Source of the DNA: Nakamurella antarctica | GTDB lineage: Bacteria; Actinomycetota; Actinomycetes; Mycobacteriales; Nakamurellaceae | Reading direction: 5' to 3' | Assembly: GCF_003860405.1 (NCBI RefSeq) | Contig: NZ_CP034170.1 | Span: 2,356,001 to 2,420,000, forward strand | Length of the DNA: 64,000 nucleotides | Shown here: positions 1-64,000 of the stretch, piece by piece | How the letters are laid out: each line of letters begins with the position of its first letter | How positions within the stretch are numbered: position 1 is the stretch's first letter | Notes under the pieces: generated by a model | The model's input: the letters and a program-made list of their open reading frames with translations, nothing else | Database searches by the model: none | What the model was told of the DNA's origin: nothing | Position numbers and translations under genes: made by a program

Positions 1-318
1 CTCGTCCACGCTGACCAGGCTGACAAAGAATCCGGCCTCCCGTGCTGCGGCCTCGACCGCGATCAAGGTGCTGGTGGGTCCATAAAGGACCGAACGTGGG
101 GTCACTACACCGATAACGCCGGAACGGTTGGTGACGAGAGTTCGGGCGGCAGTGTTTCTGCGGTAGCCAAGTTCGACAATTGCTTGCTGCACACGCTCTT
201 TGGTTTCGCGCCGAACGTTGGGGTGGTCGTTGAGCACGCGCGAAACTGTTTGATGAGAGACGCCGGCGACCCTGGCGACGTCGTGCATTCCGGGTGAGCG
301 CGCTGCGGAGCCGTGCAT
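1..318 (-). CDS. LacI-family transcriptional regulator, C-terminus outside the window
   Basis: Only the N-terminal part is present; the frame is still open at base 1. From the ATG at 288 the protein begins MHDVARVAGVSHQTVSRVLN, the classic LacI helix-turn-helix with its hinge helix, followed by a typical link (RRNTAARTLVTNRSGVIGVV) into the periplasmic-binding-like ligand domain. These are dimeric repressors that usually answer to a sugar. The start is uncertain: ATG at 318 gives ten more residues, and the frame stays open upstream to a GTG at 429, which would add a Ser/Gly/Asp-rich tail. No convincing ribosome site separates them. It lies downstream of, and on the same strand as, the siroheme/cobalamin gene, but nothing shows a shared function. 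The ligand cannot be predicted from this fragment. Confidence 0.85.
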   Translation of the reverse strand, partial: MHGSAARSPGMHDVARVAGVSHQTVSRVLNDHPNVRRETKERVQQAIVELGYRRNTAARTLVTNRSGVIGVVTPRSVLYGPTSTLIAVEAAAREAGFFVSLVSVDE

Positions 319-440
319 GAGGGCCACTGCTGAGTCACCAGCAGCCGAGTCACCATCAGCCGAGTCGCTATGAGACCCGCCGCCGACCGCAGCCACCACC
401 ACACGACCTTTTCGTTGAGAGCCGACCACACGAGGCGGAG

Positions 441-1601
441 CTAGTGTGAAGTTTTTGGATCGAATCCAGCGACCGCGCCGATCACTGTCACCGCAGGCGA
501 AACAATACCGGCTGCCCTGGCAACTTCCGCGATGGTGCTGACCGTACCGTGCGCGGCGCGCTGCGATTCCAGGCCGGCGTCAGCGATCGTGGCAGCAGGG
601 GTGTCTGCTGGCATCCCCCGCGCGATCAACTCGGCGGTGATGGTACCTAAATTGGCCACCGCCATCAGCAAAATGAGATCGGTACCGGTGCGTGCCAACG
701 CTTCGTAGTCCAACCGCGACCGAGCATCACCCGGCGGCACATGGCCGGTGATCACGGTGAACCCTTGGTTGAGACCGCGGTGGGTGACCGGGATACCCGC
801 AAGTGCCGGAGCAGCAATGGCGGACGTTACCCCGGGTATCACCACCACGTCGATACCCTCCGCGGCGCACGCGATCATTTCCTCGCCGCCGCGACCGAAC
901 ACAAAGTTGTCGCCGCCCTTGAAACGGACCACGGTCTTTCCAGCGTGGGCGTGGACGATAATAAGCCGGTTGATCTCCTCCTGCGGGGTGGTAAGACCGC
1001 GTGGAATCTTTGACACATCAATGATCTCGGTGCCAGGCAGTACGTGCTCCAAAGCCGCGAGCGGCGCCAACCGATCGGTGATCACCACGTCGGCTTCCCG
1101 TAGCGCCGCTGCCCCTGCAATCGTGATCAGCGCGGGATCACCGGGTCCACCACCGACCAAAATCACCCGACCGCCAGGCTTTCGTAGCGTTCCAGTCTGT
1201 GGTTCGACGGCTGGGACCAGACCACTACCGCGCAAGCAAAAGACCTTGTTGGCAGTGCACAACTGCTCGGTTCTCAGGTCAATTTCAGCGTCGTTGGAGG
1301 CTGCCACTACAAGCCAAAAGTCCTGCAGGCCAACATCATCCAAGGTGCGCCGCTGCCAGCTGATGAGACCGCGCTCGGCCATGTCCTGAATCGACGGGAG
1401 TGCGCGTTCGGCAAACACCGTGACCGTGGCGCGAGCCGCTCGTAGGGCGGTAATTTTGGGGAGGGCATCGGGGCCGGCTCCGACAACCAGCACCGGGCGT
1501 CCCGCTAATTCGAGATGGGCCGCAAAACTTGTACTGCCGGACACTACGGCCTCCAGTGTGGGACTGACATTCTTTGGTGCAGTACTGCGCGGGTCGGTCA
1601 T
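441..1601 (-). CDS. cobA/cysG: Siroheme synthase-type protein: precorrin-2 dehydrogenase-like domain plus uroporphyrinogen-III C-methyltransferase
   Basis: Residues ~30-135 form a Rossmann domain (VVGAGPDA at 39-46) like the NAD-dependent precorrin-2 dehydrogenase half of CysG. Residues ~145-386 are a SUMT domain with the SAM site VGGGPGDP (149-156) and the segment GGDNFVFGRGGEE (229-241), where N replaces the usual P. SUMT makes precorrin-2 from uroporphyrinogen III, feeding siroheme and cobalamin. I chose ATG 1601 because GGAG sits about a dozen bases upstream and because the earlier ATG at 1688 would overlap the divergent helicase gene. The Rossmann half is short and the GxGxxA pattern is altered, so the dehydrogenase/chelatase activity is less certain than the methyltransferase. 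This two-domain form is common in actinobacteria. Confidence 0.88.
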   Translation of the reverse strand: MTDPRSTAPKNVSPTLEAVVSGSTSFAAHLELAGRPVLVVGAGPDALPKITALRAARATVTVFAERALPSIQDMAERGLISWQRRTLDDVGLQDFWLVVAASNDAEIDLRTEQLCTANKVFCLRGSGLVPAVEPQTGTLRKPGGRVILVGGGPGDPALITIAGAAALREADVVITDRLAPLAALEHVLPGTEIIDVSKIPRGLTTPQEEINRLIIVHAHAGKTVVRFKGGDNFVFGRGGEEMIACAAEGIDVVVIPGVTSAIAAPALAGIPVTHRGLNQGFTVITGHVPPGDARSRLDYEALARTGTDLILLMAVANLGTITAELIARGMPADTPAATIADAGLESQRAAHGTVSTIAEVARAAGIVSPAVTVIGAVAGFDPKTSH

Positions 1602-1678
1602 CAGCCTAGCGGCGACTCCCGGCAAGATAGATCTCTGGACCGCAGCACCCCCACCGCAGCAAGGATTGTCCTCACCCC

Positions 1679-3529
1679 ATGCCCCCAAAGCGAAAGCGCA
1701 CCAGCGCTAGGCGGACCACAGCTGTTGCGCGCAATCTCACCACCCGCACCGTTCGGCCCAGTTCGCGCAAGCCCTCTATCGGCAAAACTGCCACACCTGC
1801 GCCATTTGCCGCCTTCGGCGAGCGAATCTGGCTGCTAGAAGTACCTTTTGGTCAAGCCGCGCCCGGCGCAACCTGGGTTCCCCAGTGGAAGGCGCACTCG
1901 TACGCGGGCCCCGCGCTGCCGCCAGCCCTGGCATCCTTTGCCTCGAAGCCTTTCAGCTACCAGCGATGGCTGGAAGACGAGCTCAACGACGTCCCTGGCC
2001 CACCACCACGAAGCATCGTCGCCAAGGAGCCGCGGCGCGGTCAGTACGAGGGCGCAGATGCGATCATCGCCGCCGCCGAAGCGGGAGCAAGGCAGTTTTT
2101 GTTGGCCGATGCCCCTGGCACCGGTAAAACCATCACGCTCATTCTTGCTGCCATCGAGATCGCAAAATCCCGCCTGGCCGCTGCACCGCCGGCTAAAGGC
2201 CCCACTCGTAGGCCCCATATTCTGGTCACCGTTGACCGGCCCGCCGCTATTACTGTTGCGCACTGGCGTGCCTCCATCGCCGCGGTCCACGCTGGCGAAC
2301 CGGTCCACCTCGGCGAGCTGACCAACTATGACGCCCAGCGCCCGCGCTGGCTAATCATCTCTCCCGATCAGCTATCGAAGTTGCTGGCCCGCAACGGAAA
2401 ACCGCGATTTCGTTTCGACGTCGTCATCTTGGACGAAGCGCAACTGTACCGACATGTTGATACAAAACGGGTTTCGGCGATGCGCCGGGTCGCGCGGTTC
2501 GCAGATACCCACGACCAAGCACCGTTTGTGATCGCTGCGACTGCCACTCCCTCCCACAATCCGGCCGAATTAACCTACTTGGGGCCGGTTTTCGCACAGA
2601 TCCATGGTGAGGATCCCAGCGCCTGGGATGACGTGGGAGCGCGGATGGCGGCCATGGGGCTGCCGTTGGTTCAGAGGTACGGAAAGTGGACGTGGAACGC
2701 CGAGGCTGCCCAATCGGGCGCACTGCAGTCGGAGTCGACCCGGGTGGTCCGACGATGGCTTACCGGCCACACGCCGTCACTGATGTTGCACCGCCCGGCA
2801 GAGTGGGGCGAGGCGCCACTGGAGCCGATGCCGGTGGAATTATCGGCCGCCGAGCAGGATCAGTACCGGGTGGATTGGGGCGTTTTCCAAAAGGAGATGG
2901 GACTGGCCCGGGTGGGGAAATCTGCTGCTCGAGGCCGCGCCGCCATCATGAGGTTTCGCCAGAAAGCTGGGATGATCCGGGTCCCCTACACGGTCGATTG
3001 GGTGCTGGCCCAGGTCGCCGCGGGCTGGCAGGTCGCAGTATCTGTCGAGTTCGTTTCGACTGCAGCAGACCCCATCGCAGACGCGTTGGCCGCTCAAGGC
3101 ATTGCCGTGTCGAGGATCTACGGCTCCGGGCGATTCGATGCGGAAGCCGAACGCCTGAAGTTTCAGCACGGCCACACGCAGGTGTGCGTCTTCACCGTGA
3201 CGTCGTCCATCAGTTTGCACGCTGGCGAGATGATGGCCGATGGATCACGCGCCACGCTCACCCCACGGATCGGTGTGCTGCATCAGCCTGGCTACTCGGG
3301 GATCGCTGCCCGACAGCGTTTGGGTCGGATTCACCGCGATGGGCAGGTGGGCGAATGGTGGATGGCCTACGCGGAGAACACTATTGAAGAACAGGTGGCC
3401 GGCACGTTGATGGATCGCCTGCGCTCCACCACAGACATTGTGGGCGGTGACACCAGCGCGTTGCGCAGCGTCGCTGCTCTCCTTGGCGCCGACTGGTTGC
3501 CGGAAACGGCACTGACCGAAACGGTCTAA
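1679..3529 (+). CDS. SNF2-like DEAD/DEAH helicase or translocase
   Basis: 616 residues. A basic, probably disordered N-terminus (1-35) is followed by helicase motifs: Walker A DAPGTGKT (144-151), motif II DEAQ (252-255), motif [10 protein letters not shown] (286-292), and motif VI near the C-terminus ([11 protein letters not shown]) followed by NTIEEQV, the usual end of SNF2/Rad54-type ATPases. The protein should be an ATP-driven double-stranded DNA or nucleoprotein translocase. It stands alone, divergent from the cobA/cysG gene with 77 bp between the chosen starts. No methylase, nuclease or phage structural gene is beside it, so neither a restriction-type nor a prophage role is supported. 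I cannot name a specific ortholog. Confidence 0.8.
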
Positions 3530-3566
3530 GGCAAGTGCAGAGCAACGTCAAATGAAGGAGGAAAAT

Positions 3567-3986
3567 GTGGCACCAGACAATGAACCTGTGACCCCGAACC
3601 TGTCCGAACCGATGCTGGAATTCGTCGCCGAACGGCACCTCGCGACGCTGACCACCCTGCGTGCTGATTTTAGTCCGCACGTGGTGGCCGTGGGCTTTAC
3701 CTACGACCCCTCGACGGGAATGGCGCGCGTCATTACCGGACGCGGCACGGTCAAGGCGCGCAATGCCGGACGATCGCTGGACATCCCCGGCGGGACGCGG
3801 GCGGCAGTCTGCCAAGTTGACGGCCGACGATGGCTAACCCTGGAGGGACAAGTCCGCGTGAGCTCCGACCCGCTCGAGGTTGCCGAAGCCGTCCAGCGCT
3901 ATGCAGTGCGATACCGCCAACCCAGGGTCAACCCCGAACGCGTCGTGATCATTATTCAGGTAGATCGCGCCCTCGGCCACGCGTGA
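3567..3986 (+). CDS. PPOX-class, probably F420-dependent oxidoreductase (TIGR03618-like)
   Basis: 139 residues from GTG 3567. I chose that codon over the ATG at 3552 because the strong GGAGG at 3558-3562 lies between them, correctly spaced for the GTG. The sequence is a split-barrel flavin/deazaflavin-binding fold: [21 protein letters not shown] near the N-terminus, then [33 protein letters not shown] and an [10 protein letters not shown]-type end. Members of this group in actinobacteria reduce diverse substrates with F420H2. F420 biosynthesis genes (fbiA, fbiB) occur in the same window at 25-27.5 kb, which fits. The substrate is unknown. It follows the helicase gene by 37 bp and may be cotranscribed with it. 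Confidence 0.75.
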
Positions 3987-3995
3987 CAAAGTCCG

Positions 3996-5225
3996 CTACA
4001 TCCTGACCCGCAGGGCCTTCAGCCCTCGAATCACGAACTGCGGGTGATATTCCGGTTCGGCGGCGAGCTCGATCTGCGGCGCCGCAGCGAGGATCTGGTT
4101 CAGCGAGATCTCGAGCTCCAGCCGGGCCAACGGGGCGCCAATGCAAAAATGGGTGCCGCCGCCGAACCCGATATGGTTCGCATCGCCGCGGCCGATGTCG
4201 AATGTGTCGGGATCCGGGAAGCGAGCGGGATCACGGTTAGCCACACCGAACATCATGCCGATCTGCTCCCCCACCGCGAACTCTCGTCCGGCGATCACCA
4301 CCCCCTCCTCCAGAACCCATCGCTGGAAGAGTTGCAGCGGTGCGTCAAATCGAATCAGCTCCTCCACCGCGGTCTGCGGCGTCACCTCACCGGACGTCAA
4401 GCGATCCCACTGCCGCCGGTGCTTCATCAGGGCACGCATCCCGTTGCCGAGGGTGTTGACTGTGGCCTCGTGGCCCGCATTCAACAAAACGATGACGGTA
4501 CAGATGATCTCGTCATCCGTCAGCGTGTCCCCTTCATCGGCCACTGACACCAACTGGGAGATCAGATCCGGCTGCGGATCACTGCGCCGAGCCCGAATCA
4601 ACGCTCGCACGTAATCGATGAACTCGGCCGCACAGTCTTCCGCGTTCTGCCGCTGCGCCGCAGAGTTAGAGAACTCGTACATTTTCACGATGCCGTGCGA
4701 CCAGCGGAGCAACGACGGCCCATCAGCTTGGGGAACTCCCAAAAGCTCGCAGATGACGGCCACCGAATACGGCTGGGCGTAATCAGCAATGAGATCGAAT
4801 TCGCCTCTGGCCACACAGGTGTCGAGAATATTCTGAGAAAACTGTGCCACCTGCGGTCGCAGCGCAGCTACGGACTTCGGCGTGAATACCTTGGTGACCA
4901 GCCGGCGGAGCCTGGTGTGATCCGGTGGTTCGAGGTTGAGCATGGACCAGCGCTCAGACTCCTGCCACCGTGGGTAGGTCTTGGATGGCTCCGGCTGCCC
5001 GAACTCCGCCGGGGTGTACTTGTGCTCATACATCCGGCCCAGCGAGCGGTTCCGCAGGCTGGCGTGTACGTCGGCGAAAGTGGTGAGGAGCCACAGCTTT
5101 TGCTCGGGATAGAAAAGTAGTGGCCCAGCTTCCCGGAGCGCGGTAAACACCGGATAGGGGTTGCTGATGAAGCCGGTGTCTTCAGGGTCGAATCCCATTT
5201 GCAGTGGCGTGGTGTGTGCGCTCAT
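3996..5225 (-). CDS. Cytochrome P450
   Basis: 409 residues, the usual length of a soluble bacterial P450. I see the I-helix oxygen-activation motif NAGHEATVNT (249-258), the ExxR pair ELIR (289-292) and the haem-ligand loop FGGGTHFCIG with Cys361. The ATG at 5225 has AGGA about nine bases upstream. It is a haem monooxygenase that needs a ferredoxin and reductase, neither of which is encoded next to it. It converges with the PPOX gene (9 bp between stops) and lies downstream of priA on the same strand. The substrate cannot be told from sequence; the GHE in place of the more common AGxET suggests the CYP107/CYP125-like soluble group only loosely. Confidence 0.93.
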   Translation of the reverse strand: MSAHTTPLQMGFDPEDTGFISNPYPVFTALREAGPLLFYPEQKLWLLTTFADVHASLRNRSLGRMYEHKYTPAEFGQPEPSKTYPRWQESERWSMLNLEPPDHTRLRRLVTKVFTPKSVAALRPQVAQFSQNILDTCVARGEFDLIADYAQPYSVAVICELLGVPQADGPSLLRWSHGIVKMYEFSNSAAQRQNAEDCAAEFIDYVRALIRARRSDPQPDLISQLVSVADEGDTLTDDEIICTVIVLLNAGHEATVNTLGNGMRALMKHRRQWDRLTSGEVTPQTAVEELIRFDAPLQLFQRWVLEEGVVIAGREFAVGEQIGMMFGVANRDPARFPDPDTFDIGRGDANHIGFGGGTHFCIGAPLARLELEISLNQILAAAPQIELAAEPEYHPQFVIRGLKALRVRM

Positions 5226-5288
5226 ATGTCGTTCCTATCCCATCGGGGTGGCTCGGATACGAATGCGCGCCGTCACGGGTGGTGCTGG

Positions 5289-7433
5289 CTAGAACATCAA
5301 CAGCGGATCCATCCGGGACTTTGCGGAGTCCGGGTCTTTGCGCGCACTGCGAGCTGCCGCCGCAACGTGCAGAGCGTGGGCGAGCTGTTTGTGCCGATTA
5401 AGCGGGATTCGCACCAGCGCGCGCTCCGTATCAAACGGGTAGTCCAGCTCCACGGGGCCGAGCAACTCCGCCCCCTCGGGCAGTTGCAATTGTTCCAAGA
5501 ACGCAGCGACTCCAGCGGGTTTACCCTCCACCGCTGCCATTGCCACGGCTGGCGGGAATCCCAACTCCCGGCGCGCTGCTAGCTCGGCAGCTGCGTGACC
5601 GGCGGGATCCCAGCGGATCAATGCCTGAACTGTCGGCAGTGAAGAGTCTGCGCCGACCACCACTCGGCCGCCTACTGATCCGGGCCGCACCAGCGTCGCC
5701 GCCGCCATCCATCGTCGCAGCGTTTCTTCCGCCGCGCGTAGGTCGGGCCGAGCCAGAAGCGCGCCGCCGTCCAGCAAAAGCGCTGCGCCGTAGCCTTCTT
5801 CGGCAACCGGTTCCGCCCCCGGGGTCGCGATCACTAGCGCTGGCGCCGCCTCCACCCGTGCTTGCACTTCCTCGCCTGCACTGGTCACGATCTTCACGCC
5901 CGCGAAGGCCCGCCCAATCTCCTCTGCGGTCCGCGCAGATCCCGTCACCACCGCCCGAAAGGATAGTGCCGCGCAAGCCGGGCACGACCACGGCGCGGCC
6001 AAGGCCCCACACCAACGGCACGCTGGCACTGAGGATCCGTGCCGTATACCCAGGGGACCGCGACAGGGCCGACACCGGGCGGGTCGCCGGCAACTCGAGC
6101 ATGCCAAGGACGGAAGGTACCCCCGCCGAGGGACCTGAATCAACACTGGCCTGCCAGCCGCCAGCGCCGTCCGGGCGGCATCGAAGGCCGCTGGGCTCAA
6201 GCGTGCGTGGGCTGCCGCAGAGTCGCTTCCGCGGGCGTACTCGTCGCCCGCCGCTTCGATCCTCGGACCCGCCGCGCGGATCGCGATGCGGGAAGCCTCG
6301 ATGGGATGGGCCCAGCCGGACTCCACGAGCAGCTGCGCCTCGGCAGTCCGGGCGAAACCCCCCACCAAAAGTGCGGCCTTTGACGACGCCGAACGCAGCA
6401 TCAGTACCTCACGGGCGTGCGGATACGGGGCGCGTTGCTCAGCGAAAAGGTCGTCCCCGTCGTCGAAAATCACCAGCAGCCCAACATCGCGCACCGGTGC
6501 GAATGCTGCAGCGCGCGTCCCGATCGCCACGCTCACCTCACCGCGGCTGATCGCCAAGAACCGGCGGTATCGCTCCGCCGGACCCAGATCGGCCGCCAGC
6601 GCCATGTAGGCGCCCGCCCCCAGCACGTCCGTCATCGCCGCATCCAGGCGCGCCAGGTCCCGCGCATCAGGAACGACCACCACCGCCCCGCGGCCACCGG
6701 AAACACACGCGCGGACAGCTTCCGCGATCCGCAGCGGCCAGTCTTCGCCCGGTAGCGCCTGCCAGACGGCCCGCACCGGCTTGCGTTCGTGAACCGCTTG
6801 CAAATATGACTTGCCCGCGGTGTAGGCATCCCAGCCGCCGGCGTCGAACGCAGCCAGAGGGGCACCAATCGCGGCTGTGCGAAGGCTGGATAGACCACGA
6901 TTTTGGGTGGAAAGCACAGTTGCCGAATTGGGGTCTACGACCAGGGAAGTGGCGGCCGAGCCCGCTTTTTCTACTGCCGCATGCCGTGGCGGTATTGCCA
7001 GCCGCAGGATGTCCGAGAGGGTTCCTGCGTACCGGTCAGCCACGGCGCGCGCGAGTGCCGCAATTTCGGGAGCGAGGACCCGCTCACCCGATACCACCTT
7101 GTCCAGGTAGCCGAGCTTTCCCACATGGTCCGAGGAGTCCTTGCGCGCCAACACGTATCCGTCGACCAAGCGCCCAGAAAATCGGACCCGAACACGCACC
7201 CCCGGCTGCGCTAGTGCGGCCAGATCTTCGCTCACCTGATAGTCGAAAGGCCGGTCTAAGTGCGGCAGCCCGGTATCGACAGCCACCGAGGCCACGGGCA
7301 GCGCGGCGGCCGGCACCAGCGCTCCGGGTGGCCTCTTGGTGGCGCCGCGTTTTGTCAACTGCGGCCGCGACGAAACCACCGCACCTTCGTTATCCGGGAT
7401 TGCGCCCCCCTCCACCCGCGTGCTGACACCCAT
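5289..7433 (-). CDS. priA: Replication restart protein PriA, helicase-degenerate actinobacterial type
   Basis: 714 residues. The N-terminal DNA-binding domain (about 48-150: VASVAVDTGLPHLDRPFDYQ, then VRVRFSGRLVDGYVL) is well preserved. The ATPase core is not: the Walker A region reads RAVWQALPGEDWP instead of GxTGSGKT, and the DEEH position reads IFDDGDDLF. The zinc-binding segment is present (CSSCRRPARCRPC, then CRWCG and CPAC). Database entries for mycobacterial PriA carry the same caution, that helicase activity is unlikely, so this is a family trait and not local decay. It presumably acts as a structural loader at stalled forks. Its place beside metK, rpoZ, gmk and mihF resembles other actinobacteria. 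The start codon is not firmly fixed; no good ribosome site precedes 7433. Confidence 0.88.
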   Translation of the reverse strand: MGVSTRVEGGAIPDNEGAVVSSRPQLTKRGATKRPPGALVPAAALPVASVAVDTGLPHLDRPFDYQVSEDLAALAQPGVRVRVRFSGRLVDGYVLARKDSSDHVGKLGYLDKVVSGERVLAPEIAALARAVADRYAGTLSDILRLAIPPRHAAVEKAGSAATSLVVDPNSATVLSTQNRGLSSLRTAAIGAPLAAFDAGGWDAYTAGKSYLQAVHERKPVRAVWQALPGEDWPLRIAEAVRACVSGGRGAVVVVPDARDLARLDAAMTDVLGAGAYMALAADLGPAERYRRFLAISRGEVSVAIGTRAAAFAPVRDVGLLVIFDDGDDLFAEQRAPYPHAREVLMLRSASSKAALLVGGFARTAEAQLLVESGWAHPIEASRIAIRAAGPRIEAAGDEYARGSDSAAAHARLSPAAFDAARTALAAGRPVLIQVPRRGYLPSLACSSCRRPARCRPCRGPLGIRHGSSVPACRWCGALAAPWSCPACAALSFRAVVTGSARTAEEIGRAFAGVKIVTSAGEEVQARVEAAPALVIATPGAEPVAEEGYGAALLLDGGALLARPDLRAAEETLRRWMAAATLVRPGSVGGRVVVGADSSLPTVQALIRWDPAGHAAAELAARRELGFPPAVAMAAVEGKPAGVAAFLEQLQLPEGAELLGPVELDYPFDTERALVRIPLNRHKQLAHALHVAAAARSARKDPDSAKSRMDPLLMF

Positions 7434-7546
7434 GGGTCAAGACTTACCAGACACTGCCGACGGCGCCTGCGCGATACAAACCTTCAACAGCGCCGCACGG
7501 CGGGACGCACGGCCATACGGCGGGGCGCACGGCAAATCGGGAGGGC

Positions 7547-8749
7547 CTAGAAGTTCAGCGCGGCTTTCAACGCGTCGACCCGGTCGAGCTTCTCCCAGGG
7601 CAAATCAATGTCTGTCCGGCCGAAGTGGCCGTAGGCCGCGGTCGGGGCGTAAATGGGGCGAAGGAGGTCAAGGTCACGGATGATGGCACCGGGCCGCAGA
7701 TCGAAGACCTGTGAGATGGCGTCGCCAATCTTCGCCGGGTCGATCTGTTCGGTACCAAATGTCTCCACGAACAATCCCACCGGTTCCACCTTGCCGATGG
7801 CGTACGCCACTTGAACTTCGATGCGCTCGGCAAGGCCGGCAGCAACAACGTTCTTGGCCACCCACCGCATGGCGTACGCGGCAGAACGGTCCACCTTTGA
7901 CGGATCCTTTCCGGAGAACGCGCCACCCCCGTGACGGGCCATTCCGCCGTAGGTGTCGACGATGATCTTGCGGCCGGTCAGACCCGCGTCGCCCATGGGG
8001 CCACCGATCACAAAGCGCCCGGTCGGGTTGACGAACAGCTTGTATCCGTCAGTGATGATGTCGAGTTGCCCAAGTTCGGGCTCCACCACCTGCTGGCGAA
8101 TGTCGGTGGCCAACAAGTTCACCAGGTCGATGTCTTCGGCATGCTGGCTGGACAGCACGACGGTGTCCAATCTGATGGCTTTGTCGCCGACGTATTCGAT
8201 GGTGACCTGGGTCTTGCCGTCGGGACGAAGGTAGGGCACTGCGCCGGACTTGCGCACCGCCGTCAGCCGGCGAGAAAGCCTGTGGGCCAACGCGATCGGC
8301 AGCGGCATCAACTCCGGCGTGTCGTTGCAGGCGTAACCGAACATCAAACCCTGATCGCCAGCGCCTTGCCGAGAGATGGCGTCATCGCCGTAGGCGTCGT
8401 CGCCCGTCCGCGACTCGTAGCCCTCGTCGACACCTTGGGCAATATCTGGGGACTGCGAACCGATCGCGACGTTCACGCCACACGAGGCTCCGTCAAAACC
8501 CTTGGCGGAAGAGTCGTAACCGATAGCGAGCACCGTGTCCCGAACGATGGTCGGGATGTCGGCGTAGGCGGTGGTGGTTACCTCGCCAGCGACGTGCACT
8601 TGGCCGGTGGTAACCATGGTCTCGACCGCCACGCGGCTTGCGGGGTCCTGTCGAAGCAGTTCGTCCAGGATCGAATCGCTGATGGCATCGCAGATCTTGT
8701 CCGGGTGGCCTTCTGTGACGGATTCAGAGGTGAAGAGGCGGGATGCCAC
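7547..8749 (-). CDS. metK: S-adenosylmethionine synthetase
   Basis: 400 residues from GTG 8749 ([18 protein letters not shown]), with GGAG seven bases upstream; the longer reading from 8842 adds an unconserved tail. Catalytic features visible are GHPDK (14-18), [12 protein letters not shown] and the P-loop-like [19 protein letters not shown]. The enzyme makes SAM from methionine and ATP, the methyl donor for, among others, the SUMT at 0.4-1.6 kb and the methyltransferase at 49.6 kb. An intrinsic terminator (8859-8889) separates it from rpoZ, so it needs its own promoter within 8750-8858. In many actinobacteria coaBC (dfp) lies between rpoZ and metK; here it is absent. Confidence 0.97.
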
Positions 8750-8858
8750 AGAGGTTCTCCATTGGTAGATGTCAGATATTGCAACGCCGACAGGAAACTG
8801 GCAGAGACTAGCTGGATAAGCGCCTGGCAACAGGAATGCCAACTTCGAAAAATGCCAA

Positions 8859-8889
8859 CGCCCACCCCGGACACATTCCGGGGTGGGCG
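8859..8889 (-). terminator. Intrinsic terminator downstream of rpoZ
   Basis: A perfect 12-bp GC-rich stem (8859-8870 with 8878-8889) and a 7-base loop. Read on the minus strand the stem is followed about ten bases later by TTTTT, so it would end transcripts of gmk/rpoZ before metK. Confidence 0.8.
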
Positions 8890-8911
8890 GGGTGCAAGAC
8901 GCTGGTGCAGG

Positions 8912-9196
8912 TCACACGCCTTCGGTGTGGTCCAGCAGGCTCGCGTTGATTTCACGCAGAGCAATCGAAAGAGGCTTTTCCTTCGGCAACGGCTCCACTA
9001 GCGGACCGACGTAATCCATCAGGCCCTCATTGAGCTGCGCGTAATAGTCGTTGATCTGGCGTGCCCTCTTAGCCGCGTAGATCGACAGTGCGTACTTTGA
9101 GCTGGTCTTGGTGAGCAGCTCGTCGATCGGCGGGTAGGTAATACCTGCCGCGGCGATCTGTGCCGGGGTCATAGGCTTGGTCGACGGTGTCGTCAC
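8912..9196 (-). CDS. rpoZ: RNA polymerase omega subunit
   Basis: 94 residues from GTG 9196. It matches the actinobacterial omega: [20 protein letters not shown], then the conserved helix [18 protein letters not shown]. The C-terminal extension ([21 protein letters not shown]) is typical of this phylum. Omega helps assemble and stabilise the beta' subunit. It lies 94 bp downstream of gmk in the widespread mihF-gmk-rpoZ order and is followed by a strong terminator. Confidence 0.97.
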
Positions 9197-9290
9197 AAAA
9201 ACGCTCCAGAGTCTTTTCTTTGTGCCGGTTGCGACGTGCTGCCGCGGTGCGACCGGCGGTGGTTAACGCTCGAGATACGGCGGCGAGAAC

Positions 9291-9878
9291 TCACTGTGAC
9301 ATTAAGTCTACCAAGGCCGAGGTGGCAACGGCGACGTCAGTGTTTACTACGGTGTGGTCGAACTCGGGTTCAGCGGCTAACTCGGCCCTAGCAGCATCGA
9401 GCCGCGCCGTCCTGGTGGCTACGTCTTCGGTGCCTCGTCCGGTAAGCCGACGGGCTAATTCTTCAAAGGATGGCGGCGCCAGGAAGAGCAAGATCGCCTC
9501 GCTTCCCACCCCGCCAGATGCGCGCACTTGACGAGCACCTTGCACCTCGATTTCCAGAAGCACGTCCTGGCCAGCATCGAGTCTGCTTTCCACCTCGGTG
9601 CGGGGGGTTCCGTAAAAGTTCCCCGCGAATTGGGCATGCTCGAGCATCTCGCCAGCCTGAACAAGGCAGGCGAAGGTGTCGGTGTCGACGAAGTGATAAT
9701 GCACCCCGTCACGTTCTCCCGCGCGCGGTTGGCGGGTAGTGGCCGAGATCGAATAATGCAGCGCTGGCAGCTGGGCACGCACAAGGCCCAGCACGGTGCT
9801 CTTCCCCACCCCGGACGGACCGGAGAGGACGAAGAGTCGGCCGCGCTGGGCCTTGTGGTGGATCGTGGCGTCGCTCAT
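9291..9878 (-). CDS. gmk: Guanylate kinase
   Basis: 195 residues from ATG 9878 ([20 protein letters not shown]). The upstream ATG at 9989 would overlap mihF and add a non-homologous tail. The P-loop GPSGVGKST is at 20-28, followed by the GMP-binding segment ([21 protein letters not shown]) and EVQGARQV of the core. It phosphorylates GMP/dGMP to GDP/dGDP with ATP. It sits between mihF and rpoZ, the standard actinobacterial order. GDP and GTP from this step also supply the GDP-mannose route encoded further along, though that is general metabolism. Confidence 0.97.
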
Positions 9879-9936
9879 GTGCGGCTGTCCCCCACCACCG
9901 GCGCCGATCTTGGGGCCAACGGAAGAGGGAAAAGAA

Positions 9937-10251
9937 TCAGCTACCGAACTCGGCGAGCAGTGCCGCGCGCTGTCGTTCGCCCAAGCCACGTACCCGGCGG
10001 CTGGGAGCGATTTCGAACTGCTCCATCAGCTGCGCTGCACGCACCTTGCCGACACCCGGCATGGCCTCAAGCAAGGCCGAAACCTTTAATTTCGCCAACG
10101 CTTCGTTGGTCTTGGCGTCGACCAGAACCTGGTTCATGGTCGACGTTCCCTTCTTCAGGCTTTCCTTGAGCTCGGCGCGGGCTTTACGCGCGGCGGCTGC
10201 CTTTTCCAAGGCTGATGCGCGCTGCTCGGGGGTCAACTGGGGCAATGCCAC
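9937..10251 (-). CDS. mihF: Actinobacterial integration host factor
   Basis: 104 residues from GTG 10251. The N-terminal helix is rich in Lys/Arg/Ala ([20 protein letters not shown]) and the helix-two-turn-helix core shows [17 protein letters not shown] followed by [18 protein letters not shown], the DNA-backbone-binding part of mIHF/sIHF. This is a nucleoid protein, unrelated to the alpha/beta IHF of enterics, that bends DNA and influences recombination and transcription. pyrF/carB, its usual upstream neighbours, are missing here; a 398-bp gap leads to accC instead. Confidence 0.95.
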
Positions 10252-10649
10252 TTCGGCCTCACTTCGGTGTTGGGTAAACGGTGGTCGGATAAAGCTGAAT
10301 CGATGGTGCTAGTCCGCACTCGTGTCAGGGTAAGTACCCCGGCAGGAGTTGGTGCGGGCGGCTGCGACCCTTGACGAACGTACAGATGAGGGCATGTCCG
10401 GGGCAAACCGGCGGAGAAAAACTATCGGCAGTTCTCGCTCGCTCCCCCGGTCGTCGGAGCGCACGCTACGGTATCTCGCACGGCGGGGCCGCTGGGCGAG
10501 CTGATCACCACCGATGATTAGCCCTAGTCTAGGCCGCGTAAGTCCAGTTCACAGCCCTGAGACCGCCTAAAGTTGCCTCTATCACGTGCCCGGGCACTGG
10601 TTCACAGAAAGTTCCCACGCACTTGCCCGTCCCAGAGCTAGAAATCAGC
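10252..10649. other. 398-bp intergenic stretch between mihF and accC
   Basis: No open reading frame with family support and no tRNA-like cloverleaf was seen. The stretch must hold the mihF promoter on the minus strand and probably the accC terminator region. No clear T-run terminator was found. Confidence 0.5.
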
Positions 10650-11996
10650 TCACTTGCGAGCACGCATCCGGGCAATGATTCCGGTGTCGTAGTCGCCCGA
10701 GATAAACTCTTCGTTGTCTAGCAGCTCCGCGTGGAACGCAAGATTCGACTTGGGCCCCACCACTACGAAATTTGCCACCGCAGCCCGGAGCGTGCGCAGC
10801 GCGTCGGAGCGATCACTCCCGTGCACGATCAGCTTGGCCATGAGCGAATCGTAGGACGGAGTTACTGTCGTGCCATTGGCATAGCCGGAGTCGACCCGCA
10901 CACCCGGGCCGGAGGGCTCCTCCCACTCGGTGATGACGCCTGGTCCCGGCAGAAACCTTTTGGAATCCTCGGCATTGATCCGTAGTTCTATGGCGTGCCC
11001 GCGAGACACGAGCGTCGCCGGGTCGAAGTCCACTGGCTCACCAGCGGCGACTCGGAGCTGCGCCTGTACCAAGTCAATGCCGAGCACGGCCTCGGTAATG
11101 GGGTGCTCCACCTGCAGCCGGGTGTTCATTTCGAGGAAGAAGAACTCGCCGGTCTCCGGGGCGAGAAGAAACTCGACGGTGCCAGCGCCGCGGTAGTCGA
11201 CAGCTTCGCCCGCCTTGCGGGCCGCGCTCAGCATCTGCGCGCGCAGCGCGTCATCGACCGCGGGTGAGGGGGTCTCCTCCGCGACTTTTTGGTTGCGACG
11301 CTGCACGGAGCAGTCGCGCTCCCCCAGCGCCAGTACCGTGCCGTCGGCCAAGCCAAGGATTTGAACCTCCACATGACGCACCCGCGGGTAGTACCGCTCC
11401 ACGAAGACCGAGGAGTCGCCGAAGAGCCGGCCGGCGAACGCTGTGACCTTTTCGTATTCGGCCTCCATCGCTGCCGCCGAGTCAACGACGGCCATCCCCA
11501 TTCCGCCACCGCCGGCGGAGGCTTTGATCATCACCGGGTAGCCAATTTCAGCGGCTGAGTCGAGGGCTGCTTGCGCGCTGTTCAGTGCATCCTCAGATCC
11601 TGGTGCCACCGGCACGCCAGCGGCCTGCATGGCGTTCCGGGCGGCGATCTTGTCACCCATGGCGGTAATAGCCTCCGGTGACGGGCCCACCCAGATCAGG
11701 CCGGCGTCCACTACCGCGCGCGCGAAATCGGTGTTTTCGGAAAGGAACCCGTATCCGGGGTGGATGGCAGCCGCCCCGGTGGCGAGGGCCGCAGCCAGCA
11801 CCGCCTCAGCATTGCGATAGGACTGCGCGGGGTCGGCCGGACCGATGAGCACCGCTTCGTCAGCTTCGAGGACGAAGGGCAGATCTACGTCGGCTTCGGA
11901 GTACACGGCGATCGTGCGCAGGCCCATTGCCTTCGCCGTGCGGATAACGCGTCTGGCGATTTCGCCGCGGTTGGCTACCAGCAGGGAGTCGAACAT
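10650..11996 (-). CDS. accC: Biotin carboxylase, stand-alone subunit
   Basis: 448 residues, the length of a single-function biotin carboxylase with no fused biotin carrier domain. The N-terminal domain starts MFDSLLVANRGEIARRVIRT. The ATP-grasp core has a glycine-rich lid SAGGGGMGMA, where most relatives have Arg or Lys between the glycine runs, and the active-site strand EMNTRLQVEHPITE. It carboxylates biotin on a separate carrier protein for acetyl- or acyl-CoA carboxylase. No accB or accD gene is nearby, so partners must be encoded elsewhere. AGAGG lies about ten bases before ATG 11996. Mycobacteria usually have fused AccA subunits, which makes a lone AccC here mildly unusual. Confidence 0.92.
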   Translation of the reverse strand: MFDSLLVANRGEIARRVIRTAKAMGLRTIAVYSEADVDLPFVLEADEAVLIGPADPAQSYRNAEAVLAAALATGAAAIHPGYGFLSENTDFARAVVDAGLIWVGPSPEAITAMGDKIAARNAMQAAGVPVAPGSEDALNSAQAALDSAAEIGYPVMIKASAGGGGMGMAVVDSAAAMEAEYEKVTAFAGRLFGDSSVFVERYYPRVRHVEVQILGLADGTVLALGERDCSVQRRNQKVAEETPSPAVDDALRAQMLSAARKAGEAVDYRGAGTVEFLLAPETGEFFFLEMNTRLQVEHPITEAVLGIDLVQAQLRVAAGEPVDFDPATLVSRGHAIELRINAEDSKRFLPGPGVITEWEEPSGPGVRVDSGYANGTTVTPSYDSLMAKLIVHGSDRSDALRTLRAAVANFVVVGPKSNLAFHAELLDNEEFISGDYDTGIIARMRARK

Positions 11997-12090
11997 GTAA
12001 GGGCACCTCTTTCGTTGAAAGCCGTTGCAGCGTCGAGTGTCTACCTAGGTTGGTACGGGGGAACGTCTACATCTATGGAGCGGTACGGAG

Positions 12091-13320
12091 CTACGCGGTG
12101 AGTTCTCCGGGTCGGCCTACGGTAGCCCGGTAAATCGTGCCATTGCCCCACACCGAGACAGACCGATCGCGGGCCTTGATCCATGCGGATTGCCCACGGC
12201 GCAGGTCCAGAACCGATCCGTCGTTATGGGCCACGCTCACGGCCCCCTCGGTGCACAGAAGGATTTGCGGCCCCAGACTTGCCAGCGTGATCATCGCACC
12301 AACATCGGCGCCAGCCAGGTCCAGCCGGGACAATTCGAATTCTGGTGCCGGGGTCTGGTAGTAGACCTCGATTCCATCGCGTACCTCCCCGGTCAGCACT
12401 TCGCGGTCGCCCGCGCTGAAATCCAAGATGCGCACAAGTTCGGGCACGTCGACATGCTTGGGGGTCAACCCGCCCCGAAGGACATTGTCGGAGTTGGCCA
12501 TGATCTCCACGCCGACACCCGAGAGATAGGCGTGCAAATTGCCAGCAGGAAGGTAGAGCGCTTCCCCCGGCTGCAGCGTGAGCCGGTTCAGCATCAGGCT
12601 GGCCAGCGCACCCCAATCCTCTGGGTACCGCTCCCCCAAACTCAGAGCCGTCCGGTACTCGGCCTCGAACGGCGTGCCCCGGCCAATCGCCGTGACAGCT
12701 CCTGCCAGCACTGCGCTGAGCAACTGCGTCATCCGCGTCTGCGGCAGCGTGACCAAGGTGGAAAATAGGGCCCGCACTCCGTCGGAATCTGGTTGCCCAG
12801 ACAACAGCGACAGGAAGTGGTCCAGCTCCGGGACCTGCAGACCCGCAAGGACTTTCACCGTCGCCGCCGGATCCCGGAAACCGCACAGCGCCTCAAATGG
12901 AGTGAGGGCGCAAATCAACTCGGGCTTGTGGAACCGATCTTTGTAGTTCCGATCGGGGCTGGCGAGGGGGATCCCCTGGGCATCCTCTTGGTCATACCCT
13001 TGCTCTGCCTGAATGATCGAAGGGTGCGCTTGCAAGGAGAGCGGCTGCTCTGCGGCAAGAACTTTGAGGAGAAACGGTAACCGGTCATGGAATCGATGAG
13101 CGGCTTCCGCCCCCAGATGCAGCTCAGGGTCACGTGCGATAGCTGTGTCCAGACGCGTTGGCGCACCGTCAATATCGATCTGGGACGGGTCGCCTGGATG
13201 AGCACCCAACCAGAGTTCCGCATACGGATGCGCAGACGGGACGGGTTCACCGAGGAGTTCCGCGATCGCAGTTCTGGATCCCCAGGCATAGGGCCGGATG
13301 CGGTTGCGCATTAGTTCCAC
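12091..13320 (-). CDS. manA: Mannose-6-phosphate isomerase, type I
   Basis: 409 residues from GTG 13320. The N-terminus MELMRNRIRPYAWGSRTAIAE mirrors mycobacterial ManA, which favours this start over the ATG at 13311 (itself overlapping the upstream stop as TAATG). Zinc-site features of the cupin core are visible: AELWLGAHPGDPS, LPFLLKVLAAEQPLSLQAHPS and the later LPAGNLHAYLSGVGVEIMANSDNVLRGG. The enzyme interconverts fructose-6-P and mannose-6-P, the entry to GDP-mannose. It is the last gene of the manB-Trm112-SIS-manA operon and overlaps the SIS gene by ten bases, so it is probably translationally coupled. Confidence 0.95.
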   Translation of the reverse strand: MELMRNRIRPYAWGSRTAIAELLGEPVPSAHPYAELWLGAHPGDPSQIDIDGAPTRLDTAIARDPELHLGAEAAHRFHDRLPFLLKVLAAEQPLSLQAHPSIIQAEQGYDQEDAQGIPLASPDRNYKDRFHKPELICALTPFEALCGFRDPAATVKVLAGLQVPELDHFLSLLSGQPDSDGVRALFSTLVTLPQTRMTQLLSAVLAGAVTAIGRGTPFEAEYRTALSLGERYPEDWGALASLMLNRLTLQPGEALYLPAGNLHAYLSGVGVEIMANSDNVLRGGLTPKHVDVPELVRILDFSAGDREVLTGEVRDGIEVYYQTPAPEFELSRLDLAGADVGAMITLASLGPQILLCTEGAVSVAHNDGSVLDLRRGQSAWIKARDRSVSVWGNGTIYRATVGRPGELTA

Positions 13321-14609
13321 CGGTCGACGTCCTCCTGATCACGAGCAATGTGCATGACTGTATCGGGCCGCAGCGCGCCCCTCCCGCTCAACTGGCCACC
13401 CAGGCCCGCTGGCGAATCAAGAGGCGCGGCCTGACCGGCACCGACACCGATGTAGACGGCAGCAAAATCCAACCGAAGCATCATGACGGCAGCCGCAGCC
13501 CAATCAGCAATGAGCGGTCGAAAGGGGCCATCTGATTCCGCGCCCGTCGGCGTCGGGAAGCTCCCCGAACGCCACCCTTGCGAGTGCGCCATCACCAATT
13601 CAGGGCCGTCGAGTGCGATTGCATTCGGCAGCGCCCGCGTGATGGTCGAATACCACGCCAACAGCGGCGCAAACCCGGTCACAGGTGGGAACTGTGCGGG
13701 CCGAGCCTTCAGCACCACAGGCCGCAGCGGCAGCTGAATCGGCGCGTCATCACCGTCGAGCAACTCGTCAAAGGGATCAGCGAAAATGTCGGGGCGTCGA
13801 GTGAGTCGCTCCACCAGGGCCGGTGCCTGACTGAGCTGTTCCTGCGTATAGACGGCGGCAGGATAACCAGCGATCTCGGCCAAAACACCGGCGCCGTGCG
13901 CGGTCAGCGCATCCCCCACCGGCTCGCTGCCGATCAGCACGCCCATACCCGACACTAGATGCAGCGCAAGCGCTTTCGCTGGATTCATAAACATTTCACT
14001 GCTGGGTGCACACATCAGGGATTGTGCATCCAGCAGGTCAGCAAGTAGACCAATCTCCGCTGACGTCGGCGCCCCACCCATTTCCCCCAATAAGCCGCAC
14101 GCGCCTGCAACCATCAACAACGTCGTCAGCCGGGAAGGCCCCGCCAGTGCCTCCGGGATTCCCATCGCTGGAACTGACAGGCTGGGTCCAGCGGCGTACG
14201 CCATCTCGCCATCGGCAGCGGCGCGCACGAGTACGGCAGCGCCGCGCCTGCGAGCAATTTCGACCGCGGAAGCCACGCCAAGCCCGCCCGAATCGCCGTC
14301 GGAGGCGAAGACCACCACGGCGTCGAGGGCGCCGATCCAGGACGGCAATACGGCGCTCACCAACGTGGGAACCGGTGAGCGGGAGCCAATCAGCGCAAGG
14401 CCAATAGCTGCATCCGCAGCTGCTCGACCTTGGGCAATCACTACCAGCGCTCGTGGGCGAAGGCCGACAAACGCCGCAAGGGCGGAGGCAGCACTCAACG
14501 GGGACGACCGGACCTGGGCCCCCGCAGTAGCCGCTGCTGGTAGGAGTGCCGCGGCGTCACGGTCCATCAGTGCGGCGGGGTCGCTGAGTAGCACTTCCAG
14601 GTCGCTCAC
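13311..14609 (-). CDS. SIS-domain protein, phosphoglucose/phosphomannose isomerase-like (Rv3256c-like)
   Basis: 432 residues from GTG 14609; this GTG overlaps the TGA of the Trm112 gene as GTGA, which decides the start. The middle carries a SIS-type sugar-phosphate fold (VVIAQGRAAADAAIGLALIGSRSPVPT, then AVVVFASDGDSGG), and the C-terminal half resembles the phosphomannose-isomerase tail of bifunctional PGI/PMI enzymes. M. tuberculosis has an equivalent (Rv3256c) in the same position between manA and manB. Some catalytic residues of true PGI/PMI are not evident to me, so enzymatic activity is inferred from context: handling mannose or glucose phosphates, or regulating the flanking enzymes. Confidence 0.8.
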   Translation of the reverse strand: MSDLEVLLSDPAALMDRDAAALLPAAATAGAQVRSSPLSAASALAAFVGLRPRALVVIAQGRAAADAAIGLALIGSRSPVPTLVSAVLPSWIGALDAVVVFASDGDSGGLGVASAVEIARRRGAAVLVRAAADGEMAYAAGPSLSVPAMGIPEALAGPSRLTTLLMVAGACGLLGEMGGAPTSAEIGLLADLLDAQSLMCAPSSEMFMNPAKALALHLVSGMGVLIGSEPVGDALTAHGAGVLAEIAGYPAAVYTQEQLSQAPALVERLTRRPDIFADPFDELLDGDDAPIQLPLRPVVLKARPAQFPPVTGFAPLLAWYSTITRALPNAIALDGPELVMAHSQGWRSGSFPTPTGAESDGPFRPLIADWAAAAVMMLRLDFAAVYIGVGAGQAAPLDSPAGLGGQLSGRGALRPDTVMHIARDQEDVDRWN

Positions 14610-14833
14610 GGCACCTGGCCGCCGGGGAGCGCGGCCTCGTCCAGCAATAACACCGGAATCCCATCCCGCACCGGGAACATTCTTCCGCACTCGGTGCAGG
14701 TCAGGGCTAGAGCTAACGCGTCATCGGGGGTGCCGAGGACCAGCGGGGCGTGATGTTCCGCGGGGCAGGCGAGAACCTCCAGAAGAGCAGGATCCAGAAC
14801 TGCGGTGAGCGGGTTCACGGGAGAAGTTGCCAT
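14606..14833 (-). CDS. Trm112-family zinc-ribbon protein
   Basis: 75 residues from ATG 14833 (MATSPVNPLTAVLDPALLEV). It shows the Trm112 pattern: LACPAEHHAPLVL, LTCTECGRMFPVRDGIPVLL. Only three of the four ribbon cysteines are present; CPxC has become CPAEHH, where His may substitute. Small Trm112-like proteins are activators of methyltransferases in eukaryotes; in actinobacteria they sit in mannose operons with no proven role. It overlaps the SIS gene by 4 bp. Its product may stabilise one of its operon neighbours, which is inference. Confidence 0.85.
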   Translation of the reverse strand: MATSPVNPLTAVLDPALLEVLACPAEHHAPLVLGTPDDALALALTCTECGRMFPVRDGIPVLLLDEAALPGGQVP

Positions 14834-14916
14834 GGGAACAGTGTGACCCACTTCCGGGTGGAATGCCCCGTGGGGCTAACTCAGCAGCCAACAGGACGGC
14901 CAACTCAGGAACCAAC

Positions 14917-16335
14917 TCAGGACCGTATGACGGCGAGCAACTCATCCCGCAGCGTCGCCATCTGCTCCGTCGTCGCCGCTTCCACGTTGAGCCGCAACAG
15001 CGGTTCAGTGTTTGAAACGCGCACATTGAACCAGCTGCCATCCGGCAGCGTAACGGTGACACCGTCCATCTCGTCGATCTCGCCATCGCGTGCTGCGCCG
15101 AACTCACGGATTAGCTGTTGTTTCCCGGGCGCATCGTCGACGGTCGAGTTGATCTCCCCTGAAGCGCTGTACCGGTCGTAATCCGCGACGAGAGCCGAGA
15201 GAGGCCCCGCCTGTCCGCCCAGTGCGGCAAGGACGTGCAATGCGGCCAACATCCCGGTGTCGGCCTTGAAGAAGTCCGCAAAGTAGTAATGCGCGGAGTG
15301 TTCCCCGCCGAAAATGGCGCCGGTGCGGGCCATCTCGGCTTTGATAAACGAATGACCGACTCTGGTCCGAACACTGGTACCGCCGGCTGCATCCACGATT
15401 TCCGGTACGGCTCGGGAGGTAATGAGGTTGTACAGGATGGTGGCGCCCGGGTGCTTCGCGAGCTCGCGCTCGGCTACCAGCGCCGTAATGGCCGATGGCG
15501 AGACCGGGAGGCCTCGTTCGTCCACTACAAAACACCTGTCCGCATCCCCGTCGAAAGCGAGGCCAATATCTGCTCCGGCAGCTTTCACGGCGGCCTGCAG
15601 GTCGACGATGTTTTTCGGGTCTAGCGGATTTGCCTCGTGGTTCGGGAAGGAGCCGTCCAGCTCAAAAAACAGCTCTTTGATCGTCAGCGGCAACCCACCG
15701 AGAACCGCCGGAACTGTGTAACCGGCCATGCCGTTACCCGCGTCCACCACCACCGTCAGCGGACGAATGTGAGTCAGATCCACCAAGTTCAGCAGAAACT
15801 GCGAATACCCGGTGAGAAGGTTCCGCTCCTCGATGGCGCCCTTGGTGGCGGCTGGGACCACCACGGCTCCGTCCAAGATCGCGGCTGCCTCGTCCCGAAC
15901 CTGAACCAAGCCGGTCTCGGAGCTAACTGGTACGGCGCCGGCGCGGCAGAACTTGATGCCGTTGTATTCCGCCGGATTGTGCGAGGCGGTGAACATCGCG
16001 CCGGGAAGGTTCAGGATTCCTGACGCGTAGTACAACAGGTCGGTTGATCCGAGACCTGCATTGATCACGTTCAGGCCCGCGCCGGTGACCCCGCCCGCAA
16101 AAGCCGCGGCCAGACCCGGCGAAGATTCGCGCATGTCGTAGGCCATCACCACAGCGCCCGGCCCGCCGTCAGCCGAATCTTCCCGCACCAGGTGGGCGAA
16201 GGCGACGCCCAGTGCCCTCGCGGCATCCTCGGTGAATTCGACGCCGACCAGGCCGCGTACGTCATAAGCCTTGACGATCGCGCGTAGCCGATTTCCAGCT
16301 GTATCTGACGAGCCTGAAGTGCGTGTGTCGCTCAT
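14917..16335 (-). CDS. manB: Phosphomannomutase / phosphoglucomutase
   Basis: 472 residues from ATG 16335, with AGGA upstream; the longer reading from 16449 adds an unconserved tail. The hexose-phosphate mutase domains are visible: IVKAYDVRGLVG at the start, the phosphoserine loop FTASHNPAEYNGIKF, the Mg-binding loop FDGDADRCFVVDE, sugar-binding GGEHSAHYYF, and the C-terminal phosphate-binding RVSNTEPLLRLNVEA. It converts mannose-6-P to mannose-1-P (and probably glucose phosphates), supplying the manC-like enzyme at 30.2 kb. It corresponds in position to Rv3257c. Confidence 0.96.
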   Translation of the reverse strand: MSDTRTSGSSDTAGNRLRAIVKAYDVRGLVGVEFTEDAARALGVAFAHLVREDSADGGPGAVVMAYDMRESSPGLAAAFAGGVTGAGLNVINAGLGSTDLLYYASGILNLPGAMFTASHNPAEYNGIKFCRAGAVPVSSETGLVQVRDEAAAILDGAVVVPAATKGAIEERNLLTGYSQFLLNLVDLTHIRPLTVVVDAGNGMAGYTVPAVLGGLPLTIKELFFELDGSFPNHEANPLDPKNIVDLQAAVKAAGADIGLAFDGDADRCFVVDERGLPVSPSAITALVAERELAKHPGATILYNLITSRAVPEIVDAAGGTSVRTRVGHSFIKAEMARTGAIFGGEHSAHYYFADFFKADTGMLAALHVLAALGGQAGPLSALVADYDRYSASGEINSTVDDAPGKQQLIREFGAARDGEIDEMDGVTVTLPDGSWFNVRVSNTEPLLRLNVEAATTEQMATLRDELLAVIRS

Positions 16336-16479
16336 GAAGAGGGTTCCTTTGCTTGCACGAATCTGTGCGTCATTGCTCGCAGTGTCGGACGCGCCGGTTG
16401 CGGCCAGGGTTGTTCGTGGAAAAGAATAGTCGGCGTTCTTGAGCGGCATCGCATCCGAAACACGCTGGCAGCGCGCGGG

Positions 16480-16851
16480 CTAAGCCTCGGGAAAGCGCAA
16501 TACGCGCAAATGCCCACGCCGACCAGTGGTGTGCTCCTGGGGCTCACTGCGTTCGGCGCGGCCAGCCTCCCGCACAGCGTCCGCCAAGGCCTCTAGGTCG
16601 TCGGAGTTGGGCGAAGAGAGATCAAATTCCGCGCTGGGGCGGACCACTTCCCACCCTTTGGGGGCGGTCAGGCCAAGCGCATGATCAGAACACAAATCGT
16701 AAGAATGCGGCTCGGCAGCAGACGCGAGCGGCCCCACGACGGCAGTCGACTCGGCATAGGCAAACGTCAGGGTCGCCACAGCTGGGTTGATGCACCCGCT
16801 CCGCGAGCACCGTCGATTTCTCACCACACCCGCCACCCTAAGGTGCGCCAT
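16480..16851 (-). CDS. DUF3499 family protein
   Basis: About 123 residues. The conserved start of the family is the cysteine pair in RNRRCSRSGC, followed by PAVATLTFAYAESTAVVGPL and the second pair region YDLCSDHALGLTAPKGWEVV, which together look like a small zinc-binding fold. ATG 16851 is given; the GTG codons at 16827 or 16824, immediately before RNRRCS, are equally plausible starts since most relatives begin there. It sits upstream of manB as in mycobacteria (Rv3258c). The function is unknown. Its 5' end faces the divergent gtrA gene across about 50 bp. Confidence 0.85.
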   Translation of the reverse strand: MAHLRVAGVVRNRRCSRSGCINPAVATLTFAYAESTAVVGPLASAAEPHSYDLCSDHALGLTAPKGWEVVRPSAEFDLSSPNSDDLEALADAVREAGRAERSEPQEHTTGRRGHLRVLRFPEA

Positions 16852-16901
16852 CCGCGCTGGAGGTGCGACTCGCCGCACCTTGCGTAGGGTTACCGATTGA
16901 A

Positions 16902-17366
16902 ATGACGAATCACGACGCACCGCGGCCGCCAGCGGGGATGGCGGGCACACCTGGGCCGCTGCTGCGACTCATCCGGGATCAGCGCATCGCGTTCCTGCTC
17001 GTTGGCGGATTCAATACTGCGATCGGCGCGTTTTTCTTTATCCTTTTCCAGCTAATCCTCGGCGATTCCCGGTATCTTCTCGTGCTGCTGTGCGCCCACA
17101 TCTGCGCGGTCCTCTGCGCCTTTGTTCTCTACCGCCGGTTCGTTTTCCGGGTCCGGGGTCACCTCGCGCGGGATCTAGCCCGGTTCGAGCTGGTGAACCT
17201 GACGTCGTTGCTCATCAACGCCGCGCTCCTGACGGTCGCCGTGAGCGCGCTTACCCTTCCGGTCCTACCCTCGCAACTGGTGATTACCGCAGGCACCATG
17301 CTGATCAGCTTCTTCGGCCACCGCGGCTTTTCCTTCCGGCGGACGGCGACCGAGGGGAAGGTGTAA
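16902..17366 (+). CDS. GtrA-family membrane protein
   Basis: 154 residues from ATG 16902 (MTNHDAPRPP). Four hydrophobic segments are visible (about 34-54, 62-80, 96-116 and 122-140), with the GtrA signatures RFLLVGG-like IAFLLVGGFNTAIGAFFF and FVLYRRFVFR. GtrA proteins are thought to flip or carry lipid-linked sugars made by GtrB-type glycosyltransferases. The next genes are two GT2 enzymes, one with GtrB architecture, and the stop codon overlaps the next start as TAATG, so this is a glycosylation operon. It replaces nothing in the backbone but is inserted between DUF3499 and the Rv3259-like gene. Confidence 0.88.
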   Translation: MTNHDAPRPPAGMAGTPGPLLRLIRDQRIAFLLVGGFNTAIGAFFFILFQLILGDSRYLLVLLCAHICAVLCAFVLYRRFVFRVRGHLARDLARFELVNLTSLLINAALLTVAVSALTLPVLPSQLVITAGTMLISFFGHRGFSFRRTATEGKV

Positions 17367-18202
17367 TGCCTCGGGTTTCCGTCGTTGTTCCCGCCTACAA
17401 CAGCGTTCGGTTTATTGGGGCCACGATCGACTCGATCCTGGCCCAGTCCTACCGGGACTTTCACCTTTACATCAGTGACCACAGTTCCACAGACGGGACC
17501 TGGGAGGAGCTGCAGCGTTATGCAGGTCACGCTCAGGTGACGCTGAGCAGATTGCCCACCGGCGGCGGAGCTCCCGCCAATTGGAACGCGGTAACGGCAC
17601 ACGCGAGTTCAGATCTGATCAAGTTGGTCTGCGGTGACGATCTGGTCTACCCGGATTGTCTCGCGGTACAGGTGGCCGCTTTCGATTCGCACCCCGGCAC
17701 CGTCATGGTGGCGTCCGCGCGGGACATCATCGACGCTGCGGGGATGCCGATGATTCGCGGCCGTGGACTCGCCGGAATGACGGGCCCCATCAGGGGCCGC
17801 GACGCAGTCCGCCGCACCATCCTTGCGGGCGTCAATATCTTCGGTGAACCGGGCTGCGTCCTGTTCGACCGATCCACCTTGCTCGACGTGGGTGGATGGG
17901 ATGCGAGATTCCCCTACCTCATCGACCAGGCGACCTACACTCGCGTGCTCCTCCGGGGAGATTTAGTAGCGATTCCAGAGCCGCAAGCGGGATTCCGGAT
18001 CAACGACGATCAGTGGAGTGTCGCGCTGGCAAAATCCCAGTCCGCGCAGGCGAAGTCGTTTCACCGCTGGGTGTTTGAGACTCAACCAGGGATACTGGGC
18101 ACTCTCGATTTGCTCAGGGGCAACGCGATGGCGACAGCGATGGCCCTAGCTCGTCGAGCGGTCTCCGCCTGGCTTCGACGATCCCGCTCAACCACACCGT
18201 AG
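17366..18202 (+). CDS. Glycosyltransferase family 2
   Basis: 278 residues from ATG 17366, which overlaps the gtrA stop. The fold starts at once with VSVVVPAYNSVRFIGATIDS, continues with the nucleotide-binding ISDHSSTDGTWEE, and the divalent-metal motif region reads VCGDDLVYPDC. No membrane segment is evident, so it is probably a cytoplasmic GT-A enzyme. The likely product is an intermediate of the lipid-linked glycan handled by neighbouring GtrA. Donor and acceptor cannot be told. Confidence 0.88.
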   Translation: MPRVSVVVPAYNSVRFIGATIDSILAQSYRDFHLYISDHSSTDGTWEELQRYAGHAQVTLSRLPTGGGAPANWNAVTAHASSDLIKLVCGDDLVYPDCLAVQVAAFDSHPGTVMVASARDIIDAAGMPMIRGRGLAGMTGPIRGRDAVRRTILAGVNIFGEPGCVLFDRSTLLDVGGWDARFPYLIDQATYTRVLLRGDLVAIPEPQAGFRINDDQWSVALAKSQSAQAKSFHRWVFETQPGILGTLDLLRGNAMATAMALARRAVSAWLRRSRSTTP

Positions 18203-18232
18203 GTTGAACCTGCTCGGCTATAGTTTCCGAAC

Positions 18233-19273
18233 GTGGACGACACCAGCGGGTCAGGCAATGCCGGGCAACACACTCTCTCCGTCGTCATACCCGTCTATCA
18301 GGGCGAACGAACCCTGAACGCTCTCCTCGAAGAAGTTGCGGTGTACGCGCAGCCGGTCATCACCCCCGGTGGCCACAGAATGCGAATCACCGAGGTGCTC
18401 CTCGTACACGACAACGGACCGGACGGGTCCGCAGCGGTGATGAGGAACCTTGCAGAGCAATACGACTTCGTCCGCCCGGTATGGCTGAGCCGTAATTTCG
18501 GCCAGCACCCGGCAACTCTCGCAGGGATGGCGTCCGCCGGCGGCGATTGGATTGTCACCCTCGACGAAGACGGTCAGCACAATCCGGCCGACATCGTCCG
18601 CATGCTGGATGTGGCCCTGGATCAGCGGGCTGCCGTCGTGTACGCGAAACCGACAAACGAGCCACCGCACGGGTTTGCGCGCAACCTTGCATCACGCACG
18701 GCTAAACGAGCGCTTGCAGGCTCTGCTGGGGCAAACGGTGCCTCAGCCGTTGAATTTCAAAGCTTTCGCCTCATGCTGGGTGAAATTGGACGCAGCGTAG
18801 CGGCCTATGCCGGATCGGGTGTGTACCTGGATGTGGCCATGGGCTGGGTCGCCGGAAGGGTGGCGACGTGCGAGGTCGAACTTCGCGCAGAGGGCGACCG
18901 ACCGTCCGGATACTCGATGCGCTCGCTGGGTTCACATTTCTGGCGCATGGTCCTCTCCAGCGGAACCAAGGGCCTACGGCTCGTGAGTATTTTAGGAGCC
19001 GTCTTTGCCGTCGTCGGCTTCGTCCTGGCTCTATTCGTGGTGATTTCGCGGCTGTCCGGCTCACATTTCGTGGTCCAGGGGTGGGCGTCCTTGATGGTCG
19101 CGCTGCTGCTCGTCGGTGGCGCGATTTTGTTCTCACTGGGCATTATTGCCGAGTACATCGGTGTGGCCGTAAATATGGCGATGGGCAAACCGCTCTACCT
19201 GATCGTGAGCGATCCCCAGGACGGGCCGTTGGGGCGAGTGGATCCGCATGAAAGCCACGTACTCAGTGATTGA
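18233..19273 (+). CDS. GtrB-like polyprenyl-phosphate glycosyltransferase
   Basis: 346 residues from GTG 18233. The GT2 domain comes first (LSVVIPVYQGERTL, LSRNFGQHPATLAGM, and DEDGQHNP as the metal-binding DxD-type motif), then two C-terminal transmembrane helices (about 254-276 and 288-312) and a short tail ending in a cytoplasmic LYLIVSDP. This is the architecture of DPM1/GtrB enzymes, which charge decaprenyl phosphate with a single sugar. With GtrA just upstream and a polytopic protein downstream, it should feed an extracytoplasmic transferase. It overlaps the epimerase gene by 26 bp. Confidence 0.87.
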   Translation: MDDTSGSGNAGQHTLSVVIPVYQGERTLNALLEEVAVYAQPVITPGGHRMRITEVLLVHDNGPDGSAAVMRNLAEQYDFVRPVWLSRNFGQHPATLAGMASAGGDWIVTLDEDGQHNPADIVRMLDVALDQRAAVVYAKPTNEPPHGFARNLASRTAKRALAGSAGANGASAVEFQSFRLMLGEIGRSVAAYAGSGVYLDVAMGWVAGRVATCEVELRAEGDRPSGYSMRSLGSHFWRMVLSSGTKGLRLVSILGAVFAVVGFVLALFVVISRLSGSHFVVQGWASLMVALLLVGGAILFSLGIIAEYIGVAVNMAMGKPLYLIVSDPQDGPLGRVDPHESHVLSD

Positions 19274-20201
19274 TTGGGTGATCGGGGCCGGTGGCCTTCT
19301 CGGCGGCGCGCTCGTCAAAGAACTGCGTGCTCGATCCCTCGGAACCGTACTCACCAGCAGCATCCCCTGGGAGAACCCCCGCCACGCTCATGCAGCTCTG
19401 ACTGCGGGCATCACCACCATGCTGATCGCTGCGGCAGACGGACCGTGGCGGGTGTCCTGGTGCGCTGGCGCCGGTGTTACCGGCACCGCCGCGGGCGCCC
19501 TCCACGCCGAAGTCGCCACCTTCAGCCGATTCCTCGACACACTGCACACACAGGCCCGCCTGCCCTGGCTGGGAAAGGTATTCCTCGCCTCGTCGGCAGG
19601 CGGTGTGTACTCGGGTGCAGGCGTGGCACCCTTCACCGAAACCGACCTCGGCGACCCAGTTTCGCCGTACGGAGTCGCCAAGTTGGCCTGCGAAAAACTC
19701 GCTACAAATTTCGCACTGGTCTCCGGCGTCCCTGTCGTCATCGGCCGGATCGCTAATCTCTACGGGCCCGGCCAGGATCTCGCCAAGCCGCAGGGCCTAA
19801 TCTCTCACCTGTGCCGCGCCCATGTGACGGGCCAGCCCATCTCCGTCTACGTCAGCCTCGATACATTGCGCGACTACCTTTTCGTCGATGACTGCGCCGC
19901 ACTGATCGCTGATAGCCTCGACCGTCTCGATGACGCCGCCCCCGGCAGCGCCACCATCAAGATTTTGGCGAGCGGCCACGGCGTCACCATCGGGGCCCTA
20001 CTCGGGGAATGCCGCCGAATTTTCAAACGAGCACCCAGAGTGGTGCTGGGCACCTCGGAGAGCGCGAAATTCCAAGTCAAGGATCTTCGGCTGCGCTCGG
20101 TGGTGTGGCCCGATCTTGACAGGCGCACTCTCACGCCACTGCCGGTGGGTATTGGAGCGACGGTCGCGGATATGTTGCTGCGTCGCCAGCACGGCTCGTA
20201 G
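19248..20201 (+). CDS. NAD-dependent epimerase/dehydratase (extended SDR)
   Basis: 317 residues. Near the N-terminus is VIGAGGLLGGALVKEL, a GxGGxxG dinucleotide site; SSAGGVYSGAGVAPFTE contains the active-site serine region, and YGVAK is the catalytic YxxxK. NLYGPGQDLAKPQGLISHL and LRDYLFVDDCA match nucleotide-sugar epimerases. It presumably modifies a UDP- or dTDP-sugar for the adjacent glycosyltransferases; the exact substrate is not visible. The ATG at 19248 lies inside the end of the gtrB-like gene, so the two are likely translationally coupled. Confidence 0.85.
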   Translation: MKATYSVIDWVIGAGGLLGGALVKELRARSLGTVLTSSIPWENPRHAHAALTAGITTMLIAAADGPWRVSWCAGAGVTGTAAGALHAEVATFSRFLDTLHTQARLPWLGKVFLASSAGGVYSGAGVAPFTETDLGDPVSPYGVAKLACEKLATNFALVSGVPVVIGRIANLYGPGQDLAKPQGLISHLCRAHVTGQPISVYVSLDTLRDYLFVDDCAALIADSLDRLDDAAPGSATIKILASGHGVTIGALLGECRRIFKRAPRVVLGTSESAKFQVKDLRLRSVVWPDLDRRTLTPLPVGIGATVADMLLRRQHGS

Positions 20202-20264
20202 CTCGTGGCGCGTGGCTCGTGGAGCGTTGACGTACCTCTACCGCGATCCCTTAACCTAGAACTG

Positions 20265-20750
20265 ATGACAACATCCGGAACACAGAGCGGTGGACCACGC
20301 GCGGTGCAGGGAGATCGAGTCCGACGTGATCGCCGTGGACGCGGTCTGCGGACCCCACTGCTCCCCGCCGACCTCCCAGCGGCGCGCTCGCGAGCCGAGC
20401 AGTTTGACCAAGTCGTATTAAGCGCGGTGTCCGCCCTCGAAAGCCGTTGGCCGACCGAGTTGTCAACACTCGAATTCGCCGTTGACGAAGTCCCCATCGT
20501 TTCCAGCGAGGCTATTGCGCCTGCCACCGATGTGATCTTGGACGGGAGTGTGCCGCTGGCTCGCTTCTTTGCACCCGGCGTTGACAAGCGAGGAAAGCCC
20601 ACCAAAGCGCGTGTGGTTTTGTACAGGCGGCCGCTGGAGGTACGCGCGGGCGACCCCTCTGACCTCGGTGATCTTGTCGAAGAGGTGCTCGCGGAGCAGG
20701 TCGCGGCCATTCTTGGTGAGCCAGAGTCCGAACCAGAGGACGAGGCCTAG
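20265..20750 (+). CDS. Rv3259-like zincin-fold protein lacking the HExxH motif
   Basis: 161 residues from ATG 20265. It matches the actinobacterial family found between DUF3499 and whiB2: VRRDRRGRGLRTPLLP near the N-terminus, FDQVVLSAVSALESRWP, LEFAVDEVPIV, ARVVLYRRPLEVRA. The family is annotated as metallopeptidase because relatives carry HExxH in the last helix; here that place reads VLAEQVAAILGE, so no zinc-ligand histidines remain and proteolysis is unlikely. Its role is unknown. It is the backbone gene of this stretch, now preceded by four inserted glycan genes. Confidence 0.78.
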   Translation: MTTSGTQSGGPRAVQGDRVRRDRRGRGLRTPLLPADLPAARSRAEQFDQVVLSAVSALESRWPTELSTLEFAVDEVPIVSSEAIAPATDVILDGSVPLARFFAPGVDKRGKPTKARVVLYRRPLEVRAGDPSDLGDLVEEVLAEQVAAILGEPESEPEDEA

Positions 20751-20911
20751 CCCCCACTGCCCTTCTCAGGCGATTCGGCCCGTCGTCACACCCGCTGCCG
20801 ATACCCTTAGCCCCAGCAGGGGATGCGCGGCCCGCGGCCTCCGGCCGAGAAGGCTTCGGATCAGAGCTTCGAGGCGTCCCTGCAGCCGCGACAACTATCG
20901 ACTTTAGGAGC

Positions 20912-23491
20912 ATGGTGGTCCCTCGGGAAGAAGCATCGGCAATCCCGGCCTCGGACCCACCGGCATGGGAACTGTTCGCTAGCGACGGCGCTTCCGTTTC
21001 GAATCCCGTCGCTGTTTCGAATCCCGTCGCTGTTTCGAATCCCGTCGCTGTGGACCCCGACGTTTCTTCTGCCAATGCTTCGGATCCACGTGATTTCACT
21101 GCCTCGGTTTTTGCTCCCGAGGTTTTCGATCCCTCAGTTTTCGAGCGTGTGGTTTCCGAGGACGCGGAACGTGAGCGCGATGAGCCGCTAGCGCCACACG
21201 AGCCCTATCGCCCCTGGGTGCTCCAGTGGTGGGAGCGCTCAGCATTCCCGATGTACTTGGTGAGTGTGTTGGTGACCTGCTTCGCCACAGTCCGAGCCAC
21301 CAAACTCTGGCTCGCCGACCTCACTATCCCGTTCCAATACGCGAATGACGCAGTCGCGGTTCAGGCGCATTTCAAGACCGTCCTCGAAACCGGCTGGTAT
21401 GAGTTTCAGCCCTTCTTAGGGGCGCCAGTGGGCCAGAATTACCATGACTTTCCGCAAGCTGACAATTTCGCCATGATCTTCGCCCACGTCATGGGCTGGT
21501 TCACCGACCAAGTTGGTGTCGCCGTAAACGCGTACTACCTGATCGGGTTTCCGCTGGCGGCCATCACGGCCGTGTGGTTTTTCCGGGTGTGCGGTTTATC
21601 CAAAATCTTCTCCGTGGCGCTTTCAGTACTGTTCGCGATTGCTCCCTTTCACTGGGAGAAGTTCGAAAACCACTTGTTTTTGGCGGCTTACTTTCCCGTG
21701 CCACTTGCGCTCGGACTCATCGTCATGGCGATCCGTGGTGAGTCACTGTGGGGCGTTCGCCGGTTTGCCTCGCCCTGGCGCGGTCACCGGATCGTGGGCT
21801 TTTTCACCGGGCGAGGTGCCGCGACCGTCTCGATTTTCGCGCTGATGGGTACCGCGTCGTCGTACTTCTCGATCTTCACGCTGATCCTGTTGGCAACTGC
21901 CGGCCTCGCCGCGTTGGCTCGCACCAGGGCGTGGCGACGATTCGTGGGAGCAGCCCTGGCTGGCGGAGTTCTGGTGGTGTCGGTCCTTGCGAATATGTTC
22001 CCCGATATTCTCTACTCCTGGATTCACGGAAACAACGTCGGAGCATTGCTGCGGGATGATTCCGAATCCGAGCGCTACGCGCTGAAGATGGCGTCATTGA
22101 TACTGCCCGCCCCCGAACATCAACTGCCCTTCTTTGCCAACCTGCGAGCGACCTACGACACCGCGTACCCGTTCCCTGGCGAGCGACCCGCGTTGGGGTT
22201 GATCGCGGCGTTGGGGTTCCTCGGACTTCTGGCATTAATCTTCTACCGCTTGGCCGGCACTCGCCGTCGATCGCGCGCCACCGACCTAACGAGGGACGCC
22301 CTCACGATGCGTACGACGCTGAGATATCTGGCGTTGCTCACGCTCATGGCTTTCCTCTTCTCCACGGTCGGCGGCTTCGCGACGCTGGTCTCGTTTTTCA
22401 CCGACGTGCTGCGGTCATGGAATCGGATTTCGATTTTCATCATGGCAATGTCCCTGGCCGCTGTGGGAATCGTCGCGCTCATGTGGGTGGGTCGGCTATC
22501 TCTGCGCCACAACCTCAGCCTCGCCCAATCGCGCATGGTCGCTGGGGCACTCGCCGCCACCATCCTCGTCGTGGGAATCTGGGACCAATCCACGGGCAAA
22601 GCGGTGCCGGCGTACGCATCCGTACAGGCACAGTGGCAAACCGACCAAGCGTGGATTGACCGGATGGAAGCGGCACTCCCCGATGGGGCAGCAATCTTCC
22701 AGCTGCCCTATCAAGCCTTCCCAGAGTCGGAGAATATCAACGGCATCGGCTACACCGATCAGCTCAAACCGTTCCTGCATTCCACAACGCTCCGCTGGTC
22801 GGCGGGTGGACTGCGCGGGCGTTCCGAGGTTGACTGGGCCTCGTTGGTGCCGGAGGAAACTGTTCCGCACATGGTTGCCGACTTGGCGGTCTCGAACTTC
22901 GAAGGGGTGATGGTCGATCGTCGCCGATATTCCGATGGTGGCAAGGGGATCGAAGCTTCGCTGACCGAGATAGTTGGCGCCCCAGCACTTGTCAGCCTGG
23001 ATGGCCGCTACTCGTATTTTTCGTTGGACTCTGAGATGGCCCGACTCACCGCGTCATACGACGCTTCTCGACTGCAAGCGGCCCGGGACGCGGTGCTCCG
23101 CCCCGTGTTTGTCTACGCGCAACGCGATATGGATTTTGGCACCAACGCTTCTCGTCAACTCCTGTGGACCACCAAAAAGTCGACGGCCGCCCTCACCCTG
23201 GACAATGCCCGCGATGTTGCGGTCGCCGTCCAAGTCAATATGGTTATTACCTCTCCGAGCCAAGCTTCCCAGGTGCAGCTCACCCTGAACGGGCAAAGCT
23301 GGGTGGTGAATCTGTCTGCGTGGGCTTCGAGTTCTGTAACGATCGATATGGTGGCGCCCCCGGGGCGAAGCGATATCGAGGTGAAACCTGGACCCGACGC
23401 AGGGGACTCGACCGACGCGCGCTTCGCCTTTGCCCAAGTAAAGGTGGTCGACCCTGGCCGCGAGAACCTCGCTCAGGTCCGCATTCCCTAA
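20912..23491 (+). CDS. Large polytopic membrane protein, GT-C-like or sugar-modifying, unknown
   Basis: 859 residues. A variable N-terminus includes three copies of VSNPVA encoded by an 18-bp tandem repeat. From about residue 110 come some ten to twelve hydrophobic segments, starting FPMYLVSVLVTCFATVRA. The first loop contains VGQNYHDFPQADN, reminiscent of acidic-motif extracytoplasmic loops of GT-C enzymes. The last ~300 residues are a soluble, probably outer, domain (from about 550). I infer a lipid-sugar-dependent transferase that uses the product of the gtrB-like gene upstream. No catalytic motif is certain. A hairpin follows the stop and separates it from the convergent whiB2. Confidence 0.7.
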   Translation: MVVPREEASAIPASDPPAWELFASDGASVSNPVAVSNPVAVSNPVAVDPDVSSANASDPRDFTASVFAPEVFDPSVFERVVSEDAERERDEPLAPHEPYRPWVLQWWERSAFPMYLVSVLVTCFATVRATKLWLADLTIPFQYANDAVAVQAHFKTVLETGWYEFQPFLGAPVGQNYHDFPQADNFAMIFAHVMGWFTDQVGVAVNAYYLIGFPLAAITAVWFFRVCGLSKIFSVALSVLFAIAPFHWEKFENHLFLAAYFPVPLALGLIVMAIRGESLWGVRRFASPWRGHRIVGFFTGRGAATVSIFALMGTASSYFSIFTLILLATAGLAALARTRAWRRFVGAALAGGVLVVSVLANMFPDILYSWIHGNNVGALLRDDSESERYALKMASLILPAPEHQLPFFANLRATYDTAYPFPGERPALGLIAALGFLGLLALIFYRLAGTRRRSRATDLTRDALTMRTTLRYLALLTLMAFLFSTVGGFATLVSFFTDVLRSWNRISIFIMAMSLAAVGIVALMWVGRLSLRHNLSLAQSRMVAGALAATILVVGIWDQSTGKAVPAYASVQAQWQTDQAWIDRMEAALPDGAAIFQLPYQAFPESENINGIGYTDQLKPFLHSTTLRWSAGGLRGRSEVDWASLVPEETVPHMVADLAVSNFEGVMVDRRRYSDGGKGIEASLTEIVGAPALVSLDGRYSYFSLDSEMARLTASYDASRLQAARDAVLRPVFVYAQRDMDFGTNASRQLLWTTKKSTAALTLDNARDVAVAVQVNMVITSPSQASQVQLTLNGQSWVVNLSAWASSSVTIDMVAPPGRSDIEVKPGPDAGDSTDARFAFAQVKVVDPGRENLAQVRIP
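20996..21049 (+). repeat. Tandem repeat, three copies of an 18-bp unit
   Basis: The unit GTTTCGAATCCCGTCGCT occurs three times head to tail with no mismatch and encodes VSNPVA, inside the disordered N-terminus of the polytopic protein. Slippage here changes length by six residues without a frameshift. Confidence 0.9.
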
Positions 23492-23493
23492 TC

Positions 23494-23519
23494 CCCAGGC
23501 AGCTAGTCCCGAGCCTGGG
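23494..23519. terminator. Hairpin between convergent genes
   Basis: Arms CCCAGGC (23494-23500) and GCCTGGG (23513-23519) enclose a 12-base loop immediately after the stop of the polytopic protein. There is no T-run, so it is only a possible bidirectional terminator. Confidence 0.45.
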
Positions 23520-23590
23520 CGCATCGTCGCCGCAGATTCGACCTCTGCTTCCGCGACAAGCGCCTGCTCACTCTGAGAGTTCGACGCTAC

Positions 23591-23941
23591 TTAGCTGGCG
23601 AGACGCTTCAATCGACGGCGTTCGCGCTCTGAGAGCCCGCCCCAGATACCGAAACGCTCATCGTTAGCCAACGCGTAGCTCAGGCACTCGGCCCGAACGT
23701 CGCAACCGGTGCAGATTTTTTTGGCGTCCCGGGTGGATCCCCCTTTTTCCGGGAAGAACGCCTCGGGATCGGTTTGAGCGCACAGTGCTTGGCCGTGCCA
23801 GTCCGGTTCGTCGCTGCCCGCTTCCCCTGTCACCGGGAAACCGGTTACAGGCAAACCCGTCACCGGGAATGCGAAAACCGAGCCCGACAGAGCACTGCCG
23901 GTGAGCGGCATCCCCAGCTCCGTGTGGTTCGACACAGGCAC
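23591..23941 (-). CDS. whiB2: WhiB-family iron-sulfur regulator, WhiB2-like
   Basis: 116 residues from GTG 23941. The four cluster-binding cysteines are at 54, 77, 80 and 86 in the order C-x22-C-x2-C-x5-C, then the turn GIWGG (98-102) and a basic C-terminus (RERRRLKRL) that binds DNA. WhiB2 is an essential regulator of division and septation in mycobacteria and acts with sigma factor A. Position beside the Rv3259-like gene and fbiA supports the assignment. Residues 25-39 carry a short repeat (FPVTG/LPVTG/FPVTG) not seen in most WhiB2. The upstream region holds a perfect palindrome at 24058-24075. Confidence 0.93.
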   Translation of the reverse strand: MPVSNHTELGMPLTGSALSGSVFAFPVTGLPVTGFPVTGEAGSDEPDWHGQALCAQTDPEAFFPEKGGSTRDAKKICTGCDVRAECLSYALANDERFGIWGGLSERERRRLKRLAS

Positions 23942-24285
23942 AATCCTTCCCTTGGGCCAACCCCGGCCCTGGTGCGCTGCAAAGGCGCGGAGCTGATCGG
24001 GCGCTGACGCTACTGACCGAGCGAGTTCATCCCCGTGGCGGACCGACGGGGATCTTGAATCACATCCATGTGATTACACAGGTGTGTCGGGGTGTACGTC
24101 AAGCCTCAACTACTGCTATAGGTCATTCAGGGTGGCTCATCCTTCTTCGTTTTCAGCGCTGATTGCGGGCCGTCATCGCTGATAAACGCTTCTTTTACCG
24201 GCCAGGATCCGGTTCAGCAACTCGGTGCGGCTGCAATGAAATGAAGCCGTCAGCAGCCGCCCCAGGTTGCAGGGACAATGGACTG
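23942..24285. promoter_or_regulatory. 344-bp divergent control region between whiB2 and the M50 gene
   Basis: No coding sequence is supported here. At 24058-24075 lies AATCACATCCATGTGATT, two perfect 8-base inverted arms with a 2-base spacer, followed at once by ACACAGGTGTGT. The palindrome is about 117 bp before the whiB2 start and 210 bp before the other gene, so it is a good operator candidate. It resembles sites of BldD- or CRP-type regulators only loosely (TCAC-N6-GTGA). Confidence 0.55.
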
Positions 24286-25068
24286 GTGACCTACAACCTT
24301 GCCGGCAAAGGCTCGCACCCTCGCCCCGTGTGGGGTCGCGCTGCCGCAGGCCGATTGATATTTCCGGGCCTAGTGATCCTGACTGCGGGAGCCGCCCTCG
24401 CAGCAGGACAATCCGTATCTCCCATCGGACTCTGGGTGTTCGTCCTCGTCCTGGGAGGGTGGGTGATCAGCCTGTGTCTGCACGAGTTCGGCCACGCATT
24501 TCTTGCGCATTCCGGCGGCGATACGTCAGTGCGAGCCCGCGGCTACCTCACGCTGAATCCGCTCAAGTACACCAACACTGCGATGACCTTCGTGATCCCT
24601 GTCGTCATCCTCGCCATCGGGGGAATCCCGCTACCCGGCGGTGCAGTCCTCATCGAAAGCCACCGGTTGCGCTCGAAAGCTTGGCAATCCACCGTGTCGT
24701 TGGTGGGCCCATGCGTCAACCTGATTCTGGGGGTCCTGCTGACCATCGCTGCACACGGGGTGAACAATCCGCTCGGGTACGGACTGTCATTTTTGGCGCT
24801 CCTGCAGTTCGTCACCGCGATCCTGAATCTGCTGCCCGTACCAGGCCTTGACGGCTTCGGCGTCATTTCGCCGTATCTTTCGGAGAAGACACGTGCGGCC
24901 CTGCGGCCCATCACCCCGTGGGCGCCGCTGCTGCTGATCGTGATTCTGTTCTCGGTCCCGCAAGCAGCCAGCGTGCTTTTTGATGCCGCCGGGTGGCTCT
25001 ACCATCTCTGCGGAGGTGAGCAGTGGGCGGCCGCCTACGGTCAGAATTTATTCCGCTTCTGGCGCTAA
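24286..25068 (+). CDS. Site-2 protease family membrane metalloprotease (M50)
   Basis: 260 residues from GTG 24286; the ORF can be read from 24163 but that part is not membrane-like or conserved. The zinc motif HEFGH is at 66-70 within a hydrophobic helix and the third ligand motif NLLPVPGLDG is at 181-190, the two hallmarks of intramembrane S2P proteases. Five or six hydrophobic segments are present. There is no PDZ domain, so it belongs to the short SpoIVFB/Rv-type group. The substrate is unknown; membrane-bound anti-sigma factors are the classic ones. It is transcribed away from whiB2 and lies just before fbiA. Confidence 0.9.
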   Translation: MTYNLAGKGSHPRPVWGRAAAGRLIFPGLVILTAGAALAAGQSVSPIGLWVFVLVLGGWVISLCLHEFGHAFLAHSGGDTSVRARGYLTLNPLKYTNTAMTFVIPVVILAIGGIPLPGGAVLIESHRLRSKAWQSTVSLVGPCVNLILGVLLTIAAHGVNNPLGYGLSFLALLQFVTAILNLLPVPGLDGFGVISPYLSEKTRAALRPITPWAPLLLIVILFSVPQAASVLFDAAGWLYHLCGGEQWAAAYGQNLFRFWR

Positions 25069-25146
25069 CGCCCAGCATGTGCTGTGGCCTGCGGAAATCT
25101 TCCTGACGCACTCTGCCAACGAGATGGCATGGCAGGATTGGGAACC

Positions 25147-26163
25147 GTGAATATTACGGTTTTGGCAGGCGGCGTCGGCGGCGCTAAATTTCTCCTCGGA
25201 GTCAAAAAGTACTTGGGGCTGGAGCCCTTCGGCCCTTCGCCGGACGGCCATCCACACCAGATCACCGCGGTGGTCAACACCGCGGACGATATCCGCTTAC
25301 ACGGCGTGCACATAGCGGCGGACTTGGACTCGTGCATGTACACCCTGGGCGGCGGCGCCGATCTGGAGCGCGGCTGGGGCCGAAACGACGAAACATGGAC
25401 CACCTCAGCGGAACTGGCCGAATACGGCGGCGAAGCCCCGTGGTTCAATCTGGGCGATAAGGACTTTGCCACCCACTTGATGCGCACCCGGATGCTCGAC
25501 GCCGGGTATCCCCTCTCTGCGGTCACGCAGGCCCTGTGCGAGCGCTGGAAGCCCGGGGTAACGCTGCTACCGATGACAGATGAGCGGGTTGAAACGCACG
25601 TCGTCGTCGACCTTCCCGGCAGCACCGAATTGGTGGCACTGCATTTCCAAGAATGGTGGATTCGCTACCACGCAGAGCTGCCCGCCATGTCCATCACCCC
25701 CATCGGCGCCGAGCAATCGCGACCCGGTCCCGGCGTTCTCGAGGCCATTCTCACGGCAGACCTGGTGTTAATCGCCCCATCAAATCCCGTGGTGTCGATA
25801 GGAACGATTCTGGCCGTGCCTGGTATCCGCGAGGCCCTCGCCAGCACGCCGGCGAAGATCATCGGGGTCTCCCCCATCATCGGCGGCGCGCCTGTGCGGG
25901 GGCACGCCGATGCGTGCCTGGCTGCGATCGGCGTCGAGACTTCGGCGGAGGGGGTTGGACGCCATTACGGCGCACGTTCGGCCGGCGGGTTGCTTGACGG
26001 CTGGCTCATCGCTGAAGGAGATACTGCCGAGATCCAGGGCCTAGCAATAGGTCCCATCCCACTCCTCATGACGGATCCACTCGCCACCGCGGCAATGGTG
26101 GAGGCGGCGGTGGCAATGGCCGGGATTCTGATGTTGGCGGGCGCTGATTCCGACGATGACTGA
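25147..26163 (+). CDS. fbiA: F420 biosynthesis: phosphoenolpyruvyl/2-phospho-L-lactate transferase
   Basis: 338 residues from GTG 25147; the protein then starts directly with [18 protein letters not shown], the nucleotide-binding loop of CofD/FbiA. Further signatures are [21 protein letters not shown] and [19 protein letters not shown]. The enzyme joins the activated three-carbon acid to the deazaflavin Fo to give (dehydro-)F420-0. It overlaps fbiB by 8 bp. Order whiB2-fbiA-fbiB is that of mycobacteria, with the M50 gene as an extra. Confidence 0.96.
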
Positions 26164-27523
26164 CTTCGACTTCGCCGCAACTGCCCGCAAGTTGCCGGCG
26201 CCGGCTCCTGCCGGTTTGCAGATCCTGCCCGTGACCGGCCTTCCCGACTTCCGCCCCCACGACGATTTGGCTGCCGCGATTCTCGGCGCCGCGCCGTGGC
26301 TGCTCGATGATGATGTTTTGGTCGTGACGTCCAAGGTGGTGTCCAAGGTGGAGGGCCGGCTGGTTTCAGCGCCCAGCGACCCGGCAGAGCGAGATGCCCT
26401 TCGCCGCAGGCTCATTGATGACGAGACCGTCCGGCTTGTTGCCAGCATCAATCAGACTCGCATCGTAGAGAACAAGCTCGGCCTGATCGCTGCCGCAGCG
26501 GGTATTGATGCCTCCAATGTGCATAGTGACGAGATCGCTCTGCTACCGGAGGATCCCGACCTCAGCGCTACAACGTTGGTGCAGTATTTTGCCGATCGCG
26601 GGCTGCGGGTGGGCGTGGTGATCACCGACACCCAAGGCCGGGCATGGCGCAACGGTGTGCTGGACGTGGCGATCGGTGCTGCCGGTGTTCAGGTGCTTCA
26701 GGACCACCGCGGCGGGGTCGACGAGTTCGGTAACGAGCTCGTGGTGACCCAAGTGGCCACCGGTGACGAGATGGCATCGGCCGCCGATCTCGTCAAAGGC
26801 AAGCTCTCCGCCGTACCGGTTGCGGTTATCCGTGGCCTCCGCACCGTCGCCGCAGGCGCGGCGAACTCGGCAGCGCGCAGTTTGATCCGCCCGTATGACG
26901 AGGACCTCTTCCGGTTGGGCACCGACCTCGCCATCGCGCAAGGCCACCGGGAAGCCGTACTCCGCCGGCGAACCGTTCGCGAATTTAGCAAAGACCCGGT
27001 ACCCGTCGACGTTCTGGCGAGGGCCTGTGGAATCGCGTTGACGGCGCCCGCACCCCACCACACCAGACCCGTCCGCTTCGTCCGCGTCGCAGTAGCGCGA
27101 GAAGCGTTGCTACTAGACATGAAACAGGCGTGGGAGGCTGACCTGATCGCCGACGGATGGAGCCGGGAGCGGGTAGCGGCCCGCGTCGCTCGCGGCCAGA
27201 TCCTTGTCAACGCACCGGAAATCATCGTGCCGTTTATCACCGGCGAGGGTCGCCACACCTACCCGGATGCGCGGCGCTCGGCGGCCGAAGACCGCATGTT
27301 CACCGTTGCCGGCGGCGCTGCGGTCCAGGCGCTGCTAGTGGCGCTCGCTTCCGAGGGCTTGGGCTCTGCCTGGGTTTCGTCGACGATGTTCGTGCCAGCG
27401 GTGGTGACCGAGGCTCTTGACGTTCCGGCGGAGTGGACCCCGCTAGGCGCCATCGCCGTGGGCTACCCCGTGACGCCACTCGCAGTGCGCGCTGGCGTCC
27501 CTGACGCGTTGATCGAGCGCTGA
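26156..27523 (+). CDS. fbiB: F420 biosynthesis: gamma-glutamyl ligase fused to an FMN reductase domain
   Basis: 455 residues. Residues about 18-245 form the CofE-type ligase ([53 protein letters not shown]), which adds glutamates to F420-0. The C-terminal part from about 262 ([21 protein letters not shown]) is a nitroreductase-fold domain that binds FMN and reduces dehydro-F420-0. This full-length fusion is the actinobacterial form. The ATG overlaps the end of fbiA, and its own TGA overlaps the NUDIX start as ATGA-type coupling. Confidence 0.96.
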
Positions 27524-28071
27524 TGAGCTTCGCTTCGTTGCATCAGGATGCTGTTGTGGTTGTGGGGTCCTGGCAACCTCCGTCACCTGCCCAGGCAGCG
27601 CTCCGCGAAGCGTTCCTCGGCTTCCTCGCCGCCCGCGACGACGCGATGTCCCGGCTCTGCGCACCCGGGCACCTCACCGCGAGCGCCATCGTGCTCTCTG
27701 CGGACGAGCGCTCGACATTGCTCACGCTGCACCCCCGTGTCGGCCGCTGGCTGCAACTGGGTGGGCACTGTGAGGACGATGACACGACCCTAGTAGGCGC
27801 CGCGCTACGGGAGGCAACGGAGGAATCAGGGATCAAGGGCTTGGTGATCGACCCCGTGCCGATCCATCTCGACGTCCATCCGATCACCTGCAAACTCGGA
27901 ATTCCCACCCGACATTTCGACGTGCGGTTCCGAGTTGTCGCACCCGCCGGCGCCGTGGCCGTGCGATCTGCAGAATCGGTGGATCTGCGGTTCTGGCCAG
28001 TGGATGCGATACCCGAGGATTCTGATGATGGGGTAACGGACGCGTTGGCGGCGGCGCTTCGGCACTTTTAG
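27523..28071 (+). CDS. NUDIX hydrolase
   Basis: 182 residues. The Nudix box is present (LGGHCEDDDTTLVGAALREATEESGI; catalytic REATEESG). The first ~45 residues are a helical extension. ATG 27523 overlaps the fbiB stop, so the two are translationally coupled. It could clean up a nucleotide by-product of F420 synthesis or an unrelated NDP-X compound; the coupling favours the former but this is inference. Confidence 0.9.
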   Translation: MSFASLHQDAVVVVGSWQPPSPAQAALREAFLGFLAARDDAMSRLCAPGHLTASAIVLSADERSTLLTLHPRVGRWLQLGGHCEDDDTTLVGAALREATEESGIKGLVIDPVPIHLDVHPITCKLGIPTRHFDVRFRVVAPAGAVAVRSAESVDLRFWPVDAIPEDSDDGVTDALAAALRHF

Positions 28072-28166
28072 GTTCCAGCTAGCAGCAGGCTCGGAGGTAT
28101 GGTCTCCCTGAGGGTTTCCAATTCGTCGTGGCCCACGGGGCTTGCGGTTAACACTGTGGGGATTAC

Positions 28167-30080
28167 ATGAATTCAGCTCGTCGTCTACTCGGTCTAGCAC
28201 TTGCCGCAGCCCTCACCGGGTTCATCATCCCCGGCACCGCGAACGCATCAATGCCGCCGGAGAACCCCGTCCAGCCACTGTCTGTCAGTGCGCCGGCGGA
28301 GCCCGGAGACCCGGTCGTAAATCCCGTGTCCGTGGCTACAGCTATAGTGCCCGGCGCTCAGGGTTTCGACAGCGCGAATGTTGATTCTGCATCCCAACTC
28401 ACTTGCTTAAAAAACTCCGGCATCACCTTCGATGCGATGAACGTCCTTGACCCCGACTTCATCGCCGAATACCGGGACGCAGCCACGGCTGGGATGAACG
28501 TCATCTTGTTCCAGGGCTACTACCCACCGCACTGGTCGATTTTCACGAAGGCCACAGAGCGAGCCAACCGCATGGTCGCCGGCGCCCAGTCGGTCGGATA
28601 CCCGGTGGGCGCCCAGCTTTTTCTGGATCTGGAAGACAATCAGTCCGACGGTACGAGGAGCATCACCCGCGACGAGATGGTCGCGTGGGTGCAGGAGTGG
28701 GCGCGGGTCGTCACAGCTGCAGGTTACGTGCCCGGAATGTATGTCGGCCTTCCACAAGTTTTGACCGCGTCAGATCTTGGCACCAGAATCCCCGGCATCA
28801 AGGTCTTCTGGCGTTCGGCCTCCACTTATGCACCCCAAGCCCCTCAGGGGTTTGTGGTCCAACAACCTCAAATCGACATCACGAAGTGCGGAATCACTAT
28901 TGACACGAACGTTGCGGGGATCGACAACAACGGGAACATGTTGGTAGGGGCGGGCTTCCCCGCCGGGCAACCAGTCGGCGCCGGATTGTTCCACGTGACG
29001 ACCCCCACGCGACTCCTCGACACCCGCGACACCGCCAAGGTCACACCATTCGGAACCGTCAGCATCAAAGTCACCGGAGTTGCCGGCGTACCCACCAACG
29101 TCAAGGCAGTCGTTCTCAACATCACCGCCCTCAACGCCAACGGCACCGGATTCGTCACCGCCCACGCAAGCCTCGCATCAAGACCACTAGCCTCCAACCT
29201 CAACTTCAGCCCCGGCAGCATCACCCCCAACCTCGCCACCGTCCCCGTCGGAACCGACGGCAAAATCTCCCTCTACAACGGCTCAGAAGTACCACTAGAC
29301 CTCATCGCCGACATCCAAGGCTACTACCTTGATGGAACTCCCACCCTGCCAGGAGCCTTCGGCACCACGACCCCCACGCGACTCCTCGACACCCGCGACA
29401 CCGCCAAGGTCACACCATTCGGAACCGTCAGCATCAAAGTCACCGGAGTTGCCGGCGTACCCACCAACGTCAAGGCAGTCGTTCTCAACATCACCGCCCT
29501 CAACGCCAACGGCACCGGATTCGTCACCGCCCACGCAAGCCTCGCATCAAGACCACTAGCCTCCAACCTCAACTTCAGCCCCGGCAGCATCACCCCCAAC
29601 CTCGCCACCGTCCCCGTCGGAACCGACGGCAAAATCTCCCTCTACAACGGCTCAGAAGTACCACTAGACCTCATCGCCGACATCCAAGGCTACTACCTTG
29701 ATGGAACTCCCACCCTGCCAGGAGCCTTCGGCACCACGACCCCCACGCGACTCCTCGACACCCGCGACACCGCCAAGGTCACACCATTCGGAACCGTCAG
29801 CATCAAAGTCACCGGAGTTGCCGGCGTACCCACCAACGTCAAGGCAGTCGTTCTCAACATCACCGCCCTCAACGCCAACGGCACCGGATTCGTCACCGCC
29901 CACGCAAGCCTCGCATCAAGACCACTAGCCTCCAACCTCAACTTCAGCCCCGGCAGCATCACCCCCAACCTCGCCACCGTCCCCGTCGGAACCGACGGCA
30001 AAATCTCCCTCTACAACGGCTCAGAAGTACCACTAGACCTCATCGCCGACATCCAAGGCTACTACCTTGATGGTCAATGA
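28167..30080 (+). CDS. Secreted DUF1906-type (glycoside hydrolase-like) protein with three identical C-terminal domains
   Basis: 637 residues. A signal peptide (1-27, cleaved near TANA-S) precedes a GH25-like DUF1906 domain, about 60-275 (GFDSANVDSASQLTCLKNSG, VGAQLFLDLEDNQSD, VPGMYVGLPQVL). Residues 277-637 are three copies of a ~123-residue domain with the pattern TPTRLLDTRDT, VVLNITALNANGTGFVTAHA, SNLNFSPGSITPNLATVPVG and DLIADIQGYY, a domain widely attached to actinobacterial surface proteins. The three are identical in DNA. The catalytic fold suggests cell-wall hydrolysis but activity of DUF1906 proteins is largely untested. It is followed by a weak terminator and marks the left edge of the glycan island. 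Confidence 0.85.
   Translation: MNSARRLLGLALAAALTGFIIPGTANASMPPENPVQPLSVSAPAEPGDPVVNPVSVATAIVPGAQGFDSANVDSASQLTCLKNSGITFDAMNVLDPDFIAEYRDAATAGMNVILFQGYYPPHWSIFTKATERANRMVAGAQSVGYPVGAQLFLDLEDNQSDGTRSITRDEMVAWVQEWARVVTAAGYVPGMYVGLPQVLTASDLGTRIPGIKVFWRSASTYAPQAPQGFVVQQPQIDITKCGITIDTNVAGIDNNGNMLVGAGFPAGQPVGAGLFHVTTPTRLLDTRDTAKVTPFGTVSIKVTGVAGVPTNVKAVVLNITALNANGTGFVTAHASLASRPLASNLNFSPGSITPNLATVPVGTDGKISLYNGSEVPLDLIADIQGYYLDGTPTLPGAFGTTTPTRLLDTRDTAKVTPFGTVSIKVTGVAGVPTNVKAVVLNITALNANGTGFVTAHASLASRPLASNLNFSPGSITPNLATVPVGTDGKISLYNGSEVPLDLIADIQGYYLDGTPTLPGAFGTTTPTRLLDTRDTAKVTPFGTVSIKVTGVAGVPTNVKAVVLNITALNANGTGFVTAHASLASRPLASNLNFSPGSITPNLATVPVGTDGKISLYNGSEVPLDLIADIQGYYLDGQ
28998..30075 (+). repeat. Three tandem 369-bp repeats
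   Basis: The same sequence recurs at 28998, 29367 and 29736 with exact 369-bp spacing; the third copy lacks the linker that joins the others. I saw no base difference between copies, including synonymous positions. Each unit encodes one wall-associated domain of the DUF1906 protein. Confidence 0.95.
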
Positions 30081-30111
30081 CGGGTTTGGCGTTGTGGGTG
30101 CTAAAGCAAGA

Positions 30112-30129
30112 ACGACACAGTCGTCGCTT
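30112..30129 (+). terminator. Weak intrinsic terminator after the DUF1906 gene
   Basis: A 5-bp stem (ACGAC/GTCGT, 3-base loop) is followed by CGCTTTTT. It lies 30 bp beyond the stop, between convergent genes. The short stem makes it only moderately credible. Confidence 0.4.
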
Positions 30130-30184
30130 TTTAAGGCGCCAACAGTCTCTCGGCTAAGTTGGTGAACCAGATCAGAAGCTCGTC

Positions 30185-31246
30185 CTATGCTGAAAACCGA
30201 ATGCCAGATGCGGGTATCTCGACGCCAGGCCACACTCGTATCCCCGCCCGAAGCTCGCAGCCCGCGCCAATCAACGCCCGGTCACCGATCACCGCGTCGC
30301 AAACATGAGCCCCCGCACCGATGGTCGCGCCAGCGCCCACTATGGAACGTACTACTCGAGCGCCAGTATCGATCTGCGCGCCCTCAAACACCACTGACTC
30401 TTCAACAACAGCTTCGTCGCCCACGGTGACGTCGCGGCCAAGGGTCGTTCCGCCAAATACCAGCGCAGTTTTGGCTACATGCGCCCCGGGTAAAATGAGG
30501 CTGTCCCCTACGGGACCCGGCAGCGCGGCGGTGGGGGCAAATCCACGCACCAGATCGGCCGAGCCTTTCACAAAGGCTGCAGGTGTCCCGAGGTCTAACC
30601 AGTAGGACTCTTCGACGTAGCCGAACACTGGCGCGCCGGCCTTGAGAAGATTAGGGAAGGTCTCCCGCTCAACTGATACCACTCGATCTGGGGGGATCGC
30701 CAGCAGCACTTCGCGTTTAAAAACGTAGCAGCCCGCATTAATCTGGTTTGTGGGTGGGTCTTCAGTCTTCTCGAGGAATTCCAGGACCTCCCCCTTCGCC
30801 CCGGTGGCGACACAGCCAAAGGCTCGAGGATCCGCTACCTTCACCAGGTGAAGGGTGACATCCGCGTTGTTCGCCACGTGCGTTGCGTAAAGAGCACAGA
30901 GGTCGACCCCGGATACCACGTCACCGTTGAACACCATTACGGTGTCGTAGCGCAACTTGTCGGCGACGTTGCGGATGCCGCCGCCAGTACCGAGCGCTTC
31001 GGTCTCGACCACGTACTCGATGTCCAAACCGAGTCGGCTTCCATCGCCGAAATAATCGCTAAAGACCGACGCCTTATACGAGGTCCCAAGCACCACATGC
31101 ACGATTCCTGCTTCGCGGATTCGCGAGAGCATATGCTCGAGAAAAGGTACTCCGGCAGTGGGAAGCATTGGCTTGGGCGCGAAAAGCGTGAGCGGCCGGA
31201 GCCTAGTCCCCTGTCCACCTACCAAAATGACGGCGTCAACCTTCAC
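30185..31246 (-). CDS. manC: Mannose-1-phosphate guanylyltransferase-like sugar nucleotidyltransferase
   Basis: 353 residues from GTG 31246, with AGGAG eight bases upstream. The N-terminal Rossmann-like pyrophosphorylase domain shows AVILVGGQGTRLRPLTLFAPKPMLP (signature GGxGTRLRPLT with the catalytic Arg/Lys). The C-terminal ~120 residues are a left-handed beta-helix with hexapeptide repeats (AVVEESVVFEGAQI, GAGATIGAGAHVCDAVIG). This matches Rv3264c, the mycobacterial GDP-mannose pyrophosphorylase, which in M. tuberculosis also lies between fbiB and wbbL1. It would combine mannose-1-P from ManB with GTP. It is the second gene of an rmlA-manC pair on the minus strand. Confidence 0.9.
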   Translation of the reverse strand: MKVDAVILVGGQGTRLRPLTLFAPKPMLPTAGVPFLEHMLSRIREAGIVHVVLGTSYKASVFSDYFGDGSRLGLDIEYVVETEALGTGGGIRNVADKLRYDTVMVFNGDVVSGVDLCALYATHVANNADVTLHLVKVADPRAFGCVATGAKGEVLEFLEKTEDPPTNQINAGCYVFKREVLLAIPPDRVVSVERETFPNLLKAGAPVFGYVEESYWLDLGTPAAFVKGSADLVRGFAPTAALPGPVGDSLILPGAHVAKTALVFGGTTLGRDVTVGDEAVVEESVVFEGAQIDTGARVVRSIVGAGATIGAGAHVCDAVIGDRALIGAGCELRAGIRVWPGVEIPASGIRFSA

Positions 31247-31280
31247 CGCAAATCTCCTGATGAGAGGTCGTCCTGTGTGC

Positions 31281-32180
31281 TCATGGCATCTTTTCAGCGT
31301 TTATTGCGGCGCCGGCTTGCTCAGCAATGTTCATCACGTATTGGCCGTAGGGAGATTTCGCCAGGGCTTTTCCGAGGTTGTAGCACGCGGTGGCATCGAT
31401 GAAGCCGCGACGTAAAGCGATCTCCTCCAGACATGAGATTCGGATTCCCTGTCGGTGCTCCAAGACCTGAACGAACTGGCCAGCTTCCAACAGCGAGTCA
31501 TGGGTACCCGTATCAAGCCAGGCGAATCCGCGCCCTAGGTCAACGAGCGTGGCTGCACCTGCCTGCACGTAAATATTGTTTAGGTCAGTGATCTCCAACT
31601 CGCCACGCGACGACGGTTTTAGATCCCTTGCGTATTGGACGACTTTGTTGTCGTAGACATATAGCCCGGTGATCGCCAAATTCGATTTCGGCTTGGACGG
31701 CTTCTCTTCAATCGAGATCAATTTGCCATCAGTGCCCATCTCCCCCACTCCGTAGCGCTCGGGGTCTCGAACAGGGTAACCGAAGAGAACACACCCCTGG
31801 ACGTTGGTCACGGCATCCAGCAGAGTCTGCGAAAAGTTCTGTCCATAGAAGATGTTGTCTCCTAGGACCAGTGCTACATCGTCATCACCGATGTGCTCGG
31901 CTCCAAGATGAAATGCCTGCGCCAAGCCCTCGGGCTTGGGCTGCTCTGCGTAGGTAAGAGTGAGGCCAAACTCGCTGCCGTCACCGAAAAGCCTGCGGAA
32001 ACCCGCATTATCCTCAGGGGTGGTGATAATCAGGATGTCCGTGATACCCGCCAACATCAAGACAGACAGAGGGTAGTAAATCATCGGTTTGTCATAGACA
32101 GGCAACAGTTGCTTAGATACCGCTCGGGTCACCGGATGCAATCTGGTTCCGGCGCCACCTGCAAGGATAATTCCCTTCAC
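31281..32180 (-). CDS. rmlA: Glucose-1-phosphate thymidylyltransferase
   Basis: 299 residues from GTG 32180; AGGTGG lies about eight bases upstream, so this codon is better placed than the GTG at 32192. It starts [18 protein letters not shown] and continues [20 protein letters not shown], the nucleotide and sugar site of RmlA, with [17 protein letters not shown] and [12 protein letters not shown] in the core. It makes dTDP-glucose, first step to dTDP-L-rhamnose. rmlD is at 60-61 kb in this window, but rmlB and rmlC are not present. An ISL3 element has inserted 172 bp upstream and probably cuts it off from any operon promoter further right. Confidence 0.97.
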
Positions 32181-32343
32181 TTCAGTACCCACCTTTTTTC
32201 ATTCCACTGGAGCTGAGATCTGCAAAAGCGCCGCACTGCTGCTGACATGTGCCAGCCGACCCAACTGGTGACCAAAACCGGACACAAATCATCCCGACAC
32301 TACCGGATTAGGTACGCGCACCCTTCTCATGCCTTACGTGAGA

Positions 32344-32351
32344 CTCATAGC
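32344..32351. repeat. 8-bp target-site duplication, left copy
   Basis: CTCATAGC directly flanks the left end of the ISL3 element. The identical right copy is at 33801-33808. An 8-bp duplication is the usual length for ISL3-family elements. Confidence 0.9.
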
Positions 32352-32401
32352 GGCTCTTCACCGTTCCGCGTGGTGTTTGGTTAGGGGCCTGTGGTTTAGG
32401 G

Positions 32402-32465
32402 CTCGTGGTCCTTGCTGTTGACTGTTTGTTACCACACAAGACAGTTGACGAAGAAGGACCACGAG
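32402..32465 (+). promoter_or_regulatory. Hairpin overlapping the transposase ribosome-binding site
   Basis: CTCGTGGTCCTT (32402-32413) is the exact complement of AAGGACCACGAG (32454-32465). The 3' arm contains the AAGGA that serves the GTG start at 32467. In RNA starting outside the element the site would be hidden; similar protective hairpins are known at the ends of IS10 and IS50. Confidence 0.6.
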
Positions 32466-32466
32466 T

Positions 32467-33794
32467 GTGTTTGATGCTACTTCTGTTTGCGATGATCCGG
32501 CGACGGTGTTGTTCAATTTGCCTGGCTTTCACGTCGTTGGTGCTCGTTGTGACGGTGGTCAGCGGGATGTGATTGTTGAGACTGGGATTTCTCAGATGTG
32601 TTGCCCCGCATGTGGTGTGCCGTCGGCTGGGGTTCATGTGCGGAAGTTGCAGCGGGTTCGGGACATCCCAGTCGGCGGCGGTCCGGTGACGGTGTGGTGG
32701 CGTAAGTTACGGTTCCGCTGCGGCAATACCGGGTGCTCACGGGCCACGTTCACTGAACACACCGTGCAGGTGCCCCCGTACGCACGATCTACCGGGCGGC
32801 TGGCTGCCACAGTGGTCGATGCGGTTGTCGTTTCCGGGCGGTCTATCTCTGAAACCGCCCGGGCGCACCGGGTTGGCTGGTGGACGGTCCAACGTGCTGT
32901 GTCAGCCCGCGCTGCGGCGATGCCTGACCCGGCCAGCCGGGTGGTGGCGCGGATCGGGGTCGATGAGCACCGGTTCCGGCGGATGCGGTTTTTCCGGCAG
33001 GATGATGGGTCTTTCAAACGGGTCGAGCCGTGGATGACGTGCATCACCGACCTCGACCGCGGCGAGATCATCGGTGTCGTCGATGGCAGGGACGCGAAGT
33101 CGTTGACTGACTGGTTCGCCGACCGCCCACGGTGGTGGCGGCACAAGGTTGCCGTGGCGGCGATCGATTTGCATACCCCGTTTCGCAAGGTACTCAAGGC
33201 GCAGTTGCCTAACGCCCAAGTGGTGGCTGACCGGTTCCACATAGTCCAACTGGCCAACCAGATGGTGACCGATGTTCGCCGGCGTTTGCAGACGCAGTTG
33301 CATGGCCACCGGGGTCGGGCCGCAAACAGGACCTGGGCGCACCGGTTGTTGCTGCTGCGGGCTGGGAACACCCTGTCACCGGCTGCGTTGGCGAAGCTGC
33401 TGTCAGTGTTCGCCACCGACGACCCCACAGATCAGCTCTCAGCCGGGTGGGCGGTGAAAGAACAACTCCGGGTGGTCCTGAGGTCCCCTACCAAGGTGAT
33501 GGCCCGCCGTGAGAAGCAAACTTTCGACTACTACGTCATGATCGCCGACATGGACGAAACCCGAACCCTGGCAAAGACTGTAAACCCTGGTGGCCGCAAA
33601 TCCTGGCCTCCATCACCACCGGCGCGTCGAACGCGATCAGCGAAAACGTGAACCTGGGAAACAAAAACATCAAACGAACCGGACGCGGGTTCACAAACAA
33701 GCAGCACTACCGCGATCGGATTATGCTCAGAACAACGTCCCGCCACCTGGGCGCCGTTTCAACCAGCCGACAGCACCATCACGCGCAACGGTGA
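32467..33794 (+). pseudogene. ISL3 transposase with a late frameshift
   Basis: From GTG 32467 the protein has the N-terminal zinc-finger region (CCPACGVPSAGVHVRK, CGNTGCSRATF), then the helix-turn-helix (SISETARAHRVGWWTVQRAV) and the DDE domain (RIGVDEHRFRRMRFF, AIDLHTPFRKVL, VVADRFHIVQLANQMV). Near base 33572 the frame should read NPWWPQILASITTGASNA, but one base is missing, and the actual frame ends at 33651 with an unrelated tail. In the shifted frame homology continues (NIKRTGRGFTNKQHYRDRI) to TGA 33792-33794, six bases from the end of the element. The acidic C-terminal residue normally in SNARTEG reads SENVN here, so more damage than the frameshift is possible. Confidence 0.85.
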
Positions 33795-33800
33795 AGAGCC

Positions 33801-33808
33801 CTCATAGC
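33801..33808. repeat. 8-bp target-site duplication, right copy
   Basis: CTCATAGC, identical to 32344-32351, immediately follows the right inverted repeat of the ISL3 element. Confidence 0.9.
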
Positions 33809-33923
33809 TGCAAGACGAACCCTCCGCAACAGCCCCCGGCACAGCAACTTTGCTGCTTCGCGAACTACTGCCTGGTCAATTACGATGCTCCTCCAGCTAG
33901 CGACGCAGAACCCATTCCGCCGA

Positions 33924-34979
33924 TCAGACTAACCTCTTCACTAAATTCCAGTACCAACGCATCACAAAGTTCACCAGTCCTGCCCCCGGCGGTAGCGCCA
34001 CCGACCCGTTCTCCGCCAACTCCGGGGTGAGCCTGGACATCCAAGTAGGTCCAGTCACTGCCAGTTCGTCGCGTAACACCCGCCGACGGTCACGAAGATG
34101 GGATCGGTTGGTCCATAACCACTCCCAACCGCGCAGTTTCGCGCCGAACCAACGCTGTTTCAGCGAAAACAGAGTGAGAGCGAGCTCTAGGGTGATGAGG
34201 GCGGGCGAGAGCAGGATCAGCGCCCGAATGCTCCAAGCCGTCGAAACCAGCATGAGGCGATTTCGCTCGATTAAGTACATTTTGTGTTCGTTTCGGGAAA
34301 ATTCGTACCTATGGATCGCGACCGCATCAGGCACGTAAACAACTCGGCGCCCCCGCCGCCACGTCCGGATACTAAGCTCGGCATCCTCGTGGTAGGCAAA
34401 GTAAGCATCGTCAAAGCCGCCCAAAGTTTCCCACCATGCTCGGGTCATCACTACGCATGCCCCGCTAGCAACCGCGACATCGATCGGATCGGTTCTCACC
34501 TCTGGTTGTCCCATATCCCCGGCCCATGACAAACCGAGCACATGAACCGGGTTGCCCGCCGAGTTGAGTAAGGACGGGTCCTCGGAAAGCCTGATACTTC
34601 CTCCTGCGACAGCGACGCTGTCTAATTCATCTGTTCCGGGCAAAACCATGTGCACTAACTTAGCCAATGCCGTCTGCTCGACCACAGCATCTGAGTTGAC
34701 GAGTGCGACATACGCTCCGCTGGCAAAACTTAAGCCGTAATTACAGCCACCGGCGAACCCTAAGTTGGTATTCGGTCGTACCACAAGGACCCCATCCCAT
34801 GCCCCGATTTCCACCACATCTTGGCTGGTGCAGCCGTTGTCGACAAGAATGACGTCGGCGACCACTCCCTTGGAATCTAGGATGGCCCTCACCGAGCGCT
34901 GAAGCCACGGCTCGTCCAGCCACGCAAGTACTACGACGCTCACAGTCGGCGTAATGATCGGTTCTTCAACAGCTCGCAT
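33924..34979 (-). CDS. Glycosyltransferase family 2, rhamnosyltransferase-like
   Basis: 351 residues. The GT-A domain reads VSVVVLAWLDEPWLQRSV, ILVDNGCTSQD, NLGFAGGCNYGLSFASGAYVALVNSDA (metal-binding NSDA) and GGFDDAYFAYHEDAELSIR (catalytic-base region, like the FMFFEDVDL of WbbL). One hydrophobic pair (WSIRALILLSPALITLELALTLF, about 249-272) suggests membrane association. The overall pattern is that of dTDP-rhamnose transferases, consistent with rmlA nearby, but the sugar is inferred. It is divergent from the flippase gene over about 290 bp, and the ISL3 element lies downstream between it and rmlA. Confidence 0.87.
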   Translation of the reverse strand: MRAVEEPIITPTVSVVVLAWLDEPWLQRSVRAILDSKGVVADVILVDNGCTSQDVVEIGAWDGVLVVRPNTNLGFAGGCNYGLSFASGAYVALVNSDAVVEQTALAKLVHMVLPGTDELDSVAVAGGSIRLSEDPSLLNSAGNPVHVLGLSWAGDMGQPEVRTDPIDVAVASGACVVMTRAWWETLGGFDDAYFAYHEDAELSIRTWRRGRRVVYVPDAVAIHRYEFSRNEHKMYLIERNRLMLVSTAWSIRALILLSPALITLELALTLFSLKQRWFGAKLRGWEWLWTNRSHLRDRRRVLRDELAVTGPTWMSRLTPELAENGSVALPPGAGLVNFVMRWYWNLVKRLV

Positions 34980-35271
34980 AGGACCGATCTTCGCACACGC
35001 CTGTTTGAATTCCGGTGCTGCTGCAGCAACCGCGAGCGGTGAGGAAGCGCGCCCGCTCGGAGGAGAGAAGTTAGCGGCTACTGTTCTTATCGGTAACCGA
35101 TCTGCAACTGACAGGAATGGACGACACGGGTGCGCGCTGAGGTCATTATGGAAGCGCGATATCTTGTGCCCACTGCACCGCGAGCATTTGCCGCGAACGA
35201 CCGCACCGCCTCGCCGAACTTATCCCGCCTGTGCAGCCCTTTTCCTTCTTCTGGGCCGAGGTCCTAGGCCG
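34980..35271. other. 292-bp divergent intergenic region
   Basis: The region lies between the GT2 gene (minus) and the flippase (plus). A plus-strand frame stays open through it, but the translation is not membrane-like or conserved, so I treat it as non-coding. It must carry two promoters; no strong -35/-10 pair was picked out by eye. Confidence 0.5.
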
Positions 35272-36546
35272 ATGGGCAAGCCCCTGGCAAAAAGTGCGGC
35301 GTGGATGACAGGTGGCACTTTACTCATTGGACTGTCTGGGTATGCCTTCCTCGCGCTGATCGGCCACAACCGATTCGACGAAGACTCCCACTCTGCTCTG
35401 ACAGTCACCTACCTGATTGTCAGTATTCTCGGGCCTGGAATTTTCGTCGCAATCGAGCAGGAAACCTCCCGGACCGTCAGTGCCAGCCGCAGCCAGGGGC
35501 GCCGGTACGGTGGCGATATTCGCAGGCTGAGCGCGGTCGGCGCAGTCCTGTGTCTTATAACCCTCAGCAGCTTGGCTATTGCGGCACCAACGATGATGGA
35601 GTCACTTCTCAACAGCAATGTTGGGTTCATTTTGGCACTCGCTCTGTCGATTATTGGTTCGGCCGTCGTATACCTGATTCGGGGCCTTAGCGGTGGTGAG
35701 CAACGGTTCGCTCGTTACGCACTTACCTTGTGCGTTGACGGCGGCGTCCGATTGTTGAGCTGCGTGGCACTTGTCGTCGTAGGCAGCACGACTGCAGTCG
35801 CCTACGCGTTTGCGCTCTGCAGCGGGCCACTCGTGGCGGCGCTAGCGACACTCAGAGTGCCCCGCCCCCAAAACGAATCGCAACAGGCATCCGATACTTG
35901 CGCACTGCAAAGTAAACAATCGAGTTGGAAAACACTCATCCGCGGCGTCGGCTGGCTGTTGGTTGCGTCGTTAATCTCCATGGTGATGGCAAACTACGCT
36001 GGCGTCTTCGTGACATCGCAATTGCTCGGCCACAAGGCCATCGCTACCGGCTTCTCAACAGCTCTTGTTCTGACTCGAGTGCCACTCCTGCTGATGGGAC
36101 CACTCCAAGCTCTGCTCTTGCCGCGCATGTCTGCCGCAGTGAGCAGGGGTGATCTTCTAGCGTTCCGATCCATCGTCACGCGAGGTTTGGCTGTCGTCGC
36201 GGCATTGGGACTGCTCAGTCTGCTTGGCGTGGCAGTACTGGGCAGGTGGGCAATCCGACTAGTTTTCGGGGCTGAGACAGACACAACAACATCCTCCGCA
36301 CTGATATTGCTTACCCTATCTGCAGTGCTGCTGATGGCGGTCTCACTACTACAACCCGCGCTTATTGCGCTGAAACAACACAGCTTCCTCGTGGTCGGCT
36401 GGTTTCTCGGCGCTGTGGTTTTCGCGGGCGCATTGGGCCTGCCGTTTGAGCCGATCACTTCTGCAATTGGCGCCCAAATCGCTGGTCCGGCAACCACCCT
36501 TCTAGTGCACACCTTCGCTATCCTCCGGCGTAGCAACTCGGTGTGA
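35272..36546 (+). CDS. Polysaccharide flippase, Wzx/MATE-like
   Basis: 424 residues from ATG 35272 (MGKPLAKSAAWMTGGTLLIG). About twelve hydrophobic segments run the full length, the usual count for MOP-superfamily flippases, and the first helix has the family's LxxxGxxxL look. It would move an undecaprenyl/decaprenyl-linked oligosaccharide across the membrane. A complete ABC exporter is also present in the island (50.8-52.9 kb), so two export routes coexist. It converges with wbbL, 53 bp apart. Confidence 0.83.
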   Translation: MGKPLAKSAAWMTGGTLLIGLSGYAFLALIGHNRFDEDSHSALTVTYLIVSILGPGIFVAIEQETSRTVSASRSQGRRYGGDIRRLSAVGAVLCLITLSSLAIAAPTMMESLLNSNVGFILALALSIIGSAVVYLIRGLSGGEQRFARYALTLCVDGGVRLLSCVALVVVGSTTAVAYAFALCSGPLVAALATLRVPRPQNESQQASDTCALQSKQSSWKTLIRGVGWLLVASLISMVMANYAGVFVTSQLLGHKAIATGFSTALVLTRVPLLLMGPLQALLLPRMSAAVSRGDLLAFRSIVTRGLAVVAALGLLSLLGVAVLGRWAIRLVFGAETDTTTSSALILLTLSAVLLMAVSLLQPALIALKQHSFLVVGWFLGAVVFAGALGLPFEPITSAIGAQIAGPATTLLVHTFAILRRSNSV

Positions 36547-36599
36547 TCGCTCAACCTCTTGGAGCTCGCGCTGTGGGCGCAGCAAATGCCGCAAGGGTT

Positions 36600-37535
36600 T
36601 CAGTTACAGTTGATTTCAGGCCTGGTGGGTAGGTCCGCTCCCCCGGCCAGCGCCGCAGACCGTCGTGCCATCGCAGAGCGGATGGTCAGACCTGCCTTCA
36701 ACGCCATGCGCAAAGGTGCCTGCCACCAGTGCACATACCTGCGCGCCAAATAGACGTACGCGCTCCTGTGGTGGGCAGCTGTCATTTCGGCCTGGTGACG
36801 TTGCGTGGAGTGGCCGCCGATATGTGTCACCCGTGCTGACGGTACATACACGTTTTCCCAGCCAGCGCGCCCAATCCTGTCGCCAAGATCAACATCTTCG
36901 AAGAACATGAAGAATGCGGGGTCGAACCCGCCGAGCTGATCAAAAACGCTGCGGCGCACTAATAAACATGCACCCGACAGCCATCCAGCGCCTCGCTCCT
37001 GGGGAATTTCGTGGTCGCGTCGGTACGCCTTTGTCCAAGGATTGCGTGGCCAGACCCAGCCAAAGGCCGCGTGGCCAACCCCTCTGCCGATGCTCGGCAG
37101 CTCGCGGGCGGACGGGTACGGTTGGCCGTCTGGGGTAAGAAGCATCGGCCCGAGAGCACCCGCTCGCGGGTGTCTACCCGCCGCCGAGAGAAGTTCCTCG
37201 ATAGCTCCGGGGGCAAACGTCAAGTCCGAATTGCAGATCAGGACCCATTCCATCGCCTTCGGCAGCGCAGCAACGCCCGCGTTCGCTCCGCCACCAAACC
37301 CCAGGTTGCCACCGGTATGTAAAACCGTTGCCAGTCCGGTCTTCTCGACTTCCTCGATACTCCCATCGGTCGAACCGTTGTCTGCCATGACCACTGTGGG
37401 GCGGCCCCACTTGACCCAGTCCGCGGCCGCTTCCACTGATTCCAACAGCAGGGTGACCGTCTCGCCAGGGAAGTAGGTCACGGTGACGATTCCGACGTGC
37501 GTGTCGGGGCTGGGCGACTGGGTCATGCTCGTCAT
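36600..37535 (-). CDS. wbbL: Rhamnosyltransferase WbbL-like
   Basis: 311 residues from ATG 37535, which overlaps the stop of the GT4 gene upstream (ATGA) and has AAAGG close by. It matches mycobacterial WbbL1 (Rv3265c) over its length as I recall it: MADNGSTDGSIEEVEKTG, GGNLGFGGGANAGVAAL, AGALGPMLLTPDGQPYPSARELPS, WPRNPWTKAYRRDHE, GAGWLSGACLLVRRSVF and FFMFFEDVDLGDRIGRAGWE. WbbL transfers rhamnose from dTDP-rhamnose onto GlcNAc-diphospho-decaprenol, making the linker that joins arabinogalactan to peptidoglycan. In M. tuberculosis it is next to rmlD; here about 22 kb of glycan genes and IS remnants separate the two. Confidence 0.88.
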   Translation of the reverse strand: MTSMTQSPSPDTHVGIVTVTYFPGETVTLLLESVEAAADWVKWGRPTVVMADNGSTDGSIEEVEKTGLATVLHTGGNLGFGGGANAGVAALPKAMEWVLICNSDLTFAPGAIEELLSAAGRHPRAGALGPMLLTPDGQPYPSARELPSIGRGVGHAAFGWVWPRNPWTKAYRRDHEIPQERGAGWLSGACLLVRRSVFDQLGGFDPAFFMFFEDVDLGDRIGRAGWENVYVPSARVTHIGGHSTQRHQAEMTAAHHRSAYVYLARRYVHWWQAPLRMALKAGLTIRSAMARRSAALAGGADLPTRPEINCN

Positions 37536-38686
37536 CGAGCCTTTCCCAACGCAGCCGCGCGGTCGTATGCTTCTTGGTGGCATTGAGCGCTATTTGCCCA
37601 GGTAAACTCCGCCGCGCGCGCGACGGCCGCCGCAGCTAATTCTCGGCGCCGCGTAGGGTCGAACAGCAACGACGAAAGGGCTTCGGCGATATCACCCGCG
37701 CCGACATCGGAGTAAGCCACCGCCTCCCCTCCGACCTCGGGGAGCGAAAGTCTTCTGGTGGTAAGCACCGCCGCGCCGCACGCCATTGCCTCAAGCACGG
37801 GGAGTCCAAAACCTTCACCCAGGCTCGGATAGGTCACTAGGGCGGCGCCGCCTAAAAAGCCGGACAGCATTTCGACAGGGAGATGGCCCGCACGCAGCAC
37901 CTGCAGATCCACCGGGACAGCGGCCAGCGCCGGTTCGATCGCCTGATCCCAACCGGGGCTACCAGCTAGCACCAAGGCCGGAAAGGACGCTCGATCTCTC
38001 GCATCAGCAGCAGCGCGGACATACGCTCTGATCAGTGCTGGAACATTTTTGCGCGGCTCTAGTGTTCCTAGAAAGGCGATCCAGCCTTTCGCTTCTAGCT
38101 TCAGATAGTCTGCGGCAGCGGCAATCTCAGCGGCACTGGGTCGATGGAACCTTTCGGAATCGACTCCGTGATGTGCGACGACCAGCCGCTGCGGGTCTGC
38201 CGAAACCACCCGGCGTAATTCGGTGGCAGTAGCCACGCTCGGCACGACGCACACTGCGGCCAACCGCAAAGATGTTCGGGTCCAACCACGGAAGAAGCGA
38301 CCTTTGACGCCCAAATGCAGCTGCTGATCAGAGAAAAAGGTGGCGTCGTGAAGCGTGACCACCACGGGAACACCCGCTCTGAGCGGCATCGTGTAATGGG
38401 GAGAATGGATGACGTCGACCGGCAAGCGACGCGCCAGTCGCGGGAGAGTGGTTTGTTCCCAGGTGAGCCGAGCAGGCCTGCTGCTCAATTCTGTGGCGAT
38501 GGGGACTATTCGGCTGTGCGGGGCGAGTGATGCGAATTGGCCGGCGTCAGCGGTTTGACAGACGATCGACAACGCGGTGCCTTGGGCGTCCAATGCGGCG
38601 GCCAGACTATCCACATATCGCCCCACACCGCCGCGTTCAGCGGGAATGGCGGTGGCGTCAAGAAGCACGCGAGGCTCAGTGCGCAC
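37532..38686 (-). CDS. Glycosyltransferase family 4
   Basis: 384 residues from GTG 38686, chosen because GGAGGAAAGG precedes it and RVLLDATAIPAERGGVGRYV, the GT4 start, follows; the open frame to 39154 is not conserved. The GT-B C-terminal domain shows FLGTLEPRKNVPALIRAY, LVTYPSLGEGFGLPVLEAMACG (EGFGLPxLE sugar-nucleotide site) and a C-terminal helix. It is the first gene of a two-gene operon with wbbL. It probably adds a hexose, such as mannose or glucose, to the growing glycan; donor unproven. Confidence 0.9.
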   Translation of the reverse strand: MRTEPRVLLDATAIPAERGGVGRYVDSLAAALDAQGTALSIVCQTADAGQFASLAPHSRIVPIATELSSRPARLTWEQTTLPRLARRLPVDVIHSPHYTMPLRAGVPVVVTLHDATFFSDQQLHLGVKGRFFRGWTRTSLRLAAVCVVPSVATATELRRVVSADPQRLVVAHHGVDSERFHRPSAAEIAAAADYLKLEAKGWIAFLGTLEPRKNVPALIRAYVRAAADARDRASFPALVLAGSPGWDQAIEPALAAVPVDLQVLRAGHLPVEMLSGFLGGAALVTYPSLGEGFGLPVLEAMACGAAVLTTRRLSLPEVGGEAVAYSDVGAGDIAEALSSLLFDPTRRRELAAAAVARAAEFTWANSAQCHQEAYDRAAALGKAR

Positions 38687-38936
38687 GTTCCGCCTTTCCT
38701 CCAGATCGATACACGCGGCGCGGGGCGCTAGCCGGGCCCGCTTCCATTCGCACTTGGCAGCGGAATAAGGATACGTGCTGCCGAGGTTAGGCTCGCAACC
38801 AAAATTGGTTCGGCGCTTCGAAGATCGCGTTCGAACGTCACAGCCGCCCGGTTCCTTCTCACTGATCGCAGCGGGAGCGTCAGTCAATCCCCACAGAAAT
38901 TGAAGACACCGGCAAGCCACCCGATAGGATCGAACA
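38687..38936. promoter_or_regulatory. Divergent promoter region of GT4/wbbL and the DPM-like gene
   Basis: 250 bp without a supported gene. It contains AACCAAAATTGGTT (38797-38810), an inverted repeat with 6-base arms, followed closely by CTTCGAAG. Both divergent transcripts must start here. Confidence 0.4.
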
Positions 38937-39680
38937 GTGGCTGCTGAACCCCTACCGCGTGTGATCATCATTGTGCCCGCGTGGAACGAACAAGACTCGC
39001 TACCCTCAACCTTGGCCGAGGTCGCTCGGGCTGTACCCGCAGCATCTGTATTGGTTGTCAGCGACGGCTCCACCGACAACACTGCTCGGATCGCCCACGA
39101 ACTTGGTGCAACCGTGCTCGACCTTCCCATCAATCTAGGCGTTGGAGGCGCCATGCGCGCAGGCTACAAGTATGCGCTCCGGCACGGGTTCGATTATGCA
39201 GTTCAGCTAGATGCCGATGGCCAGCATAGCGCTTTCGACGTATCGCGTCTGATTGTTCAGCTCCAGGTCGATAGCGCTGATGTAATGATAGGTGCGAGAT
39301 TCGCGGGCACTGGGCATTATGACGCACGCGGACCCCGACGTTGGGCTATGAAACTGCTCTCAAGAGTTCTCTCTCACGTTGCCGGTACAAGACTGACCGA
39401 TACAACTTCAGGATTTAAAGCCTCCAACGCTCACGCCATTCGATTATTCGCCTCAAACTATCCAGCGGAATACCTCGGCGATACTATTGAATCATTGGTG
39501 ATCGCTTCTCGGTCCGGTCTCGTAGTGCGTCAACTGGGAGTCGAGATGAGAACGCGCACCGCTGGCCAGCCTTCGCACAGCCCTGTCAAAGCCGCATTAT
39601 TTCTCCTCCGCGCCGCACTTGCCCTTGCAGTGGCATTGACTAGACCCAAAGTCGAGCTAACAAAGGTTCCTTCAGAGTGA
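38937..39680 (+). CDS. Polyprenyl-phosphate mannosyl/glucosyltransferase-like GT2
   Basis: 247 residues from GTG 38937. It has the DPM/GtrB catalytic domain (VIIIVPAWNEQDSLPSTLAE, VVSDGSTDNTA, NLGVGGAMRAGYKYALR, QLDADGQH, DTTSGFKASNAHA) but only one weak C-terminal hydrophobic segment. It would transfer one sugar to a lipid phosphate. The DUF2304 gene follows with a GTGA overlap, then a large polytopic protein, repeating the type of arrangement at 17-23 kb. Confidence 0.9.
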   Translation: MAAEPLPRVIIIVPAWNEQDSLPSTLAEVARAVPAASVLVVSDGSTDNTARIAHELGATVLDLPINLGVGGAMRAGYKYALRHGFDYAVQLDADGQHSAFDVSRLIVQLQVDSADVMIGARFAGTGHYDARGPRRWAMKLLSRVLSHVAGTRLTDTTSGFKASNAHAIRLFASNYPAEYLGDTIESLVIASRSGLVVRQLGVEMRTRTAGQPSHSPVKAALFLLRAALALAVALTRPKVELTKVPSE

Positions 39681-40090
39681 ACGTCGCCTATTTTATAGCG
39701 CTCGCAGTATGTTTGACTTTATTAGTTTGTCTTTTCCTACTTTTGAGGGGACGTCGCCTTCGCGAGCGCTACGCCGCGTTGTGGATTGTCTTAGCGTTTG
39801 CTATTTGCATAGTCGGTGCATTTCCTGACGTGGTCTCATGGCTTTCGAATCTCGTCGGGGTTCAGACCCCTGCGAATCTATTGTTCTCGGCCGCAGCCAT
39901 CGTTTTGCTTCTCGTTTGCTTGCAGCTTTCGGCGGAGCTCACTAGCAACGAGGATAAGGTAAGAACTCTCACCGAGGAAGTTGCTATTCTCAAGCTCCAA
40001 GTATGGGAAATTTTAGATACTCCCCCCTTGCCTTTGCCGCCAAATGAAGAGACCGCAATTCAAGATCTTCAAAGCAGCACAAGTGACTGA
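39677..40090 (+). CDS. DUF2304 membrane protein
   Basis: 137 residues from GTG 39677, overlapping the previous stop. Three hydrophobic helices (3-23, 34-52, 68-88) are followed by a short coiled segment (SNEDKVRTLTEEVAILKLQVWEI). The pattern RGRRLRERYAALWIVLAFAI is typical of DUF2304. These proteins accompany DPM-like transferases throughout bacteria and are thought to anchor or assist them. The base composition is visibly more AT-rich than in the flanking core genes. Confidence 0.83.
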   Translation: MNVAYFIALAVCLTLLVCLFLLLRGRRLRERYAALWIVLAFAICIVGAFPDVVSWLSNLVGVQTPANLLFSAAAIVLLLVCLQLSAELTSNEDKVRTLTEEVAILKLQVWEILDTPPLPLPPNEETAIQDLQSSTSD

Positions 40091-40241
40091 GTTACGCATG
40101 GCAATTCCGCAAATGGTGGACAGTGTCAGCCAATGATGATAACCATCAATTCTTTTCCTTGGATACATTCGGTTGGACAAATCGCTGAAGGGCTTGTGCC
40201 CGCTGCCGTGACCCTCAGATCCCCAAGAAAGTCGTCATCAC

Positions 40242-42203
40242 ATGGACAATCATACAAGTAGTTCAGTGCCGCATATCCACAGTTCGCCCTATCGTCCATT
40301 TTTGCATTGGTTAAAGCCAACTACTGCTATACCGATTGTCCTTTATATCATTCTGAGTGCGTTAGGAGTTTCAACCTCATCCCTTGGTTCTGATTACCTC
40401 CGACAAGACTCCACAAAACCTTTGGGTTACGAGTTTGGCGCGCCTCAGTCAATACGGTCTGATGAATTCCTGCGAAATACTCCGATGCAACTTGGCGTTT
40501 TGGCAGCAGGTGAGACAATCAGCTCCCCGCTGGCTGCGGAGCCCGACCTAGTAACACAAATACCGAACGCTGGCTTCGTCGAGACAATTGTATTCTTTGA
40601 TGCTGCCGCGCTCCGCCTAGGCCCATTTCTACCTGATTCAATGTTGTTCGCCGGATATCGGCTATTTCCTCTTCTCTTACTCCTCCTCTTCTGCCCTAGG
40701 TGGTTGCAGAAATTAGGAGCGAAACCCAAACTTGCATGGTTCGGAACCTCTCTCTTTATTTTCTCTCCAGCCACTTTTTGGTGGTCGTTTCTTCCGGTAA
40801 CAATCGCTGGTTTCGCCATTGCTGGCTCATATCTCGTCACCGTCGCAGCTGAACGCTGGGAACAGTCGCGTCGCCTATCGGCTGTTTTATATGCCGCGGG
40901 AGGCGGCATTTTACTCGCGCGTTTGGTCACAGGTTACATTCCCTGGGCGCTAACCATAGGAGTCCCTATCGTTCTCGCAACGTCGGTGTGGTTGGTGTGG
41001 CCGAAGGCAGAACGTCGATTTGGGTTGCTTGCTTTGGCGGCTGGCTCCTTGACGTCGGTGTCGGTGTTAGTTTTAATGGTCTGGGAGAACCTGCCAGGCA
41101 TTAAGGCGCAATTAGCGACCGTTTACCCGGGCCAACGGATTACCACTGGGCGCGCCCTCGACCCTGGCGAGCTGTTCGGGGCGCCAGTGCTGTTCAAACT
41201 TCAATCTTCCGGCACTGTGTTAGTTGGAACGAACGCCAGCGAGATCTCGACAGGTTTTACCATCGCACTCGTGCTAGCGGTTGCAATGATCGCAATGTCC
41301 CCAAACTTGGGGCGCGACCGCGATTCTGCAGCAATGATTACCCTGGCGGCGTGTTGTTTGGCCTGGTTCAGCTGGGTGGTGGTGCATTGGGGCACCATCG
41401 GCTCCAAAATACCCGCGGCTAACTTGGTAGACCCGCTGCGGGTGGCCCAATCTTTGGGCTTCCCCGCCATCCTGCTTCTCAGCTTGGTGCTCTCTCGCTG
41501 GGCGGCGCCAGTTGGGAAGGCACTCCCCGTCCTAATCGCAGCAAGTTGCGCTCTAATCACTGCTTACGGGGGTGGCGTTACGCAGCAGACCAGAATGCCG
41601 GGTCTGCGAGGATTCGAGGTTGGCCTGGCAGCATTCGCTATTGGCGCTGTGGTGTACTTCATGGTGGCTCATCCGCACCGACGCTGGCCATTTATCATTC
41701 CAGTGTTATTGGCAGCGTCTGCTGTGGCCTTTGTGAATCCCATCACAATCGGACTGGGTGATTTGAGAGCGAGCGCAAGCGCTCAGCGCATGCTGGAGGA
41801 GGGGAAAAAGGCTCGTGCGGCTAACGAGCTCTGGGCCACCGATCTGTGGTTTGACGATGCGCTATTAGACGCGACAGGGACGCCGATACTCGGCGGCAAC
41901 CAGATGTCTGGTCCGAACCGAGAGCAGTGGTTAAAACTCGACCCGACGGCGCAACACGAATTTGTCTGGAATCGCGGAGCTAGCATTATCAAGTTCGCTT
42001 GGACCGTGGGACCGGACATCATCATTGAGAGTCCTCAGCCGGATGTCATCACTGTAACGGTGGATCCGTGCACTTTGCAGGGGCGCGGATTCAACGTCAC
42101 GTACGTAGTCTCGACACAGCCACTCCAAGGAAGTTGCTTGGTTCCGGAGCAGAGCCTGCAATGGTTCAGCCAGAACCAATTCGTATACGCGGTGCAAAAA
42201 TAG
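40242..42203 (+). CDS. Large polytopic membrane protein, unknown (GT-C-like)
   Basis: 653 residues. One N-terminal transmembrane helix (about 30-48), then an outer loop with QSIRSDEFLRNTPMQLG, then ten or more helices to about residue 520, and a soluble C-terminal domain ending in paired cysteines (VDPCTLQGRG and GSCLV). The first-loop acidic residues and overall plan resemble extracytoplasmic glycosyltransferases that take sugar from a polyprenyl phosphate. With the GT2 and DUF2304 genes just upstream it would form a three-gene glycan-decoration unit. The function is inference; no decisive motif was recognised. The first third is AT-rich. Confidence 0.72.
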   Translation: MDNHTSSSVPHIHSSPYRPFLHWLKPTTAIPIVLYIILSALGVSTSSLGSDYLRQDSTKPLGYEFGAPQSIRSDEFLRNTPMQLGVLAAGETISSPLAAEPDLVTQIPNAGFVETIVFFDAAALRLGPFLPDSMLFAGYRLFPLLLLLLFCPRWLQKLGAKPKLAWFGTSLFIFSPATFWWSFLPVTIAGFAIAGSYLVTVAAERWEQSRRLSAVLYAAGGGILLARLVTGYIPWALTIGVPIVLATSVWLVWPKAERRFGLLALAAGSLTSVSVLVLMVWENLPGIKAQLATVYPGQRITTGRALDPGELFGAPVLFKLQSSGTVLVGTNASEISTGFTIALVLAVAMIAMSPNLGRDRDSAAMITLAACCLAWFSWVVVHWGTIGSKIPAANLVDPLRVAQSLGFPAILLLSLVLSRWAAPVGKALPVLIAASCALITAYGGGVTQQTRMPGLRGFEVGLAAFAIGAVVYFMVAHPHRRWPFIIPVLLAASAVAFVNPITIGLGDLRASASAQRMLEEGKKARAANELWATDLWFDDALLDATGTPILGGNQMSGPNREQWLKLDPTAQHEFVWNRGASIIKFAWTVGPDIIIESPQPDVITVTVDPCTLQGRGFNVTYVVSTQPLQGSCLVPEQSLQWFSQNQFVYAVQK

Positions 42204-42251
42204 CATCGGGTCCACCAAAGAGACGATCTAGTTGCTGTCCTGCGTCACGCT

Positions 42252-43346
42252 TCAGGCCAGCCCGGTATGCAAATCCCAGACAGACCGCGCTGCCTTGGCC
42301 CAGCTATACTCAGCTGCGCGGGCCCTACCTCGAGCCACCAACTCGGCAGCAAGGTCTGCGTCCAAAAGCACTGAATCCAGCTGGTGAGCGAGTGAATGGA
42401 AGTCACGTCTTGGAGACAACAGCGCAGCCCCACCGCTCACTTCCACCAATGACGGCGCGTCAGAGGAGACGACAGGCAGCCCCGCGCTGAAGCCCTCCAG
42501 CACCGGCAGGCCAAACCCTTCAGCCAGCGACGGCACTGCGAGCACCGCAGCCCTGGAAAGCACCACCGCAAGATCTTCGTCATCAATTTTGCCGAGTTCG
42601 ACGACGCTGCCAGCACAAAGCCCAGCTTTCGCAGCCTGAGCTTGTATGTTCAGGCCGCCCCACCCCGGCTGCCCTACCACCACGAGCGGCACCCGCACCG
42701 CCATCTGCGCCATCGCGGACAACAGCACGTCGAGCCCCTTGCGCGGCTCCAGCGTCGACAGGCTCATGACGTAACGCGGCGGCAGCCGCATCTTCGTCGC
42801 CCGCAGATCCGCATCCCGCGGGATGGGTAACGAAGTAACACCATGGGCAATGGCATGGATCCTGGATGCTGCGTAGGGAAACAGTACCGAGAGTTCCTCT
42901 GCCACAGCGCGTGTGGGCACCACGAGTGCGTCCGCTGCCCTCGCGGCGCTGGTAATCAAATCGCGATGCCACCGCACTCCGCGAGGTGTCATCGTCTCCG
43001 GGTGCGTCCACGGAACGGTGTCGTGAACGGTAACCACCCGCGGGCTTCTGTGCCTAGGAGCCAGCGGCGTGGTTGCATGCAGGCTGGCGGGGTTCGGCCA
43101 AGGCGGCATACCTTTTTGCCACAGCGCACCGAGCACCCGGTGTCCGACTGGTAGTCGCGAGGGGCCACGAACTCCGCTAAATCTGGCTGCGTCCGGATTG
43201 GTATGCCACGCAGTCAACGAGCGCACCTCCCAGCCCGCTGGTGCGCCGGCAGCCAGAGCCTGCGTGATTTGGGCGGCGTACCTACCGGTCCCACCGGGGA
43301 CAGGCGAGAGGCACTGCTCGACGACCACCGCCAGAGTTTTCGGCAC
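42252..43346 (-). CDS. Glycosyltransferase family 4
   Basis: 364 residues from GTG 43346, whose first base is shared with the TAG stop of the SpoIID gene upstream. The N-terminal domain has the glycine loop PVPGGTGRYAAQI; the C-terminal domain shows MSLSTLEPRKGLDVLL and AVPSLAEGFGLPVLEGFSAGLPVV, the GT4 donor site. It is closely similar in pattern to the GT4 genes at 37.5 and 46.3 kb, suggesting they are paralogues acting in sequence on one polymer. Acceptor and donor are unknown. Confidence 0.9.
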   Translation of the reverse strand: MPKTLAVVVEQCLSPVPGGTGRYAAQITQALAAGAPAGWEVRSLTAWHTNPDAARFSGVRGPSRLPVGHRVLGALWQKGMPPWPNPASLHATTPLAPRHRSPRVVTVHDTVPWTHPETMTPRGVRWHRDLITSAARAADALVVPTRAVAEELSVLFPYAASRIHAIAHGVTSLPIPRDADLRATKMRLPPRYVMSLSTLEPRKGLDVLLSAMAQMAVRVPLVVVGQPGWGGLNIQAQAAKAGLCAGSVVELGKIDDEDLAVVLSRAAVLAVPSLAEGFGLPVLEGFSAGLPVVSSDAPSLVEVSGGAALLSPRRDFHSLAHQLDSVLLDADLAAELVARGRARAAEYSWAKAARSVWDLHTGLA

Positions 43347-45937
43347 TACCGAACTTCAACTGTTTGGCACCCGAGTTGGGTGTTGCCGCCCGGACCCGAC
43401 GAAATCGCAAAGGCACACACCGTGTGCACCCCCGAAGCTCCCCCCGGAACCACCGCGCTATAACCGCTACCAGCGGAAACCCCCGGATAGGCGGCAGCAA
43501 CATCAGGCCTAGATCCACCGGTGGTGAACCCCGAATACCCCACAACACCCGCCGGGCCCGTGTCATAAATATGGATCGGAGTAGGAACATTACTAGAAGC
43601 AGGATCCACCGCCCACCCCGACACCGAGATGGACCCGTCCCCCGAAGTCACCGCGTCCACCACACCAAACGGGCCACCCACCATCACAGAGCGGCACCCC
43701 AAAGACGGATTGCCAGTACCGAACCCAATATTAATTGCGTACACACACACCGAATGCAAACCACGACCACTGGTCGGAAGCCACACATCAAAACCATGGC
43801 TATCCCCCACACCCGGATACGCCGCGCCTACATCCGCACGCCGCTGATCCGCTGTCACCACAGACCCCACCACCGAACCATCAGGCCCCGTGTCGTACAC
43901 ATGCACCACCAACGACGTCGCCACAGCATCAGGATCAAACGCCCAACCCCGCACATGCAACGCCCCGGTAACAGCAACAACATCCACCGCACCCGACGGC
44001 AAGGGATTGCGGACGGTCACTGTTTGGCACCCGAGTTGGGTGTTGCCGCCCGGACCCGACGAAATCGCAAAGGCACACACCGTGTGCACCCCCGAAGCTC
44101 CCCCCGGAACCACCGCGCTATAACCGCTACCAGCGGAAACCCCCGGATAGGCGGCAGCAACATCAGGCCTAGATCCACCAGTGGTGAACCCCGAATACCC
44201 CACAACACCCGCCGGGCCCGTGTCATAAATATGGATCGGAGTAGGAGCATTACTAGAAGCAGGATCCACCGCCCACCCCGACACCGAGATGGACCCGTCC
44301 CCCGAAGTCACCGCGTCCACCACACCAAACGGGCCACCCACCATCACAGAGCGGCACCCCAAAGACGGATTGCCAGTACCGAACCCAATATTAATTGCGT
44401 ACACACACACCGAATGCAAACCACGACCACTGGTCGGAAGCCACACATCAAAACCATGGCTATCCCCCACACCCGGATACGCCGCGCCTACATCCGCACG
44501 CCGCTGATCCGCTGTCACCACAGACCCCACCACCGAACCATCAGGCCCCGTGTCGTACACATGCACCACCAACGACGTCGCCACAGCATCAGGATCAAAC
44601 GCCCAACCCCGCACATGCAACGCCCCGGTAACAGCAACAACATCCACCGCACCCGACGGCAAAGTGCTCGTGTCCGAATCTGATATTTGCAAAAAAGCGC
44701 TCCTGATCGTACCGGCCACGGTTTGACGCAGTTGGTCCCCGGTGATCTCCTTGGTTGCCTTGGATCCCTGGATAACAGCCTTCACCACGGGTCCGCCCCA
44801 ATCACCGCCGCCAGTCCGCTGGGTGATTCGGATTCGCTCAAAATTGCCTATTTCAGGCCAACGCGACTCCAAAACTGAAACGCTGATCGTGCTTGTCCAG
44901 TTCGCGTATTTTTGCGGTGGCTTCGCAAGCGCCTCATAAGGGTCCGGTCTCGCCACCAAGTAAGGCTCTGCCGTCCCTGCGGTGGAGTGTCCGCCATTCG
45001 TTGAGCCGAACTGGGCGTTAATTGGCATCCCGTTGTAGGTGCGGATCAGGCCAGCTGTCATTTCCACCGCGTTCGAAGTGTTGGGGGTCAAACGTGATCG
45101 GCCATTTAACGTCGCTCCCCCATAGACCTGGCAAGCTGCCGTGTCACAAATGTTGTAGACGCCCCGTTTCCGCGGGGTGGTGATGCTGACAGCGGCGAAG
45201 GTGCGTGCTGCCACGGCCTGCGACTGCAATGCCGCCGGCAGCCACGAAGAAATGGACTCGCGCGGAACCACTCCTTTGACGTAGGCGTCTAGGGGAAGGT
45301 CGTTGATCGTGCGGGTCACACCGGAATCGCTGTCTCTGAACGCTTGCAGCAGACTTTGGTAGCCGATTCGGTCACCATTGGGCAGAACGAGTTCTACGAC
45401 GTCGGTCCTGGTATCTCGAAAATTAATGGGTCCACTCAGGTTCCCGGAAGCGGTTGCCCACATTCCGGCACTGCGGTACTGGACAGTGAACTTGCCGTTC
45501 GCGAAATTAGCTTTCACCCTGTCGGCGGTGGTGGGGGTCGAAATGACCTGGCCGGTCGCGGCGTCTGTGACCTCAAGGCTGTCACTCCTCACGACTTCGG
45601 TTTCTCCGTCAACGTCCGCGGATATCCACACTCTAAAAGAACGGCCGGGGTCAACAGAGCCCTGTTGGGTGCTCGGGTAATAAAAGTCGAGGATCTGCGG
45701 TGACGTGAGCCCAATCCCCGCAGCGCCTTGGGCGCCGTACTGACTCATGCCTCGACCATGTCCCTCACCGTGGCCGACAACCTGAATCACTCCAGTTCCG
45801 GGCCGGTTGAGCCAATCGTCGGCAGCAGCTTGACCCGAGAACAGCGCCGCCCCGCCTGACACGACAACCGCAGCTATAGCAAGCGCGGTCAGCTTGGAAC
45901 GCGTGCTGCGCGTTGCAGCGAGTTGATGCAAAGGCAT
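43346..45937 (-). CDS. Secreted SpoIID/LytB-domain protein with four wall-type repeat domains
   Basis: 863 residues from ATG 45937, with GGGAG correctly spaced. A signal peptide (about 1-38, ending GQAAADD) precedes a SpoIID domain, about 50-430 (GHGEGHGRGMSQYGAQGAA, LPLDAYVKGVVPRESISSW, LQSQAVAARTFA, FGSTNGGHS). SpoIID enzymes are lytic transglycosylases that cut denuded glycan; LytB-like versions occur in non-sporulating actinobacteria. The C-terminal half is four ~105-residue domains, two types alternating, from a 660-bp duplication. Each domain has the motif VSGW-DP, HIYDTGP, AAYPGV and a cysteine pair (VCAFAI..LGC). The same domain occurs in the CAP protein at 58-59.5 kb. It probably remodels or anchors to the wall. 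Confidence 0.87.
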   Translation of the reverse strand: MPLHQLAATRSTRSKLTALAIAAVVVSGGAALFSGQAAADDWLNRPGTGVIQVVGHGEGHGRGMSQYGAQGAAGIGLTSPQILDFYYPSTQQGSVDPGRSFRVWISADVDGETEVVRSDSLEVTDAATGQVISTPTTADRVKANFANGKFTVQYRSAGMWATASGNLSGPINFRDTRTDVVELVLPNGDRIGYQSLLQAFRDSDSGVTRTINDLPLDAYVKGVVPRESISSWLPAALQSQAVAARTFAAVSITTPRKRGVYNICDTAACQVYGGATLNGRSRLTPNTSNAVEMTAGLIRTYNGMPINAQFGSTNGGHSTAGTAEPYLVARPDPYEALAKPPQKYANWTSTISVSVLESRWPEIGNFERIRITQRTGGGDWGGPVVKAVIQGSKATKEITGDQLRQTVAGTIRSAFLQISDSDTSTLPSGAVDVVAVTGALHVRGWAFDPDAVATSLVVHVYDTGPDGSVVGSVVTADQRRADVGAAYPGVGDSHGFDVWLPTSGRGLHSVCVYAINIGFGTGNPSLGCRSVMVGGPFGVVDAVTSGDGSISVSGWAVDPASSNAPTPIHIYDTGPAGVVGYSGFTTGGSRPDVAAAYPGVSAGSGYSAVVPGGASGVHTVCAFAISSGPGGNTQLGCQTVTVRNPLPSGAVDVVAVTGALHVRGWAFDPDAVATSLVVHVYDTGPDGSVVGSVVTADQRRADVGAAYPGVGDSHGFDVWLPTSGRGLHSVCVYAINIGFGTGNPSLGCRSVMVGGPFGVVDAVTSGDGSISVSGWAVDPASSNVPTPIHIYDTGPAGVVGYSGFTTGGSRPDVAAAYPGVSAGSGYSAVVPGGASGVHTVCAFAISSGPGGNTQLGCQTVEVR
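43359..44662 (-). repeat. Two 644-bp direct repeats with 660-bp period
   Basis: Bases 43359-44002 and 44019-44662 are almost identical; I saw two substitutions (near 43519 against 44179, silent, and near 43587 against 44247, giving Val for Ala). Each unit encodes two wall domains of the SpoIID protein. Confidence 0.93.
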
Positions 45938-46266
45938 TTCGACTCCCGATGGTCTTAGCGGTGTCGAAATTCCCATCCGACGGAGCTACCGTGTCCTAGG
46001 ACTCTAGCCCGCATCGATGAGGCCTCGGACGCCTCACGGGGCGCCAGTTGTAGACGAAGAACGTCAGCTGCGCACGCTGTGTATTTCCACCTCAATCCCA
46101 TTGCCCGCAATTGAAGCTTTAGCAGGTCAAAAGGGCAAGATCCGTTCCTTGCGGTTACCGGCTGCAACGAAAAAGGTGCGCGTTTGGTCCGCAGCACGTT
46201 AGCCGTCAGAGCATCACATGGCAGGTCGAGCCGAAAAGCTTCGCCGGCTCGCGACACCGCGCGATC
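45938..46266. other. 329-bp intergenic stretch before the SpoIID gene
   Basis: It separates two minus-strand genes. A short minus-strand frame crosses it, but its translation resembles no family and its codon use is poor. The SpoIID promoter must lie here; no clear boxes were identified. Confidence 0.45.
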
Positions 46267-47370
46267 TCAGCCCCCCACAACGCGCGAGTATGCCTGGATG
46301 GTGGCCTGCGCACACTTACTCCAAGTGAATTGCGCAACGTGCGCACTGGCTGCCATTAAGTGAGTTCGCGAGGGTGGTGTTTGAATACTCCGAAGGATGC
46401 TGTCTGCAAGCGCTGCGGGATCGCCTACAGGCACCAAGTCGGCGAATCCTCCCAACAGCTCATGGCTAGTGGGGATCGCCGTTGCGACGACGGGCACGCC
46501 TGCGGCCATGGCTTCCAAAGGCGGAAGCCCAAACCCTTCGTAGCGCGAAGGGAAAACGAACGTTGAAGCTCCAGCAACCACGGATCGCAAGTCCTCCCCG
46601 CCCACATAACCTGGGCGGATTAGCTGCGATTCCGACAGACCAGAGAGGTCAAGTTCCGGACCCCACCCCTGCGTGCCTATCAGCACTAACGGCGGTATGT
46701 CTTCTCGGCTGCTTGCCAGTTGCCTGTACGCCTGTAAAAGAACGTCCAAACCTTTTCGCGGTTCCAAAGTACCCACCGCCAAAATATATTCTGATGGCAA
46801 ATCTAGCTGGGCGGGCTGGGACGGTGTGTGGGTCGCGGCTGTGAACCAGCGTGCGTCGACGCCAAGTGGCGTGACCGTCACCGCGGCCGGATCCACATTG
46901 TAAGAAGCGATAATTTCTTCAGCAATTGCGTGGCTCGGAGTGAGGATCGCTTGGGCGCGGGAGAGCCCCTTGGGAACCAAAGAGACGTACTTCAAGGAGG
47001 CATCGTTGACCAACTCGGGATATTTCAGATACGACAGGTCGTGAACAGTGAGGACGCCTTTGGCGTGCCCGCTTGGCGGAAGAACAAAATTGGTGCCGTG
47101 AAATATGTCCACGCTCCCCGCGAACATCTCGACACGAGGCACGTCATAGCTGGTCCAGATTCTCTGGAGAAGCCTGGCCGGGAATGGTAGGTGACGCCAC
47201 CTGACGGATGCATCGAGATCGCTGGGCCGACAGCCTCCGCGCATGGTAAACGGAACCGCCGTGAGCAGGACGTCATCGCATCGAGCCAGTGCCTCGATGA
47301 GATATGCCGTGTACTGACCGATTCCAGTGCGATCTCCCAAAAGGGGTGTTGCGTCCACAGCGACTCTCAT
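46267..47370 (-). CDS. Glycosyltransferase family 4
   Basis: 367 residues. It starts MRVAVDATPLLGDRTGIGQY, the usual N-terminal loop of mannosyl/rhamnosyl-type GT4s, and contains YILAVGTLEPRKGLDVLLQAY and VFPSRYEGFGLPPLEAMAAGVPVV. It lies 39 bp downstream of the tandem-GT2 gene and belongs to the minus-strand unit that begins with the small coiled-coil protein at 49.4 kb. Donor sugar unknown. Confidence 0.9.
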   Translation of the reverse strand: MRVAVDATPLLGDRTGIGQYTAYLIEALARCDDVLLTAVPFTMRGGCRPSDLDASVRWRHLPFPARLLQRIWTSYDVPRVEMFAGSVDIFHGTNFVLPPSGHAKGVLTVHDLSYLKYPELVNDASLKYVSLVPKGLSRAQAILTPSHAIAEEIIASYNVDPAAVTVTPLGVDARWFTAATHTPSQPAQLDLPSEYILAVGTLEPRKGLDVLLQAYRQLASSREDIPPLVLIGTQGWGPELDLSGLSESQLIRPGYVGGEDLRSVVAGASTFVFPSRYEGFGLPPLEAMAAGVPVVATAIPTSHELLGGFADLVPVGDPAALADSILRSIQTPPSRTHLMAASAHVAQFTWSKCAQATIQAYSRVVGG

Positions 47371-47409
47371 GCTGTCACCGCGACGGAAGAGCGTAGATCT
47401 CGTTCACCG

Positions 47410-49038
47410 TCACTGGCCTTCATCGGGCCCATGAGGCCAGAACGGATCGGTCGCTATATTCCGTCCCCAACGCTGCGTCAAGGTATCCAATTCGTAGTGG
47501 ACCACGCGTGGAACTCGTGTTTTGGACTCATAATGGAACAATTCGGCGTGCGGAGTCCAGATAATTCGGTAGCCAGCGTTAGTCACTTTGAGGCACAAGT
47601 CGACATCATTGAAATTGATCGGCAAGTTCAGATTCATCCCGCCCACGGCGAAATACGCGGCTCTGGGCATAAGCGCGCAGGCCCCGGTAACACCGGAAAC
47701 CTCGCGGTCTACCAACAGTCCAGCAAAGGGCCCGGTACTGCCGGCTCGATGACCGAGCGCGACATGCCCGGGTCCACCTCCCGAATACACGTGGCCGCCG
47801 TGTTGAATGGTTCCATCCTCGAAGTACAGCATCGGCCCCACCATGCCGACGTCCGGCTGCTGTGCAAGAGCCAGCATCACCTCGAGCCAATCTGGAGTAA
47901 TTACTTCGGTGTCGTCGTTGAGCATCAGGATGAAATCGCCTTGTGATTCGACGACTCCGCGGTTAATCTTCGCCGCAAAGTTGAACGGCGCGCTCCAAGG
48001 CACGAATCGCAGCTTGTCGCCGCCTGCCTGGGCTAGGTCGGCACGCACCTGCGCCGACATGGAGTCATCCGCCACCACCACGATTTCAAAGTTCTGATAG
48101 GTCGATTTTTCCACTACGCTCCGCACTGCATCAACTACGAGGCAACGGATTTGGCCCCCGACTTCGGCTGAACTGCCCCTGGTCGGGATGATGATGGATA
48201 CCAACGGGCTACCGATTACCGCGTATCTGATCCGGTACACCCCGACGGAATGAATTTGCTCCACCACGCCTTGCAGGCCGACGCGCTCGAGGTGCTCTTC
48301 CAGCGCACGCCGCGCCGCAGCAAACACTGGCGCGTTGTCGGAACGCTGGCTCACCGAGGCCGAATGTATGCGCCAGCGGTACCAGACCTGCGGGATATGA
48401 ACAACTCTGCGTGCAAGTTCGGTGGCCCGCAGGGCCAAGTCGTAGTCCTGAGATCCGTCGAAGCCCTCCCGGAATCCTCCGATCCGCATCAACAAGCTGC
48501 GGCGATACACCCCAAGATGGCCGATGTACATTTGGCCCCGAAGTCGTTCCGGAGAGAAATCTGGCTTATGAAAGCTGTTGCTGAGCAGCCCCTCTGAATC
48601 AACGTGGCCTTCGTCGGTGTAGAGCACGTCTGCATCGCCGTGCTGGGCTAGGGCATGCATCACCGCTCCCAACGCCCCGTCGACCAGTAAGTCGTCATGG
48701 TCCACTAGCGCAACGAATTCTCCGCGAGCCGCCGCCAGTGCGTCGTTGCTCGCGGCGACAATTCCACCATTCGTGCAACGCGTAATGATCTTGACTCGTG
48801 GGTCTCGGGCCATGTCGGCGAGGACAAGGCTTACTTCCTCGCTTTCCGAGCAATCGTCAACGCAGATCAACTCCCAGTCCATGAAATTCTGGATGAGGAT
48901 GGACTGGAGCATCTCTTCGAGAAAACGACGGTCAGGACGAAAGACTGGTACCAGGATGCTCAACTGCGGTTTCCAGTGGGGGCTTAACGCAGCGGCGAAG
49001 CGGCGTGGGTGAACTTCGGGCGACTTCCTCGAATTCAC
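47410..49038 (-). CDS. Tandem glycosyltransferase family 2 protein
   Basis: 542 residues from GTG 49038, which overlaps the stop of the upstream coiled-coil gene (GTGA). Two GT2 domains are visible. The first (about 22-235) has LSILVPVFRPDRRFLEEML, VDHDDLLVDGAL and DGSQDYDLALR. The second (about 270-515) has VSIIIPTRGSSAEV, VADDSMS, NFAAKINRGVVESQGDFILMLNDDTE and INFNDVDLCLKV. Two-domain enzymes of this kind often polymerise a repeat by alternate transfer, as WbdA-type O-antigen polymerases do. Together with the coiled-coil and the methyltransferase/ABC genes on the other side, it suggests one glycan assembly line. Confidence 0.9.
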   Translation of the reverse strand: MNSRKSPEVHPRRFAAALSPHWKPQLSILVPVFRPDRRFLEEMLQSILIQNFMDWELICVDDCSESEEVSLVLADMARDPRVKIITRCTNGGIVAASNDALAAARGEFVALVDHDDLLVDGALGAVMHALAQHGDADVLYTDEGHVDSEGLLSNSFHKPDFSPERLRGQMYIGHLGVYRRSLLMRIGGFREGFDGSQDYDLALRATELARRVVHIPQVWYRWRIHSASVSQRSDNAPVFAAARRALEEHLERVGLQGVVEQIHSVGVYRIRYAVIGSPLVSIIIPTRGSSAEVGGQIRCLVVDAVRSVVEKSTYQNFEIVVVADDSMSAQVRADLAQAGGDKLRFVPWSAPFNFAAKINRGVVESQGDFILMLNDDTEVITPDWLEVMLALAQQPDVGMVGPMLYFEDGTIQHGGHVYSGGGPGHVALGHRAGSTGPFAGLLVDREVSGVTGACALMPRAAYFAVGGMNLNLPINFNDVDLCLKVTNAGYRIIWTPHAELFHYESKTRVPRVVHYELDTLTQRWGRNIATDPFWPHGPDEGQ

Positions 49039-49382
49039 CGCGATCCACGACCTAGTGCCCGCTTCACAATGCGAGTGGCTGGCTGAATCCGGAGGCCCGC
49101 CCGCCACACCCGTGTGTTCCGCATCGCGGCGACCTCTGATTCGAGTCTGGCAACTTCTTGTCGCAGTCGCGCGTCTTCGAGTCGCGCTAAGTGCAGGTTC
49201 TCTCGATCGCTGTCCCAGTTGGCGTGCATTATCTGAAATTTGGCTTCATCGCGGACAGTCCACTCGGCCAGCTTTGCTTCCAGTCCAATTATTCGGTCCA
49301 CGAGATAAAGCTGGCGCTCGAGAGTCACCGAATCGGCGTTGAAGCCCGCTGCTGGCGTAGGCGGTGCTGAATTTTCGGCCAC
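49035..49382 (-). CDS. Small coiled-coil protein
   Basis: 115 residues from GTG 49382 with AGGGAG upstream. Residues ~18-85 form a heptad-rich helix (LERQLYLVDRIIGLEAKLAEW, then LEDARLRQEVARLESEVAAM). The end reads AAMRNTRVWRAGLRIQPATRIVKRAL, a basic amphipathic tail. No family was recognised. A similar tail ends the methyltransferase protein on the opposite strand (EAVRATKTFRLHHLV). It is translationally coupled to the tandem GT2, so it probably docks that enzyme to the membrane or to a partner. Its start faces the methyltransferase gene over 188 bp. Confidence 0.75.
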   Translation of the reverse strand: MAENSAPPTPAAGFNADSVTLERQLYLVDRIIGLEAKLAEWTVRDEAKFQIMHANWDSDRENLHLARLEDARLRQEVARLESEVAAMRNTRVWRAGLRIQPATRIVKRALGRGSR

Positions 49383-49570
49383 TACTCGTTCTCCCTGGTG
49401 TCGGTCGTGTGCTGTGAAGAGCCAGCCCTAGCATTGGCGCTAGCCAGAGGGAGCACAGTCGTGATGGACCAAATTATAGGTGGCCGTCAAGCAGAGCACC
49501 AAAGGTCGGCTGCCCCACGACACCCGACGGCGGCTAGAGTCAATGCAAAATCAACCTGAAGGACCGCAAA

Positions 49571-50656
49571 GTGATCTCGAAATACGATATTTCGGTGGAT
49601 TTGGGCAACGAAGGAACCTCACACAGGTTCATGGTCGAGCTTGTCGGATCAAATAAGTCAGTGTTGGACGTGGGCTGCGCAACGGGCTATCTCGCGCAGA
49701 CCCTCAACGCATTCGGCAACTGGGTCAGCGGCGTCGAGTACGACCCTGAAGCAGCCGAAACAGCCCGAGCACACATGAAGCGCGTGGTGGTGGCGGATCT
49801 AGACAACGCTGATTTGGCTGTCGCCATGGACGGCGAGAAATTTGACGTCGTCGTTTTCGGCGATGTTCTCGAGCATCTACGCGATCCGCTCCCCACGCTC
49901 CGACAAGCGCGGCAGCTTCTCAACCCTGACGGATACATCGTCATCTCTATTCCCAACGTGTCGCATGGCGACGTCCGAATGTCCCTGCTGCTGGGACGTT
50001 TTCAGTACCGCAACTTAGGACTGCTCGATACGACTCACCTACGCTTCTTTACCCGAGATACGTTGCAGGAGCTGCTCACCGATGCGGGTTTCATCGCTAC
50101 TGAGGTTCGGACCACCAAAGCAGGTCTTTTTACCACTGAACTCGGGGTGCGCGAGGATGAGATCGACCCAAGCGTTATAGAAGCCATCGCAAAGGATCAT
50201 GACGCCACCACCTACCAGTTTGTTTTGACCGCTGTCCCCGAGGGTGCGGCGGGGCTGGCCCAGAGAGCGGCGTGGCGCCTACAGGAATCCGAGAACCATA
50301 TCGCTGGCCTACATGAAAACGTGAACCAGATTGCCGCCGAACTCACCGCTACGGCCAGCGCCTTGGCCGACGCCGAGCACCGGGTCGCCGCCTGCGAAGG
50401 TGAGCGGAAAGCGCTGTCATCTCAGGTCGACACGCTATGGACACAACTCAACTCCACCCAAATGGAGCTGAGCCGGGTGCACAGCGAACGAGCAAGCGCT
50501 GCCGACCTCGCCCCTCCCGCCGATGGCCCGGCGACTCAGGACCTAGCAGCGGAACTAGCCGCCGCCACGAAGGAACTGGAGGCGGTGAGAGCGACTAAGA
50601 CCTTCCGGCTCCACCACCTTGTCACCGATATAATCCTGCCCCGTAGACGCCGGTGA
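49571..50656 (+). CDS. SAM-dependent methyltransferase with C-terminal coiled coil
   Basis: 361 residues from GTG 49571, with AAGGA eight bases upstream. Residues 1-220 are a class I methyltransferase: SAM loop VLDVGCATGY (31-40), the acidic strand end GVEYDPE, FDVVVFGDVLEHLRDPL and the later HLRFFTRDTLQELLTDAGF. Residues ~231-310 and 322-340 are predicted coiled coil, and the protein ends with the basic tail ATKTFRLHHLVTDIILPRRRR. It is the first gene of the operon that continues with the ABC exporter. The layout recalls WbdD of E. coli O9a, where a methyltransferase caps the polymer and a coiled coil measures its length. That parallel is inference; there is no kinase domain here. Confidence 0.87.
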   Translation: MISKYDISVDLGNEGTSHRFMVELVGSNKSVLDVGCATGYLAQTLNAFGNWVSGVEYDPEAAETARAHMKRVVVADLDNADLAVAMDGEKFDVVVFGDVLEHLRDPLPTLRQARQLLNPDGYIVISIPNVSHGDVRMSLLLGRFQYRNLGLLDTTHLRFFTRDTLQELLTDAGFIATEVRTTKAGLFTTELGVREDEIDPSVIEAIAKDHDATTYQFVLTAVPEGAAGLAQRAAWRLQESENHIAGLHENVNQIAAELTATASALADAEHRVAACEGERKALSSQVDTLWTQLNSTQMELSRVHSERASAADLAPPADGPATQDLAAELAAATKELEAVRATKTFRLHHLVTDIILPRRRR

Positions 50657-50787
50657 CCGGCAACAAGTGGGAAGATCTCCACTACTCGCCCAGACCTTGA
50701 TGTCTCACCGGACAACGACGCTAGGTCCAATTCGAGGGAGAAACCTGCGCGGTCGACTAACATGGTCATGATGTGCGAGGCGACTAT

Positions 50788-51621
50788 ATGAGCGTATTAG
50801 GTGACCTTCGGGGTTCCAGAGAGCTACTTTCCAATCTGACGATGCGGGAGGTGCGGGGCAAGTACAAGCGAAGCCTGCTCGGGCAGGGCTGGTCCCTTCT
50901 CAACCCGATTGCCACACTCTCTATTTACTCGCTGGTGTTCGGATTCGTGCTCCGGCAAAATCCCGCCCCCGGGGATCCAAGCGGCCTCAAGGTCTTTGCT
51001 CTCTGGTTAGCCTGTGCGCTCCTACCGTGGAACTTCTTCAACAACACGGTTCAAGGCGGAATGTCGGCGTTGGTGAGTAATGGCAACCTCCTCCAAAAGG
51101 TCTATTTCCCGAGGTACACACTAGTTGTCGCATCGATGTTGGCGAGCTTGGTCACGTTTGGCTTCGAACTCGTTGTCCTGTTGGTGGCCCTCGTTCTCTT
51201 CGGCGCTACCCCGTGGCTGTTCCTCCCCGGAGTTATCGTCGCTGTTGTTGTGATGGCATTTTTCGGCCTTGGTATCGCATTAATGCTTTCAATAGCTAAT
51301 GTTTACTTCAGGGACACCGCGCAGTTTGTGGGAATTTTCATGCAGATATGGTTTTATGCGACTCCCATTATCTATCCTGTGCACCTCATTCAAGATAAGC
51401 AAATCGAACTAAAAGCGCAGGGTAACAATATACCGTTGGAATTCATCTATCGCCTAAACCCGCTGGATAGATTCTCGACTATTTTCCGAAACCTCTTCTA
51501 CGATAATCGATGGCCAGCCTGGGATGACGCGCTCTATTGTTTCTGTGCAGCAGCTATATCGATGACGTTGGGAATCTGGGTCTTCACACGGTTCCAAGGA
51601 AAGATTGCAGAGGAACTGTGA
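50788..51621 (+). CDS. wzm: Polysaccharide ABC exporter, permease subunit
   Basis: 277 residues from ATG 50788 with GAGG upstream; GTG 50773 is an alternative. Six hydrophobic segments are visible, and the N-terminal cytoplasmic part (LTMREVRGKYKRSLLGQGWSLLNP) is the signature of the ABC-2 type Wzm/TagG/RfbA group. LNPLDRFSTIFRNLFYDN near the C-terminus is also typical. Two copies would form the channel for a lipid-linked polysaccharide. The stop overlaps the ATPase start. Confidence 0.93.
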   Translation: MSVLGDLRGSRELLSNLTMREVRGKYKRSLLGQGWSLLNPIATLSIYSLVFGFVLRQNPAPGDPSGLKVFALWLACALLPWNFFNNTVQGGMSALVSNGNLLQKVYFPRYTLVVASMLASLVTFGFELVVLLVALVLFGATPWLFLPGVIVAVVVMAFFGLGIALMLSIANVYFRDTAQFVGIFMQIWFYATPIIYPVHLIQDKQIELKAQGNNIPLEFIYRLNPLDRFSTIFRNLFYDNRWPAWDDALYCFCAAAISMTLGIWVFTRFQGKIAEEL

Positions 51622-52880
51622 GCTCATCAGCAGTTATCGTCAGTGATTTATCGAAGCGATTCAAGCTCTACCGTGAGAGAAACCAATCACTTAAAGCTGC
51701 CCTCATGCGCGGAAAACGTGCTTCTTTTGAAGAATTTTGGGCGTTGAAGGATGTCGACTTTGAGATCCCGGAAGGTTCGACCTTCGGTCTCATCGGGGAA
51801 AATGGCTCCGGCAAATCAACCTTGCTGAAGTGTGTCGCGCAGATCCTCATGCCCGATAAAGGTTCCGTGACGGTCAACGGTCGGATCGCAGCCCTTCTCG
51901 AACTTGGGTCTGGATTTCACCCCGAACTCTCAGGCCGCGAGAACGTCTATCTCAACGGTTCGATCTTGGGGCTCACCAAGAAAGAACTTGAGCGCAAGTT
52001 CGATGCCATCGTAGACTTTGCAGGCATTTCAGAGTTCATCGACCAGCCGGTAAAAAACTATTCTTCAGGAATGTATGTTCGACTCGGTTTCGCTATTGCC
52101 ATTAACGTCGACCCGGACATCTTGCTAGTCGATGAGGTTCTTGCAGTGGGTGATGCTGCCTTCCAAGAAAAATGCATGGATAAGTTCGCAGATTTTCGGC
52201 GCCAGGGTAAAACCGTCGTTATCGTGTCGCACGCAATGGGGTCTTTACGCTCCATGTGTGACCAGGCGATCTGGTTGGAACACGGCAAATTAGTGAAGGC
52301 AGGCAAAGCCAACGAAATCGTCGACGGCTACATGGATGCCTCGCACCAAGCGCGGGCCGAGATTGTGTTGCCAGACGCTCAACCGATTGCCCCTACCGAG
52401 GGCAGAAGCGGTTCCGGCGAGGCATTTATCAGTTTAGTAGAGACGCTGGCAGCCGACGGATCTCGTCGCGATCGCTTTCGAACGGGCGACCCGTTGACGT
52501 TGCGCCTCCACTACAACTGTGGCGTGCCCATCGAGCAGGCGGCCTTCGGGTACGCGCTTGAGAATGCCGATGGTGTGTATGTGTGGGCGCACAACACGAT
52601 CGACGCAGACCATCCGGTTGCCTCCTTGCAGGGCATTGGCAGCATTGATCTCATGATCCCCGCATTGCCACTCCAGCCTGGAACCTTCGACCTGACCGCA
52701 TCGATCGTGAACCAAAATTCGCACGTCTTTGACTTGGTGAGAAATTGTGTTCGCTTCCACGTCGATTTTGGCGATCCCCGCGAATCTGGGGGAATCGTCA
52801 CATTCAACGGAAGCTGGCAAGATCCGGTGACGCACCCGCTGCCGGCAGCAAATGCAGTCGCTGGGAGCTTGGATGTCTGA
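51618..52880 (+). CDS. wzt: Polysaccharide ABC exporter, ATPase with C-terminal Wzt-like sugar-binding domain
   Basis: 420 residues from GTG 51618 (GTGA overlap with the permease). The nucleotide domain has Walker A GENGSGKST (60-68), the family-specific LLELGSGFHPELSGRENVYL, signature SSGMY (149-153) and Walker B ILLVDE (168-173). From about residue 275 there is an extra ~145-residue beta-rich domain (GEAFISLVETLAADG, FRTGDPLTLRLHYNC, QPGTFDLTASIVNQN), matching the layout of Wzt_C, the domain that reads the capped end of O-antigens. Its presence implies that export waits for a terminal mark on the chain, most simply the one set by the methyltransferase two genes upstream. Confidence 0.93.
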   Translation: MSSSAVIVSDLSKRFKLYRERNQSLKAALMRGKRASFEEFWALKDVDFEIPEGSTFGLIGENGSGKSTLLKCVAQILMPDKGSVTVNGRIAALLELGSGFHPELSGRENVYLNGSILGLTKKELERKFDAIVDFAGISEFIDQPVKNYSSGMYVRLGFAIAINVDPDILLVDEVLAVGDAAFQEKCMDKFADFRRQGKTVVIVSHAMGSLRSMCDQAIWLEHGKLVKAGKANEIVDGYMDASHQARAEIVLPDAQPIAPTEGRSGSGEAFISLVETLAADGSRRDRFRTGDPLTLRLHYNCGVPIEQAAFGYALENADGVYVWAHNTIDADHPVASLQGIGSIDLMIPALPLQPGTFDLTASIVNQNSHVFDLVRNCVRFHVDFGDPRESGGIVTFNGSWQDPVTHPLPAANAVAGSLDV

Positions 52881-55371
52881 CGCCGTCACGCAAAATGCGC
52901 CACTCGTGTCCGTGGTGCTGTTGAACTTCCGAGGCGCTGATGACACGGTCGCTGCCATCGAAGCATTGCGGCTACTGAATTGGCCGACCCAATCGTTGGA
53001 AATCATATGCGTCGACAACGCCTCCGGCGACGACAGTGTCACGCGGATCCGCGCCGCGTTCCCCGATGTGCGATTGATCGAATCTAAGACAAATACCGGT
53101 TTCACCGGGGGGTGCAACCTCGGTGCTCGAGAAGCAACCGGGTCCTATGTGGCGTTTCTGAACAACGATGCCAAACCGCACGAGGATTGGCTTCGGACAG
53201 CCATCCCAGAGTTGGAAAATCATGCGGATGTCGGTGCCGTCGCATGCAAGGTGCTCAGCTGGGACGGAAGTGTCGTCGATTACGTGGGAGGTGATCTGAC
53301 TTGGTACGGAATGGGGTACAAGAAAGAGGTTAATCAGCCAGATGACGTCGGCTGGAACACAGGCAAGGACGTCCTGTTCGGGACTGGCGCGGCCTTGATT
53401 ACCCGACGCGACTTATTTCTCTCCACCGGTGGATTTGACGAGCGATTCTTCATGTTCTTCGAGGACGTGGATTATGGGTGGCGCCTTAACTTGCTCGGTT
53501 GGCGTGTGCGATATGTGCCGAGTTCGTTGGTCTTCCATCGTCACCATGCCTCAATGAAGTCCTTCGGTAACTATCACGAGGATTTTTTGCTCGACCGTAA
53601 TGCGCTGATGACCATTTACAAGAACTTCTCGGACGCCACGCTTGCTGCTGCCCTGCCAGGCGCTCTAGCGCTTACCGCGCGCCGAGCGGTGGTCCGCGGC
53701 GGCCTTGATTCCGAATCTTTGGACCTGCGACGCGCTGCCGAACACGTAGGTGAAGATGTCACCGTGCCAAAAACAGCGTTGGCCGGTTTGTTCGCAGTAG
53801 ATTCCTTCGTCGAAAACTTGGCAGATCTGACTAGGACCCGAGTGGAACTGCAAAGCAGCCGAAAGCGCTCCGATGCAGATCTCATGCGCCTTTTCGGTGA
53901 CTCGATGCGTTCCATGCAGAGTGACGCCCGAACACTCCAGGGATATCAATCCATCGTGGAAGCCTTCGGCGTGGCAGACCATCTGCAGCAACGTCGCCGC
54001 ATCCTCATCGTCACTGGCGACAGGTTGAGTAAGCAGATGGCGGGCCCGGCTATTCGTGCGTGGCATATTGCGACACTCCTCGGCGCCGAACACGATGTTC
54101 GCCTGGTCAGCACCAGCTTCGTTGACGTGGTGTCGCCGATCTTTGATGTTGACTTGGCCCCCGTGCACAACACCCGGTCGATGGACAAGCACGTGCAGTG
54201 GGCTGACATCATCATGTTCCAGGGCTATGCGCTTTCCCAGTACTCAGCTTTGCAAAAAACAGACAAGATCATGATCTGCGACCTTTACGATCCGATGCAC
54301 CTGGAACAACTGGAGCAAGCTCGTGAGCTTGCTCCAGAGCAGTGGCGCAATGTGGTGTCGTCGGCGACAGATGTTCTTAATATGCAGCTTCGCCGCGGTG
54401 ACTTTTTCCTCTGCGCTTCCGACCGCCAACGGCATTTTTGGCTCGGCCAACTTGCCGCTGTGGGGAGAATCAATCCCGACAATTACGCGGTCGACGAAAG
54501 CCTGGATCAGCTGATAGACATTGCGCCGTTCGGCCTCACTACGGAAGCACCAGTACAAACACGGCATGCGCTCAAAGGGACCTTTGACGGCATCAATGCG
54601 GACGACAAGGTCGTCATCTGGGGTGGCGGCGTCTACAACTGGTTTGACCCGCAGACTTTGGTGAAGGCCGTCGGCGAGCTCGCCGAGCGGAGGGGGAACA
54701 TCCGGTTGGTTTTCCTGGGGATGAAGCATCCGAACCCGCATGTCCCGCAAATGCGGGCTGCGAACGAAGCTCGTGCGCTCGCGGACTCCCTGGGTCTGAC
54801 CGGCAAGAATGTCTTCTTCAACGAAATCTGGGTTGACTACGACGATCGCCATAACTATCTGCTGGATTCCGATGCGGGCGTCACCACACACTTCGACCAC
54901 GTGGAGACGACGTTCTCGTTTCGAACCCGGATCTTGGACTACTTGTGGGCTGGGCTGCCCATCGTCACGACAGGCGGCGACAGTTTCGGCGAGTTGGTCC
55001 GGGAAAAGGGCCTGGGAATCGCAGTCAGCGCGGAGAACGTCACCGAGCTAGCCGAGGCCCTCGAGATCGTGCTGTACGACGAAGAATTCGCCAAGCGCGT
55101 CAAGGACAATATTTCCTCCCTCCGGGACCAATATACTTGGGAACATGCCCTGACTCCGTTGTTGGAGTTCTGCCGAGATCCTCGGCCCGCACCTGATCGG
55201 ATATCTGGGGCGGCATTGGCTTGGCCTACTTCCAAACAACACTACAAACCCAATCTTTCTACCGATTTGGCTTTGTTGAAGATGTACCTGAAGGCCGGCG
55301 GTGTAAGAGAACTAGCCACTCGAATCGTGGGGCGGCTCAAGCGAACTTCCCTCAAACTCCTGAGTCGCTAA
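52873..55371 (+). CDS. GT2-GT4 fusion glycosyltransferase
   Basis: 832 residues from ATG 52873, overlapping the ATPase gene by 8 bp. Residues ~10-290 are a GT2 domain (VSVVLLNFRGADDTVAAIEA, VDNASGDDS, NTGFTGGCNLGAREATGSYV, LNNDA, FFMFFEDVDYGWRL). A helical linker follows (about 290-375), and residues ~380-780 are a GT4-like GT-B domain (ILIVTGDRLSKQMAGPAIR, VIWGGGVYNWFDPQTLVKA, FSFRTRILDYLWAGLPIVTTGGDS). The GT4 part lacks the common EGFGLPxLE and has a longer variant, as in other fusions located beside Wzm/Wzt genes. It probably makes two successive linkages in the exported polymer. Confidence 0.9.
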   Translation: MSDAVTQNAPLVSVVLLNFRGADDTVAAIEALRLLNWPTQSLEIICVDNASGDDSVTRIRAAFPDVRLIESKTNTGFTGGCNLGAREATGSYVAFLNNDAKPHEDWLRTAIPELENHADVGAVACKVLSWDGSVVDYVGGDLTWYGMGYKKEVNQPDDVGWNTGKDVLFGTGAALITRRDLFLSTGGFDERFFMFFEDVDYGWRLNLLGWRVRYVPSSLVFHRHHASMKSFGNYHEDFLLDRNALMTIYKNFSDATLAAALPGALALTARRAVVRGGLDSESLDLRRAAEHVGEDVTVPKTALAGLFAVDSFVENLADLTRTRVELQSSRKRSDADLMRLFGDSMRSMQSDARTLQGYQSIVEAFGVADHLQQRRRILIVTGDRLSKQMAGPAIRAWHIATLLGAEHDVRLVSTSFVDVVSPIFDVDLAPVHNTRSMDKHVQWADIIMFQGYALSQYSALQKTDKIMICDLYDPMHLEQLEQARELAPEQWRNVVSSATDVLNMQLRRGDFFLCASDRQRHFWLGQLAAVGRINPDNYAVDESLDQLIDIAPFGLTTEAPVQTRHALKGTFDGINADDKVVIWGGGVYNWFDPQTLVKAVGELAERRGNIRLVFLGMKHPNPHVPQMRAANEARALADSLGLTGKNVFFNEIWVDYDDRHNYLLDSDAGVTTHFDHVETTFSFRTRILDYLWAGLPIVTTGGDSFGELVREKGLGIAVSAENVTELAEALEIVLYDEEFAKRVKDNISSLRDQYTWEHALTPLLEFCRDPRPAPDRISGAALAWPTSKQHYKPNLSTDLALLKMYLKAGGVRELATRIVGRLKRTSLKLLSR

Positions 55372-55416
55372 GGTTGGGCCTGTCAGATAATCGGCGGATC
55401 TGGATTCGGGTCATGG

Positions 55417-55515
55417 TTAATTGCTGCCTCGGGTGATGCGTCCTTCGAAGGCGATGAGTGCTGGTTTCCATCTCATTGCCCATCGCGGGCTGCCTTTGCC
55501 GGTTGGGTCCAGTGA
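55417..55515 (-). pseudogene. IS256-family transposase C-terminal fragment
   Basis: About 32 codons ending at a stop read SLDPTGKGSPRWAMRWKPAL followed by an altered tail, the C-terminus of an IS256 transposase. It differs from the matching end of the copy at 56.5 kb (SLDPTGRGRTRWTMRWKPA), so it is a separate element. Nothing else of it remains. Confidence 0.7.
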
Positions 55516-55539
55516 TCCGTTTGCCGGCTCTTCAGACTC

Positions 55540-56430
55540 AGTGGGACTTAGCGGTTCTGGTTGGCTCCCGGCGTGATGCTCGGGTGCAAGCGAATCGTAT
55601 TCTCCTTTTGTGGTTTTCGGTGTTTCTGAACCCGAATGCGACACAGCCGACCATGGAGCCGTCGCTGTGGGGCGTAGCCGTGATGGAGTTGACGATGCGG
55701 TTGTAGCCTTCGGTTTTGCCGTTGCTGATTCCGGTGTTGATGCCGGCGATGATTGATGGTTGCCAGATGGTGATGGTCCACGCCAAGCGGCCCAGTTGCG
55801 GAATGTCGGCGTCGGCGCAGTGCTGGTAGAAGTCGATAAGCCGGTTCCAGACCTGGGATCGGTCTGGGTTAGTGCCAGCCAGGGACAGCAACGAGCGGGG
55901 CTTTTCCTTTCACTTGCCAGCACTTTTCCAACCCACCGGTGGTGTCAGCGCCGCGGATTGCGGTGAGCATCTTGGCCATCTCATCCTCGGTGAGGTTCTC
56001 CGCGGCCCGCAGCAGCCGGTTGCGTTTACCCCACTCAGGATCAGTTTTTCGGCCCCTTCGGCCGCGCCTAGTCCAGGCCAACTATCGCCGGTATTGAAGT
56101 GACTGCCCGGTTGGCGAGCATCACCAGGCGAAAACCGGTCCACGACCACCACGGCGTTCGCTAACGCGATCCTCGCTGCTCTTGCATAGGCGGTGGATGG
56201 GTCCATCCAGACGTGGGTGATTCCAGCCGACCAGGCTCACGTCTTGGGCTTGCAACCGGGTGATCACCACCTCGGAGTTCCGGCCGTTCACCTGCGCGAA
56301 CAGTCCACCGTTACCGCCCAAGTCGACCAGGTCGGTGTCGAATCGGTCCACCCACGTTCTGGCCCCGGTATCGGGGTCTGTTTCGTATTTGCCTTTCCCG
56401 CGACGGGTATCGTGAGCCCCAACACCGTCA
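55540..56430 (-). pseudogene. ISL3-family transposase, heavily decayed
   Basis: Pieces in several frames line up in the correct order with ISL3 transposases. Around 56.20-56.43 kb: KGKYETDPDTGARTWVDRFD, then DLVDLGGNGGLFAQVNGRNS. Near 56.15 kb: ANAVVVVDRFSPGDARQPGS. At 55.87-56.08 kb: LRAAENLTEDEMAKMLTAIR. At 55.54-55.89 kb: GKTEGYNRIVNSITATPHSD and FGFRNTENHKRRIRF. At least three frameshifts separate these. It is a different lineage from the intact-ended ISL3 at 32.4 kb. The N-terminal zinc-finger region is missing. Confidence 0.75.
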
Positions 56431-56461
56431 CAGGTGGTGGCGCATCGGGGGGACTATCTCG

Positions 56462-57842
56462 TTAACGGTGTTTCCAGCATTTTTGGTTAGTAGGTTTCTG
56501 CTGTCGGCCAGCGGTCGGCGAAAGTGATCGCGAATGCGCCCCGCGCTGGCTTCCACCTCATTGTCCATCGGGTGCGGCCACGACCCGTGGGATCGAGACT
56601 ACGAGTGACAAGGTACAGGCACTTCAACGCCGCTTGCTCAGTCGGGAAATGACCCCTAGCTCGGACCGCTCGCCGGTACCTCGCGTTGAGTGATTCGATG
56701 GCATTTCTTGAGCAGATCACGGTCCGGATCTCCAGGTCGTAATCCAAGAACGGAATGAATTCTTCCCACGCCGATTCCCAGAGCCGGATGATCGCACCGG
56801 ACTTCTTCCCCCATTTCTCGGTGAGGTCCTCCAACGCTGCGCCGGCGGCGTTGTGGTTCGGGGCGGTGTAGATCGGTTTCACATCGCGTTTGAGCGCATC
56901 CCAGTCCTTCTTCGACGCCAGCCAAAAGGTATTGCGAACCAGGAGAGATGATCCACGTTCGCACCGTGGTGAGCGGCCACACATTGCCCACCAAGTCAGG
57001 CAGTCCCTTCAAACCGTCGCAGATGAGGAAGAGAACGTCCCGAACCCCACGGTTCTTAATGTCGGTTAAGACGCTCATCCGCAAGCTTCGCGCCTTCACC
57101 GCCGGTTCCGACCCACAGCCCGAGGACGTCTTTCTCCCCGGCCAGGGTGAAGCCGATAGCTGCGTAAACGGGCCGGTTCGCGACCTGACCATCACGGATC
57201 TTCACCACAATCGCATCAATGAAAATCGCCGCGTAAACCCCGTCCAGCGGCCGGGCCGACCATTCGTGCATTTCCTCGATGACTTTGTCGGTGATCCTTG
57301 AGATCGTCTCCTTTGACACCGACGCCCCGTAGATCTGGGCGAAGTGTGCGCTGATCTCACCCGTCGTGAGGCGAGTTGGCATACAAAGACAGCGCAATCT
57401 CCTCAACCCCATTGAGCGGCGTTGACGTTTCGCCCGCGGTCTGCGGCTCGAACGAACCATCCCGATCCCTTGGGACCTCGATCGTGACCTGACCGGTCGC
57501 TTCAGTGAGCACCGTCTTCGCTCTCGTGCCGCCCGCGGACATTCCCAGGCCCGCGATCCGGGTTGGCGCGGTTCTTCTCATGCCCAAGGTGCTCAGCGAG
57601 CTCCTCATTCAGCGCGGCCTCGAACACGTTCTTCGTTAACAGCTTCAACAGCCCATCAGTGCCTGTCAGGGACAAGCCTCGTTCTTTCGCCATCGGAACC
57701 AACTCGGCCGCCGCAGCAGCCTCGGCGGATCGGTCATCATTCTGGTTTTTTTTAGGACTCACAGCATCAAGTGTCGTTGTCATCACGGCACCTTTCCCGC
57801 CACGCATCCTGCGCAGCGCGTCAGGTGCGGAAACACCGTTAA
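56462..57842 (-). mobile_element. IS256-family element, degenerate
   Basis: TTAACGGTGTTTCC (56462-56475) and its exact complement GGAAACACCGTTAA (57829-57842) bound the element, about 1.38 kb, and enclose a frameshifted IS256 transposase. No matching target duplication flanks it, which fits an old insertion or one next to other IS debris. Confidence 0.75.
56487..57807 (-). pseudogene. IS256-family mutator transposase with several frameshifts
   Basis: The N-terminus (from about 57783: MTTTLDAVSPKKNQNDDRSA, TDGLLKLLTKNVFEAALNEE) is read in one frame. Then LTEATGQVTIEVPRDRDGSF in a second, and ISAHFAQIYGASVSKETISR with DGVYAAIFIDAIVVKIRDGQ (first catalytic Asp) in a third. NRGVRDVLFLICDGLKGLPD (second Asp) and NAIESLNARYRRAVRARGHF (with the Glu) complete the DDE core. 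Four or more frame breaks, near 57.55, 57.38, 57.08 and 56.95 kb, inactivate it, yet amino-acid identity to the family remains high, so decay is recent in terms of substitutions. Confidence 0.85.
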
Positions 57843-57927
57843 ATCCACAGTCCCAGCCTTGGGAAGGAGCGTTTATCGCCAGAGATAACGGTCGGTTTCA
57901 GTCAATGTGAGTGCCGCCTATTCGGAG

Positions 57928-59502
57928 CTAATTCACCACCACTTGTTGGCAGCCTAACTCCTTGTTTCCCGAAGCAGCTTGGGTACTAATGGCGTATAAA
58001 CAGACGGTGTTCGCACCGCGACCACTGCTGGGAATGCTGAACCCAAATCCGTGATTGTTGCCGGTTCCATATGCCGCTCCGACATCACCGCGAGGGCCGT
58101 TTGCGTAATTTCCTGGATAACCAATTACCCCGGCAGGGCCAGAGACGTATGCATGAATCTCAACTGTGGCGGAGGGGTTCAACGCGTCAAATACCCAACC
58201 CTGCACCGATATCTGACTGCCGGCCGCACGAGCAGAATCAACCACGCCAGTCAAGTATCGAATCACGATCGTCTTGCAACCCAACGACTGATTACTCCCT
58301 GCGCTCGCCGAAATTACGTACGCACAGAGATTATGGTTTCCCTCCGCCGTAATCGAAAGGGCCTGCCTGAAACCATGATTGGAACCGGTGCCAGGGTATA
58401 CTGCCCCAACATCAGATCTGGACTGAGACGCTTGCAGCTGGTAGCCAACAGTCCCAGTAGGCCCCGTGTCGTACACGTGCACTTGTGTTGAAGTGGTGGG
58501 CGCTCCCGGATCAATGCTCCAACCTGAAACGCTGACTGAGCCCGGACTTATAACTGCAGTATCAAAGGAACCAAAGGGTTGACCCACCTCCACCGCGCGG
58601 CAACCGACCTGAACGTTCCCGCCAGGGCCCTGGTTAATCACATAGGCGCAAATATTGTGCTTACCTGTTCCCGAAATTGGGATGGTCAATCCGTACCCAC
58701 GATTTGGGCCGCTGGCTGGATACGCGGCCCAAACGTCTGCCCGCGGAATATTGGCAACGGTCTGATAACCAACGGAACCGCCGGACGGCAGAAAATCATA
58801 GATATGCACTGCGGCTGAACTGGATAGGGCGTCCGGATCCCAGCCCCACCCCTGGACGTAAACCGTGCTGCCCGACTTCTGCACTACGTCGACAACGCCG
58901 ACAGGGTTCCCATTCGGTACTGGGGCCGGCGGAGCGACCACCTGCCCAGGCTCAACCTGGTCCGTGAAGGTCATCGTGTTCCAACTCGCACCGTTCGAGC
59001 CGGTGACAGATCCCATTCCGACAAATCGGAATGACGCGCCAAGAATGTTGGCTTTGTGCCCTGGCGACGCCCAGTACGAGTCAAAAATTGATTGGGCGGT
59101 GACCGAGGCCGGCGACCACTTCGCCACGTTCTCACCCCATGACGTACGGTTCGACGCTCCATAGCTGGTGACCTGCTGGAATGCATTCGGGTTGTGCTGA
59201 AGCTGATTGCCGGTAGCCCCGTCTGCCATCTGGCTCGACCACCACACGGACAGATTCGTGAGTCCCGTTGCTTCCTGAACTTGTGGCAGACCAGCCGCGG
59301 AACGCTTGACGTTGATCATGCTGATCAACTCCTGATCGAAGGCGGTTAGCTGTGGGCCAGCAGCCAAAGCCATGGGTGCCGATGCGACGGCGGGCACTAG
59401 CATCGCGCACACCAGCACGAGGCACGCCAAGAGGCGGTTGGCTTTCGCTCGCCCGCCTGTGGCAACCGGAGAAACACGTCCGGCAGTGAGTGTCTGAAGC
59501 AT
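57928..59502 (-). CDS. Secreted CAP-domain (SCP/PR1-like) protein with three wall-type repeat domains
   Basis: 524 residues from ATG 59502, with AAAGG upstream; the reading from 59787 adds a non-secretory tail. A signal peptide (about 20-47, ending MALAAG) precedes a CAP domain, about 52-180 (FDQELISMINVKRSAAGLPQ, TSWGENVAKW, YWASPGHKANILGASFRFVG, with the His/Glu cluster of the CAP cavity). Three ~105-residue domains follow, each with the pattern VQGWGWDPDAL, HIYDFLP or HVYDTGP, DVGAVYPGTGSNHGF, and a cysteine pair (ICAYVI..VGC). The same domain forms the C-terminal half of the SpoIID protein at 43-46 kb. Bacterial CAP proteins have few known activities; wall or polysaccharide binding is inferred. 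Confidence 0.87.
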   Translation of the reverse strand: MLQTLTAGRVSPVATGGRAKANRLLACLVLVCAMLVPAVASAPMALAAGPQLTAFDQELISMINVKRSAAGLPQVQEATGLTNLSVWWSSQMADGATGNQLQHNPNAFQQVTSYGASNRTSWGENVAKWSPASVTAQSIFDSYWASPGHKANILGASFRFVGMGSVTGSNGASWNTMTFTDQVEPGQVVAPPAPVPNGNPVGVVDVVQKSGSTVYVQGWGWDPDALSSSAAVHIYDFLPSGGSVGYQTVANIPRADVWAAYPASGPNRGYGLTIPISGTGKHNICAYVINQGPGGNVQVGCRAVEVGQPFGSFDTAVISPGSVSVSGWSIDPGAPTTSTQVHVYDTGPTGTVGYQLQASQSRSDVGAVYPGTGSNHGFRQALSITAEGNHNLCAYVISASAGSNQSLGCKTIVIRYLTGVVDSARAAGSQISVQGWVFDALNPSATVEIHAYVSGPAGVIGYPGNYANGPRGDVGAAYGTGNNHGFGFSIPSSGRGANTVCLYAISTQAASGNKELGCQQVVVN

Positions 59503-60082
59503 GTGTGGCCTTTCACGCAGGGATGCAAACGGACGCAGGATTTCGACGTCAGGTCTACTACTCCTAGTAACAATACCGTTGCCTAGCGTCACAAGGGGAT
59601 TTGATTTCGCCTGGTAACTAAGTCGACGTTTCGGTGAGCAAATGACGAAACCGTCGTTCCCAGAGGCCAGATTAACTACTCTGAGTAGCAAAACGTCACG
59701 CTCTGCACAGTTGCGTGTGAGAATGCTGCAAGCCGTGACACGCAACCCGACGTCAGCTTCTGAGAAAGTGCTCGGCTCTCCAAGCATTCAGGCGCGTGAA
59801 ACACCTATTGGAGGGATTCATGGCTCTCTTGACACGACAGCCCGTGAGGTGGGCAAAAACTATCCCGGTAGATTCACCCGGGAATCGTTAGATTCCACTC
59901 TTTCGAGGAAATTACCGATCTCGATTCGTGCGCAAAAGGGCAAATCGCCCATTTGGGGACTGCGGGGGCAACACCAGCCACCCAGAATGCAGGGAGGGCT
60001 CGACTTCCCCGTCAGGTGGGGAGAAAATCACCGGGCTCCCAATGTCGACGGTGCAAGAACAAAAATGATCTCCTGCCCCTCG
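59503..60082. promoter_or_regulatory. 580-bp region upstream of the CAP gene, with a repeated palindromic motif
   Basis: No supported gene lies here; a plus-strand frame across 59642-60130 has no family resemblance. ACTACTCCTAGTA (59557-59569) and ACTACTCTGAGTA (59675-59687) match at 11 of 13 bases and are each partly self-complementary. They lie 118 bp apart in the CAP leader. A possible rmlD terminator is at its right end. I looked for a c-di-AMP riboswitch, common before wall-remodelling genes, and did not see one. Confidence 0.5.
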
Positions 60083-60098
60083 TCACCCCTCAGGCAGG
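60061..60098 (-). terminator. Possible intrinsic terminator at the end of rmlD
   Basis: On the minus strand CCTGCC pairs with GGCAGG around the rmlD stop codon and the hairpin is followed by ATCATTTTTG. The loop is long, so this is tentative. Confidence 0.35.
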
Positions 60099-60973
60099 AA
60101 CGCTTCTCGGTGGTCACGCAGGGCAGATGAGAGCGCCTCTTGCCAGGCTCGCAGCGGAGTGAGCCCCGCACCTTCCCACGCCTTCGAGGACATCACTGAA
60201 TATGCGGGTCTCGGAGCCGGGCGTGGGAAAGCACCCGTGGTGGTCTCCAGAACTCGACTCGGATCGGCACCTATGAGTTCAAAAATGGCCCGTGTTAAGC
60301 CACACCAGGTCGTCGCTCCAGCGTTGGTGGCGTGGAGCACCCCACCCGGAACATCCGACCTTTGTGCTAGTTCAATCAGCCCGGCTGCCAGATCTCGCGA
60401 CCATGTCGGCGAGCCGGTTTGATCGCTCACCACCGAGACAGTCGGGTGCTTGCCTTCGAGCATGCACATCGTTTTCACGAAGTTTGGGCCGGTCACACCA
60501 AATACCCAGGCAGTCCGGACAACATGCGCGCGCGGATGCTCCCTGAGCACCGCCTGCTCGCCCAGCAACTTGGAGGCGCCATAGACAGATGTGGGCCCGG
60601 TGGCCGAGTCCACTTCGTACGGTGTGGTGCCATCACCCGGGAACACGTAGTCGGTCGAGACGTGAATCAACCCGAGACCGTGCGCCGCAGCTGATCGCGC
60701 CAGATTCTCTGGTCCAGCCGCATTCACTGCATAAGCAGCGTCAGAATCTGCCTCTGCCTTGTCCACGGCGGTATAGGCGGCTGCGTTGATAATGACTCCG
60801 TCCGCTCGATGCTTCGCGGCAAACGCAGCAACGGCCGTTTCGACGTCCAGAGCGTTGGTGATGTCCAGATCAGCGAACCCCAGGCCCTCTGCTGAAATGT
60901 TTTCACTGGCTGCCAGAGTGACAAGGTCGGTTCCGAGCTGGCCCCGCGCGCCGGTGATGAGCAATGCAGTCAT
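60083..60973 (-). CDS. rmlD: dTDP-4-dehydrorhamnose reductase
   Basis: 296 residues from ATG 60973, with GAAGGA six bases upstream; the ORF start at 61024 lacks a site. NADPH loop ITGARGQLGTDL (5-16), the segment VIINAAAYTAVDKAE, active-site STDYVFPGDG and YGASK are all present. It reduces dTDP-4-dehydro-rhamnose to dTDP-L-rhamnose, the donor for WbbL. It belongs to the conserved backbone next to the LCP gene, as Rv3266c beside Rv3267. No rmlB or rmlC is in the window. Confidence 0.96.
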   Translation of the reverse strand: MTALLITGARGQLGTDLVTLAASENISAEGLGFADLDITNALDVETAVAAFAAKHRADGVIINAAAYTAVDKAEADSDAAYAVNAAGPENLARSAAAHGLGLIHVSTDYVFPGDGTTPYEVDSATGPTSVYGASKLLGEQAVLREHPRAHVVRTAWVFGVTGPNFVKTMCMLEGKHPTVSVVSDQTGSPTWSRDLAAGLIELAQRSDVPGGVLHATNAGATTWCGLTRAIFELIGADPSRVLETTTGAFPRPAPRPAYSVMSSKAWEGAGLTPLRAWQEALSSALRDHREAFLPEG

Positions 60974-61234
60974 GAAAGTCCTTCGGTCACAGTGGTTGGT
61001 CAGCAGAGCGTATCCAACAACCATGCTTCGACGGCCCCCGATTCCAAGCCCTTACGATCCAGAAAATACTTCACATACCCCGTCGACGCGCAACCCAAGG
61101 TGCAGCGATCACGTCGGTACTACTGGGACTATGGAGAAGGGGCTATCGACCCAGGACACACGGACGCTGGAAAGCACTAGTCCGAGACACCAGCAGCGCA
61201 GGGAATTAGACGAGCAGTTCAAGGAAGGCACCCA

Positions 61235-63688
61235 ATGAGCGACCGCGAGACCCCGGACAACCGCGGGCCGCGTCGGTATGGTCCGCGGGCCGACGACGCC
61301 GGTCGTTACGGTGAGACTCCACGCGGGAACGATCCGCGCGTAAACGACCCCCGCACGGATGGCACCCGCAAAGGGCAGCCACCGGTATTGCCACACCGTC
61401 CCCAAGCTGCCAGCGAGTCGCACCCAGATTCTGCCTACCCACTTTCACGCGGCTCAGGTCAACGGGACCAGGGACAACGGGACCAGGGACAACGGGACCG
61501 GGGACAACGCGACCGAGACCCGCGCGACCAAACATTACGCGACCAAACACCACGCGGCCCAGCCCCGCGCGAGGTGCCTCGACTGCCGGCGTCATCCCCA
61601 TCGCCGAACTTTGATCAGCGCTTTCGGGATCAGCGCCCACAAGGCCGTCCACCCGCCTGGCAAGACCAGCGCCCACAACCGGTAAGCCGATCCGGTGAAC
61701 GACGCACCACCGATGGATCCGAGGCCAGCTCCCCCCTGCGCAGGCAGCCAAGTGCACAGGGCCAAAACCCCCAGCGCCCGAACCCGCAGGGTCAAAACCC
61801 CCAGCGACCGCACCCGCAAAACCCCCAGCGCCCGAACCTCCAAAACCACAACCCGCAAAACCCCCAGGGCCAAAACCCCCAGCGCCCACTCCCGGCGAAC
61901 CAGAATCCGCAGCGCGACGATCCGTATCGTCGCGCGTGGTCGGAAGCCGATCAGCAGCCGCAGCGCCCGAATGTCCACAGTCAGTACCCCGAGACCAGAG
62001 TGTTCGCCGTGCCTCCGCGTGAATCCGCGGGGCCGCTCGGCCCCACGGGCCGCGGTCCCGGCGGTCCCCCGGTGCAAGGTCCCCCGGGTCGGGGCCCAGG
62101 CGGCCCAGGCGGCCCAGGCGGACCGGGCGGACCGCCAGGACCTGGGGGGCCACCGTCAGGCGGTCGTCGCAAGCGGGCATCTGGTCCGCTGAAAGCGGGC
62201 CGCATAGTGATGGCTTTGATCTCCGCCGCCGTCCTGGTGGTGAGTGGATTCGGCACTGTGGTCGCCGCCACCGCTGGCCAACAAGAGGCGGGCCTCACCA
62301 ACCCGTGCGATGCCGCCGGCGCATGCCCCGGTCAGACGATTCTGCTGGTGGGTTCCGATGCCCGCGTCGACGCTCAGGGAAATCCGCTCAGCGCCGAAGC
62401 GCTCAAGCAAGTAGCCACAGAGGCAGACGGTGGCGGCACGAGCACCGACACCATGATGCTGATCCACATTCCCGAGGGCGGGGGCAAGGCAACAGCCGTG
62501 TCGATCCCGAGGGATGTGTGGATAGCGAATCCACCGCCCGGACCTTCCGACTCTGATGCGTCCGCACTGGTGAAGTACGACGCCAACAAGGTCAACTCGT
62601 ACTACGGCAGTGCCAAGTTTTTCACCCAGGTTCGACTTGTCGCCGAAGGCGTTACTGATCAACCCACTGTTGAGCGTGAGTCCAACAATGCGGGCCGGAA
62701 GATGCTAATTAGCGTTCTGGAGAACTTCACCGGAATCCACATCGATAACTACGCCGAAGTCAACCTCTACGGGTTTTACCTACTGTCCAATGCTCTTGGT
62801 GGCGTGCCGGTCTGTTTGGTCAACGCGGTCAACGACCCGTTCTCCGGTGCCGTTTTTCCCGCTGGACCGCAGGAAGTTCAAGGTACTGCTGCACTTTCGT
62901 TCGTTCGTCAGCGTCACGGCTTGCCCAATGGCGACCTCGATCGCGTCAAACGTCAGCAGGCTTTCCTTTCCGGGGCCATCTCCAAAGTTCTGTCTGTCGG
63001 GACTGTTACCAAGATTCCCGAGTTGCTCAGCGCGGCTGACAAATCAATTGTGCTGAGTGAGGGCTTCAGCCTTTTGCAGTTGGCGAATCAAATGCAGTCG
63101 ATGTCCACCGGCAATATTATTTTCGCTACTTTGCCCACCCACGGCAGCGAATCCTCCACTGAGAAGGACGCACTCGCTGTCGACGTGCCTGAGGTACAAG
63201 CACTTTTTGCTTCGATCAAGAATGAGACGGCCTCGACCCAGGGACCCGCCGCTCAGAGCGATCCCGCGGCACCCACTCAGACCCTTGACCCGGTGTCGAT
63301 CATCGTTGATGTGCAAAATGGAACCATCACATCAGGGATGGCGAAGGCGGTGTCTGACGAGGTTGCCGCAGCCAAGTACACCCGGGGCCAGATCTCAGAC
63401 TTCCCCGGTGTCTCCGAGGGCAACGAGCAGTCCAGCACCACGATTCGGTTTTCGCCGGGTGGTGAGGCAGCAGCTGCCGGAGTGAAAGCCGCTCTCGGAT
63501 ACGGCGAGTTGCAGCCGGATTCCAGCGTGGACGCAGGTCACGTTCTCGTGGTCGTTGGCACTGACCGATCAGCGAAACCAAGCGGGCTCCGCAACAGCGC
63601 CCCGTTCGTTTCCGCACCCCCTGCTTCCTTGTACGCAGCCCCCGGTGACGGCTCCATCACCGCAGCCCAACCGGGCTGCGTCAACTAA
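61235..63688 (+). CDS. LytR-CpsA-Psr (LCP) family glycan ligase with LytR_C domain
   Basis: 817 residues. AAGGAAGG precedes ATG 61235. The first ~310 residues are cytoplasmic and disordered, rich in Pro, Gln, Asn, Arg and Gly with tandem motifs (RDQ/RGQ, NPQRPNPQG, GGPGGP). One transmembrane helix follows (about 322-345). The LCP domain runs from about 365 to 565 (ILLVGSDARVD, AVSIPRDVWIANP, FVRQRHGLPNGDLDRVKRQQ with the conserved Arg/Asp set). A LytR_C domain lies at about 686-779. LCP enzymes move lipid-linked polymer onto peptidoglycan; the M. tuberculosis homologue in this position, Rv3267, attaches arabinogalactan. It is divergent from rmlD across about 260 bp. Confidence 0.93.
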   Translation: MSDRETPDNRGPRRYGPRADDAGRYGETPRGNDPRVNDPRTDGTRKGQPPVLPHRPQAASESHPDSAYPLSRGSGQRDQGQRDQGQRDRGQRDRDPRDQTLRDQTPRGPAPREVPRLPASSPSPNFDQRFRDQRPQGRPPAWQDQRPQPVSRSGERRTTDGSEASSPLRRQPSAQGQNPQRPNPQGQNPQRPHPQNPQRPNLQNHNPQNPQGQNPQRPLPANQNPQRDDPYRRAWSEADQQPQRPNVHSQYPETRVFAVPPRESAGPLGPTGRGPGGPPVQGPPGRGPGGPGGPGGPGGPPGPGGPPSGGRRKRASGPLKAGRIVMALISAAVLVVSGFGTVVAATAGQQEAGLTNPCDAAGACPGQTILLVGSDARVDAQGNPLSAEALKQVATEADGGGTSTDTMMLIHIPEGGGKATAVSIPRDVWIANPPPGPSDSDASALVKYDANKVNSYYGSAKFFTQVRLVAEGVTDQPTVERESNNAGRKMLISVLENFTGIHIDNYAEVNLYGFYLLSNALGGVPVCLVNAVNDPFSGAVFPAGPQEVQGTAALSFVRQRHGLPNGDLDRVKRQQAFLSGAISKVLSVGTVTKIPELLSAADKSIVLSEGFSLLQLANQMQSMSTGNIIFATLPTHGSESSTEKDALAVDVPEVQALFASIKNETASTQGPAAQSDPAAPTQTLDPVSIIVDVQNGTITSGMAKAVSDEVAAAKYTRGQISDFPGVSEGNEQSSTTIRFSPGGEAAAAGVKAALGYGELQPDSSVDAGHVLVVVGTDRSAKPSGLRNSAPFVSAPPASLYAAPGDGSITAAQPGCVN
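63661..63680 (+). other. Perfect hairpin inside the 3' end of the LCP gene
   Basis: CGCAGCCC (63661-63668) and GGGCTGCG (63673-63680) form an 8-bp stem with a 4-base loop just before the stop codon. There is no T-run, so it may only stabilise the mRNA end. Confidence 0.5.
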
Positions 63689-63703
63689 TCTGATCGGCTC
63701 TGG

Positions 63704-64000
63704 ATGACACCTCCCAACCCCACCGTCGCCGCGTGTATCGCCGCCATGGCGGTAGACCCCAGCCGGCCGCGATTGACGTTCTACTCAGTGGCGGGCGATC
63801 GCACCGAGCTATCCGGGACGGTCTTGCTGAATTGGGGCGCGAAAGTGGCCGGGCTCTTGATCGATGAGTTGGGCGCCCGCATTGGCGACACCGTCGCAGT
63901 GATGATCCCCGATGGCTGGCAAAAGGCTGGCATCCTGCTTGGGGCTTGGTGGGCTGGCATGGTAGTCACCGATTCAGATGACGCAGGAGCAGCAGCTGCA
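63704..64000 (+). CDS. TIGR03089-like protein (acyl-CoA synthetase N-terminal fold), cut by window end
   Basis: The frame is open from ATG 63704 to the last base (99 codons). It begins MTPPNPTVAACIAAM and continues with RLTFYSVAGDRTELSGTVLLNW, an N-terminal segment like that of AMP-forming acyl-CoA synthetases, then VAGLLIDELGARIGDTVAVM. In mycobacteria the gene after the LCP ligase (Rv3268) belongs to the TIGR03089 family, which fits. The remainder is outside the window; the function is unknown. It starts 15 bp after the LCP stop, so cotranscription is likely. Confidence 0.75.
   Translation, partial: MTPPNPTVAACIAAMAVDPSRPRLTFYSVAGDRTELSGTVLLNWGAKVAGLLIDELGARIGDTVAVMIPDGWQKAGILLGAWWAGMVVTDSDDAGAAAA

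What the first reader, a model, noticed from the sequence alone, without database searches (positions are those of the whole stretch)
49571..55371. Candidate WbdD-Wzm-Wzt-like chain-termination and export unit in an actinobacterium
Four overlapping or closely spaced genes encode a methyltransferase with a ~110-residue C-terminal coiled coil, an ABC-2 permease, an ATPase with an extra C-terminal domain of Wzt_C layout, and a GT2-GT4 fusion. In E. coli O9a/O8, WbdD caps the chain by methylation, its coiled coil measures chain length, and Wzt_C reads the cap. The same parts in one operon here suggest a methyl-capped, length-controlled wall glycan. What is new is the combination with WbbL/LCP-type wall attachment. 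No kinase domain is present, so any cap differs from O9a.
Basis: partly seen in the sequence, partly recalled or inferred. Interest (0 to 1): 0.75.

Follow-up and report, generated by a model that had tools for sequence, protein, structure and literature searches.

The report
Methyl-capped wall-glycan exporter in an actinobacterium
Near genes that probably link sugar chains to the cell wall, this bacterium carries a methyltransferase on a long coiled-coil arm and a sugar-chain exporter with a sensor domain, parts that in other bacteria decide when a chain is finished and let only finished chains out.

Summary

Best reading: a terminator, ruler and exporter that works like E. coli O8 WbdD-Wzm-Wzt, for a wall glycan. 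Methylation, cap position and length control are inferred. Two of seven Aquifex cap contacts are kept, so the cap probably differs.

Beyond the finding: at 63 Wzt_C loci of the order, 22 have one of three methyltransferase types, 19 of them with coil and basic tail; 0 of 20 galactan-exporter loci do. The type follows the Wzt clade. New variant of a known kind.

The parts
49571..50656 (+). Methyltransferase with C-terminal coil: MT domain to about residue 223; helix 226-313 (about 50246-50509); helix 321-340; basic C-terminal helix 343-360
50773..51621 (+). Wzm, ABC-2 permease (GTG start; an ATG lies at 50788); this protein finds no second match in the genome at E 0.001
   Evidence: Pfam ABC2_membrane; own-genome search
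51618..52880 (+). Wzt, ATPase with C-terminal carbohydrate-binding domain (Pfam match at residues 262-394, about 52401-52799)
52852..55371 (+). GT2-GT4 fusion, candidate chain polymerase
   Evidence: Pfam Glycos_transf_2 and Glycos_transf_1; long relatives at 49-54% identity next to Wzt in L037, L038, L040, L041 and L043
60083..61024 (-). RmlD, dTDP-rhamnose synthesis; also near the unit in L038, L040 and L041, and near the MT in L049
   Evidence: TIGR01214 above cut-off
61235..63688 (+). LCP-family glycopolymer transferase, candidate wall ligase for this glycan
   Evidence: TIGR00350 above cut-off; LCP within 8 kb of 11 of 23 MT loci
47410..49107 (-). GT2-GT2 protein, transcribed away from the unit; candidate second chain-building enzyme
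   Evidence: two Glycos_transf_2 stretches; relatives in L037, L038, L042 and L043
49038..49382 (-). Small 115-aa coil protein with a basic tail, overlapping the start of the GT2-GT2 gene
   Evidence: similar small genes in L037, L169 and L173

Best explanation
The four genes form a termination and export unit for a lipid-linked wall glycan. Glycosyltransferases, including the GT2-GT4 fusion, extend the chain at the inner face of the membrane (inferred). The methyltransferase is held at the membrane or polymerase by its basic C-terminal helix, and its coil, about 13 nm if straight, keeps the catalytic head away from the membrane, so only chains of a minimum length reach it (inferred from WbdD). 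It adds a methyl group to the non-reducing end and stops growth (inferred). The C-terminal domain of Wzt reads that end (domain and predicted fold shown, binding inferred) and Wzm-Wzt exports the finished chain; an LCP enzyme, probably the one encoded at 61235-63688, then links it to peptidoglycan (inferred from adjacency). It works like E. coli O8 WbdD-Wzm-Wzt and the Geobacillus WsaE system, but serves the wall and probably reads a different cap.
For: Wzt_C by sequence and predicted fold, the nine best rows being Wzt entries. MT, 88-residue helix and basic tail; last 26 residues at +3 or more in 53 of 56 (55 stand-alone relatives and the window), mean +5.9, against -1.1 per 26 residues in the coil. 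Order MT-Wzm-Wzt-GT in L037, L038, L040 and L041; variants in L042 and L043. Of 11 loci with MT at 340 bits or more, 9 have Wzt within 4 kb, and 5 of 5 where both flanks reach 4 kb (L055 and L056 there are the contigs of L038 and L040). All 11 genomes of the order with MT at 200 bits or more have Wzt_C, against 75 of 298 in all (P 1.4e-7; cut-off chosen after seeing the list, genomes not independent). The MT family is fused to GT2 domains next to Wzm-Wzt in L117, L118 and L084. Genes with coil and basic tail are commoner at Wzt_C loci than at galactan-exporter loci (28 of 63 against 3 of 20 loci, p 0.019), and methyltransferase type follows the Wzt clade (12 changes against 21.2 in shuffles). 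LCP within 8 kb in 11 of 23 loci.
Against: No activity, substrate or glycan is shown. Of seven Aquifex side-chain contact sites, N313 and T346 are identical in the window, A348 is Ser, and L300, H350, W362 and Y233 are Ala, Val, Leu and Met; W362L essentially abolishes LPS binding by the Aquifex CBD (PMC9445017). The window's tail is basic but not amphipathic by the moment test (p 0.915), and it lacks the SWRxTxPLR tail motif seen in the other MT types (0 of 7 of the window's type have it). Of 47 loci with full flanks, 30 have no Wzt within 4 kb, so the wider MT family is not tied to Wzt. 41 of 63 Wzt_C loci show none of the three MT types at my thresholds. The NBD tree separates MT types almost as well as the CBD tree (14 changes against 12), so inheritance of whole cassettes explains the coupling as well as direct recognition does. 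Sequence kinship with WbdD itself is weak.
Confidence: 0.7

Rival explanations
1. The methyltransferase decorates residues along the chain or a side branch instead of the terminus; the coil only docks it to the polymerase, and the CBD reads an unmethylated terminal sugar or a cap made by another enzyme.
For: The methyl-stacking Trp of the Aquifex pocket is Leu here. Close Wzt_C relatives such as L167 and L177 have no MT of the tested types within 7 kb.
Against: Methyltransferase type follows the Wzt clade, and in characterised systems the coil is a mark of terminators (PMC11231755, passages). L177 is G086, where the MT lies about 10.5 kb from Wzt_C, so absence within 7 kb is not absence from the genome.
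Confidence: 0.15
2. The methyltransferase acts on a nucleotide sugar or other small molecule, and the methylated sugar is then built into the chain.
For: By fold the MT domain is closest to generic class I enzymes, many of them small-molecule methyltransferases, and above all to an uncharacterised one, 3CC8.
Against: A small-molecule enzyme needs no long coil with a basic tail. Relatives are fused to glycosyltransferases beside Wzm-Wzt, the layout of WsaE, whose MT domain methylates a rhamnan end (PMC2943079, passages).
Confidence: 0.07
3. The unit exports a secreted or protein-linked polysaccharide, not a wall glycan; the LCP gene nearby serves another polymer.
For: The LCP gene is 5.9 kb away, across what look by eye like transposase fragments; the genome has three LCP genes; 12 of 23 loci have no LCP within 8 kb (several contigs end early).
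Against: LCP lies within 8 kb in 11 of 23 loci; no second Wzm was found in the genome; Wzt_C and the galactan Wzt largely exclude each other in the order.
Confidence: 0.15

Closest known systems
E. coli O8 WbdD with Wzm-Wzt
   Same: Kinase-free methyltransferase terminator, Wzm, and Wzt with a CBD (O8 WbdD as a simple methyltransferase: PMC3482155, passages; coil ruler of WbdD proteins: PMC11231755, passages)
   Different: The MT sequence is not recognisably WbdD (about 31 bits over profile positions 26-104, among many unrelated MTs; O9a-type WbdD structures only); LCP gene nearby instead of an O-antigen ligase; GT2-GT4 fusion as candidate polymerase
Geobacillus stearothermophilus WsaE with Wzm-Wzt (S-layer glycan, 2-O-methyl-rhamnose cap)
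   Same: Gram-positive; N-terminal methyltransferase in the terminator; overlapping wzm-wzt-wsaE genes; predicted cap reading by Wzt (PMC2943079, passages)
   Different: [quoted passage not shown] the product goes to a protein. Kinship with WsaE itself was not tested; L117 and L118 share the layout
Aquifex aeolicus WzmWzt with 3-O-methyl-mannose/rhamnose cap
   Different: Two of seven contact side chains kept; Gram-negative O antigen
Klebsiella pneumoniae O7 ORF6 (methyltransferase, kinase, coil, two GT2)
   Same: Methyltransferase head and coil ruler in an ABC-exported, rhamnose-containing glycan system (PMC11231755, passages)
   Different: Carries a kinase and fused GT modules; caps with methyl phosphate
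Mycobacterial galactan exporter Wzm-Wzt (RfbD/RfbE)
   Same: ABC exporter for a lipid-linked glycan that is attached to peptidoglycan (PMC10951656, passages); its Wzt family is found in 47 of 150 genomes of the window's order
   Different: The solved Wzt chains are about 260 aa and match only the ATPase part; none of the three MT types at 20 such loci; window Wzt 186 bits against a cut-off of 400, Wzm 76 against 380

Membership tests
Wzt with carbohydrate-binding domain | ABC ATPase domain followed by a Wzt_C domain | tested here: met
   Pfam ABC_tran 9.5e-22 and Wzt_C 1.6e-18, over cut-off; 8dku aligned over both domains
Wzt with carbohydrate-binding domain | Beta-sandwich CBD fold | tested here: met
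   [not shown]
Wzt with carbohydrate-binding domain | Pocket that reads a modified non-reducing end | tested here: inconclusive
   N313 and T346 kept, A348 to Ser, L300, H350, W362 and Y233 changed; H355 and V380 not placed
WbdD-type chain terminator | Methyltransferase (or methyltransferase-kinase) catalytic head | tested here: met
   Methyltransf_23; class I fold; no kinase family matched, as expected for the O8 type
WbdD-type chain terminator | C-terminal coiled-coil ruler | tested here: met
   Helices 226-313 and 321-340; heptad test. Only a single chain was modelled; oligomeric state and ruler function not tested
WbdD-type chain terminator | Membrane-associated amphipathic C-terminal helix that recruits the polymerase | tested here: inconclusive
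   Basic terminal helix present (+5), but no amphipathic moment above shuffles in the window protein (p 0.915); recruitment not testable
WbdD-type chain terminator | Sequence kinship with WbdD | tested here: not met
   Profile A2 finds solved WbdD only at about 31 bits over positions 26-104, among many unrelated methyltransferases
WbdD-type chain terminator | Methylates the glycan terminus and is required for export and length control | not testable with these tools
   No biochemical data
Mycobacterial galactan exporter (NF050108/NF050109) | Score over the curated cut-offs | tested here: not met
   186.4 against 400 and 75.8 against 380
Teichoic-acid exporter TagH (NF010066) | Score over the curated cut-off | tested here: not met
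   201.6 against 320
LCP-attached wall glycan systems | LCP ligase gene near the export genes | tested here: met
   61235-63688, 5.9 kb away; within 8 kb in 11 of 23 related loci
LCP-attached wall glycan systems | Glycan covalently linked to peptidoglycan | not testable with these tools
   Needs wall chemistry

The most novel reading that the evidence does not exclude
Many actinobacteria of this order that lack the galactan exporter use a cap-gated exporter for their main wall glycan, and its terminator is a swappable module: three different methyltransferase families (Methyltransf_23, FkbM, Methyltransf_24) are mounted on a coil with a basic tail, each matched to its own Wzt CBD type with its own pocket signature. 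Swaps have happened even within the genus of this window. The chemical cap would then be readable from the Wzt sequence.
Probability: 0.4. Interest if true: 0.72.

Novelty: new variant of a known kind. Interest (0 to 1): 0.58.

Why it matters
Cap-and-ruler control of glycan length is worked out for O antigens and proposed for an S-layer glycan. If it also governs a peptidoglycan-linked wall polymer, it gives a concrete answer to how some actinobacteria set wall-glycan length and export only finished chains. For mycobacterial galactan the size regulator is still a hypothesis (PMC10951656, passages: contact between GlfT2 and the exporter is proposed). The three matched methyltransferase/CBD types offer natural test pairs for what a Wzt CBD recognises.

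Tried and rejected
Rejected: membership in the galactan exporter and TagH families (cut-offs); arabinogalactan as the product, because Emb (PF04602) gave no match in the genome and UDP-galactopyranose mutase only a 20.5-bit match far below its cut-off. Considered and dropped: a frameshift between the small coil ORF 49038-49382 and the GT2-GT2 gene; L037, L169 and L173 have a similar separate small gene. Led nowhere: the first scan of genome contigs with the single MT protein found no relative; a repeat motif of SpoIID and CAP proteins, 7 of 63 Wzt_C loci against 0 of 20, p 0.19; a tail-motif test, 11 of 63 against 0 of 20 loci, p 0.058 (one motif hit is the ORF 56490-56984 of the window, which looks like a transposase fragment). 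The S. mutans wall polysaccharide paper (PMC11754754, passages) had no occurrence of Wzt, coiled, chain length or terminat in the main text and gave no precedent. WbdD is not among the 50 rows of the MT fold search, which does not exclude it. Direct MT-CBD coupling could not be separated from inheritance of whole cassettes.

Caveats on my own tests: the FkbM and Methyltransf_24 profiles were built from three proteins each, found at Wzt_C loci, so '0 of 20' at galactan loci leans towards my reading; the head-free count does not have this bias. Labels used thresholds of mine (window type 200 bits, weaker type 90-200, FkbM 250, Methyltransf_24 100); loci below them count as 'none', among them L171, which has another coil-tailed Methyltransf_23-family protein, and L187 with an FkbM match of 179 bits. 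The 63 Wzt_C loci are 63 of the 67 places at 56 bits or more (not fetched: G166, G095, G098, G139); L039 had no Wzt in reach and was dropped. The 20 galactan loci were my pick from 50 places over cut-off. Coil and tail scores use home-made rules.
Full report
Observation. ORF and Pfam results confirm the four genes. The methyltransferase (49571-50656) starts with GTG behind AAGGA. Wzm (50773-51621) follows after 116 bp, Wzt (51618-52880) overlaps Wzm by 4 bp, and the GT2-GT4 fusion (52852 or 52873 to 55371) overlaps Wzt. This packing, read from the sequence, suggests one transcript.

Pocket. The Aquifex paper names the contacts (PMC9445017, sections 9, 12 and 14 read). By the alignments, N313 and T346 are identical in the window (N326, T360), A348 is Ser362, and L300, H350, W362 and Y233 become Ala313, Val364, Leu373 and Met239. 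At the Trp position 8 of 12 near relatives (L054-L059 as far as listed, L061-L063, L065, L072, L090) have Phe or Tyr, the others Val, Ala, His and Leu; L068 and L084 of cyanobacteria have Trp. The pocket is of the right kind but not the Aquifex pocket, so the cap cannot be named.

Does it belong to glycans? In L037, L038, L040 and L041 the order MT-Wzm-Wzt-GT fusion is the same; L042 and L043 are variants. The second genome scan kept the best 80 of 384 loci. Wzt lies within 4 kb in 9 of 11 loci with MT at 340 bits or more, 5 of 12 at 300-340, 7 of 37 at 250-300 and 9 of 20 below. So the close family is tied to Wzt and the wider family only partly: 17 of 47 loci with 4 kb on both sides. Named carriers with Wzt beside the MT include Cellulomonas species, Actinotalea and MAGs labelled Frankiales, Pseudonocardiales and Acidothermaceae. 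In Bacillota and a cyanobacterium, members are fused to GT2 domains next to Wzm-Wzt (L117, L118, L084), the layout of WsaE, whose MT domain is held to make the 2-O-methyl-rhamnose cap of the Geobacillus S-layer glycan (PMC2943079, passages). In the order of the window, all 11 genomes with MT at 200 bits or more have a Wzt_C, against 75 of 298 in all (P 1.4e-7). The cut-off was chosen after seeing the list: just below it G013 (179 bits) has no Wzt_C, G125 (160) has one, G113 (143) has none, and G077 (140) has one.

Place in the envelope. In this genome the searches found one Wzm, one Wzt_C, three LCP genes, no Emb and no UDP-galactopyranose mutase above cut-off. None of the 17 genomes of its genus has the galactan-type Wzt at E 1e-60. 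Among the 150 genomes (taken to be handles G000-G149), 47 have the galactan Wzt and 56 have Wzt_C over their cut-offs, with two in common (G068, whose Wzt_C match is weak, and G092; p 1.4e-9; genomes not independent). An LCP gene lies within 8 kb in 11 of 23 loci with MT at 300 bits or more. This supports, without proving, a wall glycan exported by this unit in place of galactan.

Other terminators. At 63 Wzt_C loci of the order (63 of 67 places at 56 bits or more), 7 have the window's MT type, 2 a weaker Methyltransf_23 type, 6 an FkbM type and 7 a Methyltransf_24 type (Pfam for some, own profiles for the rest). Of these 22, 19 have a coil score of 0.6 or more and +3 or more in the last 30 residues (not L042, L195, L210). 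The tail motif SW(R/K)xTxPLR is in 11: 6 of 6 FkbM, 3 of 7 Methyltransf_24, 2 of 2 weaker Methyltransf_23, 0 of 7 of the window's type. None of the three types was found at 20 galactan-Wzt loci (22 of 63 against 0 of 20, p 0.001, biased as told under Tried and rejected). A head-free count of genes with coil and basic tail gives 28 of 63 against 3 of 20 loci (p 0.019). On a tree of the CBD alone the labels need 12 changes against 21.2 in shuffles (0 of 200 as low): Methyltransf_24 is one group of 7 (support 83), the 6 FkbM rows lie in a group of 10 (94), and the 7 window-type rows in a group of 20 (99). Taken alone the window type is not clustered beyond chance (6 changes, 107 of 500 shuffles as low). 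The NBD tree needs 14 changes against 21.0, so cassette inheritance explains the pattern nearly as well. Pocket segments differ by type. Within the window's own genus, G000 and G006 have the window type, G005, G007 and G010 the FkbM type, and nine others with Wzt_C none of the three at my thresholds.

Mechanism. By analogy with O8/O9a (PMC3482155 and PMC11231755, passages): the polymerase extends, the coil sets a minimum length, the methyltransferase caps, the CBD reads the cap, Wzm-Wzt exports, LCP attaches. Shown: genes, domains, predicted folds, recurrence of the unit, and coupling of MT type to Wzt type. Inferred: every catalytic and binding step, the length control, and the product. A helix of 88 residues is about 13 nm at 1.5 Angstrom per residue (own arithmetic).

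Novelty. Cap-gated export is known, and is proposed in one Gram-positive. Searches of the open-access library for Wzt, CBD, methyl caps and coil terminators in Gram-positives or actinobacteria (listings seen, some capped) listed no paper that I recognised as describing such a unit for an actinobacterial wall glycan; most subscription papers are not in that library. I file it as a new variant of a known kind.

Noticed in passing
49038-49382 (-): A 115-aa coil protein with a basic tail overlaps the start of the GT2-GT2 gene; similar small genes occur in L037, L169 and L173, so it looks like a conserved separate gene.
   Followed up: partly
55417-57460 (-): Short ORFs that look by eye like broken transposase pieces, two of them with like C-terminal stretches, lie between the GT fusion and rmlD/LCP; no library was asked about them.
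   Followed up: no
43346-45976 (-) and 57928-59787 (-): A SpoIID-type protein and a CAP/YkwD-type protein share C-terminal repeats ending in VCxYxINxGxG...LGCxxVxV; in the SpoIID protein Pfam matches only the SpoIID domain. Such repeats also lie near 6 further Wzt_C loci and near none of 20 galactan loci (7 of 63 against 0 of 20, p 0.19). They might bind the wall glycan.
   Followed up: partly
Order-wide, handles G000-G149: The galactan-type Wzt and the Wzt_C type rarely occur together (2 genomes in common of 47 and 56 among 150), also within family f16, as if one wall-glycan exporter replaces the other.
   Followed up: partly
L181:9065-12652, L182:2062-5655: A protein of nearly 1,200 aa near Wzt_C in L181 has an N-terminal methyltransferase match, GT2, GT4 and a basic tail, another possible fused terminator-polymerase; L182 has one of like length and tail.
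   Followed up: no
40242-42203 (+): A protein with DUF7657 and DUF7654 lies in the same sugar cluster; a relative is near the unit in L042. Function unknown.
   Followed up: no
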